The notes under the pieces: model-generated
The model's input: the letters and a program-made list of their open reading frames with translations, nothing else
Told to the model about the DNA's origin: nothing
The model's database searches: none
In this document: in pieces, positions 1 through 64,000 of the stretch
Numbering within the stretch: the stretch's first letter is position 1
Layout: each line of letters begins with the position of its first letter
From: Clavelina lepadiformis
Taxonomy: Eukaryota > Chordata > Ascidiacea > Aplousobranchia > Clavelinidae
Direction of reading: 5' to 3'
DNA length: 64,000 bases
NCBI RefSeq assembly: GCF_947623445.1
Contig: NC_135243.1
Span: 8,930,501-8,994,500 of the forward strand
Program-made: the position numbers and the translations under genes

Positions 1-416
1 TACTACCTAAAGAAGATCCCGATAATAACATTTTTCGGGCTTTGGTTTACAAAACAAAGCAATGTTGGTCAATGAAATATAATTTTTGATATAATTTAAA
101 CAAAGTTTTTTCATCAGCATGTTGTTGAAAGGAAATAGCACTTGACATTTCTATTGCATTACGTAATGTTGTACATCAAATAGCAGACTTTGCGTTACTG
201 CACTATTTGGGTATTGAAGTATTGAATTATGAACTAATTTGAGATATGAGTGCTAATGACATTTGAGATATGGGATATGGCCCCTAAGTTATCAATTGGA
301 ATGTAATTTTTTGAAGTGAAAAATACCAGTATAAAGGTCTCAACATCAATTATATAGCTTTTTATAAATATTGAGTAATATCTCAAAAAGTGAAATAAAG
401 CTATGCTGCAAAACAG

Positions 417-1520
<1,104 letters not shown>

Positions 1521-2423
1521 CTGCATTTTTACAATGTTTTTCAAAGAGATAATTTTAGAATTTGTAAGTTTAAATCTTATCGATAATTACTATGCAACAT
1601 TGAGAGTTCTTTTTCCGTTTGCTGATAGCACATGAAACAGTCAAAGATTTTGATCTGTTGTTTGTTGTCAATAGAAGGATCCATTTGTCATTCGTTTCGT
1701 AACCATAAATGTATAATGCAGTAGTTTTTTCTTGCGTCATTTCGACCAAGCTTTCCGAAATATATTTGCCTTTCACAAATTTGTTTGAAATTCTTTTTTT
1801 GTTTTTCTGTATTTTTGCGTCCAGAACTCCAGACTAATTAGAATGCTAAGCTAATCAGCCCATATTTAAGGCTGCATTAACGTATGTATAGACTAGCAAT
1901 ATCCTGCGGAGAAAATCAGCTAGGTACAGAGGACAGTTGGGTTTTTATGCTATCTGATGGCATATAGTTTCCAGTAAATATGCACAAATATCATAGACGT
2001 GTTTGCCGAAGTAAAGAAATCATCAAACTAGCTGACTTGCAATAAGATCGCTGAAAATGTTTTGGCGTAAAATCTGGCTTGTGGCCTGCAAAACGAACTA
2101 GTTTTACGCAGACAGCCATCGTTAAGTTTTTCTTATCGTGACTATTTTCATATGCAAATATCTTCGATAACAAGATGTAAAACGCGCCTGGTATGTCTTG
2201 GCTTGCATTCCAGTTTTCGAAAACAATTCTTCATATTTGGAAAATAAATTGGTTCCTTAATGAATTATAATTATGTAACGCTGAAGCAATTTATGAGCAC
2301 GCCCGTCTGCCAGTCGAAAGCACATGACAAAAATAACAGATTATAAAAGGCAACTTCGAAGTTATGTTTCTAAGTTTAAGTTTTATTCTCTGAATTTTGT
2401 TCAGCAAGTCAGATTTTTTAACG
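1521..2423. other. Intergenic, ALKBH6 3' flank
   Basis: About 900 bases with no recognisable gene, repeat or RNA. Short open frames here (for example 1570-1776 and 1991-2173 on the minus strand) resemble no known protein. Confidence 0.5.
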
Positions 2424-3576
2424 ATGAAGGCTCATGGAGTCTATGTTTTCGTACTTGGAATGTTTGCCTGTTGTTTTCGCCAAATGCACTCCTTTACCCG
2501 TTAGGTAAGTTTGGTGGCTGTACGAGTCAAAAAGTGTACGAATGATAACTCTTATGAGTTAGGTAGATCCAAAATACACTCGGAGATCACAAAAAACAAC
2601 TAAGTTAAAATTTACATATTAACACACTTAGACAAAATGTAATATCACGCGTAATAGGCGTATAGCTTACGATTAAAACAAAATTTTGTGCCCGATAGCA
2701 AATCTAGCCAGTTATAAGTTAGTGGTCAACAGTAGATACTTTGATATGTCTTCAAAGCATGCAGACATCCTGTGATAAAATTAAATTTATTTCGATTTCA
2801 TTAAAAGGGCTGGGAGCACTGGCAGGAAAAATTTAACTTAACTCAAATCGGTCGAAAACAACTCTTCATGTCCACTATGAATAATGTCGGCTCAGAGAAT
2901 GGTAGTTTTCGTGGAGAGTGGTTTTACGGAGAACTTAGGCCTTAGGGTAAGTCAACTATTAGATAAACATGTAAGTTGGGTATCTTAGACTACGCAAAGG
3001 TTTTCTTTGTTGTGGGATTATGATAAAAATTTAATTTTGCAAAATCTTGGAAGCTTAACGCATTTCGATCATACAGGCTCGAGACAGGGCCATGTTTTAC
3101 AAAATAGCCAGGGCTGATTGCGTCGTCAGCTTGATACGAGGCGGGCCGATCAACCTCTATATGCTTAAACCACACACGGTTGGTTTGACGAAGACCACAC
3201 TTGGAGGTCGTTTAACCGGAGGCTTTGTCTTTCATGGTGCCCCAGATTAATGAAATAAACGTTTGATTTAGGTTTCGTTTCATAGAAAAATGATGATTTT
3301 AGATTTATCGAATAGAGCAATAAACGAAATATCACCCATGCAGTAAATTGAATGCACAAATGTCGATTTTATTCACTTTCTACGCAATTTTATTGCTATG
3401 GAAGTTCGTGCTTTCACACATCCCGCAAGATACGCACTGTTCAGTGTGGTTACTGTTCCAGCGATTACTATGGGTGACATTCAGTTCGGCGACAGAGATG
3501 AACTTGTTACAAGATTCTGGGAGCATGGAAGAATCATTAGAAGATTCACAACTCCGTCGGATCGCAACTCATAAAG
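2424..3576 (+). pseudogene. Decayed secreted cupin-like gene, copy A1
   Basis: First of four tandem paralogues and the closest relative of copy A2 at 9979-11123. Recognisable blocks are a signal-peptide exon (2424-2504, MKAHGVYVFVLGMFACCF), exon 2 (2818 to about 2946, EHWQEKFNLTQIGRKQ and RGEWFYGEL), exon 3 (3077 to about 3246, ADCVVSLIRGGPINLYML then LTKTTLGGRLTGGF) and exon 4 (about 3392-3576, RYALFSVVTVPAIT then QFGDRDELVTRF and IIRRFT). Three signs of decay are visible. In the frame conserved in the other copies, exon 1 and exon 2 run into TAG just at their donors (about 2502-2504 and about 2943-2945). Exon 3 has no GT donor at the expected place. No AG acceptor precedes exon 4 where A2 has one. 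It could still be transcribed with shifted exons, but a pseudogene is the simplest reading. Confidence 0.65.
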
Positions 3577-5850
3577 AAACTATCTTTACTTGCTCTTATT
3601 GCCAGGGTTGCCATCGGTCTCAACTCAAAAATAAGGATGACTAGGAAACGAAAGACGAATACCACCTTAAACAGTGCACAACCGGAGAGAGCAACCAATG
3701 TTCTTAAAAAAAAACAAGACATTATCTGCATGTTCTTAATTTTGGTATCTCTTTGTTTTCATAAAACATTTGTTCTCACATGAGCCAGTTCGAATACATG
3801 GATGTTTTCTTTCATTGTTTCAATGATTTGACTTTTTTATGAGGAAGAATTGGCGATTTGTAATTGACGTATATATTTAGTCAAAATGCAAAGTCATCAC
3901 AGCAAGCCAAAATGAGAATGGCAAAAAGCAAGCCCAAAGAAAGAAATTTTTCGGCGTTTCTGCACAAACTACAAAACACTAGAAACAAATATAAGACTTC
4001 ATGATTTTGTATTTTGATTATGAATGGACAATATTTAAGACAAGTAGATATCCCATCATGAAATACCACCAGACGGAATGCATTACCCTTGCGTCAGTAT
4101 AATTACAAGCAGACACGAAATTAGGTATATAAGCTACATCGAGTGGGTGACAATAATGCATAATAAAGTTTCGTGTAATATCACTCTTTTAACTTTTGAT
4201 CAAAACGTTATAAAATGACTATACGGCACACAATGGAGATCAATCATTCTGTCGTTGACGGTATAGTTGACAAATGTTAAAGGAAATAACAAAAACGTCT
4301 TTTACGACCATATTACAAAACCTGAAATTTTCGTAATGCCGTAGATTTGCTGCAAAGATTTGTGGTGCAAATTGTTGTGCAAGCGAAAAATTGAATTACT
4401 ACGATCTCATTAATTTCTACTCTACGGTGCAAGCATGCTTTTCTTCTGTATTACGACTTTTCGTTTTCACCATTTATCTTGCTCATTATTAGAACAACCG
4501 CTTTCGTCGTCAAATTTCAATAAACAGGAATAACTGTTAATAGCATTGGTTGTTTCGTACTGTGTAGGTATATTCACTTGTTGTAGGCCTGTTGTTAGTC
4601 ATAATAAAGTCGTCTCTATTTCTTTTAATTGACGAAGCGCACTTAGTAATTGGCAGTCGGGGGTGGCTCAAATTTTAAATTGTCAATTTTAACTCAGCTG
4701 TCTGTAAATTGTCACAACCAATTAAGTTATGCAGATGTTTCATCAAAAGACAATTTAACCTTTTGAAGCACCATAAAGCCAGACCAATATTTTATTAATA
4801 AACGTTTACCCCCCTAACCAGCATGATGTTGAAGATACTTCGCAAAACTTTGCAGGTCATGCTACACATTTTACGCATCATAGTAGATTTCTCAGACATA
4901 GTTCTCAAGTTTAAATGAGGGGACAGCATTAACATACATTTTGAAGCTTAACATATTGTTTACCAACAGATGAAGATTTATTTTTGAATTGTTATTTGCA
5001 TGTGCACTTTATACTGTTTAAGGTTTATCAGTCAAGCATTTAAAAACACATCATTAAAAGTTTATTCTTTGCCAATTCCATCCCGAGACGTTTTCTAGAT
5101 ATGGCTCAGAACCACGCCGTTAGTTTGTCTAACGTTGACGTGTATAGCCAGACATGCGTAAGTGGTCGGTCAGACTATTTTGCTTGACCTAAGATGGACT
5201 GCATATTTAGACCAAAACAGGAAAAATCCATTTTCTTCGATCCTAAAATGGGTCAATGCATAGACATACACTCTTGCACGCAAATTTTTCTTCTCAACTC
5301 TATGTTAAGTTAATTGTTTTTGTATAGTTTGCGTTTCTAAAAGTTAGGACTGATATCAACACATAAGTAAGCAACAACAATAGCAAGTTATAGATAAACT
5401 TTAACATAAGATTTTATCATAACAAACATATACTTGAATCTGTCATTTGTTTTGTATTTTATTTCAGCATGCCCAGTTTTAACAAGATGAGTGGCGCATG
5501 TTTGTTGAAAGTGTTTGATATGAGTTTCATGTTTATAAACACAGCTCATTTTATTAGATATAGTTTAATAAAATCCACATATAATTGACAGATACTAATC
5601 TGCTTTCTTCTTTATGTAATAATTCTATAAAAAAAACTCACTTCTCCGAAAAGAAATTGCAATGTAAGTGCTTATTATGACGTTTGTCTAATTAAACTTT
5701 AATCAAACTTCTATTATCAACAAAACTTTAAAGAAGATAATAATGTTGTCGCACTTTTACACTATGTCTCTGGTCGTCTGACGCAAAAGGTAAATTGCAT
5801 TGGGGCGATTACAGACTTTGGCGTGATATAATTTCAGTGCCAAAACACGC
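3577..5850. other. Intergenic between cupin-like copies A1 and B1
   Basis: About 2.3 kb, AT-rich, with no recognisable coding similarity on either strand and no clear repeat ends. Confidence 0.5.
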
Positions 5851-5859
5851 TTTATATAG
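5851..5859 (+). promoter_or_regulatory. Possible TATA box of copy B1
   Basis: The string TTTATATAG lies about 100 bases before the ATG of copy B1. It is the only TATA-like string close upstream. In AT-rich DNA this is weak evidence. Confidence 0.3.
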
Positions 5860-5951
5860 ATCATCGCTAGTCGCACGGAATAGCAGGCGTGCCGTCTTTA
5901 AGAGTCTGCACTTACATTCGTTGACTGACAGAAATTGCTGATCTTTGTACA

Positions 5952-7020
5952 ATGAAGTACTTTCGCATACTCTTTGTAGTGGTTTGTTGCGTTTTTGTGG
6001 AAGGAGGTCTGAACGATGCTCTCTATCCTCCAGCATCAAGACTGGTAATAATAAAAGTTAAATAGTCTACTGTTGGCTAATAACCTGGAAACAAATTGTG
6101 AAATACTTGCTATTTTATGAGCACTTAGTATTTACAAAATTTCTTATATATACGAAAAAGTTAAGCAATGTAAGTTTATTTGCTTGTGGTTACTTTTTCA
6201 GTTAGCCCCGTACTTCAAAGAAAAGTTTGATTTGAGAAGGTCATATGGCATTGAAGGGCCCCATATTTCCAGTGTTGTTAGTTTTGGTCATTTGCTGCCT
6301 ACCGGGCTTCGGTCTGGGATTGGATCAGGTGGCACGAGACATACAGCGTCCTGGATGCTGGAACAATACGCGGTAAGACCGCTCTAGGTTGTAGGATCTA
6401 AATAAAAAATTATGAAATGTTAAACAGTGCGGTATTAGACAATACAAACGTTAACGTTAAAAGTTCATTGAAAGTCAATTTTTTCAAAGGTGAATGAAAC
6501 GAAGAATTTCTGTAGTGTGCCGTCCGTCACAGTTTTCAGCCTTCTTCGTGGAGGCCCAATTGACATCCACATAATTGACCCCGAATCAGGAGACTTGACG
6601 ACAAGAACACTGGGACCGAAAAATAGGGATGGCTTTGTGGCGCAAATACCAGCAGGTAGTACAACTCATGACAACTATTTTTGGTAAAATTTCTGAAAAT
6701 TTTTCTTTTGCCTAATTTTTGTTTAAGTTCAGTTCGAAATGGATTCCTTAAAACATTTATTTAATACATTTATTTAAACTATGTACAAAAAGTACTGTAG
6801 GCTTATACTAAAATAACTTGCAAGTATTTTTTCTATTATAGGACATTATTCTGCTTTCAAAGTAAGGAAAACGAAACGATACCCGTTTCGCTTTGCTCTG
6901 TTCAGTTTAGTCTCTTTACCCGAAATGATGGAAGGGGACGAATCATGTCCGAGGCGGGCGGAGCTGTTGAGCAAATTCCCGCTGCGAAAACGACTCATCA
7001 CGCGATTTACTAACGAGTGA
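5952..7020 (+). CDS. Secreted cupin-like (DUF985-type) protein, copy B1
   Basis: Four exons (5952-6044, 6202-6372, 6490-6655, 6842-7020) with GT-AG introns give a 202-residue protein. It begins with a hydrophobic signal peptide (MKYFRILFVVVCCVFVEGG). Exon 2 gives LAPYFKEKFDL and GIEGPHISSVVSFG, which I align with the EGGYFRETYRS region at the start of Cupin_5/DUF985 proteins. Exon 3 gives VFSLLRGGPIDIHIIDPESG, matching the family's GDPLELHLLDPDG strand and turn, then VAQIPAG, matching VVPAG. Exon 4 gives FRFALFSLVSLPEM and RRAELLSKFP, matching CTVAPGF and DREELLARFP. The family's usual H in the WHRxxxDEIWHF segment is absent, so metal-dependent catalysis is doubtful. Intron phases (0, 0, 1) match those of A2 and B2. 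The fold call is mine from pattern reading; the function is unknown. Confidence 0.7.
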
Positions 7021-8458
7021 TTGACTGTAAAATTTATTTTATTGTCTTGTTTTACTTCGCATATTGTTTGTAAAAACAGATCATCTGTATGGAAGCAAAG
7101 ATCATAACGACAAAATGAAATAAAAGATACAAGCACAATATCTTTAGTTGCATAGATCATTTTTGTTATGACCTGCATGCTTGTGTAGGCTACTAACTAA
7201 AGGAGGTATAGATGTATGAGCAATTCTAAACATAAAAAAAGAGAAATGTCAAGTGTAGGATTAAAGCTTGGTTTAATTTCTTAATTCATAATACAGTATA
7301 AAATATATATACACCCAAAATATTGCAATAACCAATACACAAAAAGTCAAAAGATTTCAACTCACATTATACCATATTACTTTAAGGCAACAATTCAATA
7401 ATTTATCTATATAAGCCGGTTTTAATATTTCATGAAATATTTGTATTGAGTTGTATCTTGTAAGCAAGTCTACATATGTTATTGCAGGTTTGTGTAAGCA
7501 ATTGATAAGCCTACTTAACTTTTTATGAAACATCAATCAAAAACGTTTACATCTCTTGTGTTTAAATGCATATGCATCCAGAACCACACACGGGTCAACA
7601 ATCACTAATATATTTGCCTAAATTGTTGGTTTTACGTTTATACCACGTTTTGAAGTTAGGAAGTAAAACATTTCTAATTCGATTGACGATTGACATTGTT
7701 TGAGCTAATGGATATTTGTTGTTTAGATTTCATTTTAATTACTGACGAGTATTTTTCGAGCTTCTGTAATTAAGCAATGAATGCTTCAAAAATCTGAACT
7801 AAAACTGGTAAAACTGTATTCTTTATGTATGTATAAAAGCAATCACTAAAACTAAAAATTTATAGAATTGAAATTAATTAAGATTATTGCAGGAAAAATT
7901 ATATGGCTATATTGTAACAATTTCAATCACCGAATACGTAAATTTTCTCTTCCTAATCAGCTTTTTCGTGCTTTGTGTTGTCAAGAAAATAGACAGCTTG
8001 AAACATAAAGCAAAGTTGTTAAGCAGTTTATTGTGTACAAAGCACCAACATTAAAACACCCTTTAATTTTTAGCTTCTTTTCTGATTTTATGACTCAGCG
8101 TATGTATATAAATAAATTTAACGAGGTAATTAACCTATTGACTTGTAATGACTTGTTCCAATTAAACGGTATAATACGTGACAAAGGCCAAAAAAATATT
8201 TGAAAAAAATGTTTCTTTGAAAAGAATGACATGTGTAGAAAATTAAATCTTTAACGCGAAAAACATGTTAAACCATTTTTTTGTTGTTGAACAAACTGAA
8301 ACGTTTGTTACGAGCGACTCATATATCTGATAAGTTAAAGTAAAACTCGCATTCTTTATCAATCCGGAAGCCAAATATCTTCATGTTTTGAAGTATAACA
8401 AATATAAGCAGTTATGGCTTATAACATTATTGCTCTTAAATTTAAAATTGACAGTGAT
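7021..8458. other. Intergenic after copy B1
   Basis: About 1.4 kb of AT-rich DNA holding the 3' flank of copy B1. I see no gene, RNA or repeat boundary in it. Confidence 0.5.
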
Positions 8459-9160
8459 GAATTAAATAAAATAAAATTGATAGGGATAGTGATGAAGACT
8501 TGTGAAAAAGTTGTCACAAGTGACATTATAGTCACGTTTGAAAGTCCGTTGCATCAGCTGCGTCACGGCGTATGTCGCCAGCCTTACAGAAGCATCTCTG
8601 CTCTCATCTTTCCCCAGATATGGAAAGCTATTGTAGAGATATTTTGTCTTTGCATCAACTGCCATCCAGAACTTGATTCCAAACTTGTCAGGTTTATTCG
8701 GCATGTATTGAATAAATCTGCATCTAGCCTTACATGGAAGTAGTTGTTCGTCAATTGTAAGCATTAGGCACATATGCCCTTTTAGAGTTGTCAATAGAAG
8801 GTTCTACAACGAGGAAACTAAGCAAAAATTGTCATGTATTACCCGTTGCCGCCTTTCACTCTTCACGTCGAAACGTGAGAAACGCATTATTTCCTTGAAT
8901 CTGTGGCTCAATGGAGTTTTGTTGAACATCTTACACCCCCAGACTGCCTTCCACAAACTTTCCACTGGCAGACTTCTCTGTTCTAATATCCCTCTTGCAA
9001 TAACAAGTCCAATAAATTTGTCCAGCTCATCAAGTGTCACATCCCAGTTCATTCTGCCAGAAATGCGTTGGGCTTCAGATACAGTGCATTTTCTTATATT
9101 TCTGAGCATTGCCTCGTCAAACAAAACACAAAAAATGACAGTGGGCTGCTTTCAATGATT
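8459..9160 (-). mobile_element. piggyBac transposase remnant
   Basis: Minus-strand frames encode the middle of a piggyBac (DDE_Tnp_1_7) transposase. The first part (9124 down to 8804) has SGRMNWDVTLDELDKFIGL and SLPVESLWK. The second (8794 down to 8462) has LTIDEQLLPCKARCRFIQYM with the first catalytic Asp, KPDKFGIKFWMAVD, FPYLGKD, and VTCDNFFTSL with the second catalytic Asp. The two parts are in the same frame with one in-frame stop between them near 8804. The N-terminus, the third Asp, the C-terminal cysteine-rich domain and any TTAA-flanked ends are not recognisable, so this is a dead internal fragment. Confidence 0.85.
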
Positions 9161-9420
9161 CTGCCCAATGCAAATGCAAATGCAGTTGGGATAGGCTTGA
9201 AGCTCTGTATGTTTTGCTGTTGCAAGCACCTTAGTTGCACATGAAAAATGGTCAAAGCTTACCAAGCTGTTCCGTCTTTTCCGATCAAGTCCTCATTCAC
9301 TCGCACTAGATTCTGGGTATTGCTGATTATCACGTTGTTCCATTTTTTCACGTTGTAGTGATTCTATAGATTGCAATCACACCATCCGTAGACTCAATAT
9401 GAGGTTTTATGCTGTGTGGG

Positions 9421-9624
9421 TCAATTGACGAGCTTGGTCGTTCCAGGTAGACATATGCTTAAATTTGCCGTTTTAATCGTAAAATCCCCATTAGTCAGAC
9501 AAACTGAGCGTTGTAAGAAATAAATAATTGTCAAGAAGTTTCAGCATAAAAAGGTGATGCTCGGCGGAAATACAAGAAATTGAATACTTTAAATGTGTCA
9601 ATTGACGCGCTTGGTCGTTCTAGT
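9421..9624 (+). repeat. 26-bp direct repeat pair
   Basis: The 26-mers at 9421-9446 and 9599-9624 share 24 bases (core TTGACG, A or C, GCTTGGTCGTTC). They are 178 bases apart, just beyond the N-terminal side of the piggyBac remnant. They could be subterminal repeats of that element or an unrelated short repeat. Confidence 0.6.
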
Positions 9625-9978
9625 GTAATGAAAACATTTTGATGATTTGTTTTGGTAGAATGATCGACGTTTGTACGTATTCGCTATCAGATTTATACAA
9701 GACGAGTAATTTCGACAAAATATCATCATATCGTGCTTTTGAGAATATTTTAAACATGAGCATTCTCAAATAAGGCAAGGCCGAAAATAACCATAGCTGC
9801 CAGCTTCCATCAAACGTTTTGCTTTGGCACAGTTCTTGTGGGCTAAACGTGACGTGGTAAACTTTTTATTAAGTTTCGTGGAAAAAAAGTCGTGTCATAT
9901 TCTCATATAACAGAATATCTCTCAGAACCGTATGTCATTTAATTTCTGATTTGTCAGCTTATCGTTGAGAAGAAAACA

Positions 9979-11123
9979 ATGAGAGGTTTAATTTTTTGCT
10001 TCGCTCTTTGCCTTTTGTGTATGCATGGACTGTGCCAGGAGAGAAATTATTTGGTAAGTTGAATACTTTACGTTAAATTTTGGAAACCTTTATTTAATAA
10101 ATTTAATTTCACTTGTATTTCGGTTAGCTGATTTTCATTTTATTTGAACGACAACTTATTTTAAACAGATATTAATTTTTTATAATAATTGTAAATTTCT
10201 ACGAAAGTCATAGTTTTATGCAATTTTTCTTCCGTAATTTTTAAGTTGTATTATTTCAAACCACTTTGATATTTTTGTTTCAGAAATCGGACCATTGGAG
10301 GGAAAAGTTTGGTTTAACTCAGATAGACCGGAGACAGGTGTCCATGTCTTCTATGAAGACAGTTGGCTCGAAAGACGATCAATTTAGTGGACGATGGTTT
10401 TACGGACAAATAACGGTGCATATACATCTCTATAAGAAGTATTATGCGGTCTCATTGTCATACAGCAGTGCAAAATAATAAATATTACGGTTCCTTAATT
10501 TATATTGATTCCAAAATTGTAACCAGACTGTTTCAATGCTTCCAGGGCCGAGACCGCACTCTCTTCTACAGAGTATCAAACGCAGATAGCGTGCTTAGCC
10601 TCATTCGGGGCGGTCCGATAAACGTCTACATACTCAATCCGTCGTCACGTGACCTGTCCCAGTCTGTTCTAGGCGGCCGAACCAGTGGCGGGCTGGTTCG
10701 CTTAGTTCCAAAAGGTGAGATTAATTAACTGTCATTTTTACATCTTTCACTTATCTTTTACTCAAAGTGTGAAGTGAATTTGTTAAAGTGGTATGCAGAA
10801 GTATTACTGTGAAATGTTTTTAATTTTGCAGCCTTTCTAGTTTTAATTTTTTTGTCTTCGTGTTAGCATAAGCGCTTTTTTCAAATATTAACTTTAACTG
10901 CAAATTTTTTCTTTACATATTTGCCATTACAGGTAGTTATCTTGCGATTGAGGTCCGAGCCTACGACGACCGAGAACGGTATGCTCTTTACAGCATCGTC
11001 ACTGTTCCGGCAATTACTCAGGATGACATTGAATTCGCCGATCGAGATGAACTTCTTGGCAGATTTAGAGAGCACGGAAGAATCATCCGGAGGTTCACCA
11101 GACCCTCTAGCAGCTCGAAATAG
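9979..11123 (+). CDS. Secreted cupin-like (DUF985-type) protein, copy A2
   Basis: Four exons (9979-10053, 10284-10415, 10546-10714, 10933-11123) give 188 residues without interruption. The signal peptide is MRGLIFCFALCLLCMHGLC. Exon 2 (KSDHWREKFGLTQIDRRQ, then SGRWFYGQIT) differs strongly from the B type, while exon 3 (SVLSLIRGGPINVYILNPSS) and exon 4 (RYALYSIVTVPAI, FADRDELLGRFREHG, IIRRFT) keep the DUF985-like barrel and C-terminal motifs. The position of the usual metal-binding His reads FYRVSNADS, with Tyr in its place. The exon 2 donor would be GTGCAT, which is weak; a different exon 2 end is possible. Copy A1 is its nearest relative. Secretion is inferred from the signal peptide; the function is unknown. 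Confidence 0.7.
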
Positions 11124-14100
11124 ACAGAAATCTTCGTTTTTCTCTCTCACGGAAACTTATAGCTTGCAAAATTAAAGACTTCTTTTAAACGATATTTACT
11201 TATGATTGTTGCGTTTTGTATCAATTGGACTTTGTTCATATGAAAGCAAATAAAAGTTGATGTTCTGAATGAAACAAAAAAGTTGTTTGATTTGTGAGGC
11301 AAGTGGTTTTACAGAAATTCTGTTAAACGCATAAATATATTAAATTAAGTGCAGCAAATTAAAAATACAGGGAAAATATTCAACGGTATTAAACTCCTTA
11401 ACACTTCGTTCATTTGGAAATAGATTTTTGTATAGTCATGGAGATAAACGAAGTCGCATTGACTCGAGTTACGTTTTGAAAAGACTTGACTTGACTCGAT
11501 TATATTTTCCTAAGAAAATCCATATAATTGTCTTCATTAAAACGATGAAAACAATTTCCTTTATTTTGTTCAAACACATTAATGTGTAGGTATAAGAATA
11601 AAGTTTATCTATAAATATACGTGTAAGCTAATTACTTGAGCAGCTATAAAAAACAAATTTTTGTTGACAGAAACAATATATTTTTGCTTTCTTTCAGGCT
11701 TTGCTTTAAATATCAGTAGGTCTAACTTCACTCAAATCTTTTCTACCAAAAGATTCGATATGACTTGCGACTCGAGTTTGACGACTTTTTCACGACTCTG
11801 TAGATGAATAATGTGATTTTTAATAAATATAACGTATATATATCAGCAAAAAAGATTGCGATACGCAGCGGAATAAATCGTCATGCTATAAATGCTTAAT
11901 AATAGTAATTTTGGCACACTGAAAAACATTATAGTGTAATTGCAACTTTTTTTCCGTTGCTAATTTTTTGTACGTCCTGTGCTAATTTTGTTTTGACATT
12001 ACCGCAGCAAATAAAAAAAAAACCTTTAAAACAAAGATTTAGATTTTGAACGTACATAAAGAGTAATATCATCTGACGTAGCAAAAGTTTTATCAGAAAT
12101 ATATTTACAGAACGTTGGTATGAGCATGTCTATAATTGGTTCCTGGTTTTATTTATCAGACGTTATGCAATCATGAAAAATGAAATGTATAGACTGTATG
12201 TGGCTATAGAGTAATTTCACAATTCGCGAAGCAATGTGCGAGAGTGGACGTTTTTGTCGCGAAATTTTTGTCCCAAAATATTTTTGTCTAAAACACCTAA
12301 GCGTGAAATAACAACAGACAGATAGGATTTTTTGTTTGCAGTTTTCGTCATAACGACACGATATTCATGTTGAAAGGACGGATAAAATGTTAACTCGCTA
12401 ATACACCTTGGAAACAACTCAACATGCTGTACATGAGTAAAATACTATCGCGTGATTTTAACAAAAACATGTCAAAAATGTTGTCAATTTATTCACGTAG
12501 GTGAAAAGCCGTGATATAACTGTCATTAATCAAGCGAAGAAAATCGTAATAGCATCACATGATCGCTAAACACGTGGATTTTCGGGCACTTTTCCAAAAA
12601 CACATTTTAAAAGACTTTCCTTTTAAAGTAGAAAAAAGGCAGAAAATCTAACGTTTGGTTTTGTGGAGATGAGCTTTTGTGCACGAATCAATTGCACGTT
12701 TCATGGGTCCCGACAGTGTCGTGCCATCGCGATGGTTTAACTTTTCTCCTTCCTGCCCAGCTTTCCTTATAATATTAGAAACAGTAATTAAGTATGTCAC
12801 GCGAGCTGTTTTATTCGGAGGTTCTGTAGACAAAACATTTCAGGCCACAACATCAAACATGCAAGCTTGCTATTAAACAAAATAAAAAATTTTTAAAACA
12901 TTTTACTAATTTGCTACGTTATAGTATAACGTGTGTAACGCATTTGCAAATTTATAACAAAATAATTTTGTTATCAGTTTTATTTTTTGGTAATTAAAAT
13001 TAAGCTTTTTGTTGAAAAAAATTAATCCTGCTTTGTTGATTGGTTACAAATAAATCTGAAAAATATTTTCTGGAAAAAACTTTCTGCCTAAAAAACATTA
13101 TACCGTAAACTTGCAAACAAATGTTTGTTGAAGTATCAATTTTCATTTTCTGAACTCGGCTGGACGTTAACGTGTTACGTAGTGATCTGAGCTTTTCCGT
13201 TGCGTCATGACCTGTCTCGAATTTAACATTTGAGAATTCTTAAGTCTTTGGACGAACTCCAACGATAACAAGTCTTTTGGTATTTTCTAAACGTCGCGCC
13301 AAAATTTGAGAACATGAAGGAAATGACTTTTTTTGAGTTTCCAACTACAAATAGAACTACAGAATAGAACTAAATAAAGTAAAAGACATCTACTGGCCTT
13401 TTTAATTACCCAACGCTTATTTACATTAATATAATCAATCAATATATAAATGTTGATTCTAATTTAGTAAAATTCTAAATAACTTCGAAATGCAGTACAG
13501 TACTGTAATTACTTATTGTTGTGTACATTTCAATTACAGCTTATAAATGACATCGATAAAAGTTAATTTACTGTACTTTAAGCTAAATAAAGAAGTTAGA
13601 TCTTTTTCTGTTTACATATAAGGCTATCATATAAACAAGGCTAACATTTGACGTACACTCGACCACTTTGTCTTGCATTTCCAAAAATTATTTCACGAAG
13701 TTTCAACATCGATATTAGTTGATTGATTGTTTTAGCAACACATGATATACTAAATATTTTTTAGGCATCTTTTTAGTCATAAGATAATTTCATAACATTT
13801 TCACCCACCATGATTTGGCGGGCGTCTAGCTTTGATTGCCAAAGCTTCTGATCCAAAAATAAATACTAGCCAAAACAACTTTATCTTTTTTGCGGCTTAG
13901 AACTTAATTCATGACAGTTAAGACGTTTCTTTTTACACTCGCGAACCAGAAAATATTTTGATATAGGATAACTTTTGAGATTGTAACACTTTTTGCGTCC
14001 AATACTTTAATGAATTTTATACAAATATTTCCAAAAATCTACATGCAAATTTCTGCAAACTTTGGGCTATAGCTGTCAGTAAAAAGTCATAAGTACAATA

Positions 14101-15060
14101 TTTTGTTTCAAACTATAACACAAGCTGGTGACCAGGTCAAAGTTTTTTTTGTAGATTCAATCAGTTTTCCAGCGAAATGGAGCACGATATGTCATAATTG
14201 TTTGTCAAAATTTTGTTCACTGTTAATCAATACTTCCTTGTTAAAATCGGTTGGATTAAAAATTACACATTAAATTTCGTCAGCTAATGATTAAGATATT
14301 AAAAAGTACTGTAACAGCAAACTTTTAACTATACTTCATTTCATTACATTTTTTAATTCGCTCTTCAAAACATGTTTGTGATAATTCCCAACTTTACTCT
14401 ACTGATGTATAACCCGTGTTAATGATAAAGATGCTTATTTACTTGACTCAGCAGCCCAGAGTTTGGCACGAAATTCTAAATTACATATTAAGGACAGTAA
14501 ATTTGCAAGTTTTCTGACAAAAATAAAATCAACTGCTGAGTTAAATTTTATACCCAACTTTTTCCATGCTAGATGTTCACTGACAAACTTGAGCTTATAT
14601 GGAGCATTTTCTATATATAGCGTGTAAATTTCTGCAGATAAATTTATATACATATATATTACATATGTTATAAATTTCAAGAAAAAAAAGCAACGAGTTA
14701 AAGATTCTGCTTTACATGTGTGGATACGTAAAGCATGACTACAGTGTAAAAGCATTCTTACTGTGACAACGTATTTTCCCCAATTTTTGATGCCACTTTC
14801 CCTTATCACGACTTGTTACCATATTGGGAACTGCTTTATCTTACACAACACCACAGTAAGCAAAACGATCAGTAGGACTTCCATCTTTATACAGAGAATA
14901 CAGTTTTATGCCAGATACTTGTAGTTTGTGTCACATGTCACGAGCTGTTAATCAGGCGTGATCTGCTATTGTCATTTTTATAAATTTTGATGAAATGGCT
15001 AAAGAAGAAAGCTCAGCAAACTCCATCACAGTGAGAGAAAAAAGTAAAGAAAGTAAAGCC
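11124..15060. other. Intergenic between copies A2 and B2
   Basis: Almost 4 kb without recognisable genes. An ATTAAA-like signal about 50 bases after the A2 stop could end that transcript. The longest open frame (14435-14809, minus, 124 codons) resembles nothing I know and has AT-rich, background-like composition. Confidence 0.45.
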
Positions 15061-15068
15061 TATAAATA
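15061..15068 (+). promoter_or_regulatory. Likely TATA box of copy B2
   Basis: TATAAATA lies 62 bases before the ATG of copy B2, at a distance typical of a TATA box with a short 5' leader. Confidence 0.5.
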
Positions 15069-15122
15069 TAATAAGAGCTTGCGCATATTTTCCGGCAGAC
15101 AAATCAGTTTTTCTCTGGCAAA

Positions 15123-16096
15123 ATGAAGACTATCTTAGTTTTGTGCCTTGTAGCGCTGGCAAGCTTGGTACCTGGAAATGTTGGCCAAGATCGAACCCTC
15201 ACTCCTCCTCCTTCAAGGCTGGTGAGTGGAACTTGAGAATAGAAACGTTTTCAGCTTTTAATATTTTTTTAATGAGTGCTACTAAAGACTTAACTTTTTC
15301 ATGTTTGCACATGCAGCTTGCTCCATTCTTCAAAGAACGGTTTGGTATAGACCAGGTCCTTGGGATCGAAGGTCCCCATATTTCGGAAATTCGCAGCTTT
15401 GGTGAATTTGTAACTGGCGATCTTTCGGATGATTTTGATGAAAAAGGACCCCGTCGCAGTGGAGGCTGGTTGTTGGAGCAATTTGCAGTACGTCTATAAT
15501 TTAGTTTTTAATATACATATTTCAATGTGTTTCATCTTTGTATAAGCAGACCTTACATGTGTCCAGTACAGCAGGTGTCCATTTATTTCAGTATGCTTTT
15601 TGATATCTAACCTTGAATGTTAAACTTCATTATTATTGATTTTAATTGTAGGCAGGGGAAAAGAAGAACTTTTACAGCTTCCCAGCTGTCTGCGTGTTTA
15701 GTCTACTTCGTGGAGGACCCATAGATATTCATATAATCGAACCTGTAAGTGGGGAACTGACAACCACAACATTGGGAGGTAAAAAAGACGGCTTTGTTGC
15801 AGTAATACCAGCAGGTAAGCATTTTGATATAAAAATAATTAAACAACAGCCAACCAGATTAGCGTATAAGATAAACACAAATAACTGATTAGACTCTTTC
15901 TCTACTTCTCATTGAAGGACACATTTCCGCTTTGAAAGTGAGAAAAGGCGATGTGTTTGATTTCCGCTTCGCGCTATTCAGTTTGGTGACTACCCCAGAG
16001 ATAAGAGCAGACGACTTGAACTTCATCCGTCGCGACGATTTGTTACGAAGATTCCCGCAGCACCGAGACAAAATTATAGCATTTACCGACGAATAG
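15123..16096 (+). CDS. Secreted cupin-like (DUF985-type) protein, copy B2
   Basis: Four exons (15123-15221, 15317-15487, 15652-15814, 15918-16096), all with good GT-AG sites, encode 203 residues. The signal peptide is MKTILVLCLVALASLVPGNV. Exon 2 carries LAPFFKERFGI and GIEGPHISEIRSFGEF. Exon 3 carries FYSFPAVCVFSLLRGGPIDI, HIIEP and TTTTLGG, then VAVIPAG. Exon 4 carries FDFRFALFSLVTTPEI and RRDDLLRRFPQH. The last motif and VIPAG match the DUF985 signatures RxELLARFPQH and VVPAG well, which is the best support for the cupin assignment. No His remains at the barrel's metal site. It is nearly colinear with B1 and shares its intron positions. A TATA box lies upstream and AATAAA is at 16192. Confidence 0.75.
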
Positions 16097-16191
16097 ATGT
16101 TATCGTTCATGCGATATTCTAGTAATAGGCCGACAGAACGTAGTGTTTGTTGCTGCTGTTTATCATTTTGTGTTTACAACAAATAAAGGAT

Positions 16192-16197
16192 AAGAAA
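16192..16197 (+). terminator. Polyadenylation signal of copy B2
   Basis: AATAAA lies 96 bases after the B2 stop codon, suggesting a short 3' UTR that ends before the hAT element at 16251. Confidence 0.6.
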
Positions 16198-16594
16198 AAG
16201 AATTTTCCTAAGTATTGGCTTTATAGCCTAGCCCTAGCCTATAGGCAAAGCAGGGCCAGATTAAGACGAAACTGGGCCTGATGCTGCAGCGCAAAAACAG
16301 GCCTATTTTTTCTAGGCATTGGTACATATGCATTCGACACTCTGACTCCACCGTACACGCGTAATCAGACCGACCAAAGAGCCTTTATTGCTTTCGACGC
16401 AGTCAGCCAAATTTTAATGAACATGAACAATAATAACGACGTGTTATCGTAAAAACTCGAGAGTAACATCAGGCTATGTAACACCAACACAATTCAATAC
16501 CAATATTGCCTGAAAAGCGGAGTTAATGAAGAAAAGGCTAATCCAGATCAACTTAACGTTGGCATATTGTCAATGCTGCGCTAGTGCTGCTTAC

Positions 16595-19099
16595 TTATAC
16601 TACTGTTTTTCGAGCCTTAGCAAGCGCGAAATCTTCGATCATGTCAGTGCAGTCAAGGCTGCTCAGCACCTCATGTTCAATGCTCATAAGCGCCAGCATG
16701 TTTAGCCTTTCCTCCCTCATCGAGGACCGCAGCTCTCCTTTGACTATTCCCAGTTTTGAGAAGCTCCGCTCGCCGGAGGCATTAGACACCATCAAGCACA
16801 GATAGATGCGCAAAGCAATCTCGACGTTTGGAAATGTTTGAGAAAGGTTCAACGACGACAAAAGCTTGTACATGGTAAGCTCTGCTGACTCGTTCACACT
16901 CACCGATTTCTGGGTGCGCATAAATGCAGCAAACTGTATGAGCTCAGCCACCAGCGTGTCTTCCAAGTCATCTGGATACGAGGAAACGAGATTTTGAGCT
17001 TTATTCTCGATCTGCTTTATGCTCAATGACGTTAGCTCCGAAAGAAATCCGAATGTTGTAGATATATCCTCATACGCCTTCATTCGCTTTTCCAGTTCAG
17101 CTAACAGTCTGTCGATCATGACCAGATATATATGGGTTTTGAATGTTTCCCTAGGGGTGAGGTTTTCTTCGTTTGCAGCTCCTTCATCAGGCATTCGCTT
17201 TCGCTTACGGCCTCGACGTTCTTCAGCCTTGTATTCGCCGTGAGGAACCTTTTCGATCGCCATCTGCTCATACACGTCAAATCTGTCCCGTGCAAATTGA
17301 ATCGTGTCGACCAGTGATGCCAATAAACTAGTTGCCGTATTCAGACTGACTGTAGGGTCTTGGAGGCTAATGCTCGTACTGTTGAGACGGCATAGGATAT
17401 CGTTCCAGGCAGTCGCCATAACTGCTGTCTCAAGTTCGTCCATCCTGCGCGAAAATCCGTCGGCCTGGTTTCTCGTATCGGCCTTCTGCTCCTTATCTGC
17501 CGCAAGCTCATCCAGGACTTCTTGAATGCTCTTCCACCCTTCTACTAGCGCTTTGACAGCATCTGCACGTTCACACCATCGGGTTCCAGACAAACCTTTG
17601 AGCGTTAATGTGCAGCGATTCTTCAGTTTCTGCCAGCGATATGTCGATTCAGACAGGAAAACGTATAGTCCATTGACAAAATGAAAAAACCTGGTACAGC
17701 CAGCGCAGCTATTAACAGCCTGGTCTCCTACCAGGTTTAAACTGTGGTTGCAGCATGGAATAAAAGCAGCATATTTACATTCTCGCTTCACAATTGCCTG
17801 GACACCGTTGTACCGTCCTGACATGTTTGACGCATTGTCATACGACTGGCCTCTGCAGTTAGTAACATCCAAGCCATTTTCCTTCAGAAAGTTCAGAAGT
17901 ATGCTAGCCATGTGCGTAGCGGTGTGTCTCATCATAGGCAAGAATGTCAGGAACCGTTCAACTGGACCCAACGGCAGAACATATCGAATAACAATCGTTA
18001 GCTGGTCGAGGTGTGATACGTCAGGTGTAGAGTCAATCGAGACAGAGAAATACTTCGCCTTCTTGGCTTCTTTCAGGATGGTGTCCTGCACCTTTTGTCC
18101 CATGAGCTGCACCAGCTCCTCGCAAATTGTGGATGACAAATAAGAAATGTGACCTTTCCCGCAGTTCGCATATTTTCTAATATGGCTAGCCAGCAGAGTA
18201 TCGTACTCCGCCAACAACTCAATGATGCCAAGGTAGTTACCATTATGAGGGGAACCTATGATCTCATCCGAGCCCCTTATAGCAAGGCCACGCTTAGCTA
18301 GGAATATCAGAACGTCGATGAGCCGCTTTACAATCTGGCGCCAGTAACACCGCTCTTCCTCGACCTGTTTAGCGGCTAGGTAGTCAACACGACCGGCCTC
18401 CCTCTGTCGGCTCGCAAAAGACAACATAGCCTTGCGATGACCATCGCTGCTTTCATGGATTTTTATTCTGGATTCGCCTGTCCTCCAATTGTCGAAACCG
18501 CCGGATACGAACTTGGTTGCTTGAACAGCATTACCACCGAACAACTTGCATGCAAAGCAGAACACCTTCCCGGTCGAAGGCGAGTAGCACAACCATTGTC
18601 TATAGGATTTTTCACCATTGAGCGGATGCGTACGCACGAAGAAGGTCTTAGTGCATCGACGTTGGAATGATTCACCTAGGTATTGTCTGGCGCTCTCTTC
18701 AAACATCGATTCAGTGTGTTGGCAGTGTTTTGAACCTTTCTTGGCCCAATATTCTCGAGTGTCAGCGTTGATTTTACCCCACTGTCCTAAATCATTGGTG
18801 ATATCCTCCAGCGTTTGCGCCAGTGCTTCGCCAGTGATAGCGTCTCCTTTCACCTCTGCTCTCTCCGCTGAACTTTCCCGCTCTTTATCCTCTCTTTCCT
18901 CATCAGGTTCATCTTGCTTGGCCTGGTCTTCAGGAGCGCTCGAATTCGCAATCGCATCCGACGCAGGCAATTGAGACGAAGCTGCTCGCATTCCAAAGTA
19001 TGAACTCAGTTTTGGAATTTTCGCCAGAAGCTTTTCTTGTTCTGCTGCTTCTTTCCTTTTCTTTTTCGCTTTATCCCATCCACTGAGTTGAGACGCCAT
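16595..19099 (-). CDS. hAT transposase with TTF-type zinc finger (ZMYM/ZNF862-like)
   Basis: Uninterrupted frame of up to 839 codons. The frame opens with an ATG ending at 19114, but I prefer the second Met (19099), giving MASQLSGWDKAKKKRKEA, a typical start for these proteins. After a charged, low-complexity stretch (to about residue 110) comes a TTF-type zinc finger (about 155-235) with FCFACKLFG, GFDNW and a final HESSDGH. The DUF4371/RNase H-like core has SIDSTPDVSHLDQLT with the first catalytic Asp (about 360) and GQSYDNASNMSG with the second (about 425). The C-terminal hAT dimerisation region has NASGERSFSKLGIVKGELRS with the catalytic Glu (about 790) and ERLNMLALM. All hallmark residues are present, so it may be functional. 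It belongs to the element at 16251-20668, not to a host pathway. Confidence 0.9.
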   Translation of the reverse strand: MASQLSGWDKAKKKRKEAAEQEKLLAKIPKLSSYFGMRAASSQLPASDAIANSSAPEDQAKQDEPDEEREDKERESSAERAEVKGDAITGEALAQTLEDITNDLGQWGKINADTREYWAKKGSKHCQHTESMFEESARQYLGESFQRRCTKTFFVRTHPLNGEKSYRQWLCYSPSTGKVFCFACKLFGGNAVQATKFVSGGFDNWRTGESRIKIHESSDGHRKAMLSFASRQREAGRVDYLAAKQVEEERCYWRQIVKRLIDVLIFLAKRGLAIRGSDEIIGSPHNGNYLGIIELLAEYDTLLASHIRKYANCGKGHISYLSSTICEELVQLMGQKVQDTILKEAKKAKYFSVSIDSTPDVSHLDQLTIVIRYVLPLGPVERFLTFLPMMRHTATHMASILLNFLKENGLDVTNCRGQSYDNASNMSGRYNGVQAIVKRECKYAAFIPCCNHSLNLVGDQAVNSCAGCTRFFHFVNGLYVFLSESTYRWQKLKNRCTLTLKGLSGTRWCERADAVKALVEGWKSIQEVLDELAADKEQKADTRNQADGFSRRMDELETAVMATAWNDILCRLNSTSISLQDPTVSLNTATSLLASLVDTIQFARDRFDVYEQMAIEKVPHGEYKAEERRGRKRKRMPDEGAANEENLTPRETFKTHIYLVMIDRLLAELEKRMKAYEDISTTFGFLSELTSLSIKQIENKAQNLVSSYPDDLEDTLVAELIQFAAFMRTQKSVSVNESAELTMYKLLSSLNLSQTFPNVEIALRIYLCLMVSNASGERSFSKLGIVKGELRSSMREERLNMLALMSIEHEVLSSLDCTDMIEDFALAKARKTVV

Positions 19100-19492
19100 A
19101 GCAAGCGTGCACAAAACGCAGCTAAATTTGTAAATTGTGGAACCGTAAAATTTATCGCATTAACTTGAAATCTTCCGTTACAATAAACACAACGCCGTAT
19201 ATTTAGCCTACGTCACAGTGCAAAAAAAAAACATTAGCAATTGTCTTAGAATTAAGGCAGTCGCTAGCGTCCAAGTGAACCCCAATGCTTTCCATCATTT
19301 TTTGTTATAAACTGACACTGGTTTCCATCATTTTTTGTTGTGAACCGGCAGTTGTTTGCACGGTGTTAGCTTGTGAATCGGCAATGAAACAACATTGAAC
19401 TCAACAATAATGATTGCTAACTCTTTTCCCAACCATAATGAGCACTAATCTTACTGCCTTAACCTAATCTATTCCTAAGGCTTAGCCTAACT

Positions 19493-20425
19493 CAGTGGTT
19501 CTCAACCGCCGGTCCGCGAAGTACCGTATCTTACTTTCTGCCAAGCTAATTTTAATCTGGAATCATAAGCATTGCAAAGTTGATACTTCCTGTAAAACTC
19601 ATTTTACGCTTGGCCGATTCACAGCAGTAGGCTAAAACTGGCATAGCCTATCTCTCCTTCGTTGATACAGCAGAACTGTTTAATAATAAAGGTTAACCTT
19701 CCGATGACCTAGATTTTGTGCCGTTTATGATTGTTTCGTCATAAACTGCGTCTAGCTTTCAAAAAGTTTTGTAATACAAGGTCATTCTTCACTTTTCAGA
19801 TGCTGCAATAGCTTGTCCTGTTAAACTACAGAAGGATTAATATGGAATCAACGAACCAACAAGTGTATTTTAACAAGAAGGAAAAAACTAAGACTTCTGA
19901 AACAAATAATTCTCAAAATGGAAATGAACCAAGTATCAGTAGGTGCAAATGTAAACTACGAAAAGGGCATATGCAGATAAGTTGAGTGTCACAGAGGGAA
20001 GTAAGAAACGAAAAGGGGAATTTGTCAGGCAATACAATAAAAATACTTGGAGCTTGGTTTTACAATAGTTCCGGGTAGTGAACAATCGTCACGGCCCTAA
20101 TGTTTGGTGTGCTCCCAAATTCTGCCAAATGACGTTATGAAACCTTCTAAAGTTGTTCGTCACTTTCATTCAAAGCACAACAATCTTGAAGGCAAGCCAC
20201 TTGAATATTTTGGACGAATATTCTCTGATATGAACGATTAAAAAAAGCAAATGAAAAGATGACGACTACCGAAAAATCCTTTCTTCATGAATCCTATCTA
20301 GTTTCTCTACGAATAGTTAAAACCAAAAAAAGCATACACGATTGGGGAAGAGTTAATAAAGCCGTGCATCTTATCTGCGGCTGAAGTAATGAAGGGCCCT
20401 GAAACAGCTCGAAAAGTGTTATAAT
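19493..20425 (+). mobile_element. Nested, broken Charlie/Buster-type hAT (5' end)
   Basis: Starts with the classic Charlie-type end CAGTGGTTCTCAACC. Further in, plus-strand frames recall the ZBED5/SCAND3 transposase N-terminus: a BED-like finger around MKPSKVVRHFHSKHNNLEGK, PLEYFGRIF, and a later YTIGEELIKPC block. The frame is interrupted several times, and no matching right end is found. It was inserted into the Tip100-like element, or was captured by it, and is now dead. Confidence 0.7.
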
Positions 20426-21221
20426 TTTTCATCTTAAATAAGTAGTCTATGCCAAAATCTTGCTTTATCTTACGTGCCTAGGCGTAACACTGTGCCTAGG
20501 CGTGCGAAAGTCGGACTACAAATTTCATAATAAGAATTATTTGTGGGTTAATTAAGCAAAGGAAAACTGTTCAGCGTCCGGAAAATTCACGTCTGTTTTC
20601 GTCTGGGCCTATTTCAGGAATGGGCCTAATGCTGCAGCATCAATAGCACCCACCTTAATCCTGCACTGAGGCAAAGTACATTGCAATCAGCATGGGATCA
20701 TGGGATCGTTTATTATTTTCCAAGTCAAAGAAAGACGTAAACTGTTTTCGTGTGCATCGCAACACGATTACACAAAGACTTCTATTTCTGCAAATACTAA
20801 ATTATTATCAAGCTACTCTTTCATGTACCTCTTATTCCAAATTACGCTTGTATTGTAACGAAAAATTCATGACATTACGCCTAACTGAAATTTTAATAAC
20901 ACAAAAAGCTCAAAACTAAAAACATATGGGCAAATGATTAAGGTATAGCATGGGCTTGAGGAGTTGAGGAGCCATCATGAAGTATAAAGAACAATGAAAA
21001 ATTCGAAAAATTACTTTTCTGCACATTAGAGTAACAAAATACAATATAAATTTTAATTAAAAAATTAAAATAAAATTTCTCAAATCACAGCAAAATCAAC
21101 AATAATTTGTTTGAAAATCAATGTAGACTACGTTCTTGTGCAGTATGTGCGTTAGATTCTTTAGTGTGCCGTAAGGCCCTGTTCTTTTTATCTCGTTAAA
21201 AGTTCTTTGTAATGTAATGAT

Positions 21222-22109
21222 TAGGGCAACCAAAAGTCAATATGGTCAATTTTTTTAACCTACTCAGAATGCTATGAAACAAGCACAAAACAAATTTCAG
21301 CTTTGTACGACGTGTAGTATAGAAGTTATTAGGTCAAATAAAGTCAAAATGTTACGTTAGGTCAAAATACAGTCAAATTGTTTCTTTTAGGTCAAAATCT
21401 ATTAAACTTGTAATTTTGCAACCATTTTGTAATATTATTTTTCCGTTTTTCTCTTTTCTTGTACCGAAAACAATTCCAGTGCCCCAAATTATACTTAGAA
21501 CCCAAGCCACAAATAGAGGGAAGGCCTTTCAGCGCGTCTGGTGACGTCACGATGTGAAGGCATTGCATTTGAAACTGCAAGTTGTCAATCTTAATACGCA
21601 GAAACGAAAAAAAGTCAACACTAGAACAGCGTTTTGTCAATTTTAAATGCAGCTTTAGATTAGAAAGTTGCTGTAGACAGTGTAGAGACTATCAGTATAG
21701 CGTTTTTCAGTTAGCAACATGCAAGATTTTTGATTTTAAAATGCAAGAACAATCATAGCAGTTTGAGCTTTACAATACGCAAGTTATTACTTCTCTAGGT
21801 GGCATTGGTAGATCTAAGTTGCCGACAATTTCTTTCGTCTATTATGTCACAATCGCCACACTCACACACCGAAGCAAAATTCGATTGAAATGTTGATGCG
21901 ATATTGCGCTGATTGTTGCAATTAGACTGAAGCAACAGCTTTTTACCTTATTCTTAATGTTGTTTTTTTACATTATTTGTTTTTTGTTTGTACTACGTGA
22001 TTTCCATCAAATGATTTTTTTCTGAAATGTTAGTTCTAATTGCGCAATTTTTTTAGATCAAATTAAGGTCAAAATTTAAACTTTTTAGGTCAAAAAACTG
22101 GTTGCCCTA
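21222..22109. mobile_element. Non-autonomous hAT-type element with TAGGG ends (888 bp)
   Basis: Ends are the perfect inverted pair TAGGGCAACCA / TGGTTGCCCTA, flanked by a perfect 8-bp duplication GTAATGAT (21214-21221 and 22110-22117). The inside has no transposase-like frame. Multiple AGGTCAAA-type words lie near both ends and may be transposase-binding subterminal repeats. Ac-type hATs also start with TAGGG, so a hAT parent is likely. Confidence 0.85.
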
Positions 22110-22117
22110 GTAATGAT

Positions 22118-23783
22118 CAATGTAAGAGAATAGTCTACAATTCATTTCAAGGTGTTTTAATGCGGTTTTTAATGCGCAAAAACCCAAAATGTTTGGCCAT
22201 AGCTTTTAAAAATTTTTAGCCCCTTAAACGCAATCCTAAATACGCCACTGGATTTGAGCAACTGTTCGATCCTCATTTGCGCTACCAACAAAATATTCTT
22301 GGACAAGGCGTAAAAGAAGTTTGCTCCTGGTCAGTAATTCCGCTGAACAGTTCCAAATTTAGCCAAGACATCAAAATCAAACGGGCAAAGACTGCTCTTT
22401 TCAGTGATAAATATTCTGATAGGGTAGACCGGGGATACCTCGGGCAAAGGGATACCTGGGTTAAGACGTTTGACGTTACAGTGGAGAATTGTTAAATCAT
22501 TTTTACCAAAGCTTTATACCTCCACTACAAATCTCGCTATTGTCTCGTAAAGCTAAGACACAAAAGTGCAGTGTGCGTCAAATCTAAGGAGAAAGTTAGA
22601 CGAGGGGTTGTTTGTACCAAGACGAGTGAGCAAATTTTTAACAGATGGAGCAACGGGATTTCCCACAAAACGCATTCCTACCAAAGTAAACCTTTTCCGA
22701 TTAGAAGTTCGCACTCCGGCGAATTTTGATGGGAAAAAAAGAAGACGAATCGGTGGACATAGACCTTTGAATTTTTCGAATCCTTCCCAAACTCTTACAC
22801 AGGTAACGTCGCATGCTTCGCTGACTAGGTAGGCCCACCGCAATGTCAGATCGATCACGTCCAGTGCGTTGGTTTCAAAACGCTTTAAAACAAAAACTAA
22901 GCAATTTTTCATCAACAATTTTCCATACCTTGTAAAGAAATTCATATGCTACGTAAGTGAATGAAACCTTCACAATCACATGCTTGTAATTTAAAAAAAG
23001 AATCGAAATGCGTCGATAATTTTTATTGTTAAAAGAAAAGGGCCACCAAAGTTAGGACCCTTAGAAGAAGGGTCGTTTAATAGTAAAGGCAAATGTCTTA
23101 GGCTTCTTAATCAGTAAACGCAAAATAATTCAAATATTTCATTTTTCAAACATGCCTTTAGACCTGACCGCCATAACTTTAATGGATGGCAACCTTGAAA
23201 AATGTATAAACATTTTTTATGGTTTTTTGATTTTGAGATTGACGTAATTTCCGATTATTGTCTTGCTGCCTTAAGTTCTAACGATCTGATTTAGTGATTT
23301 ATCGAGGTTATGAACGACATAGGGTAGGCCTAATGGCCTAGGCTATAGGCTCTAGGTGATAAGAGTGAGTTTCTGGGCTGGTTTAAATTAGTTATTACTA
23401 GGAATTATATAGGCCTAGGCCTAGGCTAGGTTAGCCGAACGTATCATAAGCTCCTAGGCCTAGAGGACACATTGAAATTGGAAACAGTGTTTTCCAACTA
23501 TCGGCCTAAGCTTATTTTCTTCGTTTCAGTCTTGCAGGCTTAGGCTAGTGTTCATTCATACCAGCTAGCCTAGCGACTAGTGTCATTTGGTACCTTATAA
23601 TTTTTCGCTTGTTGTAGAATCAGAACTTAAAAGCTCCAGCAGTAATACCAGAATACGGTGGCGTACCCTAGGCTATACCCAATGTCCGTTTTCTGCTGGT
23701 TTCTGATTTGCCTGCTACTTTTGCTTGATAAGTATATGCCAGACTCCAGACTTTTTGGCATAGACGTACCCAATACTGGTGTT
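22118..23783. other. Intergenic, no recognised gene
   Basis: Overlapping open frames at 22553-22945 (minus) and 22566-22832 (plus) resemble nothing I recognise. A hairpin-like word (GACCCTT...AAGGGTC) sits near 23057-23075. Confidence 0.4.
23322..23600. repeat. TAGGCCTA-rich patch
   Basis: The palindrome TAGGCCTA and its variants (CCTAGGCT, GGCCTAGG) occur repeatedly within about 280 bases. Single copies are scattered elsewhere, for example near 16233, 25829, 32484, 49832 and 54509. It is a dispersed low-complexity motif with no obvious gene. Confidence 0.6.
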
Positions 23784-24960
23784 CATGAGAGAGAGAGTTT
23801 ATTTCACCATTCAAAACAAACTAAAAAGTATCATAACAAAACTTCAACATAATTCATTGGTGTGGAACAGCGAAAAAACCTCATGGTTTTCTAGGCCAGG
23901 GATGTCCAACCTTTTATTAGGCCTATAGTGGGCCGCATTGTCACTTGAAATAATTCAAGTGGGCCGCAGAACCTATTAAATTTCAAGAAAAATGTGCATA
24001 AAGTACATACTTATGGAGTGAAAATGACTAGCGGGCCGCACAAAAATGTCAGACATCCAGGTTGGGCATCCCTGATCTAGGCCATCTGACCCAGATTGTA
24101 TTGCAGAAAAAAAACAATTAAAACGGATAGAAAAACTGAAACATAATTAATTAAAACAAAACAGACACACACCACACAACCAACAGCAAAACAAAAAAAT
24201 TTAACAACAAAATAATGCAAAAGAAATCAACAACCATACATCCATCACCCTATTCACAATTATCTGAACAGCACTTTCCTTGCACAAGTCCACTTAACTG
24301 ATATGAGAAATATTTATGAGACTTTATTTTTTTTATTGCTTGGTAGTTTATTCCAAAAACTAGGTCCTCAAAATGTTAATTATTTTTGTCCTTTTTACTG
24401 TTTTGGTTTGGGGCAAGAATAAGTTGTCCTGTGATGATTTAGTATTGTATTTGTGTACTGTTTGGATTTCGTTGAAATAGTCATTAAATATTTGGGGAAC
24501 AAGATTTGTGTAATAGTTATGCTTGACTTCGCCTATCTGTAATTGATAAATTTGAGATATATTTAGAATATCGTTTGCTTTATAAAGTGTGGTTAGTTTG
24601 GTATATTTGTTACTATTGGTAATTAGTCGTACTATTTTGTTGTGAATTATATTTAATGGTTTTAAAACACCATTTGATGCAGATCCCCAAGCCAAAATCC
24701 AGTATACCATATTGTCATATACCACTATAAACTATACTGTAGTACTGTATAACATTAGCAAAACCTTTTTATTGGTAAATCGTCAAATTTTGTACAACAC
24801 ACCAAAGATTCTTGACAATTTTTTGCAAAGCTCTTCAACATGATACTTTCATTTAAATTGTTCGTCTAGTATTATGTCTAGATATTTAATTTTGGTAGCC
24901 CTTTCTATTTTCTTGCCATTTGCAGATTTTGGACCTAAAATCTACTCAGGAGCTTCAGTG
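23784..24960 (-). mobile_element. 3' end of a CR1/L2-like LINE
   Basis: Minus-strand frames give the end of a reverse transcriptase ORF: KIKYLDIILDEQFK, HVEELCKKLSRIFGVLYK, then in 24725-24360 YWILAWGSASNGVLKPL, IVRLITNSNKYTK and PQIFNDYF. After it comes a decayed tail with LWN/LPSN-like text near 24350, and a 3' UTR ending about 23784 in TGAAATAAACTCTCTC. Stops and a frameshift break the frame around 24730-24790 and near 24360. The fragment is 5'-truncated, as usual for LINEs. A hAT MITE sits in its 3' UTR. Confidence 0.75.
23897..24074. mobile_element. 178-bp hAT MITE inside the LINE 3' UTR
   Basis: Inverted ends CAGGGATGTCCAACCT / AGGTTGGGCATCCCTG, with flanking 8-mers TTCTAGGC and ATCTAGGC that match at seven positions. 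Three GGGCCGC words lie inside. It splits the LINE tail, so it inserted later. Confidence 0.85.
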
Positions 24961-27776
24961 CCGCACTTAAGGTGGGTTATTTTGCACTTAATGACTTGAT
25001 CAGAACTTCTGTGCACTTCTTCACTGTATCTTGAGCTTTTTTGCACACCACACTTTTTGTTTGCTTGGTGCACCCAATATCTTGCTGAAATTGGCCATAC
25101 TCTGTAGTCCAACCAGTATGATAGCCTAGTTCAAATGTTCAACTCATTTTATTTCAAAATTTTATTTTTTCTCAACATACCAGATAAAATGCTCTTAGTC
25201 TGAATTCTCGCTCACGCTCCATATAAACTAAGCTTAGTGGAATTGGTGGCAGCTGCATATGCATGCAGGAGATTCATCAATATGATGCACACCGATATTT
25301 TTATCTTCACAATGATTTATAGTAAACAAACGTGGAAAACCTGGTTGTTTAAACGCCAATATATAATAAATTTATAAACAAACAATTGTTGCTTTGTCAA
25401 ACTCCTGTGCTTTCCAGTCGGGTGCTCGCAAAATATATATTATATATATATTATATGTATGTATAGTACATACAATTTTTTGATATATATTTACTTGCAA
25501 TACTCAGACTAAGCCCGTATTTGATACCCAGTGGCGCAACCATTGTAATTAATAACTGGGTTACTTACACTTACACTCCAACTTTTAATAAATTATTATT
25601 TAGTAATTCCTCATCGGTAATCGGGGCTTGGACTACGAATTATCACCAAGTTGAAGGTGTGCATTCAGAGATTTTATTAAGCTGGATCTCTTATACTTTT
25701 GCAGTCTGACTTGAAGGCCTAAATGGGAAGGAGTTGTAAAGTAGAAGAAAATAAATTATGATATAATAATTTCTCAAAACTCGATCCTGATATGAGAGTT
25801 TGGTGCAAGAGTAAAAGAGACTTCTTAAGCTTAGGCCTAGTCTGAGTAAAACATTGTGATACCATACAACCTTAACTTTGTATTGACTGGTCCCAAGCCA
25901 ACATTTCGTGTAATGTGTTGCAATTGTGCACACATAACAAGTATGCCAAAGGCTGGCTATGTCAACTGCAACTTTTAAAAAAGAAACTGCACTCTTTTTT
26001 GTCTAAACTAGAAGAAATAAAGTTGTCAGCCATGGTTTTGATACGGTTGCGCCAAGACACGATTTGTTTTGTGCCACATCCAGGTTAAATCAATTTACCC
26101 CACTTGACTCTAGGTCACACCAACGATCTTCAGCAAAACTTAACTAGAATGCTTCCTGGTAAGCCTAGAATGCAGGGTATGGAAGGTAAAACCTGAGAAA
26201 TTTTTGTCAAAACTGCATTGCCTACTGACACACCAGTAGGTACCATGGTTTGCCCATTTTAGCGGGGAATATTATTCGGCCTTTAGTGAAGTGAAGCATC
26301 TTTTTTGTTGTTCTTACTACTAAAATGTATATAGTTAAGATAACATACTCTACCAATCCTGTTTCGGCGATAGTGCACACTATTCCACAACTTGGAAAAA
26401 ACTAGTTAAAAAGCACTTTCTCAATCCTGGCTTCAGCCGCAGTGCACACAACTTAGTGAATACTGGCATACTCTGCAGTTGTGGAAAATGTGGAATATGT
26501 ATGTACGAGACTCTTCAACGTGTGAGCCATACTTTTACGCGTTCATGGTTTCATTGCACGTCATCACGTCTAACATTGTGTTTTTGCTGTTGTATATACT
26601 TAATTTGTTTTGTTTAGTGATATGTGTAGCTTTGTGAAACAGACATTCAAACCTCAGCTCTACAACATTTAAGTTTTCAAGTCTGGAATACAGCAAACAC
26701 ATTATGCCTAATGCCCGTATCAGTTATCGTAAACACCTTTATAAGGTAAACATACACATACTTCATTAATTGATAAAAAGATTTTTTACTAAACAATTAG
26801 CAATTGTTTACACCGCAAAAGTATTATTAAGCTAATACGAAAATGATTGTAACTGTAACTAAGTGGTTACTAAGTGGTTTTCAGCTCTTTTTGCTTTGAT
26901 TATTTGCTGTTCTGCAAAGAATATATCTTTGGTTTTGTTTAAATTCCTTGATTATGAAACCAAAGAAAATAATATCCATAAACAATAATTTTAAATCAGA
27001 CGACTGAAGTGGGTTTCATATGTTGTTGTGATGGTCCTCACATAATGTTGGCTACTGATATAATCCAAGTAACGCTTTCCATTTTATTTGTTTGTCCTTT
27101 GTAGCATTATTACGCAATCATATTATATTGTTGCACTAATAAACATGGCAGCGTCAAGCAGGTGTTTTGCTGTCTTAAGACGCACAAATTATTGTAGAGT
27201 TCAATTTAGATCATTTTGTTCTTCAGTTAAATTTAACAAATTTTGCAATCAGCGGTGCTACCTTAAAGTCCTTGTTACTGTATTTACTAGCATAGTAAAC
27301 CACTGTACCACAACATTATTAATTTAATTTCTGACATAACAGACGCCTAATTCGCTTCACATGTATAAAAGGACATTGCTTTGTAGCTAAGTTTGCTACT
27401 GAAAGAATATGCATTGCATTAATTTTTGTTTTGCAATGTATTGTATATACATTGATTATTTCATTACTTAAATACTGGTAGCTCACGGTTACAATAAACT
27501 ATGGATATAGCATACATATTTTCAAATATCCAGGGTGACCATTATTACAAGGTTCGACTGTATATATACATATTATAGGTTTATAGTATGTTTTTTATTT
27601 CTGTACCTGTCATGTTTTTGTTATCTATTTCAATTGTTTATAAGCCTATCCAACTTAATAGCAGTTTGTACTAGTAGCCCTATATTAGTGTATCAATTTA
27701 CTATAACTATGGCAAATTTTATTAAGTTTTGCAAACTAGTCAATAAAAATAGCATATTTGATTTTTACTGTTAACC
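24961..27776. other. Intergenic before TMEM30
   Basis: About 2.8 kb with AT microsatellite at about 25428-25466 and a loose pair of similar 25-mers near 26355 and 26422 (CAATCCTG...AGTGCACAC). No gene is recognised. Part of the TMEM30 5' UTR or an upstream non-coding exon may lie near the right edge but cannot be placed. Confidence 0.4.
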
Positions 27777-28841
27777 ATGCCTGGACCAAGTTATGATGTA
27801 ACTGATGGCGCAGATACAAAAGTGCCAGAGTCAAAGAAACCAGACAATACAGCATTTAAACAGCAAAGGTTACCTGCCTGGCAACCAATTTTAACTGCAA
27901 AATCAGTTTTGCCCACATTCTTCATTATAGCAATCTTATTTATTCCCCTTGGGGCTGTATTTCTGGTAACTTCCAATTCTGTCATAGAAGTGTCTGAAGA
28001 GTACACGAATTGCTTTTCTCTGGAAAATCCGAGCATGACCTGCAGTATATTTCGTGGCAATTCTACATTTGCACCTGAACAATGCACATGCCAAATGAAC
28101 ATAAATGTCACTTCAGATATGCAGGGTACTGTGTATGTTTACTACGGCCTGACCAATTTCTTTCAAAATCATCGGCGTTATGTGAAATCGAGAGACGACA
28201 TGCAACTTGTCGGCGAGCCCACCACTGTTAGCACAGTGTCATCAGATTGCAGCCCGTTTGATAAAGTTACTGAGCTACGGAATGGAGTAAATGTTACACT
28301 CCCAATTGCTCCCTGTGGAGCGATTGCCAACAGTCTGTTTAATGATACATATACTTTGACAAAGCCAGATTCAAGCTCACTGAACATTTCTCGAACCGGA
28401 ATTGCTTGGGACACTGATCATACCTTAAAGTTCAACAACCCATGTGATAACCTCACTGAATGCTTTGAAGAAACAGCAAAACCAGTTTATTGGCAACGAT
28501 CCGTGATACAGCTTGATCCTGATACTCCAGACAACAATGGTTACAAAAATGAGGCATTTGAGGTATGGATGAGAACGGCAGCATTTCCAACATTTCGAAA
28601 ACCTTATGGACGGATTGTCGGAGGTTTGCCTGCTGGAATTTATAATCTGACAATAAATTATACATATCCAGTTGCTGAATTTCATGGAACAAAGCGGTTT
28701 ATTCTGGCAACCACCAGCTGGATGGGTGGAAAGAATAATTTTCTTGGAATTGCATATATCACAGTTGGTACATGTTCATTTGTGGTAGCTATTGCTCTCT
28801 GCTTTTTGCATTACTGCTCAAACCAAAACAAAGTCCATTAA
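27777..28841 (+). CDS. TMEM30A: TMEM30/CDC50-like flippase beta subunit
   Basis: CDC50 proteins pair with P4-ATPases, help them leave the ER and are needed for lipid flipping across the plasma membrane and Golgi. This 354-residue protein has the usual size. A cytosolic N-terminus (1-43) with AFKQQRLPAWQPILTAK is followed by TM1 (about 44-66), a large glycosylatable, cysteine-containing ectodomain and TM2 (about 322-344). Family signatures are IPLGAVF, YYGLTNFFQNHRRYVKS, PCGAIANSLFNDTY, WMRTAAFPTFRKPYGRI, LPAGIYNLTINYTYP and KRFILATTSWMGGKNNFLGI. The start is the first ATG of the frame (context AACCATGC). The frame is a single exon, unlike the multi-exon vertebrate genes. TMEM30A versus TMEM30B cannot be decided from one sequence. 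Confidence 0.95.
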   Translation: MPGPSYDVTDGADTKVPESKKPDNTAFKQQRLPAWQPILTAKSVLPTFFIIAILFIPLGAVFLVTSNSVIEVSEEYTNCFSLENPSMTCSIFRGNSTFAPEQCTCQMNINVTSDMQGTVYVYYGLTNFFQNHRRYVKSRDDMQLVGEPTTVSTVSSDCSPFDKVTELRNGVNVTLPIAPCGAIANSLFNDTYTLTKPDSSSLNISRTGIAWDTDHTLKFNNPCDNLTECFEETAKPVYWQRSVIQLDPDTPDNNGYKNEAFEVWMRTAAFPTFRKPYGRIVGGLPAGIYNLTINYTYPVAEFHGTKRFILATTSWMGGKNNFLGIAYITVGTCSFVVAIALCFLHYCSNQNKVH

Positions 28842-31800
28842 ACATGCCTTTATCCTTAGTTTTGTGTTCTTTTGATTTATCATTTAATTCAATTTTTACG
28901 TTACCACAATGTTAATGCGTTATTGACAAATTTATTTTCTGTTGCTGGTTTTACTATGCATTGGGCACTGGTATGAAAATAACCAAAAAGCAACATGCCA
29001 TGCTTTCCAAGCACTTGCCAGTAGCCAAAAGTGACATCTTGAACACAAGTCGAACAAACCACGTAATGGTATATGGGAATGTGACATTAATTATGTATCA
29101 TAATATGTTAAATATGGTGACACCAGTTGATTTGGCGGTAACATCAAAACAGCACTGCAAATATTTTAAAATTTCTCCTGGTTAATTTAGACATGCAAAT
29201 GTAAACTTGGACTCATTGCTGTTTAAATACCGTCATTAGAATCCAATTTTATTTTTACGTATATAATATATATTTATAGTTTAATTTACTTAAATAGTTT
29301 TATCAACGTCCAAAGCTTGTTCATTACTACATGTGTGTGGTTTGTATGAGTTGTAACTATTTTTAGTCATCTATGACTGCCGTATATTTGCCGACGATGA
29401 TTCAGTAGATTGTTTCCTGACAACGAAAATTCCAGGTGTGGTTTCCATTCATTTAGTATGGTATATCCAGATGGATGGGCATGTCTTTAAGCCCTGGTTA
29501 AATATTAACTTTTTGTCAGGAGAATGTATTATCATTGTGTGCGCTTGTACCAAGTTCTTGTAATTGTAGTTTTTTGAATCCATCGTTTTCTTTGTCTTAG
29601 CATTCCTCTTTTCTTGCTGCAAAATTCATGTGATGTGCTTGTAAGATTTATGCCCAGTGTTTCGAAATTTTTATCATGTTGTGTGTATACTTTGGTAGTT
29701 TCTTTTTAATGTATACGTTTACTTGCAGCTAAATAGCGTCTGAGAGAGCACTAGCAAATGCTGGGTTCTCGATATGTGCTGTATGATGCTGCTTTTCTTG
29801 TATAGTTGCAATAGACTGTTTTCATATGCCCATAATCATCTATCCTAATATGTAGATACTACTGTACTGTATTATTTGTTTGTTAATTAATTGATTATGT
29901 ATTCAAATCATGTGATATTAGTTGGTTTTGCACTAGTTTTCAAACCGGTCATATCTTTGCTGCAACGACTTCTACTAATCTTTATGTCTGGTGCATTCCG
30001 TTGCTCTAAAAGTGTGTTTTTCTGTCAGAGTTGTGTAATTCGTGTTCAATCTTGAGTTTTCTGTAGTATGTATTGCTCGCTGATGTTACAGGATCTTGAA
30101 AGAAATTATTTTTTCTTTAATGTGCAGACTTAAAGAAAATTTTATTTACTTAACTATCTTATCCAACTGCTTTGAGCCATTTGTTGTAGTGGTGGAACAT
30201 TTTTTGCTCATGCAAACTAGCACACTCATCTTTCATTGTTTATTTTTGCATGATACAGTGTATAAAGTCATTCGCATGAAATTTTAATCACATGACACAT
30301 AAAATTGTGTTTATTTACTACAGTACAAAGAAATTGTGGCTGTCGATACACTAAGAAAGTTAAGTCGCTTTAGGTTTTCATTTTAATGTAAAATTTAATC
30401 AAGGAAAGCATTACAGAGCACTTATTCGCACACACTGAACAGTGCAGTGAGCCAACAAGAAAAAGTATGTCAATACTTGTACAGAACGAGCAGAACATGA
30501 TGACACTAGGAAGTAAAAACCTTGAATAGCACCAAAATGACCCTTGTTCTAGGAAATCTACACGTCGACTTAATTTGACAACTCGTCCAACAAAGGTTAC
30601 AAGATCACTTGTTACATCTCTATTTCTCGGCTGTTTGCTCGAAGTTGGAGCTGTTCGACTTCTTGTTTTAGAGAGTTGGTGGTGTTAAAACGGTTTTCAA
30701 GCACCACAACCTTGATAAAAGCAATAAAATTGCTGGTAGGTTGCATATATATTATTTTATTAAAGGTAACTAGTTTCGGACATACTTTTGTTCTTCATCA
30801 GAGCGAATCAAGAAGAATCCTGTGTTTTTAGAACATAAATATTATGCAGCAAAATAAAAGCCAAAACATTCTGCGTGTCAGTCATTCCTCCCATCCATGT
30901 TATTGTGCTCCACGCTTGTTAAACTTAGTCGTAACTAGTTTATTACCTTCGTCACTCTGGCAGTAACCTACGTGAACAGATTTCCATCTACTCACCCACT
31001 AGCTAACTAACTAGGATGGGGCCTTGGGTCCGAAGCGTTGTTGCGTCATCAGTTCTTTTTGCTCATCACATTTTCTTTATTTTGATTATATACTTTATTA
31101 CTTTATTTATATTCTTCGAGGCGCTTCAAAGCAGTTTTTAAGCGTAAAAGCCTAAGTTCTTGCGCATTTTAAATGAGGTCAAACGCTAGTTTTTCAAATC
31201 TGGTATACACTGGTTAACGTGAATTGCAAATTCTGTCTAGAGATTTCTTAGACTTCAGTCGAATATCTTATATTATTATATAGGGAGAATCCGATCAACT
31301 CTCAGAACTCTAAACTGGATACTGAAAAAGTCAATACTAAATAATAATCAATACTCAAAACATAGCATGCAAGAGGACATATATATACACTGAGTGAGAG
31401 CATTTAAGAAACAGAATTCCAACTTGGGGCAAAATGCGCTTATCAAAACAGGAAATGATTTGTGCTTTTGGGGTCGAAGATTCATTGTTTAGGTGAAGTT
31501 CTAACAACAACTAGATGGAAAAGGAAGTGAGTTCAGTCAACATTGTCTATTTTTGGAATCCCAGTGCGGTTATTAATTGTGCAGAAGACGTGTTGGGCAA
31601 ATAATTTGTTAATCACGCAGGAGTTATGTCAAAATTGGCAAGTTCATAATTATATGCAGATCCGTTTTCCTATAATTACCGAGGTTATCTTGGTACAATG
31701 AGTTCGAAGGCGCAAGATAAATAATACATTTGCAGAACAGATTGTCAAACAACTATTCTTTGATTAATTGGTAAGTATGGCGTTTTTCTTAAAATAACGC

Positions 31801-34543
31801 GGTAAATAGCAGATACGTATTTATAACATCACAACACTAGCTTAGTAAATAGGCCTGAAACAATAATGTTATCTTTCACACAAAAACAAACTAGAAACGC
31901 ATATTACAAATAGAAAAGAATATGCACCTACATAAAATACAACATGTCTCCGCATACCCTTGATCATAATTTCTTCACTGCACAACGTTTTCGGTATCTT
32001 TTCGACCAAAAGTTTTCATGTTTTATCACTTAAGCTTCATAATTTGTAAAGCTCGTTAACCTAAACAATATTGAATCAAACAATCTAGTTACTAGGTTAT
32101 ACTTATATACTACTATATATAAGTACTGTATATATACTCCTACTATAAATATATATATGCTGTGTATACTAGATTCTAGTATATAAACTTACTTGTTAAA
32201 ACAATACTGTAGCCTATATTTAATTAAGCTCACTCTATCAACAGTAGTTCCCTTTTTTGTTGACTCTGCACCAAAAGAAACTTCTGCAAAAGTTTGTTGG
32301 AAGAAACTTTTTTTGCATTTGCCCCTTTCTTCTAAAAAACAAGCTTAGTCCAAATATAGACCGAACAAAGCATACAACATAAATAAAAAAAAGGACCAAA
32401 AACTGCTGTGCTATACTATTCCAGCTCAATAAAATGGCCTAATACTCGTTACAACTTTGTGAATGGAGCAAATTAATATTTCTAGGCCTACATTGTACAC
32501 AACTTTCAAAACGCATAATGAACAATACAAAGCATTTGTTTTTGTGCTCTGTAGTCGGCTACGCGACCACACACAGTATACTGCATTATGCTTTTGTGCT
32601 ACTTTTCTGCAAAATAGCTCAACGTAGTATATGGCTATGGTCTACACATCAAGTGTTTGTTAGGATTAGGTATTTGCACAAATTTTACTGAACAATCTGC
32701 AAATCACTTTCGTGTAGCGTAGTTCCTTACCTGAAAATATTAACGGATCATCTTTAGCAAAAGGCTTGCTTCTAAACAATTATACATGGTAGGCTACTGG
32801 TGGAAATTTTCTGTACAGTTTAAGGTCAAAAACTACTTTTAAAGCAAACTCTCAACCAAGCGAAAGGGGAATAATCACCTGTATAACTGCCAACAAATGT
32901 TACCGTTCTGTAGCACTTGGTAGCCAAGTGAGTAGGAAACCTATTTTAGAGTATTAAGGTGAGGGAAACCTAGCCTTTAAAAATGACTTATCCTCCAATA
33001 CTGGTATACAGATCTACTGTAAATCTATAGTGTACACCAATAAAGTACAACAATTTTGTGGCTTTGACGCTATTAATTGTTTACCAGCGGTTAATGCCTA
33101 ATCGAGCAACTTTTGTAAAATTCGGCCTTCTAAATTGAAACCTGGAACTACCGTTTTGTTCAACATATTTTTTTCTAACCTCAATTAGTTGCTTTACTAC
33201 CAGCATGACAGAAATCACAACAGACTTTATGTCCTTGTTACGTTTACTAAGCAAGTAAACAAAACAAAACTGGGATTTGCAATTGTGGTTTCATATCGGT
33301 ACTTTCTAGAAACGATTTATTGTTTTTTCTTACTGGATTTCTTTCAAAGACAATCGTCATTTTTTTTCAATGGTGAACATAGGAATGATACGACACAAAA
33401 TATGACCAAGAACTTAGTTTATACATATTGCCAATAAGTAAAAACATTTTATTAAAAGTATTACCAGCTTTTCGATAAATTAAATTTTAAAACTTTTTTT
33501 AAAAATTAGACGATATTTACTTTACGAATAACCATGAGGGGCTTTTTAAGGAGTCAACACCTCTGAACCAGCAGATTCGGTCCACCTGTTTGTTCGCGGC
33601 TTTAAACACATGAAAATGTTGAGAAATAAAATTCCCTTTTCACACTGAATGAAGCAACGCATCAGAGAAAGCGAAATTTTCAAGTTAATGTGTATATTGA
33701 AGCATATAATTGTTTTAACGTGGGAATTATAAAAGGAATTACAAGTATAGACAACCACTCCGCGACTCGAAACAATGTACAAAGGTTGCAATAGGGCATG
33801 GCAAAATTAAGTTGTGGATAACAATGAAAGACGCACAACAATTACTGCATAATACGTGAGACTGAATGTACAGATCAAACGAAGATCACAAACACCAGAT
33901 TTTCAAAGAACTAAAAACAAAACGTTTAATCTAATACTTATATATAGCATACGCTTGTGATGGAGGCAGACATCAGCCATTCCTTAAAATACACAATTTT
34001 AACCAGAATGTCGAACCATTTTTACTTGCACATAACTTACTTGAGGTTTCTAAAAACAAGTTTTTAAAACAAATAGTTATCATTATAACTCTCATGAAGG
34101 TGAACGAGAAACTACCCACTTATTACTTAAAATATTTGGCTTAATGTAACTGAATTAAAGTTACGCTCCATTGATTACCCTAAGTTTGCTTTTGATAGTA
34201 GGTTGCCATTAGACAAGATTGAAATTGCATAGGAGATAAAAACTATAAGCAGTGTACCACGCGCCCAGATCTACAATAATTTACCAGCGACAGTGGACAC
34301 AGCAAAACCTTTTCTACTGCAACTTATTGCCACAATGAAAAGAAATTAGATGAAGAGCTTAAATAAGAAATTTTGACAGCTGATTATCGTAAGTGCAAAA
34401 CACAGAGCAGCTTGTTGAAGGAGACAGTCTGTCAAGTAATTGAATGCAAGAAATCTACATCTTTATGACTTGTGTTTTAACGATCTTCGATGGGTGTAAA
34501 AGTACTTGACATATTGGACTGCTTAAGTTGTATCAAACGTTGT
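28842..34543. other. Intergenic between TMEM30 and the exchanger gene
   Basis: About 5.7 kb. The left part should hold the TMEM30 3' UTR. Around 30760-30810 and 31010-31060 are phrases (TTTCGGACATACTTTTGTTC, TCCGAAGCGTTG) that resemble ends of LINE- or Penelope-like repeats, without any coding remnant. No host gene is recognised. Confidence 0.4.
32098..32190. repeat. TA-rich low-complexity tract
   Basis: Runs of TATATA and TACTATA words over about 90 bases; simple-sequence DNA only. Confidence 0.7.
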
Positions 34544-34549
34544 TTTATT
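34544..34549 (-). terminator. Polyadenylation signal overlapping the exchanger stop codon
   Basis: On the minus strand the last codons read GTC TAA followed by TAAAAC. AATAAA therefore begins on the second base of the stop codon. If used, the 3' UTR would be only about 10-30 bases. Confidence 0.5.
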
Positions 34550-37500
34550 AGACCCTGTCCTCTGACATTTTGTCCCATTCGTCAACTCCATGTATGTTGA
34601 TTGTTATCATCTCCTTGGCTGGAGTTTCCCCAGTGTTTGCTTTTTCGCCATCTTCTTTGTCGGCAGTGTCACTCTTACAAGGCCACAACTGACCACTGTG
34701 TGACGTCTCTGGCTCGTATGATTTAGACGGTTCTACAATAACAAGAATTAATAATAAACTGGCATAAAATTTTTAAGTTTTACGGTGCAGATGTGGCAAC
34801 AAGGTGAAGCAGCATTATATCCCATCTCGAATAATCTGAAGATGGAACATGTAGCATAACGACATCTACTGCTGAAAGCAACAACACTAAAACATACGCC
34901 AGAAAGAAATAAAACAACTGCAATGCATGGTCTTAGCCGATAAGTTTCTTCTACAAAATCTGCAAATGTGATCAAAAATTACTGAAAGTCATATTTTGTT
35001 CACTACCTGCTGTGTTGTGAGGATCACAGACTGCTTGCTCTGTTTCGTTTGATCGCTTCCAAGGTAATTCTCGATCCAGAGCTACTGAAGAATCGACCTG
35101 AGTTGTTCCTGTTTCTTCAACTTCCTCATCTAAAGCAGAAAAAAGCTTAAGCATGTGCTTGCAAAAAATCAAAAAACAGGACATAATTTAAACTGAATTT
35201 ATTAGTTGAAACATAATTTTTTATCCAATAAATTTAGCAGGTGTTAATAGAACGTAAAATTACAATAACAAACATGAACCAAATTACTGCAAACAAAAAT
35301 TGATAACAATGTATTATTGTTGATCTAAATAGCTTGTAATCTTTTATAACTAACTACACTAATTGCAACACAAAATTTAAAAAAAAGCATAAAAAAATGT
35401 AAAAAAATACAACATAAAGATGCCAAATTGGCATGCCATGTTGGCAAGATGCCAAACATGCAGGCAATAAAACACGTAAGCGTGTTGGAGTAAGTAATAT
35501 TTGTTTCAGGGTGAACTACAAAGTGAACAGGCCATTTCCAAGGTTTCAATTTTAAAAAGAAACTTTGTGTAGAGCGTGAATGCTTTTACACTTATAATAT
35601 GTACAATTGTACATACTCAGTGAAATTCAACTATCTGTAAGTTTTAGTTTTGGTTTAGTTTACTACACATACTAGATACTCTGCTACATGGAACTTAACT
35701 TGCTTTTTATGTTAGGACTTAATAGTACATTATATGTACGTCACAAAGTCTTGTTTCTAGTGTAATTACTTGATGCACACCATCTACGCAAACACTGCCC
35801 AACTGAAGCACAAGCACAATATAATGCAAACAAAAGGGACAAAACATAATAGCCTTAGCCGTTCAGTATTCCCTCCAAGCGTTAACCATTGCAAATGCCT
35901 TCACCGTGGTGTTTAAGTCTTTTAAAGCATTTCCAAATAATTTTAACCTTTTGCGTATTAATACTCAATTCGAAACATGCAAATTTTGCCTTTAGAAAAG
36001 AAAAAAAATTGAAGGTTAAACAGAAGCATTTGTTTGTTAGAAATGAAGTTTTTGTTAGCACATAAGCCAATGCAGGTGGTTAAACTTGATCAAGCTAAAA
36101 AGAGAATTCTGATGACTACGATCACCTGATGCCGGTTCTTCGGGCAGAGTTTCGAATGAACTCAAAAACCCGAGGGGGTCACGTACAAAATTCCAGCCAT
36201 TTTTAGAGCACACTTTAATAAAAGAAATGTTGAAACATGCAGATTTAGTTGCTATCATAATAAACAAAGCCTAACTTTACTGTCTTTTGAAACTTAATTT
36301 TACAGACAGTAACTTTTTAAGTTGCATAGTGCATATTGGAATTAATACCAACATATACATGAATTAAACCAACTACAAGAATACTGAATTAATTTCAACC
36401 GTGACTAGTAAATTACACTGTCAAATTGGCACTAGTTGCAACTGATTCATTATATACAGTGAAATTAAACATTTTTTCCGATACATTATGCTAGATATCT
36501 TGATAGAAGCAGTTGGGTCTGAAAACAACTTTCAAAGTAGTTTTGCATATCTGCCATCTACATCCAGGTGGATAATACTCCCAAAAGGTCAAGAAAATAC
36601 TTCCCAATTGGTAACGGCAGACAATAATTCGTTATATACCCTAACTTAATGGTCATAGCAATTGTGTGTTAAGTATATGCAAGCAGTCCACATGAATGAA
36701 AAACGAAAGCTTACAGCAGTTCTTAAAGCAAACGATTGTAAAGTTCGATTTGAAGTTGATACTGCTGCAGATATCAACACAATATGCTAGAAGTTTGTAC
36801 GAAGTGCAAGCAAGTTCGCAAAACTTAGTTATGTGGAAAAAGATGTGAAGCAAGCGTACTGGCTGACAACATCATTGTTGTTGGTTGTGTAGAGACAGAA
36901 GCAGAAGCTGAGAGTGATCATCAATCCAACCTGAGAAAGCTTCAAGAAACATGAAGAGAGAAGAACATAAAACTTAATGATGAGAAAGTTATAGTCAAAA
37001 AGCAGGAAATATCTTTCATGAGTCATTTGTTAACTCGTAATGAAATCCAAACAGATCCAGCCAAGATTGGGGCGATTCGGAAAATACCTTCACCGACAGA
37101 CATTTCAGCAGTTAGCGAGTAACTAGTATGGTACAATATCTTTCAAGATTCTTGCCAAACCTTGCAGGAGACTTGCAGCCAATTCGACATCTTACACGCA
37201 AGAATGTGGAATGAAAATGGACAGACGACTGTGAAAACTACTTGCGCAAAATCAAGATTAAATTGTGCAAGGCCCCAATCCTGACGTACTATGAACCTGA
37301 CGGTCTAGGTGCTGTGTTATTACAAGATGACAAACCGATTGAGTATGCATCATGAGCACTCACAGTGAGTGAACAAAATTGGGCTCAGATAGAAAAAGAA
37401 GCATTAGTTGTTGTTTTTGTCTGGTGCATTTCAACCAATATACGTATGGTTGCAAAGTAACGGTGCACAAAGACCACAAGCCAGTTGAAACAATTCTAAC

Positions 37501-40500
37501 GAAACCCCTAAGCCAAGCCCCTAGAAGTTAACAAGAACTCATCATGAGATTAAACCAGTATGATTTTGACTTCAAGTATGTGCTGGGACCTTCCTTAGTT
37601 ATTGCTGACACCCTTAGTCGAGCCTAACATCTACAGATTCTGACAAATGTTTTATTTTAGATGTGGATGTGTTTGAAGGAATCCCAGATAACAATCTGTC
37701 AAGAAAGCCATGGGTGAAGACAAAGAAGCCAAACAACTGCTGAAAGTGATCAAAGAGGAATTGTCAAAGGAAAAGCAGAACCTGTCAGGTGAAGTCAAAC
37801 CTTTTGGGACACCCTCATCTTTCAAGATGGAATAATTCTAAAAGGAAAAAGAATATGAATCCCCAAAGGTCTTTGGCCGAAACTGAAAGGAAATTGAGTA
37901 TGGTTCATTTAGATCAGCGTGGTCCAACTTCTTTTCATCGCGGGCCAAATTCAGAAAATTTTTTTATCTTGCGGGCCAATGTTTTTAATTAGAACTGAAG
38001 AAATGTGAAATTAGTACTGTAGAACAATGTGACATTGATATTACAACTGAAATTAGAACTGAAAAAAGGTATCTTTTTTTGTTAAAACTGAAATTAGAAT
38101 AGTTCAAAATTTAGCTATTAAAATAATTAAATGCTGATCAATGTGACATCTGCGGTCGAGGTTCTTCCTCGACAATAGCGTTGGTATCCACGGGAATCGT
38201 AGTTGTGGCCATGCGAAGGCAAGCCTGAAGAGCCTCGTTTCTAAGTTGATTTCGATTTTTAGTTTTAATATTGTTCATTGCTGAAAACGTACATTCACAA
38301 ATGTATGTACTTCCAAACATAGAGTACAGCTTCATAGCAGCATCTTTTAAAAGGGGAAACCTCTCCTTTGAGACAAACTTCCAAAAGCTTTCAGGATTTT
38401 CCATTTTCTTTGAAAGCAAAAACTGATCGTTCTGAAGTTCACATATTTCGAGTTGAAGCTCTGGTGGCTGTGTACTAACTCTCACGTTCATGGGATTGTT
38501 GAATAGCGAAAGAGGAATCTTGAGCTTGCAAAAGTCCGCAAACCTGCTGCTAAATTCATTGATCAGCAAATCTATAGTATTTTCGAATTGAGTAAAATCG
38601 GCACTTGGGTTTTCTTCTTTGATGACAGAGCAACAGGAAAAATGAGTCAGATTGTTTCTTTCCAAACAGTCCTTAAACAAGCCCAATTTCGAGCGGAAAC
38701 CTTCTACATGTCCCACTAAATTTGAAATGCTCTGCCCTTTCCCCTGCAAACTCAAATTTAGCACATTCAAGTGATTTGTTATATCAGTTAGAAAAGCCAA
38801 GCCGCTAAGAAATTCATTGCTTTGAAGCTGCGCTTGAAACGCATCTGTGTTTTCGATGCGCTCCTCCTCAAAAAAAGAAAGAATTTCTTTGCGCAGGCCA
38901 AAGAAATGTTTCAACACTTTGCCAGCGCTCAACCATCTGATACTTGTGTATTGAGGAAGGTCGCTGAATTCAGCATCGACTTCGTCCAAGAATGACATGA
39001 ATCTTCGATGCCGTTGAGCTTTATTACCACCCCTTATTAGATTAACCATCTTCACAACGCTTTGCATGACGTCCATCATTTTCAAAACTTTTCCGCAAAG
39101 TGCTTCTTGGTGAATTATGCAATCAACTCCATTTTGTTTCAGCAATCCGACAAGACCAATTTTGTTTCCCACCATGGCCTTTGCCCCATCCGTTGCAATA
39201 CAAGAGCATTTTTTAAAACCTCCATACTCAGAAACAACAGAGTCAAGAGCTGCATATATGTCAGAACCTTTAGTCCCACCACTTAATGGATGAATTTCAA
39301 GCAATTCTTCGTGAACAAGAAAATCCTCGTCTACTATTCGAGCAAATATCAGCAATTGGCTAATATCACTCACATCCATACTCTCATCTAAAGCAATTGA
39401 AAAATATCTGCATTTGCCCATTAAGATTTCCAACTTACAAGAAACGTGTCGACTTAAATTGGTCACTCTCCTTGCCATTGTCTGATGCGACAAAGACACG
39501 GTTTTAAACTTTTCAGCAACTTTTTTTTCGCCAAACACCTCTGCCATTTTGATCACACATTTCTTAACCAATTCACCTTCTCGAAATGACTTCCTTTCTT
39601 TTGTGAGGATGAGTGCAACTTCATATGAAGCTTCAAGGCTTGTTTTTTGGCGGCTCACAAAAGTATACATCGCTGCCACTTGTTTCTCCTGTTTGTTCTT
39701 GAGATTTTGCAATACGTTCTTTCTTTCATTACCTCCATACTTTTTAAACTTATCTTTGTGAAAAGCCTCATAATGACGCTTGATGTTGTACTCTTTAGCA
39801 GCTGAAACTGTTTTTTTGCATACCAGACAGAGTGGTTTCCCTGAATTTTCAACGAATAAGTAATCTTCTTCCCATTTATTTAGAAATGACCTTTCTTCCA
39901 ACTTTCTTTTTTTACAAGTACTCATTCTGTAGCTTTGTTGAAGTGTTTAAACTGGTAAGTTTTAGGCTAGCAGCGTGGTCCAACTACTTTTGACTTACGA
40001 GCCACTTTACAAAAACGTGACAACTTGCAGGCCACTTTGTTCATTCACATCTATAATGCCCACTATTATGACGTAACACACAAATGGATGATGCGATGCA
40101 ATGATGCTGTCGCAATTATTGGATTATGCCAAATTTCTGAGTGTTGCGCAATAGCCAGTATTAGGGTTCCAATTTAAAAGATACATAACATGAAAACTGT
40201 GGAATATTTAAAGGAAACAAAAACGTCCAGAACACTAGGTAGGCTACATATCAGCGTTTAAGAAGCCCAGTTGTACTGACGAGACCTGATAGGTTGAAAC
40301 AGTATAGGCCCTGCTGTGTTCAACTTTGAATTAAATTTTTGACATTTTTTATCCAAATGCTATACTTGTTCTAATTGAAATAAATTAAATCAATACTGTG
40401 AAATCTCGCGGACCGCAGACCTGTAGTTGGACCACGCTGGGCTAGGACAACAAGGCGTGTAACTAAAACCTAAGAGAACTTTTTGGACAAAGTGGTATTG

Positions 40501-43500
40501 TTACGCATTACAAAGGATCATTCACAAAGTTTTTGTCAATTACAATAACAAATAAACAAAAATTGAAGCTATGTTGCCAGATTGAATCAAAGCTTACTAT
40601 CAGTTCGCGGGCCAAAATTCTGTGCTCGCGGGCCAACTTTGGCCCGCGGGCCTGCAGTTGGACCACGCTGATTTAAATTATGCAAGCATGATGTGCAGAA
40701 CATGCGATACGGTGTTTTGGATAGGATATTCCAAAAGATATTCTTGGAATTGCAAACAGCTGCACTATCTTAAGACGAAAACAAACCAAACAATCAGAAA
40801 GAACCACTTCAACAGCATGAAGAAGGGATAGCTCAAAGGGAAAAGGTTGGGATAGATTTACGCGAACATGATAACAAAAGCTTTTTATTAACTGTAGACT
40901 ATTTTTCCAATTTCATCAAATTCGATGTGATTACAACAACGTCAACCAAACTAGTAATCACTTGGTTAAAAAGTCACTTTGCAAACCTTGGGATTCCCAA
41001 TAGCATCGTTTCCGACAATGGACCTCAGCTTACATCAAGAGAGTTCCAGAAATTTGTTGAAAAGTGGTGCAATACGCATCAAACCTCCTCACGCATGTGC
41101 TCATCGCTCTCTTTCGAAACATAACTTTGGTAAGCATGCAGAATCTTTGTGTAAGTTATTTGTAAACCAAAATGTTTATTTTCAACATCCTGATAAGAGA
41201 AGATGGCATTGTGGTGTCATTGTTAAGCAAATTGCACATCGTAATTACTTGGTTAAATCTGTGAATGGTCATGTGTATAACAGAAACTGGGTACATATTA
41301 ACATGGATAAAAGCAATCATAACGTGGATATTTCTGAATAATTATCATTATGAGCCTCGTGTGGTTTTTTGAACAACCAAAATGAGCACTCTTGTTCTCA
41401 AAGTCAACCTAATAATAGAACAAGTCAATCTGTGAATTTCTCTTATGCTCAACTCGACTCAACCGAAGTTCTACTAGAGAATGCAGAGCACCTCTCAGAT
41501 TGCAAGACTATGTGCACTGAAAATTACTTGCTTTGAGTAATGTTACTGCTAGCTATTTCTGTATTCATGCATTGCAAATAGCTGGTCATTGATGTAAGCA
41601 ATTTTGCGTCTTTTATGTACAGCTGATATTATCGTTTTGACAACATGGTGTCTGTGTGTGTTATTAAGAACATTAATTGTTCTCGTTATCTTACTGTAGG
41701 ATAACTCTGTAAATGCATTCCAGTGTGTTTGCATACTAAGAAAGAAGGATGTTAAGTAATATGCAAGAAGTTTATGTTGATAAAATATGATTTCTTAAAC
41801 GTTTTACCAGAATGTTCTTTCAGTTGGAATGTTGTTTGCACCACTTACTGACTTACGCAGTACAATTAGAAATAAAGTTGTATTACAGCAGACAAACGCC
41901 AAGAACCAGCTATCTCACCAATTTTCTCAACTTCTAAGATTTTGGAGGTCACATGAACTTTCGGGGAGAGGTGGCAGATACGCAAAGCTATTTCTGAGCT
42001 ATTTTTGACTTCTTTCAAGATATCTAGACTTATGAATTGAAAAAAAATTGTATCATTTTATCCCAAAATCTTGTGTAAAGAAGCTTTATAAGCAATTGCA
42101 CTGCACAATTTCCTTGTTTATTTAGAATGGAAGTTAAATTTTAGAAACATGCAATTAGCTGAAAAGTGTTAACATAAGACCCAAATAAACTAAAATATCT
42201 GTTATCTATGTAACAACTTCAGAATCACAGGATCATGTGCGTAATTGCAGAGAATTACGACATAAAATTTTTGGCGAGAGTTTGAAATAACTGAAGTTAA
42301 AACTGTTCAATGATGATTAAAAAGCACTCTATTCTTAAAACCACAAGGCATATTTATAGTAAATGAATGGAAACAAAAAACTAACTTTTTTTTGTGGGAA
42401 CAGAAAATGTAATGCCTTCATCTGGTTCATTACTGCTTGGTTTTGTGCTTTTATTTTCATCTTTCATTTGCGGTTGGGAAAATGAAGGTGCTGAAAAAAA
42501 TGAAAAGCATTAAAGTAGCAGAAGCACAACAAGTTGTAAAATAAAAATTCATTTTTAAATTAATTTGTCTTTATTTGACATTTCATTAGAGAAAACTTGT
42601 AATAAATGAAATTAAGTTGCAGGGCATAACAGTAACTGTAGTTTTTACTTCTAAATCAAGAAATTGTAACTATGGCCACATTCGAGTCAGTCACATGTAG
42701 GCTAACAGTGCTTTGGAATATATTTGCTCTAGTATATGTATAGATTAGTCTAATGTTATCTTATTAGTTTTGATAAAGTGCATAAGAATTCTAGGCATTA
42801 ACTATTATTCGGCGACTTATGTCCATCCAACTACAATGCTGTAAACTGCTACATTTGTTAGTTATTTAGACACAACCACAACTTTACATTGGACCGAAGT
42901 ATATATATGAGAAAAACATACCAGTATTCTTAATTGATTGTACACAAAAATCAATCACATATTTCATTGAATTATGGATTAAACACTAAGAAGTCAAACA
43001 GAAATTACTTTCACTACAAACAAAACCCAACTAAAATCAATTCCATTAGGCTCTATGATGCATAACCATATTCCCATGCCACAGACAACATATACTGTAT
43101 CGCCTAACATGATTGCAAGGATGTGATATTGTCCCATACTGGCTGCCTTATAACCTATTGATCGGGTATTTTTCCTCGCAGACAGATCTTTATTTAACTC
43201 TGATTGCAACACCTGGCTGGCTTCACACTTGATCTATTTACAGTGCTTAAAATGACCTTGTAGCATAGGCCAAGAAATTTGCATTAAAGTGGCAAAGTGA
43301 GCATGCGTAGCTGGAATGTAGAGTAGGTTTGTTTGCGAAGGAAACTTAATCTTGAACATAATTTTAACAGTCACACAATAAGCTACATTATTTTCAAGCA
43401 CAAGATAAAAGATTGATTATTAATTATCTGACAAAGGGTTAGTAAATAATTGTTGATTTTGAAATAGTACTGACACATTAATATTACTAAGACTACAACT

Positions 43501-46500
43501 GCACACACGAACGCTGAAAACATAATTACTTATGGCAATTAAACAACATATAAGCCAATTGATTTTTGACAAAATTTTAAAAAACCACTACTTGCTGATT
43601 ATGGCAACTGAGCACCATATTTTGATTGCAAGAGATAAGCAAAAAGCTATGGTAAAGCAGCAGAACAGACTAAAGTGAAGCTACAGCAGTCAGCAATTAT
43701 CTAGAGAAGGTCTGCACTACTGAAGCGTGTGAATGACAGCATGCAAAGTAAGCGAAAGTTTTCTCACCCAGAAGTAATCTGGCCCTTTCATTGTACAAGC
43801 TTGAAGCTAGGAGATAAACAGTCACATAAAGTTAGCAGACTGAATACAATTAAAAATTCCTCACAAAAATGTTGTATGAAAGATAATAATGAGTAAAAAC
43901 TTGGATTAGTTCTCAGGAATTCTAAAAGTAAACAATTGAGGAATAGAAAGTTTGTGCAAAAGTGCTTGAAATGGAGTCAATGGCACATCTGGTTTGATTT
44001 TTTGTTTCAACTTAATTCTATGTGTGCCAATGCAAAGTACAGTGAGAACTTGTTAACTTAAGTTTAACAAAAGTTTCCCACACATAATAACTTAAAGGAA
44101 CATGAACTGGCCTCCAAACATCTATTACATTACATCACTCAAAACACGTGACAAGTTTGCTTAAAGCTTTTTGTTAACCCAGGAGTATAAATTTGAACTA
44201 AAAACTTTTTATTATCTCAAAATCAGTCCAAAACATCAATTAATTATCAATTTATCATATCATACCAAAGTGTTTACAGCCTTCTTTCTATTTATACTCA
44301 TATGTAATAGATGTTATAGTTTATTTGATGCCATGGTGCTTTAAACAATACGTCAGCACAGTGCCAATTTTTCAATTTACGAATAATTTCCGCCAAGTTA
44401 ATCAGGAATAATTCATTCAAAATAACTTAGCGGTTTCATTCTGCTTCGAGTTAACAAGCTACCACTGTACACAAAAAACATACAAACAAGCAAAAGCATG
44501 GACTTAAGTGAAGAATCTCATAGATTTTTGGTCCATGCTATGCCTGCACAGTCAATAAACTCACTGTAAATTGTACAATGGTACACTGCAGAGATGCAAA
44601 AAGCTACACAAATGGAAGATTTCCATAATCTGCTTTCATGAATATTCAATAATAAATATATGACCATTAAATATATATAAGCAGTTTGGTGCTTTGACGG
44701 CTCCTTTTTACAGAAACTCAAAACCACGATCACGGCCAATTGAACTTCATGTGTTCATGAAGGCTATACTCATTTTAAAGCATTTATACAATACAACAGC
44801 AATTTGCATCCAGCAAATGACATCATATGACTTGTCTGTAAAGTCATCTAAAATGAACAATTATCAAAACTGAAGTAGCTCTCAATTCAATTATTAACAA
44901 AAATAAATGCATGAATAAAACGACTGTCAAAAGTATGTCGTGAAACAAGTTCTCATATCCAAACTTTCTTTTCTAGCACGCAATTGTAATATTAAATTTC
45001 ATATATATAACAAACCATCGAACTTGCAAAATAACAAGTTATGCCAATATTGATGTAACAAACCAGTGCAGCAAACTGCATTGCTATAAAACAAAAACGT
45101 TACAAAATCTTGTATCAGCGAATACCTTGTCAACACAATTTAACTTAATGACAAATCCAGGGACAGCCAAAACGACTTGTGATTTTTCGTACTTTACAGA
45201 TAACAAAACATTTTAGAATTCTTACGCATAAAATACCTGATAATGTGCTCCTTCATAATTAATAAGTGCAACTAAGACCAGGCAATCAAGATAGTTTACC
45301 TGTGTTGTTAGGTTTTAGAACATTCTTTGAGCCTGCAGTGAGTGGAGAAGGTGTTTTGGATGATGTGCGGCTCTAATAGCAAACACAGAACAGTATGTCA
45401 GCAAACAAATGTACAAAGTTTTCAGACAGATTACGCTAACCTAAATTAAACAGTTCTATAAAAAACAACAAATGTTTTTTTCTGGCTTTTCATGCAAGAA
45501 AATATTAGAAAAATTTTAGATTTTCTACCATTTATAGTGTTACGCTTCATCAACATATCCAAGTAATTTTGTGTAAATCTTCAAACCACCTACCTTGTGT
45601 TTGTTGTGCTTATGCTTGTAATGCTTGGGCCTTCTCCTCAGTGTGAGCTTATGCCGCAAGAATATTTCCGTCTCCTGTTTCTTCCTTTCGCTGTCATCAT
45701 CTATGTTGCCACGGCGATACCTAGTTGTTTCCTGAATAATTTTTAGCGATTATATTGACCATTAATAGTCGAGTATGATACTGATGATTGGTGTAGAAAG
45801 CTTCTTCAGGTGGTTTCACTTCCTTATCAAAAGTTTCCTATGCGCACTAAACTTCAACACTTGAATGCTGAAGGCAGTTTAAGGCAACATAAGATTGTTT
45901 CCAATCAAGCATAAACTAAAACATGTTGAATAATTTTCCAAAGTAAAGCATTTCAAGCCAAAACTGAACATCAAAAACAAGCTTGCAAAATATATATATA
46001 AGTGATGAATTGTTCAGCTACACATAGTATTTCAAGTGTTCAAAAACATCCTAGTTCCAATACCCTGCTTCTCGGCTTGTACATGTTTTCCTCTAAAAGG
46101 TGGTGAATGGTAGCATCATTTCTATCAGTATCGTGTGCTTCAAAGGCATGCATGTCGATGCATGCTTCGGATGGGCCACGCTGCCGTCTGTTGAAATATT
46201 GATTTACTTGGGAACAATCTTCTTGTCATTGGTATCGTATAAGAATGATATAGTTTATTGTAATAGTTAGCAGGCACCATGGACATAAAACTAAAAAATT
46301 ATTAACCCATTGTCATGCTGTAAATCAAATAGATGAAAAGTCAAAGGTCAAGCATTTAGAACAACGATTTATGACCAGTGTTATATTAGATTTTAACTGC
46401 CTGATACACAGTACAATAAGATACACTTGTAATAAAGACTCACATCATATTGCTAAATGATGCTTGTGAATATGACTTTCTCATCTCAAGAGGCATTAAA

Positions 46501-49500
46501 AGATTTGCAAAGGTTCCATTTGCAGCTAACTCTCCATAACTATTACCTGCAATATTTTAATAACACAAGATGTCATGGAAAATATTATTAATGTATATCA
46601 ACACTCTTTTTTGACCATTAGGAAGCAAACACTTAGCGTAATACAGATGTGAGGATGTAGTTAACACAAGGGAATAGCAGCTGGATGGCATTCATCTGGT
46701 AATAAAAGTTAAATATTATCCACTAAACGGTTAGACGGTTATAAATAAGAAGTTATCATAGGAATGATTAAATTAAATCAAAGGCCTCTTTCATTACAAG
46801 CAAAAGCACTGCAGGAATGTAACACAAGATGACTTGCTTTGTTCACAAGCATTTGGCTACCTCAAGCAATAATTGTTACTTCACATTGCCGGAAATATAG
46901 TACCACACTGGAATCAGAGCAGTAGTTTTCAAACTGTGGGTCTTGGCAGACTGAGAGTGTGAAGTTTCTCTAATTATCTGCCTTTTACAGATGTGTAAAA
47001 AGCTATTTTCATGATGTGTTGAATGTGACAAGATCACTCCGGTCCTAGTCTATACGGTTTAAACAGCTCTCCCTGATTGTGCTGAAATGACACTAGTCAA
47101 AAAATTAGCAAACTTGGTGGTGACAGAATTGTTGTGTAACATTTGAAGAAGTAAATTAGCTGTTTTTCCCATCAGATGTCATTTTTTTTCTTCAATTAAA
47201 CTGCGTACACCAATTTCGATTAAAATTTACCTAAAGGAACCCTTAAACTATACCATGGACAACCAGATAGTTTAATTCTCAAGTTTCAGCCCATTTTTCT
47301 TTTGCAAATGGTTTAATTGAGTTTAACTAAATTGACTAATTTTTGGGTTTTCATTTATTAAATGAGTGTCGCACAAAAAATTGATTGTGAGTGTGCAATG
47401 AATCAAGTTGGATAACCGCATTGAAATAAGGGCGATGTGTTCAAAAGTATTTCAGAATATTTGGTTTTCACACACACTTTTTCAAATAATGTCTTAAAAC
47501 AAACATTACAGTTACCTACGAAAGCGACGAACAAACCACATAATATAAAAGTCATGTAGTAAGGTATCTGTTATCGCATATGAACCTGGCAACGACTTTT
47601 AATTATGTTAGCTGGAGTTGATAATGCACTGATAATCATAACTGGAAACATAAGGTTCCTTAATAAAGTCGTTTTGTTTACCTGCTCACTACTAGACATT
47701 TCTGAAAAGTAGAAAATCAGAAGTATTAGCAAATTGACCGAATGGATTTACCCTTTTCAATTTCTTGAACTATTTCCTCTGCATCTCGTTTGTTGATTCT
47801 ATGAAAGGTTTCAAGCAATTCTTCATTCCTTGATTTGTACGGGTCACGAGTGAAAATTTTGGCTAAATATTTAGTGTTGAGCTCATGGAGTCTAAAAATT
47901 AAATAAATTATAAGTTGCAATAAGTGGTCAACCCACAACGCAAGAGAAATGTGCAACTCTAACCAAGGAATGTTAGATCATACAGTAAGCAAACAATAGT
48001 TCATATTGAATGACTATAACAATGGCACGTGGTGTTAGATATCACATCGGTCTAACTAAACTTTTAAGTGCCGGTTTTTGTTTGTACTCAGGCAATTTTA
48101 TAGCTGCAGTTCTAGGATGTGTTGTGCATTTACGCGAATGATTTATAACGACTATTCAAGGACAGGAAAACCTTGCCTCTGTGTAACCTTCAAAATTGTC
48201 AAATCACCTTGCCTAGCAAAACAGCAACTATATTAACAACACAGATTGGGAGGACTGTATTATATATGTTATTATATATTGCATTACTGATTTTGTGCAA
48301 TTGATAGACCCAGGTATTGAAATGCTGACAGCAATTGACTGTATTACATTATGGTATTATATTTTCACACAGAACCATGTGATGAAGAATGCAAATTTAA
48401 ATCATTGATCACAATGCAGTGGAAATTAGTTAATTTGAACCATTTTGTGCTCAGAGCAGGTAACTGAACGATAAGTGAGATTTATGGAATAAAGAAACCA
48501 AATACAATGCATTAAAATAGTAAAAAGTTCGTTCCTTGATAATTTGTTTTGGATGGTGAGTAATTTGACTATTTCCAAAACTTACTTTGCCATCCAGTAA
48601 TGATGGCCATGATGGCCAGTTACATCTTCAATTCCAGCCATCAAATGGTCTATCAGCTAAATAACAACAGTGAAACAGAATTATCCATAAGAAGTATTTC
48701 TTTCATGTATGAGTTTATCCATTACGTAAAGTAATTACAATAACACATAGTTGTTGTAAGGTAATATGGTGTATTACTAAGCGATAGTAAGCAAAGTATA
48801 TCTACACAATTTACATACAGAGTTTAATATTCTACCAGATGTCAAAAATTTATAAATAATTATATATGTTTTCATGAGGCATAAGTTCCAATGTAATGTT
48901 AAGTATACAGTGGGCATGTATACTAAACAATAGAACAGGCAGAAAACAACATAAGACATTGATACATATCAGCTTTCGATATGTATAAAATATTGACATA
49001 TAAATACCCGTAAGTTGATATCTTCAAACATAGATATCTTGTGTTTGTCAGCAGTTTTTACTTTCAGCAATTCAACAATGGGACGTATAGTGGACCCCTG
49101 GTATGTAATAATGACTTGCAAAAGTTAAAAATAAACTTTGTGGGGCAAACAAAGACTTACAAAGGTGATTTGGATTTTTTACAGCATTGAAATGAACAAT
49201 GAACTAACACTAGAAAATCACAATGCTTTTAAACAAAAATGATATGTTACGTGGTTGATCAAGTGGAAATGGGATGCACTGTTAAACACCACTTAAACAC
49301 ATAACGAGTACCAAAAGGCGAGTGACAGCTATATTTACCAGTTACATACATAAGTACTTGATAAAAATAATGATATGACCAACACACTGTGATTTAACAT
49401 GTTTTACTTGTAGGAATGCCGAAACAGTACTTGCCTGCACAAAAGATGTGAACAAAATGGCCACAATGCATGCACAAATCATCGTCTTAATAGTGGGAAC

Positions 49501-52500
49501 ATGGTCAGCAGATGTTAGAGACACAAGCGAGAAAGCAATTCCACCACGCAGCCCGCCATAAGCCATCACAAACTGATCTACTTTGTTTATCTTATCCAGG
49601 CGCACATAGTTTACCATGAAAGTAAGCACCACCACCCCTGTTATAAACATAACACAGCATATTTCATGTCTAACAAACGATTTTAATGCAAAGATTTTTA
49701 ATAGTAATAGTTCTGAGAGAACACAAATTGATATTTTCTAATGTATGATATATATATATTTAAAACAACTCAGCTTTAAAAAAAAAATGAAATAAAAGAT
49801 CTCAATAATTAAGTGTTTGCATTTTGTTTAGGCCTAGGCACTTGAAGCCCTTGCTACTTAAAGTAATTCATATTTCCCAGATGGTGCCACCAATTCTGTG
49901 GTACAGGCTATATTTAATACATCCTTAAAGAAATCAAATCATCTTTCAATCTAGGCAGTCATTTTGTGCAAAAAAATTGATGCATATAGGTGACAACTAA
50001 TTTTCAACATTATGAAACAGTAGTCCATTGCGGCAAATGAATATACAGGAAACACTTTCTATTGATTTTACTCATCTATTACGTCAATACTGCTTTTAGC
50101 TGTAAGCTATGACCATAGAACACATCCTATCATACATGAAATAAATGAGATTAAATAAGGTAAGAATTATTGAAAGTTGGCTATTTCATCTATTTACAAA
50201 TTACATAAAAGTATCATACATCAAACAAACTATATTAAGTCTATATATATATATATATAATTTCAGGTATATATATTTTCGCTAATCTCACAAATAAATT
50301 GCTCATTACTATTAATAATTTTATTTGTCATATGATGTAGAAACGTTTTCAAAAAACAAGGTTTACGCAAAAATAAAAATAGCTTCAAGAAGCTCCTGAC
50401 TTTTAAAACCCACCTATAGCCCGATAAATGGTGATAAAGAAGAGGGTCCAAAGAACAAAACCTGTGTTCCAATACTGCCAGAAATCACTGACTGCTGAAA
50501 TTCCGAGCAACATGAATATAATCGTCTCAGCAATGTTTGCCAGCATTTTCATTCCATATTTCACAGTTGTATGTGATTTACTTGAAATGTTGTGCTCAAC
50601 ATAAGAGCTCATAGTGAATGCAGCAAACACAATCCTAAAAAAACAATTATATATATATAATATATACAATGTTTAACCATTGCAATGGTATGAAATTCAT
50701 AAGAATAACACTCCCACTCAAATTAAACACTTTGGTAATTAAAATACACCGATTTCCTAACCAATTTACCTCTGTGTGAGTTTTTAGTTAAACAAATATG
50801 TGACCATATGTATTAGCAAAAAGTATTACTTGAAATATTACTTAAAAACATTATGGGTACAAAAGAGACAACTTACTGAAAGCTGGTATACTTACGCAAT
50901 AATTCCGGACAAGTGAAATATTTCTGCTGTTAAATAACTCAAGTAGCACAAAATAAACACGAAAGTTGGCTCAACAATCCTGTTATGCACTGTGAACTTG
51001 GTTATAAATGAGCCAACATAGCCAAAGATCAAGCCAATAAACAATCCACCAAATGCAACAACAAAAAATGATGCTATGGCAGCCGCTATGTCAATGGCAA
51101 TAATATTGCAAACACCAATTTTTATGTATTCCTCAAAAACTTTGAACAGAACCTGCAAAAGTATGCATGGTGAATGAAAATGAAACTTATCATAAAGATG
51201 AATGGAAACAAAAGTCTTAAAAACAATTTCAAGTTGCAATAATGATAAATGCACTAATGAAAATTTTTCCACGTAAAGTGATTAGAATATAGCCACTAGT
51301 AGCTATCAGGCATACGATGATACCTAAATAATCACAATGACATTGCATTATTATACTGTTGTTCTTGTAAATTACACAGCAAGATAAAAATGCAAATTCA
51401 TAATACAGTAAATGAGCATTTTATACATATCTCGAATCACAAAGCTGGTTTTTTAGCCCAAAAAAAGTCAATCACTTAAAGGTGAAATGGAAAATTTCAC
51501 TTGTGTTTTACTTTTGAACTTAAAAACTTGCTTTATACCTTCCAGGCAACTTCAACTTCAAAAGAGCACTTAAATTAGATTTTTTCCTGATACACTTGGA
51601 CGTGATCAATCGAAAAACATTAAATGTTTAACAACAAATGAAAATTAGGTAGTACAGTAAAATTGGTACAAATAATATTCTTTTGATGGAACACATGTTA
51701 TATTTAGTGATCAACTTGCCATGAAGTTGAAGTGCAGTCTTTTGCAAAGTAGTTTAAAAAAAAAATTCAGAAAAATGACTAACGTTTGTCCAATTTTGTT
51801 AAATTTGGACCGAACACTAAAATTTGAGATCGTAAGCAAAAATTTGAAGTGGAATTCTTTATCCCTACTAGTCACAAACATATAAATTTCTATTACATAT
51901 CAACTGAAATAGCTTACATGCATACGGCATCAATAATTTAATCAATATATTATTGATCTATTAATATCAAACATACAGAATGTAGTGGAAACAGTTTACA
52001 AACAAAAACTTCAAAAAAGTCATGTCACTCATTTATCAAAATTTATGATTAAACAAGATAGCCCATAAACTTAAAAAAGTCTTACCACAGCCACACCATC
52101 ATTAAGCAATGACTCTCCAAAGACACAAATATATAATATAGTGTTGACATGTATTTCTTCAAAGACTGATATAACTGCTACAGGGTCAACAGCTGATATG
52201 ATACTACCGAATAACAGACAATGCAGAATATCCAACTTACCAAATTCATCAAGACCTGCACATTTAAGTTGTAATGAAATGGCATCAATTCACAATTTTT
52301 TCGATTAAATATTTCTTATAATAAACCTATCAACATTTAACCTTTGTATTGGAAATATTGAATATAATATTATACTAAAACATTACTACCTGGCATCCAG
52401 CCAGCCTGGTAAACACCGTATAAGGAACCACCAATAGCCAAGGCATTAAAAATGGTCCCTATGATTGCGTAAGTCAAGATGGTACCAAGGTTTTCTAAAA

Positions 52501-54315
52501 ACGGTTCTTTTGGCATAAAATATCCCGCTTCCATAACAATCGGAGGCAGAATAAAAAGAAAAAAAGTGTCCGGGTTGAATAAGAGCTCATTTATGCGATG
52601 ATTTTTGTTGATAGAATAAGCAATGCCACCAACAATGAGTCCAAAGCAAATCAGAACGCAACTTTCAGGAACACGTGACACGACTTTGTGCAACAAGTGA
52701 AACACTGTTAAATAAAAATACTTCTGTTGCTGTAAATACAACAATGGATTGGCAATCTACTGCAATGCTTTAACATTTAATTATATCAACAAATAATTAA
52801 TCAATCAAGATGAATGTATATATCAGTAAAAATTAGATACTAATCTCAACAGACCGATTATGAATTATGATTAAACTAGTTTGATTTATTCGAAGTTTGA
52901 GTAAACAAACTGGTTATATATAATTGCTTAATTACTAACTTATCATACGTTAGAAATTCACCGGGACTAATTAAAAAAATTTAAATCAAGGAAAATTATG
53001 ATAACCTGTATATTAATATACATATTAGTAGATATTATATGCAAATATTGCTAGATTAAATATGTATGGATACTATTATTATCTATAAGCAAAAGCAGTT
53101 CTTTGAAGATCAAATTTGTGCCAGATGGTGAGAAATTCAGATTAACCACCTACAGATTAAAAAGATCCTAGTGCGTTTACTTTGTACGTGTATTTTTACA
53201 TAAAAATAAAAATAAATAACTAAACTTACAAATCTTTACCATCCCTGCTCCTATGATCCAAAGAGCAATGATATATGGATTTGACACACGTTGCCAATTC
53301 ACAGTGGCGACAGGAAACCTATTACTTCCACCTACATTTGAATTAAAACAAAACTGTGAAGTTGTTACCAAAACCAGTTACTGGAACGACCAAATTACAT
53401 TCGAAACAAATCTTACATATATATATATTTAGCGTTTAAGTTGAATACACATTTTTGGGGTATTACTTTTTAACCATTATACGTAGTTGTTTTCTAACCA
53501 TGTGAGGTGTTGGAACATTCACTGTGTGACTGTAATGGTTCATGAGCGTCATGCATCATTGAATTCACCTCAGCACTGCTGTCTTCAGAACCTGAGTATG
53601 CTGCGTCTAATGACGATGAGATATAAATATGTACCATAATATAAAGTAAGCTAGGGAGAGTGATCTATACTAGTGAAAGCGCTATGTCAGTGCTAGTGAC
53701 ATGTAATGAGAGATGAACTAATTCATCAATCAATGCAGAAGTAACTGAGCCCACAGGGCATGACCCAAATCCACAATACAATCAATAATAACTTATTGCA
53801 GAAAACGTATATCATACAGCATACAAAAATATAATTGATGCCTTTGTAAGTACGGATTTTACACACAGATTAAAAAAAATTTATGTTAATATTTAAGTTA
53901 TTACAAAATAGATTACTATTTGGATAAGAATTAAGTTAGGTACTGCATTTTCGTTTTTGATACAACACTGGCCTAAAACAGACATAACTACATGAAACTA
54001 ATGTAAGTATCATTCACAAGCATCTGTACAGTATTTCTGTCTTGCAGATAACATTGTTCTGAAAATCCTAACCTGAATCCGTAGAAAAGAGTTTTCGATT
54101 TACATGACGTTCCAAAAACCCATCTGCAATAAAATGTTTTCATTATAAATATCTATATCAGAGAACAAAAACAAAACAACTGTGCAATATTAAATTAGGC
54201 CCATGCTTTGATATGAACCTGAATTTGAAGCAGATTCAGTCTTCAATATCAAAATTAAAAGTAGAACCGAAACTGCAAGCAGGCTTGCAGGAGAGAAATT
54301 CTTTTTTATCTTCAT
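34548..54315 (-). CDS. SLC9A: Plasma-membrane Na+/H+ exchanger (SLC9A1-5 clade)
   Basis: Electroneutral Na+/H+ antiporter for pH and volume control. Exons (minus, 5' to 3'): 54219-54315, 54073-54123, 53499-53606, 53230-53331, 52390-52704, 52086-52255, 50896-51152, 50414-50634, 49435-49637, 49008-49097, 48586-48656, 47752-47891, 46444-46546, 46064-46187, 45594-45731, 45300-45372, 43768-43806, 42386-42490, 36126-36212, 35007-35129, 34548-34732. Phases agree throughout, giving about 933 residues. A signal-anchor-like N-terminus precedes [59 protein letters not shown] (ion-binding ND), [25 protein letters not shown] and [12 protein letters not shown]. The regulatory tail starts [13 protein letters not shown], then [15 protein letters not shown], a His/Lys-rich segment and a C-terminus ending SEDRV. 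One intron holds nested transposons. NHE3/5-like features exist, but the subtype is open. Small exons of the tail are the least certain. Confidence 0.92.
38138..39925 (-). CDS. hAT transposase (EPM2AIP1/GTF2IRD2-like, Charlie group)
   Basis: Uninterrupted 595-codon frame. The N-terminus [20 protein letters not shown] leads into a BED-type zinc finger (about 30-65: [20 protein letters not shown] then HYEAFH). The RNase H-like core shows [18 protein letters not shown] with the first catalytic Asp (about 193) and [19 protein letters not shown] with the second (about 246), followed by [15 protein letters not shown] typical of the Charlie/ZBED group. The C-terminal hAT region has [20 protein letters not shown] with the catalytic Glu (about 551). 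Human EPM2AIP1, FAM200 and the 3' part of GTF2IRD2 descend from such transposases. Because it has its own terminal repeats it is a mobile element, not a domesticated gene, and by sequence it could be active. Confidence 0.9.
   Translation of the reverse strand: MSTCKKRKLEERSFLNKWEEDYLFVENSGKPLCLVCKKTVSAAKEYNIKRHYEAFHKDKFKKYGGNERKNVLQNLKNKQEKQVAAMYTFVSRQKTSLEASYEVALILTKERKSFREGELVKKCVIKMAEVFGEKKVAEKFKTVSLSHQTMARRVTNLSRHVSCKLEILMGKCRYFSIALDESMDVSDISQLLIFARIVDEDFLVHEELLEIHPLSGGTKGSDIYAALDSVVSEYGGFKKCSCIATDGAKAMVGNKIGLVGLLKQNGVDCIIHQEALCGKVLKMMDVMQSVVKMVNLIRGGNKAQRHRRFMSFLDEVDAEFSDLPQYTSIRWLSAGKVLKHFFGLRKEILSFFEEERIENTDAFQAQLQSNEFLSGLAFLTDITNHLNVLNLSLQGKGQSISNLVGHVEGFRSKLGLFKDCLERNNLTHFSCCSVIKEENPSADFTQFENTIDLLINEFSSRFADFCKLKIPLSLFNNPMNVRVSTQPPELQLEICELQNDQFLLSKKMENPESFWKFVSKERFPLLKDAAMKLYSMFGSTYICECTFSAMNNIKTKNRNQLRNEALQACLRMATTTIPVDTNAIVEEEPRPQMSH
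39971..40439. mobile_element. MITE of the same hAT family nested near its right end
   Basis: Ends CAGCGTGGTCCAACT / AGTTGGACCACGCTG are the same as those of the host element. It lies between the transposase start and the outer right terminus. Flanks share only GGCTAG, so a clean 8-bp duplication is not proven. Confidence 0.7.
41750..41953 (+). repeat. Putative 3' LTR of the Ty3/Gypsy fossil
   Basis: Begins TGTTAAG directly after the purine run AAGAAAGAAGGA, contains an AATAAA signal near 41870 and could end in CA near 41953. No partner LTR is in the window, so the borders are tentative. Confidence 0.45.
42491..43767 (-). other. Exchanger intron
   Basis: Contains no recognised gene or repeat. 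The other long introns of the gene (43807-45299, 46547-47751, 48657-49007, 49638-50413, 51153-52085, 52705-53229, 53607-54072) likewise hold only AT-rich DNA, with short TA microsatellites near 49750, 50240 and 50650. Confidence 0.5.
43768..43806 (-). other. 39-nt in-frame tail exon of the exchanger
   Basis: Minus-strand CTCCTAG acceptor and GTGAGA donor bracket 39 bases that read [13 protein letters not shown] in the frame set by the neighbours. It enters and leaves in phase 1, so skipping it keeps the frame. It is probably a cassette exon of the cytosolic tail. Confidence 0.55.
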
Positions 54316-55909
54316 TTTATCAAAAGTGGTTGATGTTTACCATTTCATAAAAAACCTTGCCTTTTACCAGTTATCTACCACTACATAGCTGGTTACTAAC
54401 TAGCAAAAATTTGCACACCTATAGCACATACATATATGTTAATATTATGGAAATGGGAAAATTTTGGAAATGTTTACCAAGGTATATGGATATCGAAATA
54501 ATATAGGCCTAGGCCTAACAGTAAACAGTTTTGTAAAATAGCTGAATTCAGGACTGCATTAGATCTTAAGACGCAAAAAACAACTGGATTTCAGATTTAA
54601 CTTCAACAAAACCGGCTGCCGGTGAAATAGACGCTGCCTAAGAAAACTTGCAAACCACTTAAACTAACAATCAAAACAAGCTGGCAGCATTGCATGTACT
54701 GCAATGACAATAATTGAAAACGGTACTGCGTGCCCTGCAAATTCAACTTGGAGACCACTGATACTCCGGACTCGAAAGAATGGTACTCACTGAGGAAAAA
54801 TCGTGCGTGCAAAAACGGAAATTCTGCGTGCACTAAAACCTCAATTGTTTGTTTATTATAAATGGTGTTCAAACAACCAGGTTTTCTTTGTTTATTAACT
54901 ATAAATCGTCCAGAAAATAAAAATTTTCCAGCTGCACATTGATAAATCTCGTGTTTGCAGCTGCCACACTTTTCACTATGGTTCATACTAAACCCGATAT
55001 TTATAAGCCTACCTTTTACCTAAAAGAACAATTTATCTATTTTATTACTAGATCATAGTCATATGCGCCAGCTTAGTGCAATAACTGGTCGTGCGGTGTG
55101 ACGTCATCACATTCTGATATGATTTCACGTTCCATCGTCCGCACTCCCTAAGTTGGCGCCCGTGTTCATAGGCTATAGGGCTATAGGCTTTAAGATACCA
55201 AAGGCAAATAGGTTATGTTTGTTTAGAAACTGATCCTTAAAACCCAATCAGTGTCAAAAATATGAACGAATCTACAAAATAGTTACTGGCCGCTTACAGC
55301 CTGGATTTTGCGCAAAAGATGTTTTTTTAGAAAAACTTTTGGACGAATTGCCTAATTTTTGCGGCAAATTACATTTTTTGCATTCGATTTTAGAGCATTA
55401 AATTCTAACCTGCTTGCTCGACTATCGTTTCGCGATTTATGTTCGACTCGCACTCAACCTTCACTAACGAAGCCGACTAGGCTACCTTACTGTTGTTAAT
55501 GGATATTTTAGAAATGGCCTCATACAACCTCATAGCTTTGCCACTTTGCGGCGAAAATTTACAAATCGCAACTCCAGTAAGATCGTTACAACTTACATGG
55601 CAATCCGTAACTGTTTTTTTTTAATTGTAACCTCAGCCTTCTATGACAAATTCAATTAATAAAATAACGAAAAGAATAATAATTTCTTTATTTACACATA
55701 TTTTTTATAAACGAAAGGGAAATTTTGGCTCTTCGTTTGTAAAAGGCCTAAAACCACATACAAAAACTGCCTTGCTAACAGGTACAAAGTGACGTCTGAT
55801 CCCTTGTCAGGCATTTATGCGAATCAGATTAAGAAATATCTGATTCATTATGTTGCTATTTCATTAGCTGCACATATTAAAGTTCCCGATATTTGATTAC
55901 GGTGCCGTT
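54316..55909. other. 5' flank of the exchanger gene
   Basis: Should include the exchanger promoter and 5' UTR. A minus-strand open frame at 54603-54986 (127 codons) resembles nothing I know. A TAGGCCTA word lies at about 54509. Confidence 0.4.
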
Positions 55910-56045
55910 CAGCATAGGGTTGCCATACGTCAGGATTTTCCCTGACATGTCATGGAATTTAGTGTTCAAATCTTCGTTAGGGAGAAATGCTAAAATGTAC
56001 TTTAAAGTCCGGGATTTTTTAAAATTGTATTTTAGTCCAAGTTTT
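55910..56045. mobile_element. hAT-like terminal remnant
   Basis: The stretch CAGCATAGGGTTGCCATACG, then CAGGATTTTCCCTGACATGT, and TTAGTGTTCAAATC resembles the GGTTGCCA-type end that some animal hAT families carry. No opposite end was found. Confidence 0.35.
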
Positions 56046-56582
56046 TCTAGGTTGCCACCATTTTCCCAACTTTTTCTAGGTCTTGAACATTCTCAGCTCG
56101 TCAAAACTGTCTGCAACTCGTTCGTTTGTGACGTAAGTTGTTTACTACATTTTAAGACAAGATTTAAGATTTTTAAGAAAGAAATAAGATGACCATTGAG
56201 AGAATGAAAAGAATTTTAACACTTCAGTACAAAGCATGTCTCGTGTCCAACAAGAGCTTGTTGAAAAAATCAGATCTTCGGAAAAGTACGATTGGTATGA
56301 GGAAGAGTAGAGTATTATTCATAAACTGTTATATGATCATTACTTGTAATTACTTTGGAGCGTATTTTGTAAAAATTTTGTACTAATTTTCGTTTTCATA
56401 AATGTAACTGTATAGAAGAAAACTTGCATTCGTATATTGCAATGCAACATTTCTTTGCTGTTTTTGTATTGTTTCGTGTTTATCCTTCTTTCACAAAAAA
56501 GCAATGTAATGTTCTAAAGTTGGTCTATGCAACGAACGATATAAAGACCTTTTCAATTCTGTAGTAGTACTTAAGGAGGCCG

Positions 56583-57130
56583 GATGAGTTAGATTTTGGC
56601 CACATCTTACGTATCCCAGGTGGTTTCTTTTCTGACTCCAAACTTGTTTCTACATCCAGCTACCTCGGTGCCTACGGAGACTTCATCAACAACCTTCAGT
56701 TTACTCCAACGAACACTCATACGAAATTCATTCAGTCCTACGTTCATCCGGATTTGAAACATAGTTACCGTGTTTATATCCGTTCTGATCATGTCAAACG
56801 GGCGTTGGAACACCTTTATGTTGGCCCTTTTCCAGTCTTGGAACGATGTTTCTTATTTCGTTATTTCCCGTTATGGGGAACCGGACCGCGTCTTCCTTGA
56901 CCGTCTGAAACCTAGCTATACTATCGGTATTGATGCTCCTTTACCGTCATCCTCCTCGCATCAACGAGATTTTTCTTTACATGCTCAAGATCCTTCTCTA
57001 CAGTCAATACCCTTTACTTCAACGACACCACAAGTACTTTACCTGCTTAAAATTATACAAACTCTCCTGCATTTATAGATTTCTCGGACTGGTCGTAAAA
57101 CCATTCCACCAAAACGTTTCTCTGATTGGA
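56583..57130 (+). mobile_element. Ty3/Gypsy integrase C-terminal fossil
   Basis: Plus-strand frames match the end of a Ty3/Gypsy polyprotein: the segment after the integrase core, a VYIRSDHVK motif followed by YVGPFPVL (usual form VFVRxDxVRxPLxxxYDGPFxVL), and a FLDRLKPS block (usual form VSIDRLKPA). A basic stretch near 57090-57130 may be the polyprotein terminus. The rest of the element is missing and it is broken. It is unlikely to be part of the other Gypsy relic, because it represents a different sub-lineage. Confidence 0.75.
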
Positions 57131-57509
57131 AACACAATATGTTCTATTGTTTGCTGCTTACATGTTTCTTCGTGTTTACATCAACCACTCAGGTGAATCT
57201 TCATTGGGATTTACAACAGTTTGTATTATATTAACGTTCGAACTCTCTTGGATTATATAGCTTTGATGACGATATCCATTGCCAGAAGCTAACATCCTTC
57301 TCCATACACAACTGCACTGCTACCGTGTTTGCTCCAGATCTTCATCTCCAGAAGATTTCTGTAATAGTTTGCATTTCACGGATTACGTCCTGGAAAACTA
57401 TTTACTTATTTTTGGGAGTTATCAAAAAACGGCTAATAGCTTCGACGGACACCCACCTTACAAACAAGAATGCTCATCTTGGAATGAAACCAAACTTTCA
57501 TCACAACGC

Positions 57510-58577
57510 CATAGGTGGGCAGTACCGAAGTACTATAGTACCAAATTTCTGTACCGCGGTACTTTTACAGTACCGATACCGATATCGTCAGTACTTTTGA
57601 AAGAAAGTACCGAATATCTGTACCGAATTACTTTTATCAAGAAATTTCAATCGAGTCCGGTACTCGGTACTTTTCACGTGATAATTTTAAAATTTTAACA
57701 AGTTTTCAAAAATACATGTTACTTAATCCTAATACGAATTTTAGCAATGCTGGTCTTAACAGCAATACATCGGAGAAACGTTTTTTATTTAGCCACAAAA
57801 GTTTGTATCATAAAAACAGTAACAATAGCCTATGAAAGAAGATGTAAAAACGTGGGGGAAAATTAACTCTTTCACACAGTACAATAAACGAAATTAATTG
57901 TAACTCATCGGATCTGAACAACACAAGACACATTTTCACAAACATACAGCTACTTTGTCAACTATTAACAATATTAGAAATATGATTAATTAGTATTGCC
58001 AACAAAGACCACTCTACAATGTCGCTGTCGTCTATAAGCCTCTACCTGTTTGTACTCTCTGCAGCAAAACAACATAGCACATTATTCACCTAAAAATTTT
58101 CCAAAATAATTACATAGATTTAAATAATTTGGAAATAAATAAAATCCACTATTGCGCTAGCAGAGATGGGCAGTTAGTACTTTATGTACCGTTGATGACG
58201 GTATTTGATATAGTTTCAAGAGTAGTTCGGTTCTCTGTACCGGTACTTTTTGAATTACAGATCCTGCTGCTAATGCAATTTTTTCCCTTTCTATAGCCAA
58301 GAAACAGGTTACACAAGGTCACAACATAGGTGATCTCACTTCTTACGAGTTATCAGAAATTTATAGATTTACAAAGAACAGCCAGCACTAAAAGTTGGCA
58401 TTAGAGTTTAATCAAAATAAACTTCTTAAGCTGTAAAATTATCACACAAAAACTACCAGAACCGACCGAAATTTCTTATATAAAAAAGTAATTCAATACG
58501 GCGACTTTTAAGAAAATATACAGTGGTACGCTAATTCAATACCAAGTAACGTGTACCCGTGTTACAGCCCACCTCTA
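57510..58577. mobile_element. One or two hAT-type MITEs with GTACCG-rich ends
   Basis: Left end CATAGGTGGGCAGTACCG at 57510, an internal second start CAGAGATGGGCAGT at 58161, and a right end ACAGCCCACCTCTA finishing near 58577. Both starts are followed by clusters of GTACC/GTACCG words. This is either one element with an internal repeat or one MITE nested in another. No clear 8-bp target duplication was found. Confidence 0.6.
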
Positions 58578-58898
58578 CTAGCATGATAGTTGGAACCAAA
58601 ATTGCAATAAACATCGTTTAAAACTCATTATGCTAAATGAAGCAAAATTATTTCAGAAATACATGGATGGTGCACAACCGGACACACAGTTATACAGATT
58701 CTGCCTTTTGGGTTGGCTGACCATTACGGGCAAAACATGATGTCGAAAATCGAAATTAAAGGCAATTCTTCATTTAATCAAAAGCCAAGAGTAAAAAATG
58801 AAACGGTTTACAGTAACTGGGGTACAGCATTCATAAGAACAGAAACTAATCGCTGATTGGAAAATGTTTAAGACCGATTAAGAATCGGGTCAATATGT

Positions 58899-58904
58899 TT
58901 TATT
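58899..58904 (-). terminator. Possible polyadenylation signal of the CP2 gene
   Basis: AATAAA on the minus strand about 170 bases after the TAA stop at 59074. Confidence 0.4.
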
Positions 58905-59073
58905 CATATTGCTATGTTCTGCTATTAGTATCAACCAGCTATGGTATAGACAGAAAACAACTTCTCAATCAAATGGCCACCTAAAAATATCAGTTAATTG
59001 ACAATAAAGTAGTGTTTTGAACAAGAAAAACATGAATGAAGAAAGTCTGTGAACAATTAATAAAAAAGCTAAA

Positions 59074-61739
59074 TTAAGGTTTCAAAATAACCTGGTATCT
59101 ATCAGAATTTTCATTCTTAATCAAAGATACGGTAAAAGAAGATTCGTCTTTCATTAGAGATACCACCTCATCAGTAACCAGGACGTGAATGCTTGAGCGC
59201 CTTGGCTGATACAGAATTTGGCAAATTCTTGGAGGGTTTGTGGTATCACAGTCTTCAAACAAGCAGTAACTTGTGGCTTTAACCAGTTCAGTTACTGTAG
59301 CACGTTGCAGGTAAAATGCTTTGTAAATACATATGTTATTGTCATTACCCTGTGCCGCAGGTGTTAAATACAATGTTAACCGTGGACGCACTGTTTTTGA
59401 CCGTAACGCATTGTACAATCGGATACCATCTGCTGGTCCACAGATTTGAGTAATATCGTCTCGTGATAATGTCAATAAATCAGAACCACAGAAGTTGCCA
59501 AATGTTTTTAAATAACCACCAAATCTGTTTCTTTGTAACCACTCCTGTGTCTGAATGATAGTTGAAGAAGCAATCAGTATATCAGGCCTAAAGCTTGTGT
59601 TAGGCAAGGGTGAGAGGTTAACATCGCCATGGTTACGTTGTGATGTATTCATTAGAACAGGTGGTGCTACTGGTACTGCATTGTCAACTGATGGATTATT
59701 AAAGCTACCCGAATTTCTGTGTCTCTGATCAACATGAGCTGGTGTGCCGTTATTGTTGTGTTGAATGACACTATACTCAGATACCATGTCTGTGATTTGA
59801 TCAATTATTCTCGACTGATTTGAACGTGAAAGGTCTTCGACCGTTTCTGTAGGTGTAATAGTGGGCATGCCCTCACTTAGCAATGTCGAATCATATGAGG
59901 GCTGGTATTTTAGTTTTTCCTGGGCTGAGCGCTTTTCCATTTTATCCTTGTCAGTCTTCAGCTTTCGGTCAGCACCTTTTGGCTTGAAAACTTTAATTTG
60001 GCAGCTGGCAGAGTGGATGTGTCGGCCCAATTCACCGCTGCCATCTATTTCGTAAGTGTCAACCTGTATTCGGAAAGGCACACCTTTTTCGCCTCCATGC
60101 TTTCGTGCAGTAAACTCAGTGCTAATGCAACGTACCTGAAATAAATTAGCTTTATCAGTGTTGAACAACTGTGCATGCTGGACTGTAACTGCACACTACA
60201 GCTACAGCTAGCAATTTTTAATGCCACTTCAAAAGAAAAAAAGTACCTGATAAATTGAATCATTATCCTAAAAAATGGGTTTATTAAAGCTTTAGTATCG
60301 TTTTTTATCCTCTATTAATCAATATTATGTTCCAACCACAAACGTTAAGACATGCAACAAAGTGATATCTGACTGTGGTTACTTTAAACTCACCTGCACC
60401 CAGACGGATGCTTCTTTGTCCACATCCCACATGAATTCTACCAAGTTAAGGTGGTCTGAATGTTCTTTTGGCTGTATGGCTCCAACCGACATTGGGATAT
60501 CAATATTGAGCAGTCTGTCACCAGGCCTATTAAACTTCCAACTTTGAAACTGCTCATGTTCTGTATACTGCAATCTTCGGTCATGAAACACCACTCGAAT
60601 TTGACTTTTAACTATCTTCAGTGTTCCTATTTCTGGTATATCTCTTAGTTTTTTCAGTTTGATTTCATATGATTGTCCTTGATTAAGATATGTTAATGTT
60701 TCATCGTACACTTTCGTGGCAGGTGATGTGGACGCACAGAGCATGTACTGCAGTGGTGGCAATCCTTGGTTAGCAGCTAGTAATCCTTCTTGTTTAAAAA
60801 TTGGCAGATTTAGCACTTCACTCATGTTGTAGGCATTTGCACCCAGCTCTAACCCTAAGCCTGAGAGATTGGCATCAAAGTCTTTCACAAGATCAGACTC
60901 CATTCCATCCATTTTTACCCAGGCTACCAGATCCTGTTTGGTTTGATTACTAATATCCTATACCAAAAAATTTAAAGTGTTAGGACTTGATTGATGATAG
61001 TGATTATTTCACTGAGCAAATATCACTTTTCAAGATAGGGTACATTATCATGCTAAGCATACTGAATATCAGAGTATTACAATATGTTTCAAAGAAATTA
61101 AGTTTTGCTAAGAGTGCTTTCAAAAAGGTTTTAGAATGGAGTGGAAAAGATTAATAACAAGCAACATATATACAGATAGTTTTTATGCAAGGTGATTATT
61201 CACTTGTATATCAATGATTTTATGATATCTAAAATAAAAACTTACGTTTCCAAGTGACTCTGTACTCGAAGGTGGATGCGATGTAGATTGCTCCGTGTTG
61301 TTTGAAGATGACTGAACCACTTGCTTTGTCAAGTTATATGATTCCTGGTCATTAACTTCTTGCTGAGCAATGGAACCTTGAATCTGGGAGCCGGTTGATA
61401 ACTGATAAGAAATGGATGAAAGTGAGCTTGTACTGCTGCCTCTACTTGGAGGAGGACTGGTTGGAATTGGCTGTTGGGGGTAAGGACGGATGCTGACAGG
61501 TTCCTTATTCCGGTTAAAATGTAAAGATCTCGGCCCTGACACTGGCCCTATTGTTGTAGGTACTTTTCGTTTAAGCGTCTTCTGTTGTGGATCGTCTTCC
61601 AAGAAATGAAAATACTGACTAGAATTTTTATCAGGTGTAATAAGATTTCCAACAGCCTGGCGCTTACTTTGTTCACTGTTTGAAGGGGCAACTGTTGGCA
61701 CAACAAGTAAATATGTTTTGGATGATGTTGCAACACTCT
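59074..61739 (-). CDS. TFCP2: TFCP2/UBP1-like (LSF subfamily) transcription factor
   Basis: Nuclear CP2-family factor that binds DNA as dimers and tetramers. Exons on the minus strand: about 61246-61739, 60394-60957 and 59074-60135. The first is Ser/Pro/Gln-rich and ends TESLGN. The second starts [16 protein letters not shown] and has [82 protein letters not shown]. The third opens [20 protein letters not shown] (completing the CP2 DNA-binding domain) and [17 protein letters not shown], then a Ser/Asn-rich linker. It continues with a SAM-like domain ([17 protein letters not shown] to [19 protein letters not shown]) and a ubiquitin-like C-terminal dimerisation part. LSF rather than Grainyhead is indicated by GGEKGVP...ADRK and the SAM domain. 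The 5' end and start codon are not resolved; the 61739 acceptor is only one option. Confidence 0.9.
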
Positions 61740-63818
61740 CTGTTTGAGTTTTGGAAGCCAGGGTTGCAGATTGTGTGACAGTGACACAAAAACGATCTAC
61801 GCAACTATGATTTACGAAGACACAATACCATGTACGACTTACTTTCTGATCAAACACAGTGCAAGAATTATTTTGGTAGTCAGTATGACAATGGATTTTG
61901 TAGTAGTAGTATACATAATGATTTAAATTTTTTTTTTTTTCGGCCAACAAAAATATAGTTCTGATACTGATTTTTAACATTTGAAAAACAAAAGTTATTT
62001 CAAAGATAAAGCGAGTCCAAAACTTCTTCATTACATATATGTTTTTTCTTATCGATTATATACATGTGTGAAACTGTATATCTATATATATATATATAAG
62101 TGTTTGTGGGATTTACTCAGTCTGTCTACGTAAGTGTGTGTCACCAACCGTAAAGGCTTTTTAACGGCGGGGTCCAGAGACGCCAAATTTTCACACAACC
62201 GATAACTGGAAAGATTATAACGCTTGCGGATCCAGCATGAAAACTGGCCTTAAAGTTATTGAACTTTTTCCTATTAATGACGTATGTTGGATCGATTTTG
62301 ACAATAAAAAACTTGTAACACTGCAAGACATTCTTTTTTCCAACTAGAGTATGTAATCGCTTTTTGTTTAACTACAGCAGCAAGCTAGGAAATCAAACAA
62401 ATAGGAGCCTTACTCCAGCCAGCAAAGAAAAACGAGCAAGCAAGCATTATTGCGTCCTTTCAAATTTCAAATGTCTTGTTTTTGTGACATCACAATTCCA
62501 GTCCAACATCACCTAATATGCAACATATAGGTTCGGACTAGGTAGTTGTGAATGTGGGGTGTGTAGGTGAATTCAACTACACAACGATATAGCCTACCTC
62601 GAGACAGCGCTTAACAACAACAAAAAGTGTTGGAAATAAACAAGCCAAGGTCATACTTCAAGGTTTATGGTTGGGCTTTAAATTTTCTGAAGCGTCCATT
62701 TCGCCAAACAAACAGGCACATTTTGTGGTCTGTTATTAAAGATTGGCGGTTTAGTGGGGACAGTTGACAGCGTACCACCGACATTACTTTAGTACAGCGG
62801 ATGAACATACAACAAGCTGTATGTGGAGCAGGGCAAACCAAAATAAATACAATAAAACAAATCTTTATAGCAAAAGAAAGGTGCCATCCAGCAAATGGCT
62901 GGCAATCAAGTATCATATATAAATCTATTGTTTTTTTAACAGAATAAACGTATATTTTGCTCTTGTTGTGTCTGTGACTACAAGACAAAGAGTTTGAATA
63001 TACTCAATTCATATGTCATATTCTAAAAACAAGCATTCTTTTACCTTCTAACAAAGATATCAATTAATTAGTTATTAATCACTCAAATCAATGCAACTGC
63101 AATACAACAGACTGGATCTATTCCAAGCAAATACACTACAGCCAGAACGCAAACATTCTGATTCCAGATGTTTCAAAAAAAAAACTACAGTATACTCATT
63201 CTCAACGCGAAAAACTTCTTTGATAAATACTTGTTTTTCTTTTATGCATCGGCTGACATTAAACTTTCCCTAGTACGTGGGAATTTTTCCTGAAGTGAAA
63301 GTTCTTTTTACCTTGGCTTATGAATAGCAGCAATAAATTTGACTACAAAGACCACAATGAAAAGTGCTGTAAAATAAGAATTTGTCAGAGTAGGTTCATT
63401 TACAGTTAGGTATATGTCATGTGCTAACTGTACCTGAAAGTGACCTGTGTGGGTACAAAGAGCCAATCACTTGAAGACAGCCCTACATACTCACAGTGCA
63501 GCTGCAATCAATTAGTTAAAATTTAACAACTACGTGAAACTTTACAGGCAATAATAGTCTACTGGCTAAATGGCCATGTAAGATAAGGTTCAAATATATA
63601 GTTATTTTGTGTCAGCTTTATTGCAGCTCTGGTCTGGATACAGGAGTGGTTGCGTTAGTGAAACAAAATGCTATGTGCAGGGGTGGCTCTTGTATATGTT
63701 TGAAGAGGCTGTTCCATTTGTCGAAAGTTTTGGATATGGGGATTCCCCAAGAAATGGTAATTTTGCCAGGTTTACTTTGCTACTATTTCTATTACTATTA
63801 TTACTATTTCCAAATCAG
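61740..63818. other. 5' flank of the CP2 gene
   Basis: The open minus-strand frame continues to 62031, but its sequence there does not resemble protein of the family. First exon(s) and promoter are probably in this stretch or beyond. TA microsatellite at about 62080-62098. Nothing else is recognised. Confidence 0.4.
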
Positions 63819-64000
63819 CGTTTGTTTTCGTCTTTGTGCACTGACATGGATTCGGATTATCAAGCTCTGCTGCTGCACACGGAAGTGCGATGGCTGTCAC
63901 GAGGTCGTGTCCTAAAGCGAGTTTGTGGTTTGCCGGAGGAGATTGCTATCTTCCTGAAGCAACAGAACTATGTAGGATTAGCCGAGAAGTTTTGGCAAGA
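63819..64000 (+). mobile_element. ZBED5/Buster-type hAT transposase fragment, cut by window end
   Basis: From the point after CAAATCAG the plus strand reads RLFSSLCTDMDSDYQALLLH, TEVRWLSRGRVLKRV, LPEEIAIFL and LAEKFWQ. This is the central block of SCAND3/ZBED5-like transposases (LLHTEVRWLSRGKVLxRVFEL). It is open to the window edge. The preceding transposase part is not found immediately upstream; instead there is a pyrimidine-rich run ending in AG. Confidence 0.8.

Follow-up and report, generated by a model that had tools for sequence, protein, structure and literature searches.

A row of four related genes lies on the + strand of a 64,000-nucleotide stretch of Clavelina lepadiformis DNA, which was analysed as a whole and is referred to here as the window. 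The genes fall into two types, A and B, which alternate in the order A1-B1-A2-B2. The locus raises the question of what kind of protein such a row encodes and how the alternation of the two types arose.

Gene models of the alternating row

The four genes and their exons are located in the window as follows.

A1, 2424-3574, + strand: pseudogene
A1 exon 1 remnant, 2424..2504, + strand: signal-like segment that ends in an in-frame TAG
A1 exon 2 remnant, 2808..2945, + strand: in-frame TAG at 2943-2945
A1 exon 3 remnant, 3077..3245, + strand: donor site after the exon missing
A1 exon 4 remnant, 3386..3574, + strand: open up to its own stop; preceding 35 bases without an acceptor AG
B1, 5952-7020, + strand: intact gene, four exons
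B1 exon 1, 5952..6044, + strand: signal-like segment
B1 exon 2, 6202..6372, + strand: holds GIEGPHIS, glutamic acid at the Cff1p E44 column
B1 exon 3, 6490..6655, + strand: first barrel exon, SLLRGGPI
B1 exon 4, 6842..7020, + strand: second barrel exon, stop codon included
A2, 9979-11123, + strand: intact gene, four exons
A2 exon 1, 9979..10053, + strand: signal-like segment
A2 exon 2, 10284..10415, + strand: shorter than its B counterpart, without the EGG glutamic acid
A2 exon 3, 10546..10714, + strand: first barrel exon, SLIRGGPI
A2 exon 4, 10933..11123, + strand: second barrel exon, stop codon included
B2, 15123-16096, + strand: intact gene, four exons
B2 exon 1, 15123..15221, + strand: signal-like segment
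B2 exon 2, 15317..15487, + strand: holds GIEGPHIS, glutamic acid at the Cff1p E44 column
B2 exon 3, 15652..15814, + strand: first barrel exon, SLLRGGPI
B2 exon 4, 15918..16096, + strand: second barrel exon, stop codon included

Nucleotide self-comparison paired the exons of A1 with those of A2 and the exons of B1 with those of B2, confirming the alternating row described in an earlier note on this DNA. The spliced open frames of B1, A2 and B2 contain 202, 188 and 203 codons, respectively; all three genes have GT/AG splice junctions, and their introns are in phases 0, 0 and 1. The same exon structure had been claimed for all four genes; it is found in these three, but since A1 is a pseudogene it is true of A1 only as homologous blocks. 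Analysis of A1 revealed two in-frame TAG codons, one at 2502-2504, just ahead of the first donor, and one within exon 2 (2943-2945). The third intron of A1 has lost its donor, expected from 3246, as well as its acceptor, the 35 bases that precede exon 4 being free of AG. Transposase remains were observed in the spacer between B1 and A2 and directly after B2. Neither Rfam families nor tRNA genes were found within the window.

Distant Cupin_5 homology, leader and pocket residues

Profile search of the three intact proteins against Pfam gave Cupin_5 (PF06172) as the top match for each of them (E 4e-6 to 4e-5), with B1 (27.3 bits) and A2 (25.6 bits) above and B2 (24.3 bits) below the gathering cut-off of 25 bits. 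NCBIfam gave no match for any of the three. Comparison with an alignment of 86 homologues by hhalign, a single comparison with no negative control, gave 98.3% probability and an E value of 1.3e-14 over 189 columns, and the nearest solved chain was 3loi (E 5e-6). These searches bear out the cupin-like nature proposed earlier as distant homology: judged by their sequences, the A and B proteins are distant Cupin_5/DUF985 relatives, and they would be expected to adopt the jelly-roll barrel fold.

The 86 homologues consist of the best 80 of 493 confirmed relatives found with a Shewanella/amphioxus query, two of two viral-contig loci and four of 54 plasmid records; one row (L044) is a fragment. Searches of the genome with the Pfam model and with the amphioxus protein gave no match to a canonical Cupin_5 gene elsewhere; as both also missed the known array, they say nothing about the presence of such a gene. 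Patterns from the A/B alignment gave 26 matches in genome contigs and 18 in viral contigs, none of which was confirmed as a relative, and B2 as a tblastn query against plasmids matched two records (E 5, 22.8% identity). Recent transfer from prokaryotes left no sign, and an ancient transfer is compatible with the data.

Analysis of the N-termini revealed that the best 10-residue stretch within residues 1-26 has a hydropathy of 3.21-3.57 in A2, B1 and B2. The highest value among the 86 homologues is 1.68; their starts were placed at the first ATG in each open frame and may lie too far upstream, which affects the comparison. The signal peptides called in the earlier note are thus seen as strongly hydrophobic, signal-like N-termini by this hydropathy measure, which is not SignalP, and the A and B products are probably secreted.

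Since the set of 86 homologues comprises the top matches to the Shewanella query and is skewed to close relatives, the conservation counts given here are inflated: the histidine of FHR and the glutamic acid of DE each occur in 86 of the 86. The histidine is replaced by tyrosine in A2 and B2 and by cysteine in B1, and the glutamic acid by serine in A2, threonine in B1 and cysteine in B2; the aspartic acid of DE is retained in A2. Overall, A2 keeps 11 and B1 and B2 keep 13 each of 36 family-conserved positions. The column of E44 in yeast Cff1p, a residue reported as required for MHF production in yeast (PMC8092285), contains glutamic acid in 85 homologues (the remaining one has a gap) and in B1 and B2. 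A2 has a gap at this column under all four alignment modes, and exon 2 of A1 contains no EG motif at the E44-type position. In type B the second glycine of EGG is proline. The yeast structure 1xe7 keeps the pocket histidine and has no DE pair; hence DE is not universal in Cupin_5. Since the amphioxus protein has no glutamic acid at the E44 column and the yeast protein has no DE, loss of a residue need not equal loss of activity. A different chemistry in the A and B proteins is possible, and the best reading of the residues is that type A would be non-catalytic and type B at most partly catalytic.

Pairing of types, copy number and constraint

The tree recovered the pairs A1+A2 and B1+B2, named beforehand as a point open to refutation, with support of 92/76 (not starred) for the A pair and 99/96 for the B pair, and placing A1 with B1 or B2 was rejected (AU p 0.0007 and 0.0001). 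It took in 24 of the 86 homologues; warnings were raised for long branches (yeast, L108 and amphioxus) and for places where long branches meet, one of them the base of the window group. The recovered pairing is what the origin proposed in the earlier note, duplication of an A-B unit, predicts; the unit itself was not recovered, as nucleotide self-comparison of the array detected no spacer homology and synonymous sites are saturated in the A/B exon comparisons. Other matches between segments amounted to only 35 bases (B1-A2) and 25 bases (A2 against the DNA after B2). Because of the saturated synonymous sites and the unrelated spacers the duplication is undated.

Comparison of exons 3 and 4 combined gave dN of 0.325 for A1-A2 and 0.334 for B1-B2, that is, 0.33 within types against 0.54-0.66 across the four A-B pairs. 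The symmetry of the two within-type divergences is only loose, since the per-exon values are unequal: dN is 0.314 (A) against 0.545 (B) for exon 2, 0.415 against 0.202 for exon 3 and 0.255 against 0.478 for exon 4. The protein sequence is under constraint, with pN far below pS both in B1-B2 (0.31 against 0.73, exons 2-4) and in A1-A2 (0.26 against 0.78).

When the B2 and A2 proteins were searched against the 209 Mb genome, each gave at least 11 matches, all within the four array genes; as only the best candidates are scored, this count is a lower bound. No fifth A/B copy was found among these best-scoring candidates, and a scan of the window and the 10 kb upstream of it gave none either (best other match, E 0.28).

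Possible origin and role of the two types

We suggest that an old animal Cupin_5 (YML079w-like) gene gained a signal exon and split into adjoining types A and B, and that the A-B pair was then duplicated to give A1-B1-A2-B2, after which A1 died. The products would be secreted single-domain barrel proteins of about 165-185 residues without the leader. Because the pocket histidine and glutamic acid are replaced, the usual chemistry of the family would be lost, and the altered pocket would most likely bind a small ligand or another surface outside cells. Type A would be non-catalytic, and type B, with the glutamic acid that is catalytic in yeast, may retain residual activity. The scenario as a whole is given about an even chance of being right.

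Comparison with the Cupin_5/DUF985/YML079w-like family (PF06172; yeast Cff1p, PDB 1xe7) revealed distant homology along the whole barrel, including the C-terminal stretch, and type B has glutamic acid at the E44 column, as does Cff1p. The array proteins differ from the family in their signal-like leader, the replaced pocket histidine and glutamic acid, the 11-13 conserved positions and the four-exon tandem genes, and type A also in having no catalytic glutamic acid. The closest solved sequence is amphioxus BbDUF985, presumably 3loi/3lzz (a link drawn from the GDP-bound DUF985 entry 3LZZ and a cited title), and if this link is right it also comes from a chordate. Like type A it has no glutamic acid at the E44 column, and it has PHPaSGG; unlike the array proteins it keeps FHR, DE and 26 of the 36 conserved positions. 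No hydrophobic leader is present from chain residue 8 on, the crystal construct possibly having been trimmed.

Retention of the two types as a pair could also be explained by a mixed dimer, in which B gives the catalytic glutamic acid and A is a pseudo-enzyme partner. The consistent difference between A and B at the catalytic position, seen also in A1, and the alternation, which suggests joint duplication, point this way, and dimers are recorded for three YML079-like structures (PMC2684688). However, the death of A1 leaves two B for one A, and neighbouring paralogues often have no joint function. In shared 8-mers the 400-base upstream stretches do not exceed random ones: 42 words occur in two or more of them against 56.2 in controls, and one occurs in three or more of the four, where controls average 2.08. 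A1, B1 and B2, but not A2, have a TATA-like word in the last 150 bases ahead of the start codon; 303 of 2000 random 150-base stretches contain such a word. We consider a mixed dimer unlikely.

An equally unlikely reading is that B is still a secreted enzyme that uses its E44-type glutamic acid on a sugar or nucleotide-sugar substrate, in line with the proposal for Cff1p and MHF production in yeast. Conservation of GIEGPHIS in B1 and B2 (8/8 identical, against 26/57 over exon 2) would agree with it, as would the role of E44 in yeast and the reported complementation of the yeast mutant by an acorn-worm homologue (PMC8092285), but the pocket residues invariant in the homologues are replaced and EGG is altered.

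Slightly less likely still is a role as released cues or as surface or adhesive proteins of a sessile animal, by analogy with the waterborne settlement pheromones (WSP) of barnacles. These pheromones of a sessile marine animal are described as small secreted cupins of the RmlC-like type, each with a single domain and present in several copies (PMC8371367), and they diverge fast; the array proteins are likewise of 188-203 residues with one domain, signal-like segments and few N-glycosylation sequons (A2 0, B1 1, B2 0). However, barnacles are arthropods, far from ascidians, and the likeness is by description and not by WSP sequence, Cupin_5 assignment not being stated in the part of that source used here. 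It would be a long shot to combine these ideas: in ascidians, an originally intracellular Cupin_5 enzyme would have given rise to a released mixed dimer of a B that keeps its glutamic acid and a catalytically empty A. Such a dimer would function in the tunic or beyond the body surface, perhaps in signalling among sessile animals through the water or on contact, as a parallel to the barnacle pheromones. Least probable by a small measure is decay of the whole array without current function, for the dead A1, the transposase remains and the lack of further copies among the best-scoring genome candidates are set against three intact frames with correct splice junctions, kept despite saturated synonymous divergence, and against pN far below pS.

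The earlier note had taken such an array as undescribed. No tunicate Cupin_5 array was found in the literature searched, but the claim needs narrowing: an amphioxus DUF985 protein is already published, an acorn-worm member is known, a coral transcript is annotated as YML079W-like, and secreted multi-copy cupins are known from barnacles. SsYCP1 of Sclerotinia sclerotiorum is, like the array proteins, a secreted Cupin_5 protein; unlike them it is fungal and is described as the sole copy with a signal peptide among three there (PMC8704077).

Cupin_5 proteins are widespread and hardly understood. In the animal lineage analysed here they appear to have become secreted, to have lost most pocket residues and to have split into two types, with and without the glutamic acid that is catalytic in yeast. 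The A and B types would constitute a natural test of which residues are needed for Cupin_5 chemistry, and the array offers candidates for extracellular proteins of a sessile chordate.

Gene structures and A/B pairing

Analysis of the region revealed four related genes, all on the plus strand, in the order A1, B1, A2, B2. The open frames of B1, A2 and B2 comprise 202, 188 and 203 codons, respectively; each is spliced from four exons, and the introns start with GT, end with AG and have phases 0, 0 and 1. In A1, blocks for all four exons are still recognisable; an in-frame TAG lies at the end of exon 1 and a second close to the end of exon 2, exon 3 is not followed by a donor, and exon 4 has no acceptor in the preceding 35 bases. 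AATAAA/ATTAAA is absent in the 250 bases past the last exon of A1 and present there in B1, A2 and B2. Thus the row of four genes described in the earlier note is confirmed, with A1 (two TAGs, a donor and an acceptor lost) as a pseudogene.

The earlier note had also grouped the genes into two alternating types, and this pairing is borne out here. Nucleotide self-comparison matched A1 exons with A2 exons and B1 exons with B2 exons; the remaining matches between segments were only 35 bases (B1-A2) and 25 bases (A2 against the DNA past B2), with none from spacer to spacer. In a tree of 30 rows (the four genes, the PDB chains 3loi and 1xe7, and 24 of the 86 homologues described below), support was 92/76 for A1+A2 (unstarred, on a tree with a long-branch warning), 99/96 for B1+B2 and 100/99 for all four together. 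Forcing A1 with B1 or B2 was rejected (p-AU 0.000715 and 0.000123). In agreement with the tree, dN for exons 3-4 combined was lower within types (A1-A2 0.325, B1-B2 0.334) than for the four A-B pairs (0.54-0.66).

The near-equality of the two within-type values is unreliable as an argument, since exon-wise dN for A1-A2 and B1-B2 diverges (exon 2, 0.314 and 0.545; exon 3, 0.415 and 0.202; exon 4, 0.255 and 0.478); for exons 2-4 it was 0.322 and 0.399. The duplication is undated because observed pS in exons 3-4 (A1-A2 0.787, B1-B2 0.796) is not below the mean for randomly paired codons (0.778 and 0.762). The gene order is most simply explained by one duplication of an A-B unit.

Surrounding DNA and genome-wide copies

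A gene that we take to be ALKBH6-like ends just upstream of the array; the one exon scanned with Pfam gave no match. Other features are as follows.

Features in and beyond the array
8465-9151, minus strand: broken DDE_Tnp_1_7 transposase remnant in two frames, B1-A2 spacer
16598-19159, minus strand: hAT-type transposase (DUF4371/Dimer_Tnp_hAT), open frame of 854 residues, directly past B2
27762-28838, plus strand: CDC50-family gene (E 3e-90), 359 codons in a single open frame, matched part intron-free
38141-39946, minus strand: hAT-type transposase (DUF4371/Dimer_Tnp_hAT), open frame of 602 residues
49342-52756, minus strand: sodium/hydrogen exchanger exons (Pfam match 50895-51281, other frames by eye)
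59077-60957, minus strand: CP2/GRHL-type transcription factor exons

The remnant in the B1-A2 spacer is presumably piggyBac-like. Downstream of it in the same spacer lies a direct repeat of 30 bases (9417-9446 and 9594-9623, 90% identical). The CDC50-family gene may be a retrocopy or a gene that lacks introns.

Searching the whole genome (209,060,895 bases, 95 contigs) with B2 and A2 gave at least 11 matches each, every scored match being an exon of one of the four genes; as only the best candidates were scored, these counts are lower bounds. Searches with the Pfam model and the amphioxus protein gave zero matches and missed the array itself, and are thus uninformative as to whether the genome also carries a canonical Cupin_5 gene.

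Cupin_5 kinship and pocket residues

The kinship with Cupin_5 (DUF985) proposed earlier was upheld. Cupin_5 was the top Pfam family for all three intact proteins (B1 27.3 bits, A2 25.6 and B2 24.3, the last below the cut-off of 25 bits), and a profile of the three matched 3loi (E 5.3e-6) and 1yud (5e-4) first in the PDB. Profile-profile comparison with the 86 homologues covered 189 columns at a probability of 98.3% (E 1.3e-14, the value for a single comparison without an unrelated-family control). These homologues (80 of 493 confirmed relatives in genome contigs, two from viral contigs and four from plasmids) are the strongest hits of a Shewanella query, and figures based on them therefore make the family look more conserved than it is. 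At the 36 positions at least 90% conserved among them, A2 keeps 11, B1 and B2 13 each, and the amphioxus protein 26. The three intact proteins are therefore remote and heavily changed relatives, not typical members.

Glu44 of yeast Cff1p (1xe7), the E of HrEGG, is the proposed catalytic residue; its change to Ala leaves less than 1% of MHF activity (PMC8092285). This column holds Glu in 85 of the 86 homologues and a gap in the other; in all four alignment modes B1 and B2 have Glu at this place, and A2 is gapped there. The stretch reads IDRRQ in A2 and IGRKQ in A1, so that no nearby alignment yields Glu, and A2 could supply Asp. The His of FHR and the Glu of DE, each present in 86 of 86 homologues, are replaced in A2, B1 and B2 by Tyr, Cys and Tyr and by Ser, Thr and Cys, respectively; A2 retains the Asp of DE. 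GIEGPHIS is identical in B1 and B2, though exon 2 is identical at only 26 of 57 positions, and S-L-x-RGGPI in exon 3 is common to all four genes. In yeast Cff1p the DE pair is absent, and the amphioxus protein (if 3loi is that chain) appears to lack the Cff1p-type Glu, with PHPaSGG against PHPEGG and Ser at Glu44; the pocket change is thus not unique to this array.

Probable secretion and proposed role

Within the first 26 residues, the most hydrophobic 10-residue stretch has a mean hydropathy of 3.42 in B2, 3.57 in B1, 3.21 in A2 and 2.61 in A1 exon 1; in the 86 homologues the median is 0.19 and no value is above 1.68; downstream, the intact proteins never exceed 2.35. Judged by this measure rather than by SignalP, the sequences fit secretion of B1, A2 and B2 with no further membrane segment.

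The literature describes DUF985 proteins in amphioxus (cited in PMC8704077) and acorn worm (PMC8092285), a coral transcript annotated YML079W (PMC6335708), a cupin family, not further specified, with six paralogues in another coral transcriptome (PMC3247206) and a secreted Cupin_5 in a fungus. No report of a secreted tunicate Cupin_5 was found in titles and abstract openings of the open-licence papers listed on Cupin_5, DUF985 and YML079, on tunicate or amphioxus cupins and on secreted or marine cupins. Barnacle waterborne settlement pheromones have 178-265 residues, a cupin_RmlC-like sole domain, few glycosylation sites and signal peptides in all but one (PMC8371367); they were also seen in quantity in canal tissue (PMC6287898). 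With 188-203 residues and few sequons (A2 0, B1 1, B2 0), our proteins show the same build, which makes these pheromones a helpful parallel.

Joint action of A and B products, for example as a hetero-oligomer, was suggested earlier. Since dimers are seen among YML079-like structures (PMC2684688), a mixed dimer of A and B would be appealing, but neither the death of A1 nor the upstream words, which show no excess of sharing between the genes, favours it. For B1-B2, pN of 0.31 against pS of 0.73 in exons 2-4 shows constraint on the proteins, which were thus long in some use. Given the altered pocket and the added leader, the most likely role would be binding outside cells: type A would bind without catalysis, and in type B no more than one known catalytic residue remains.
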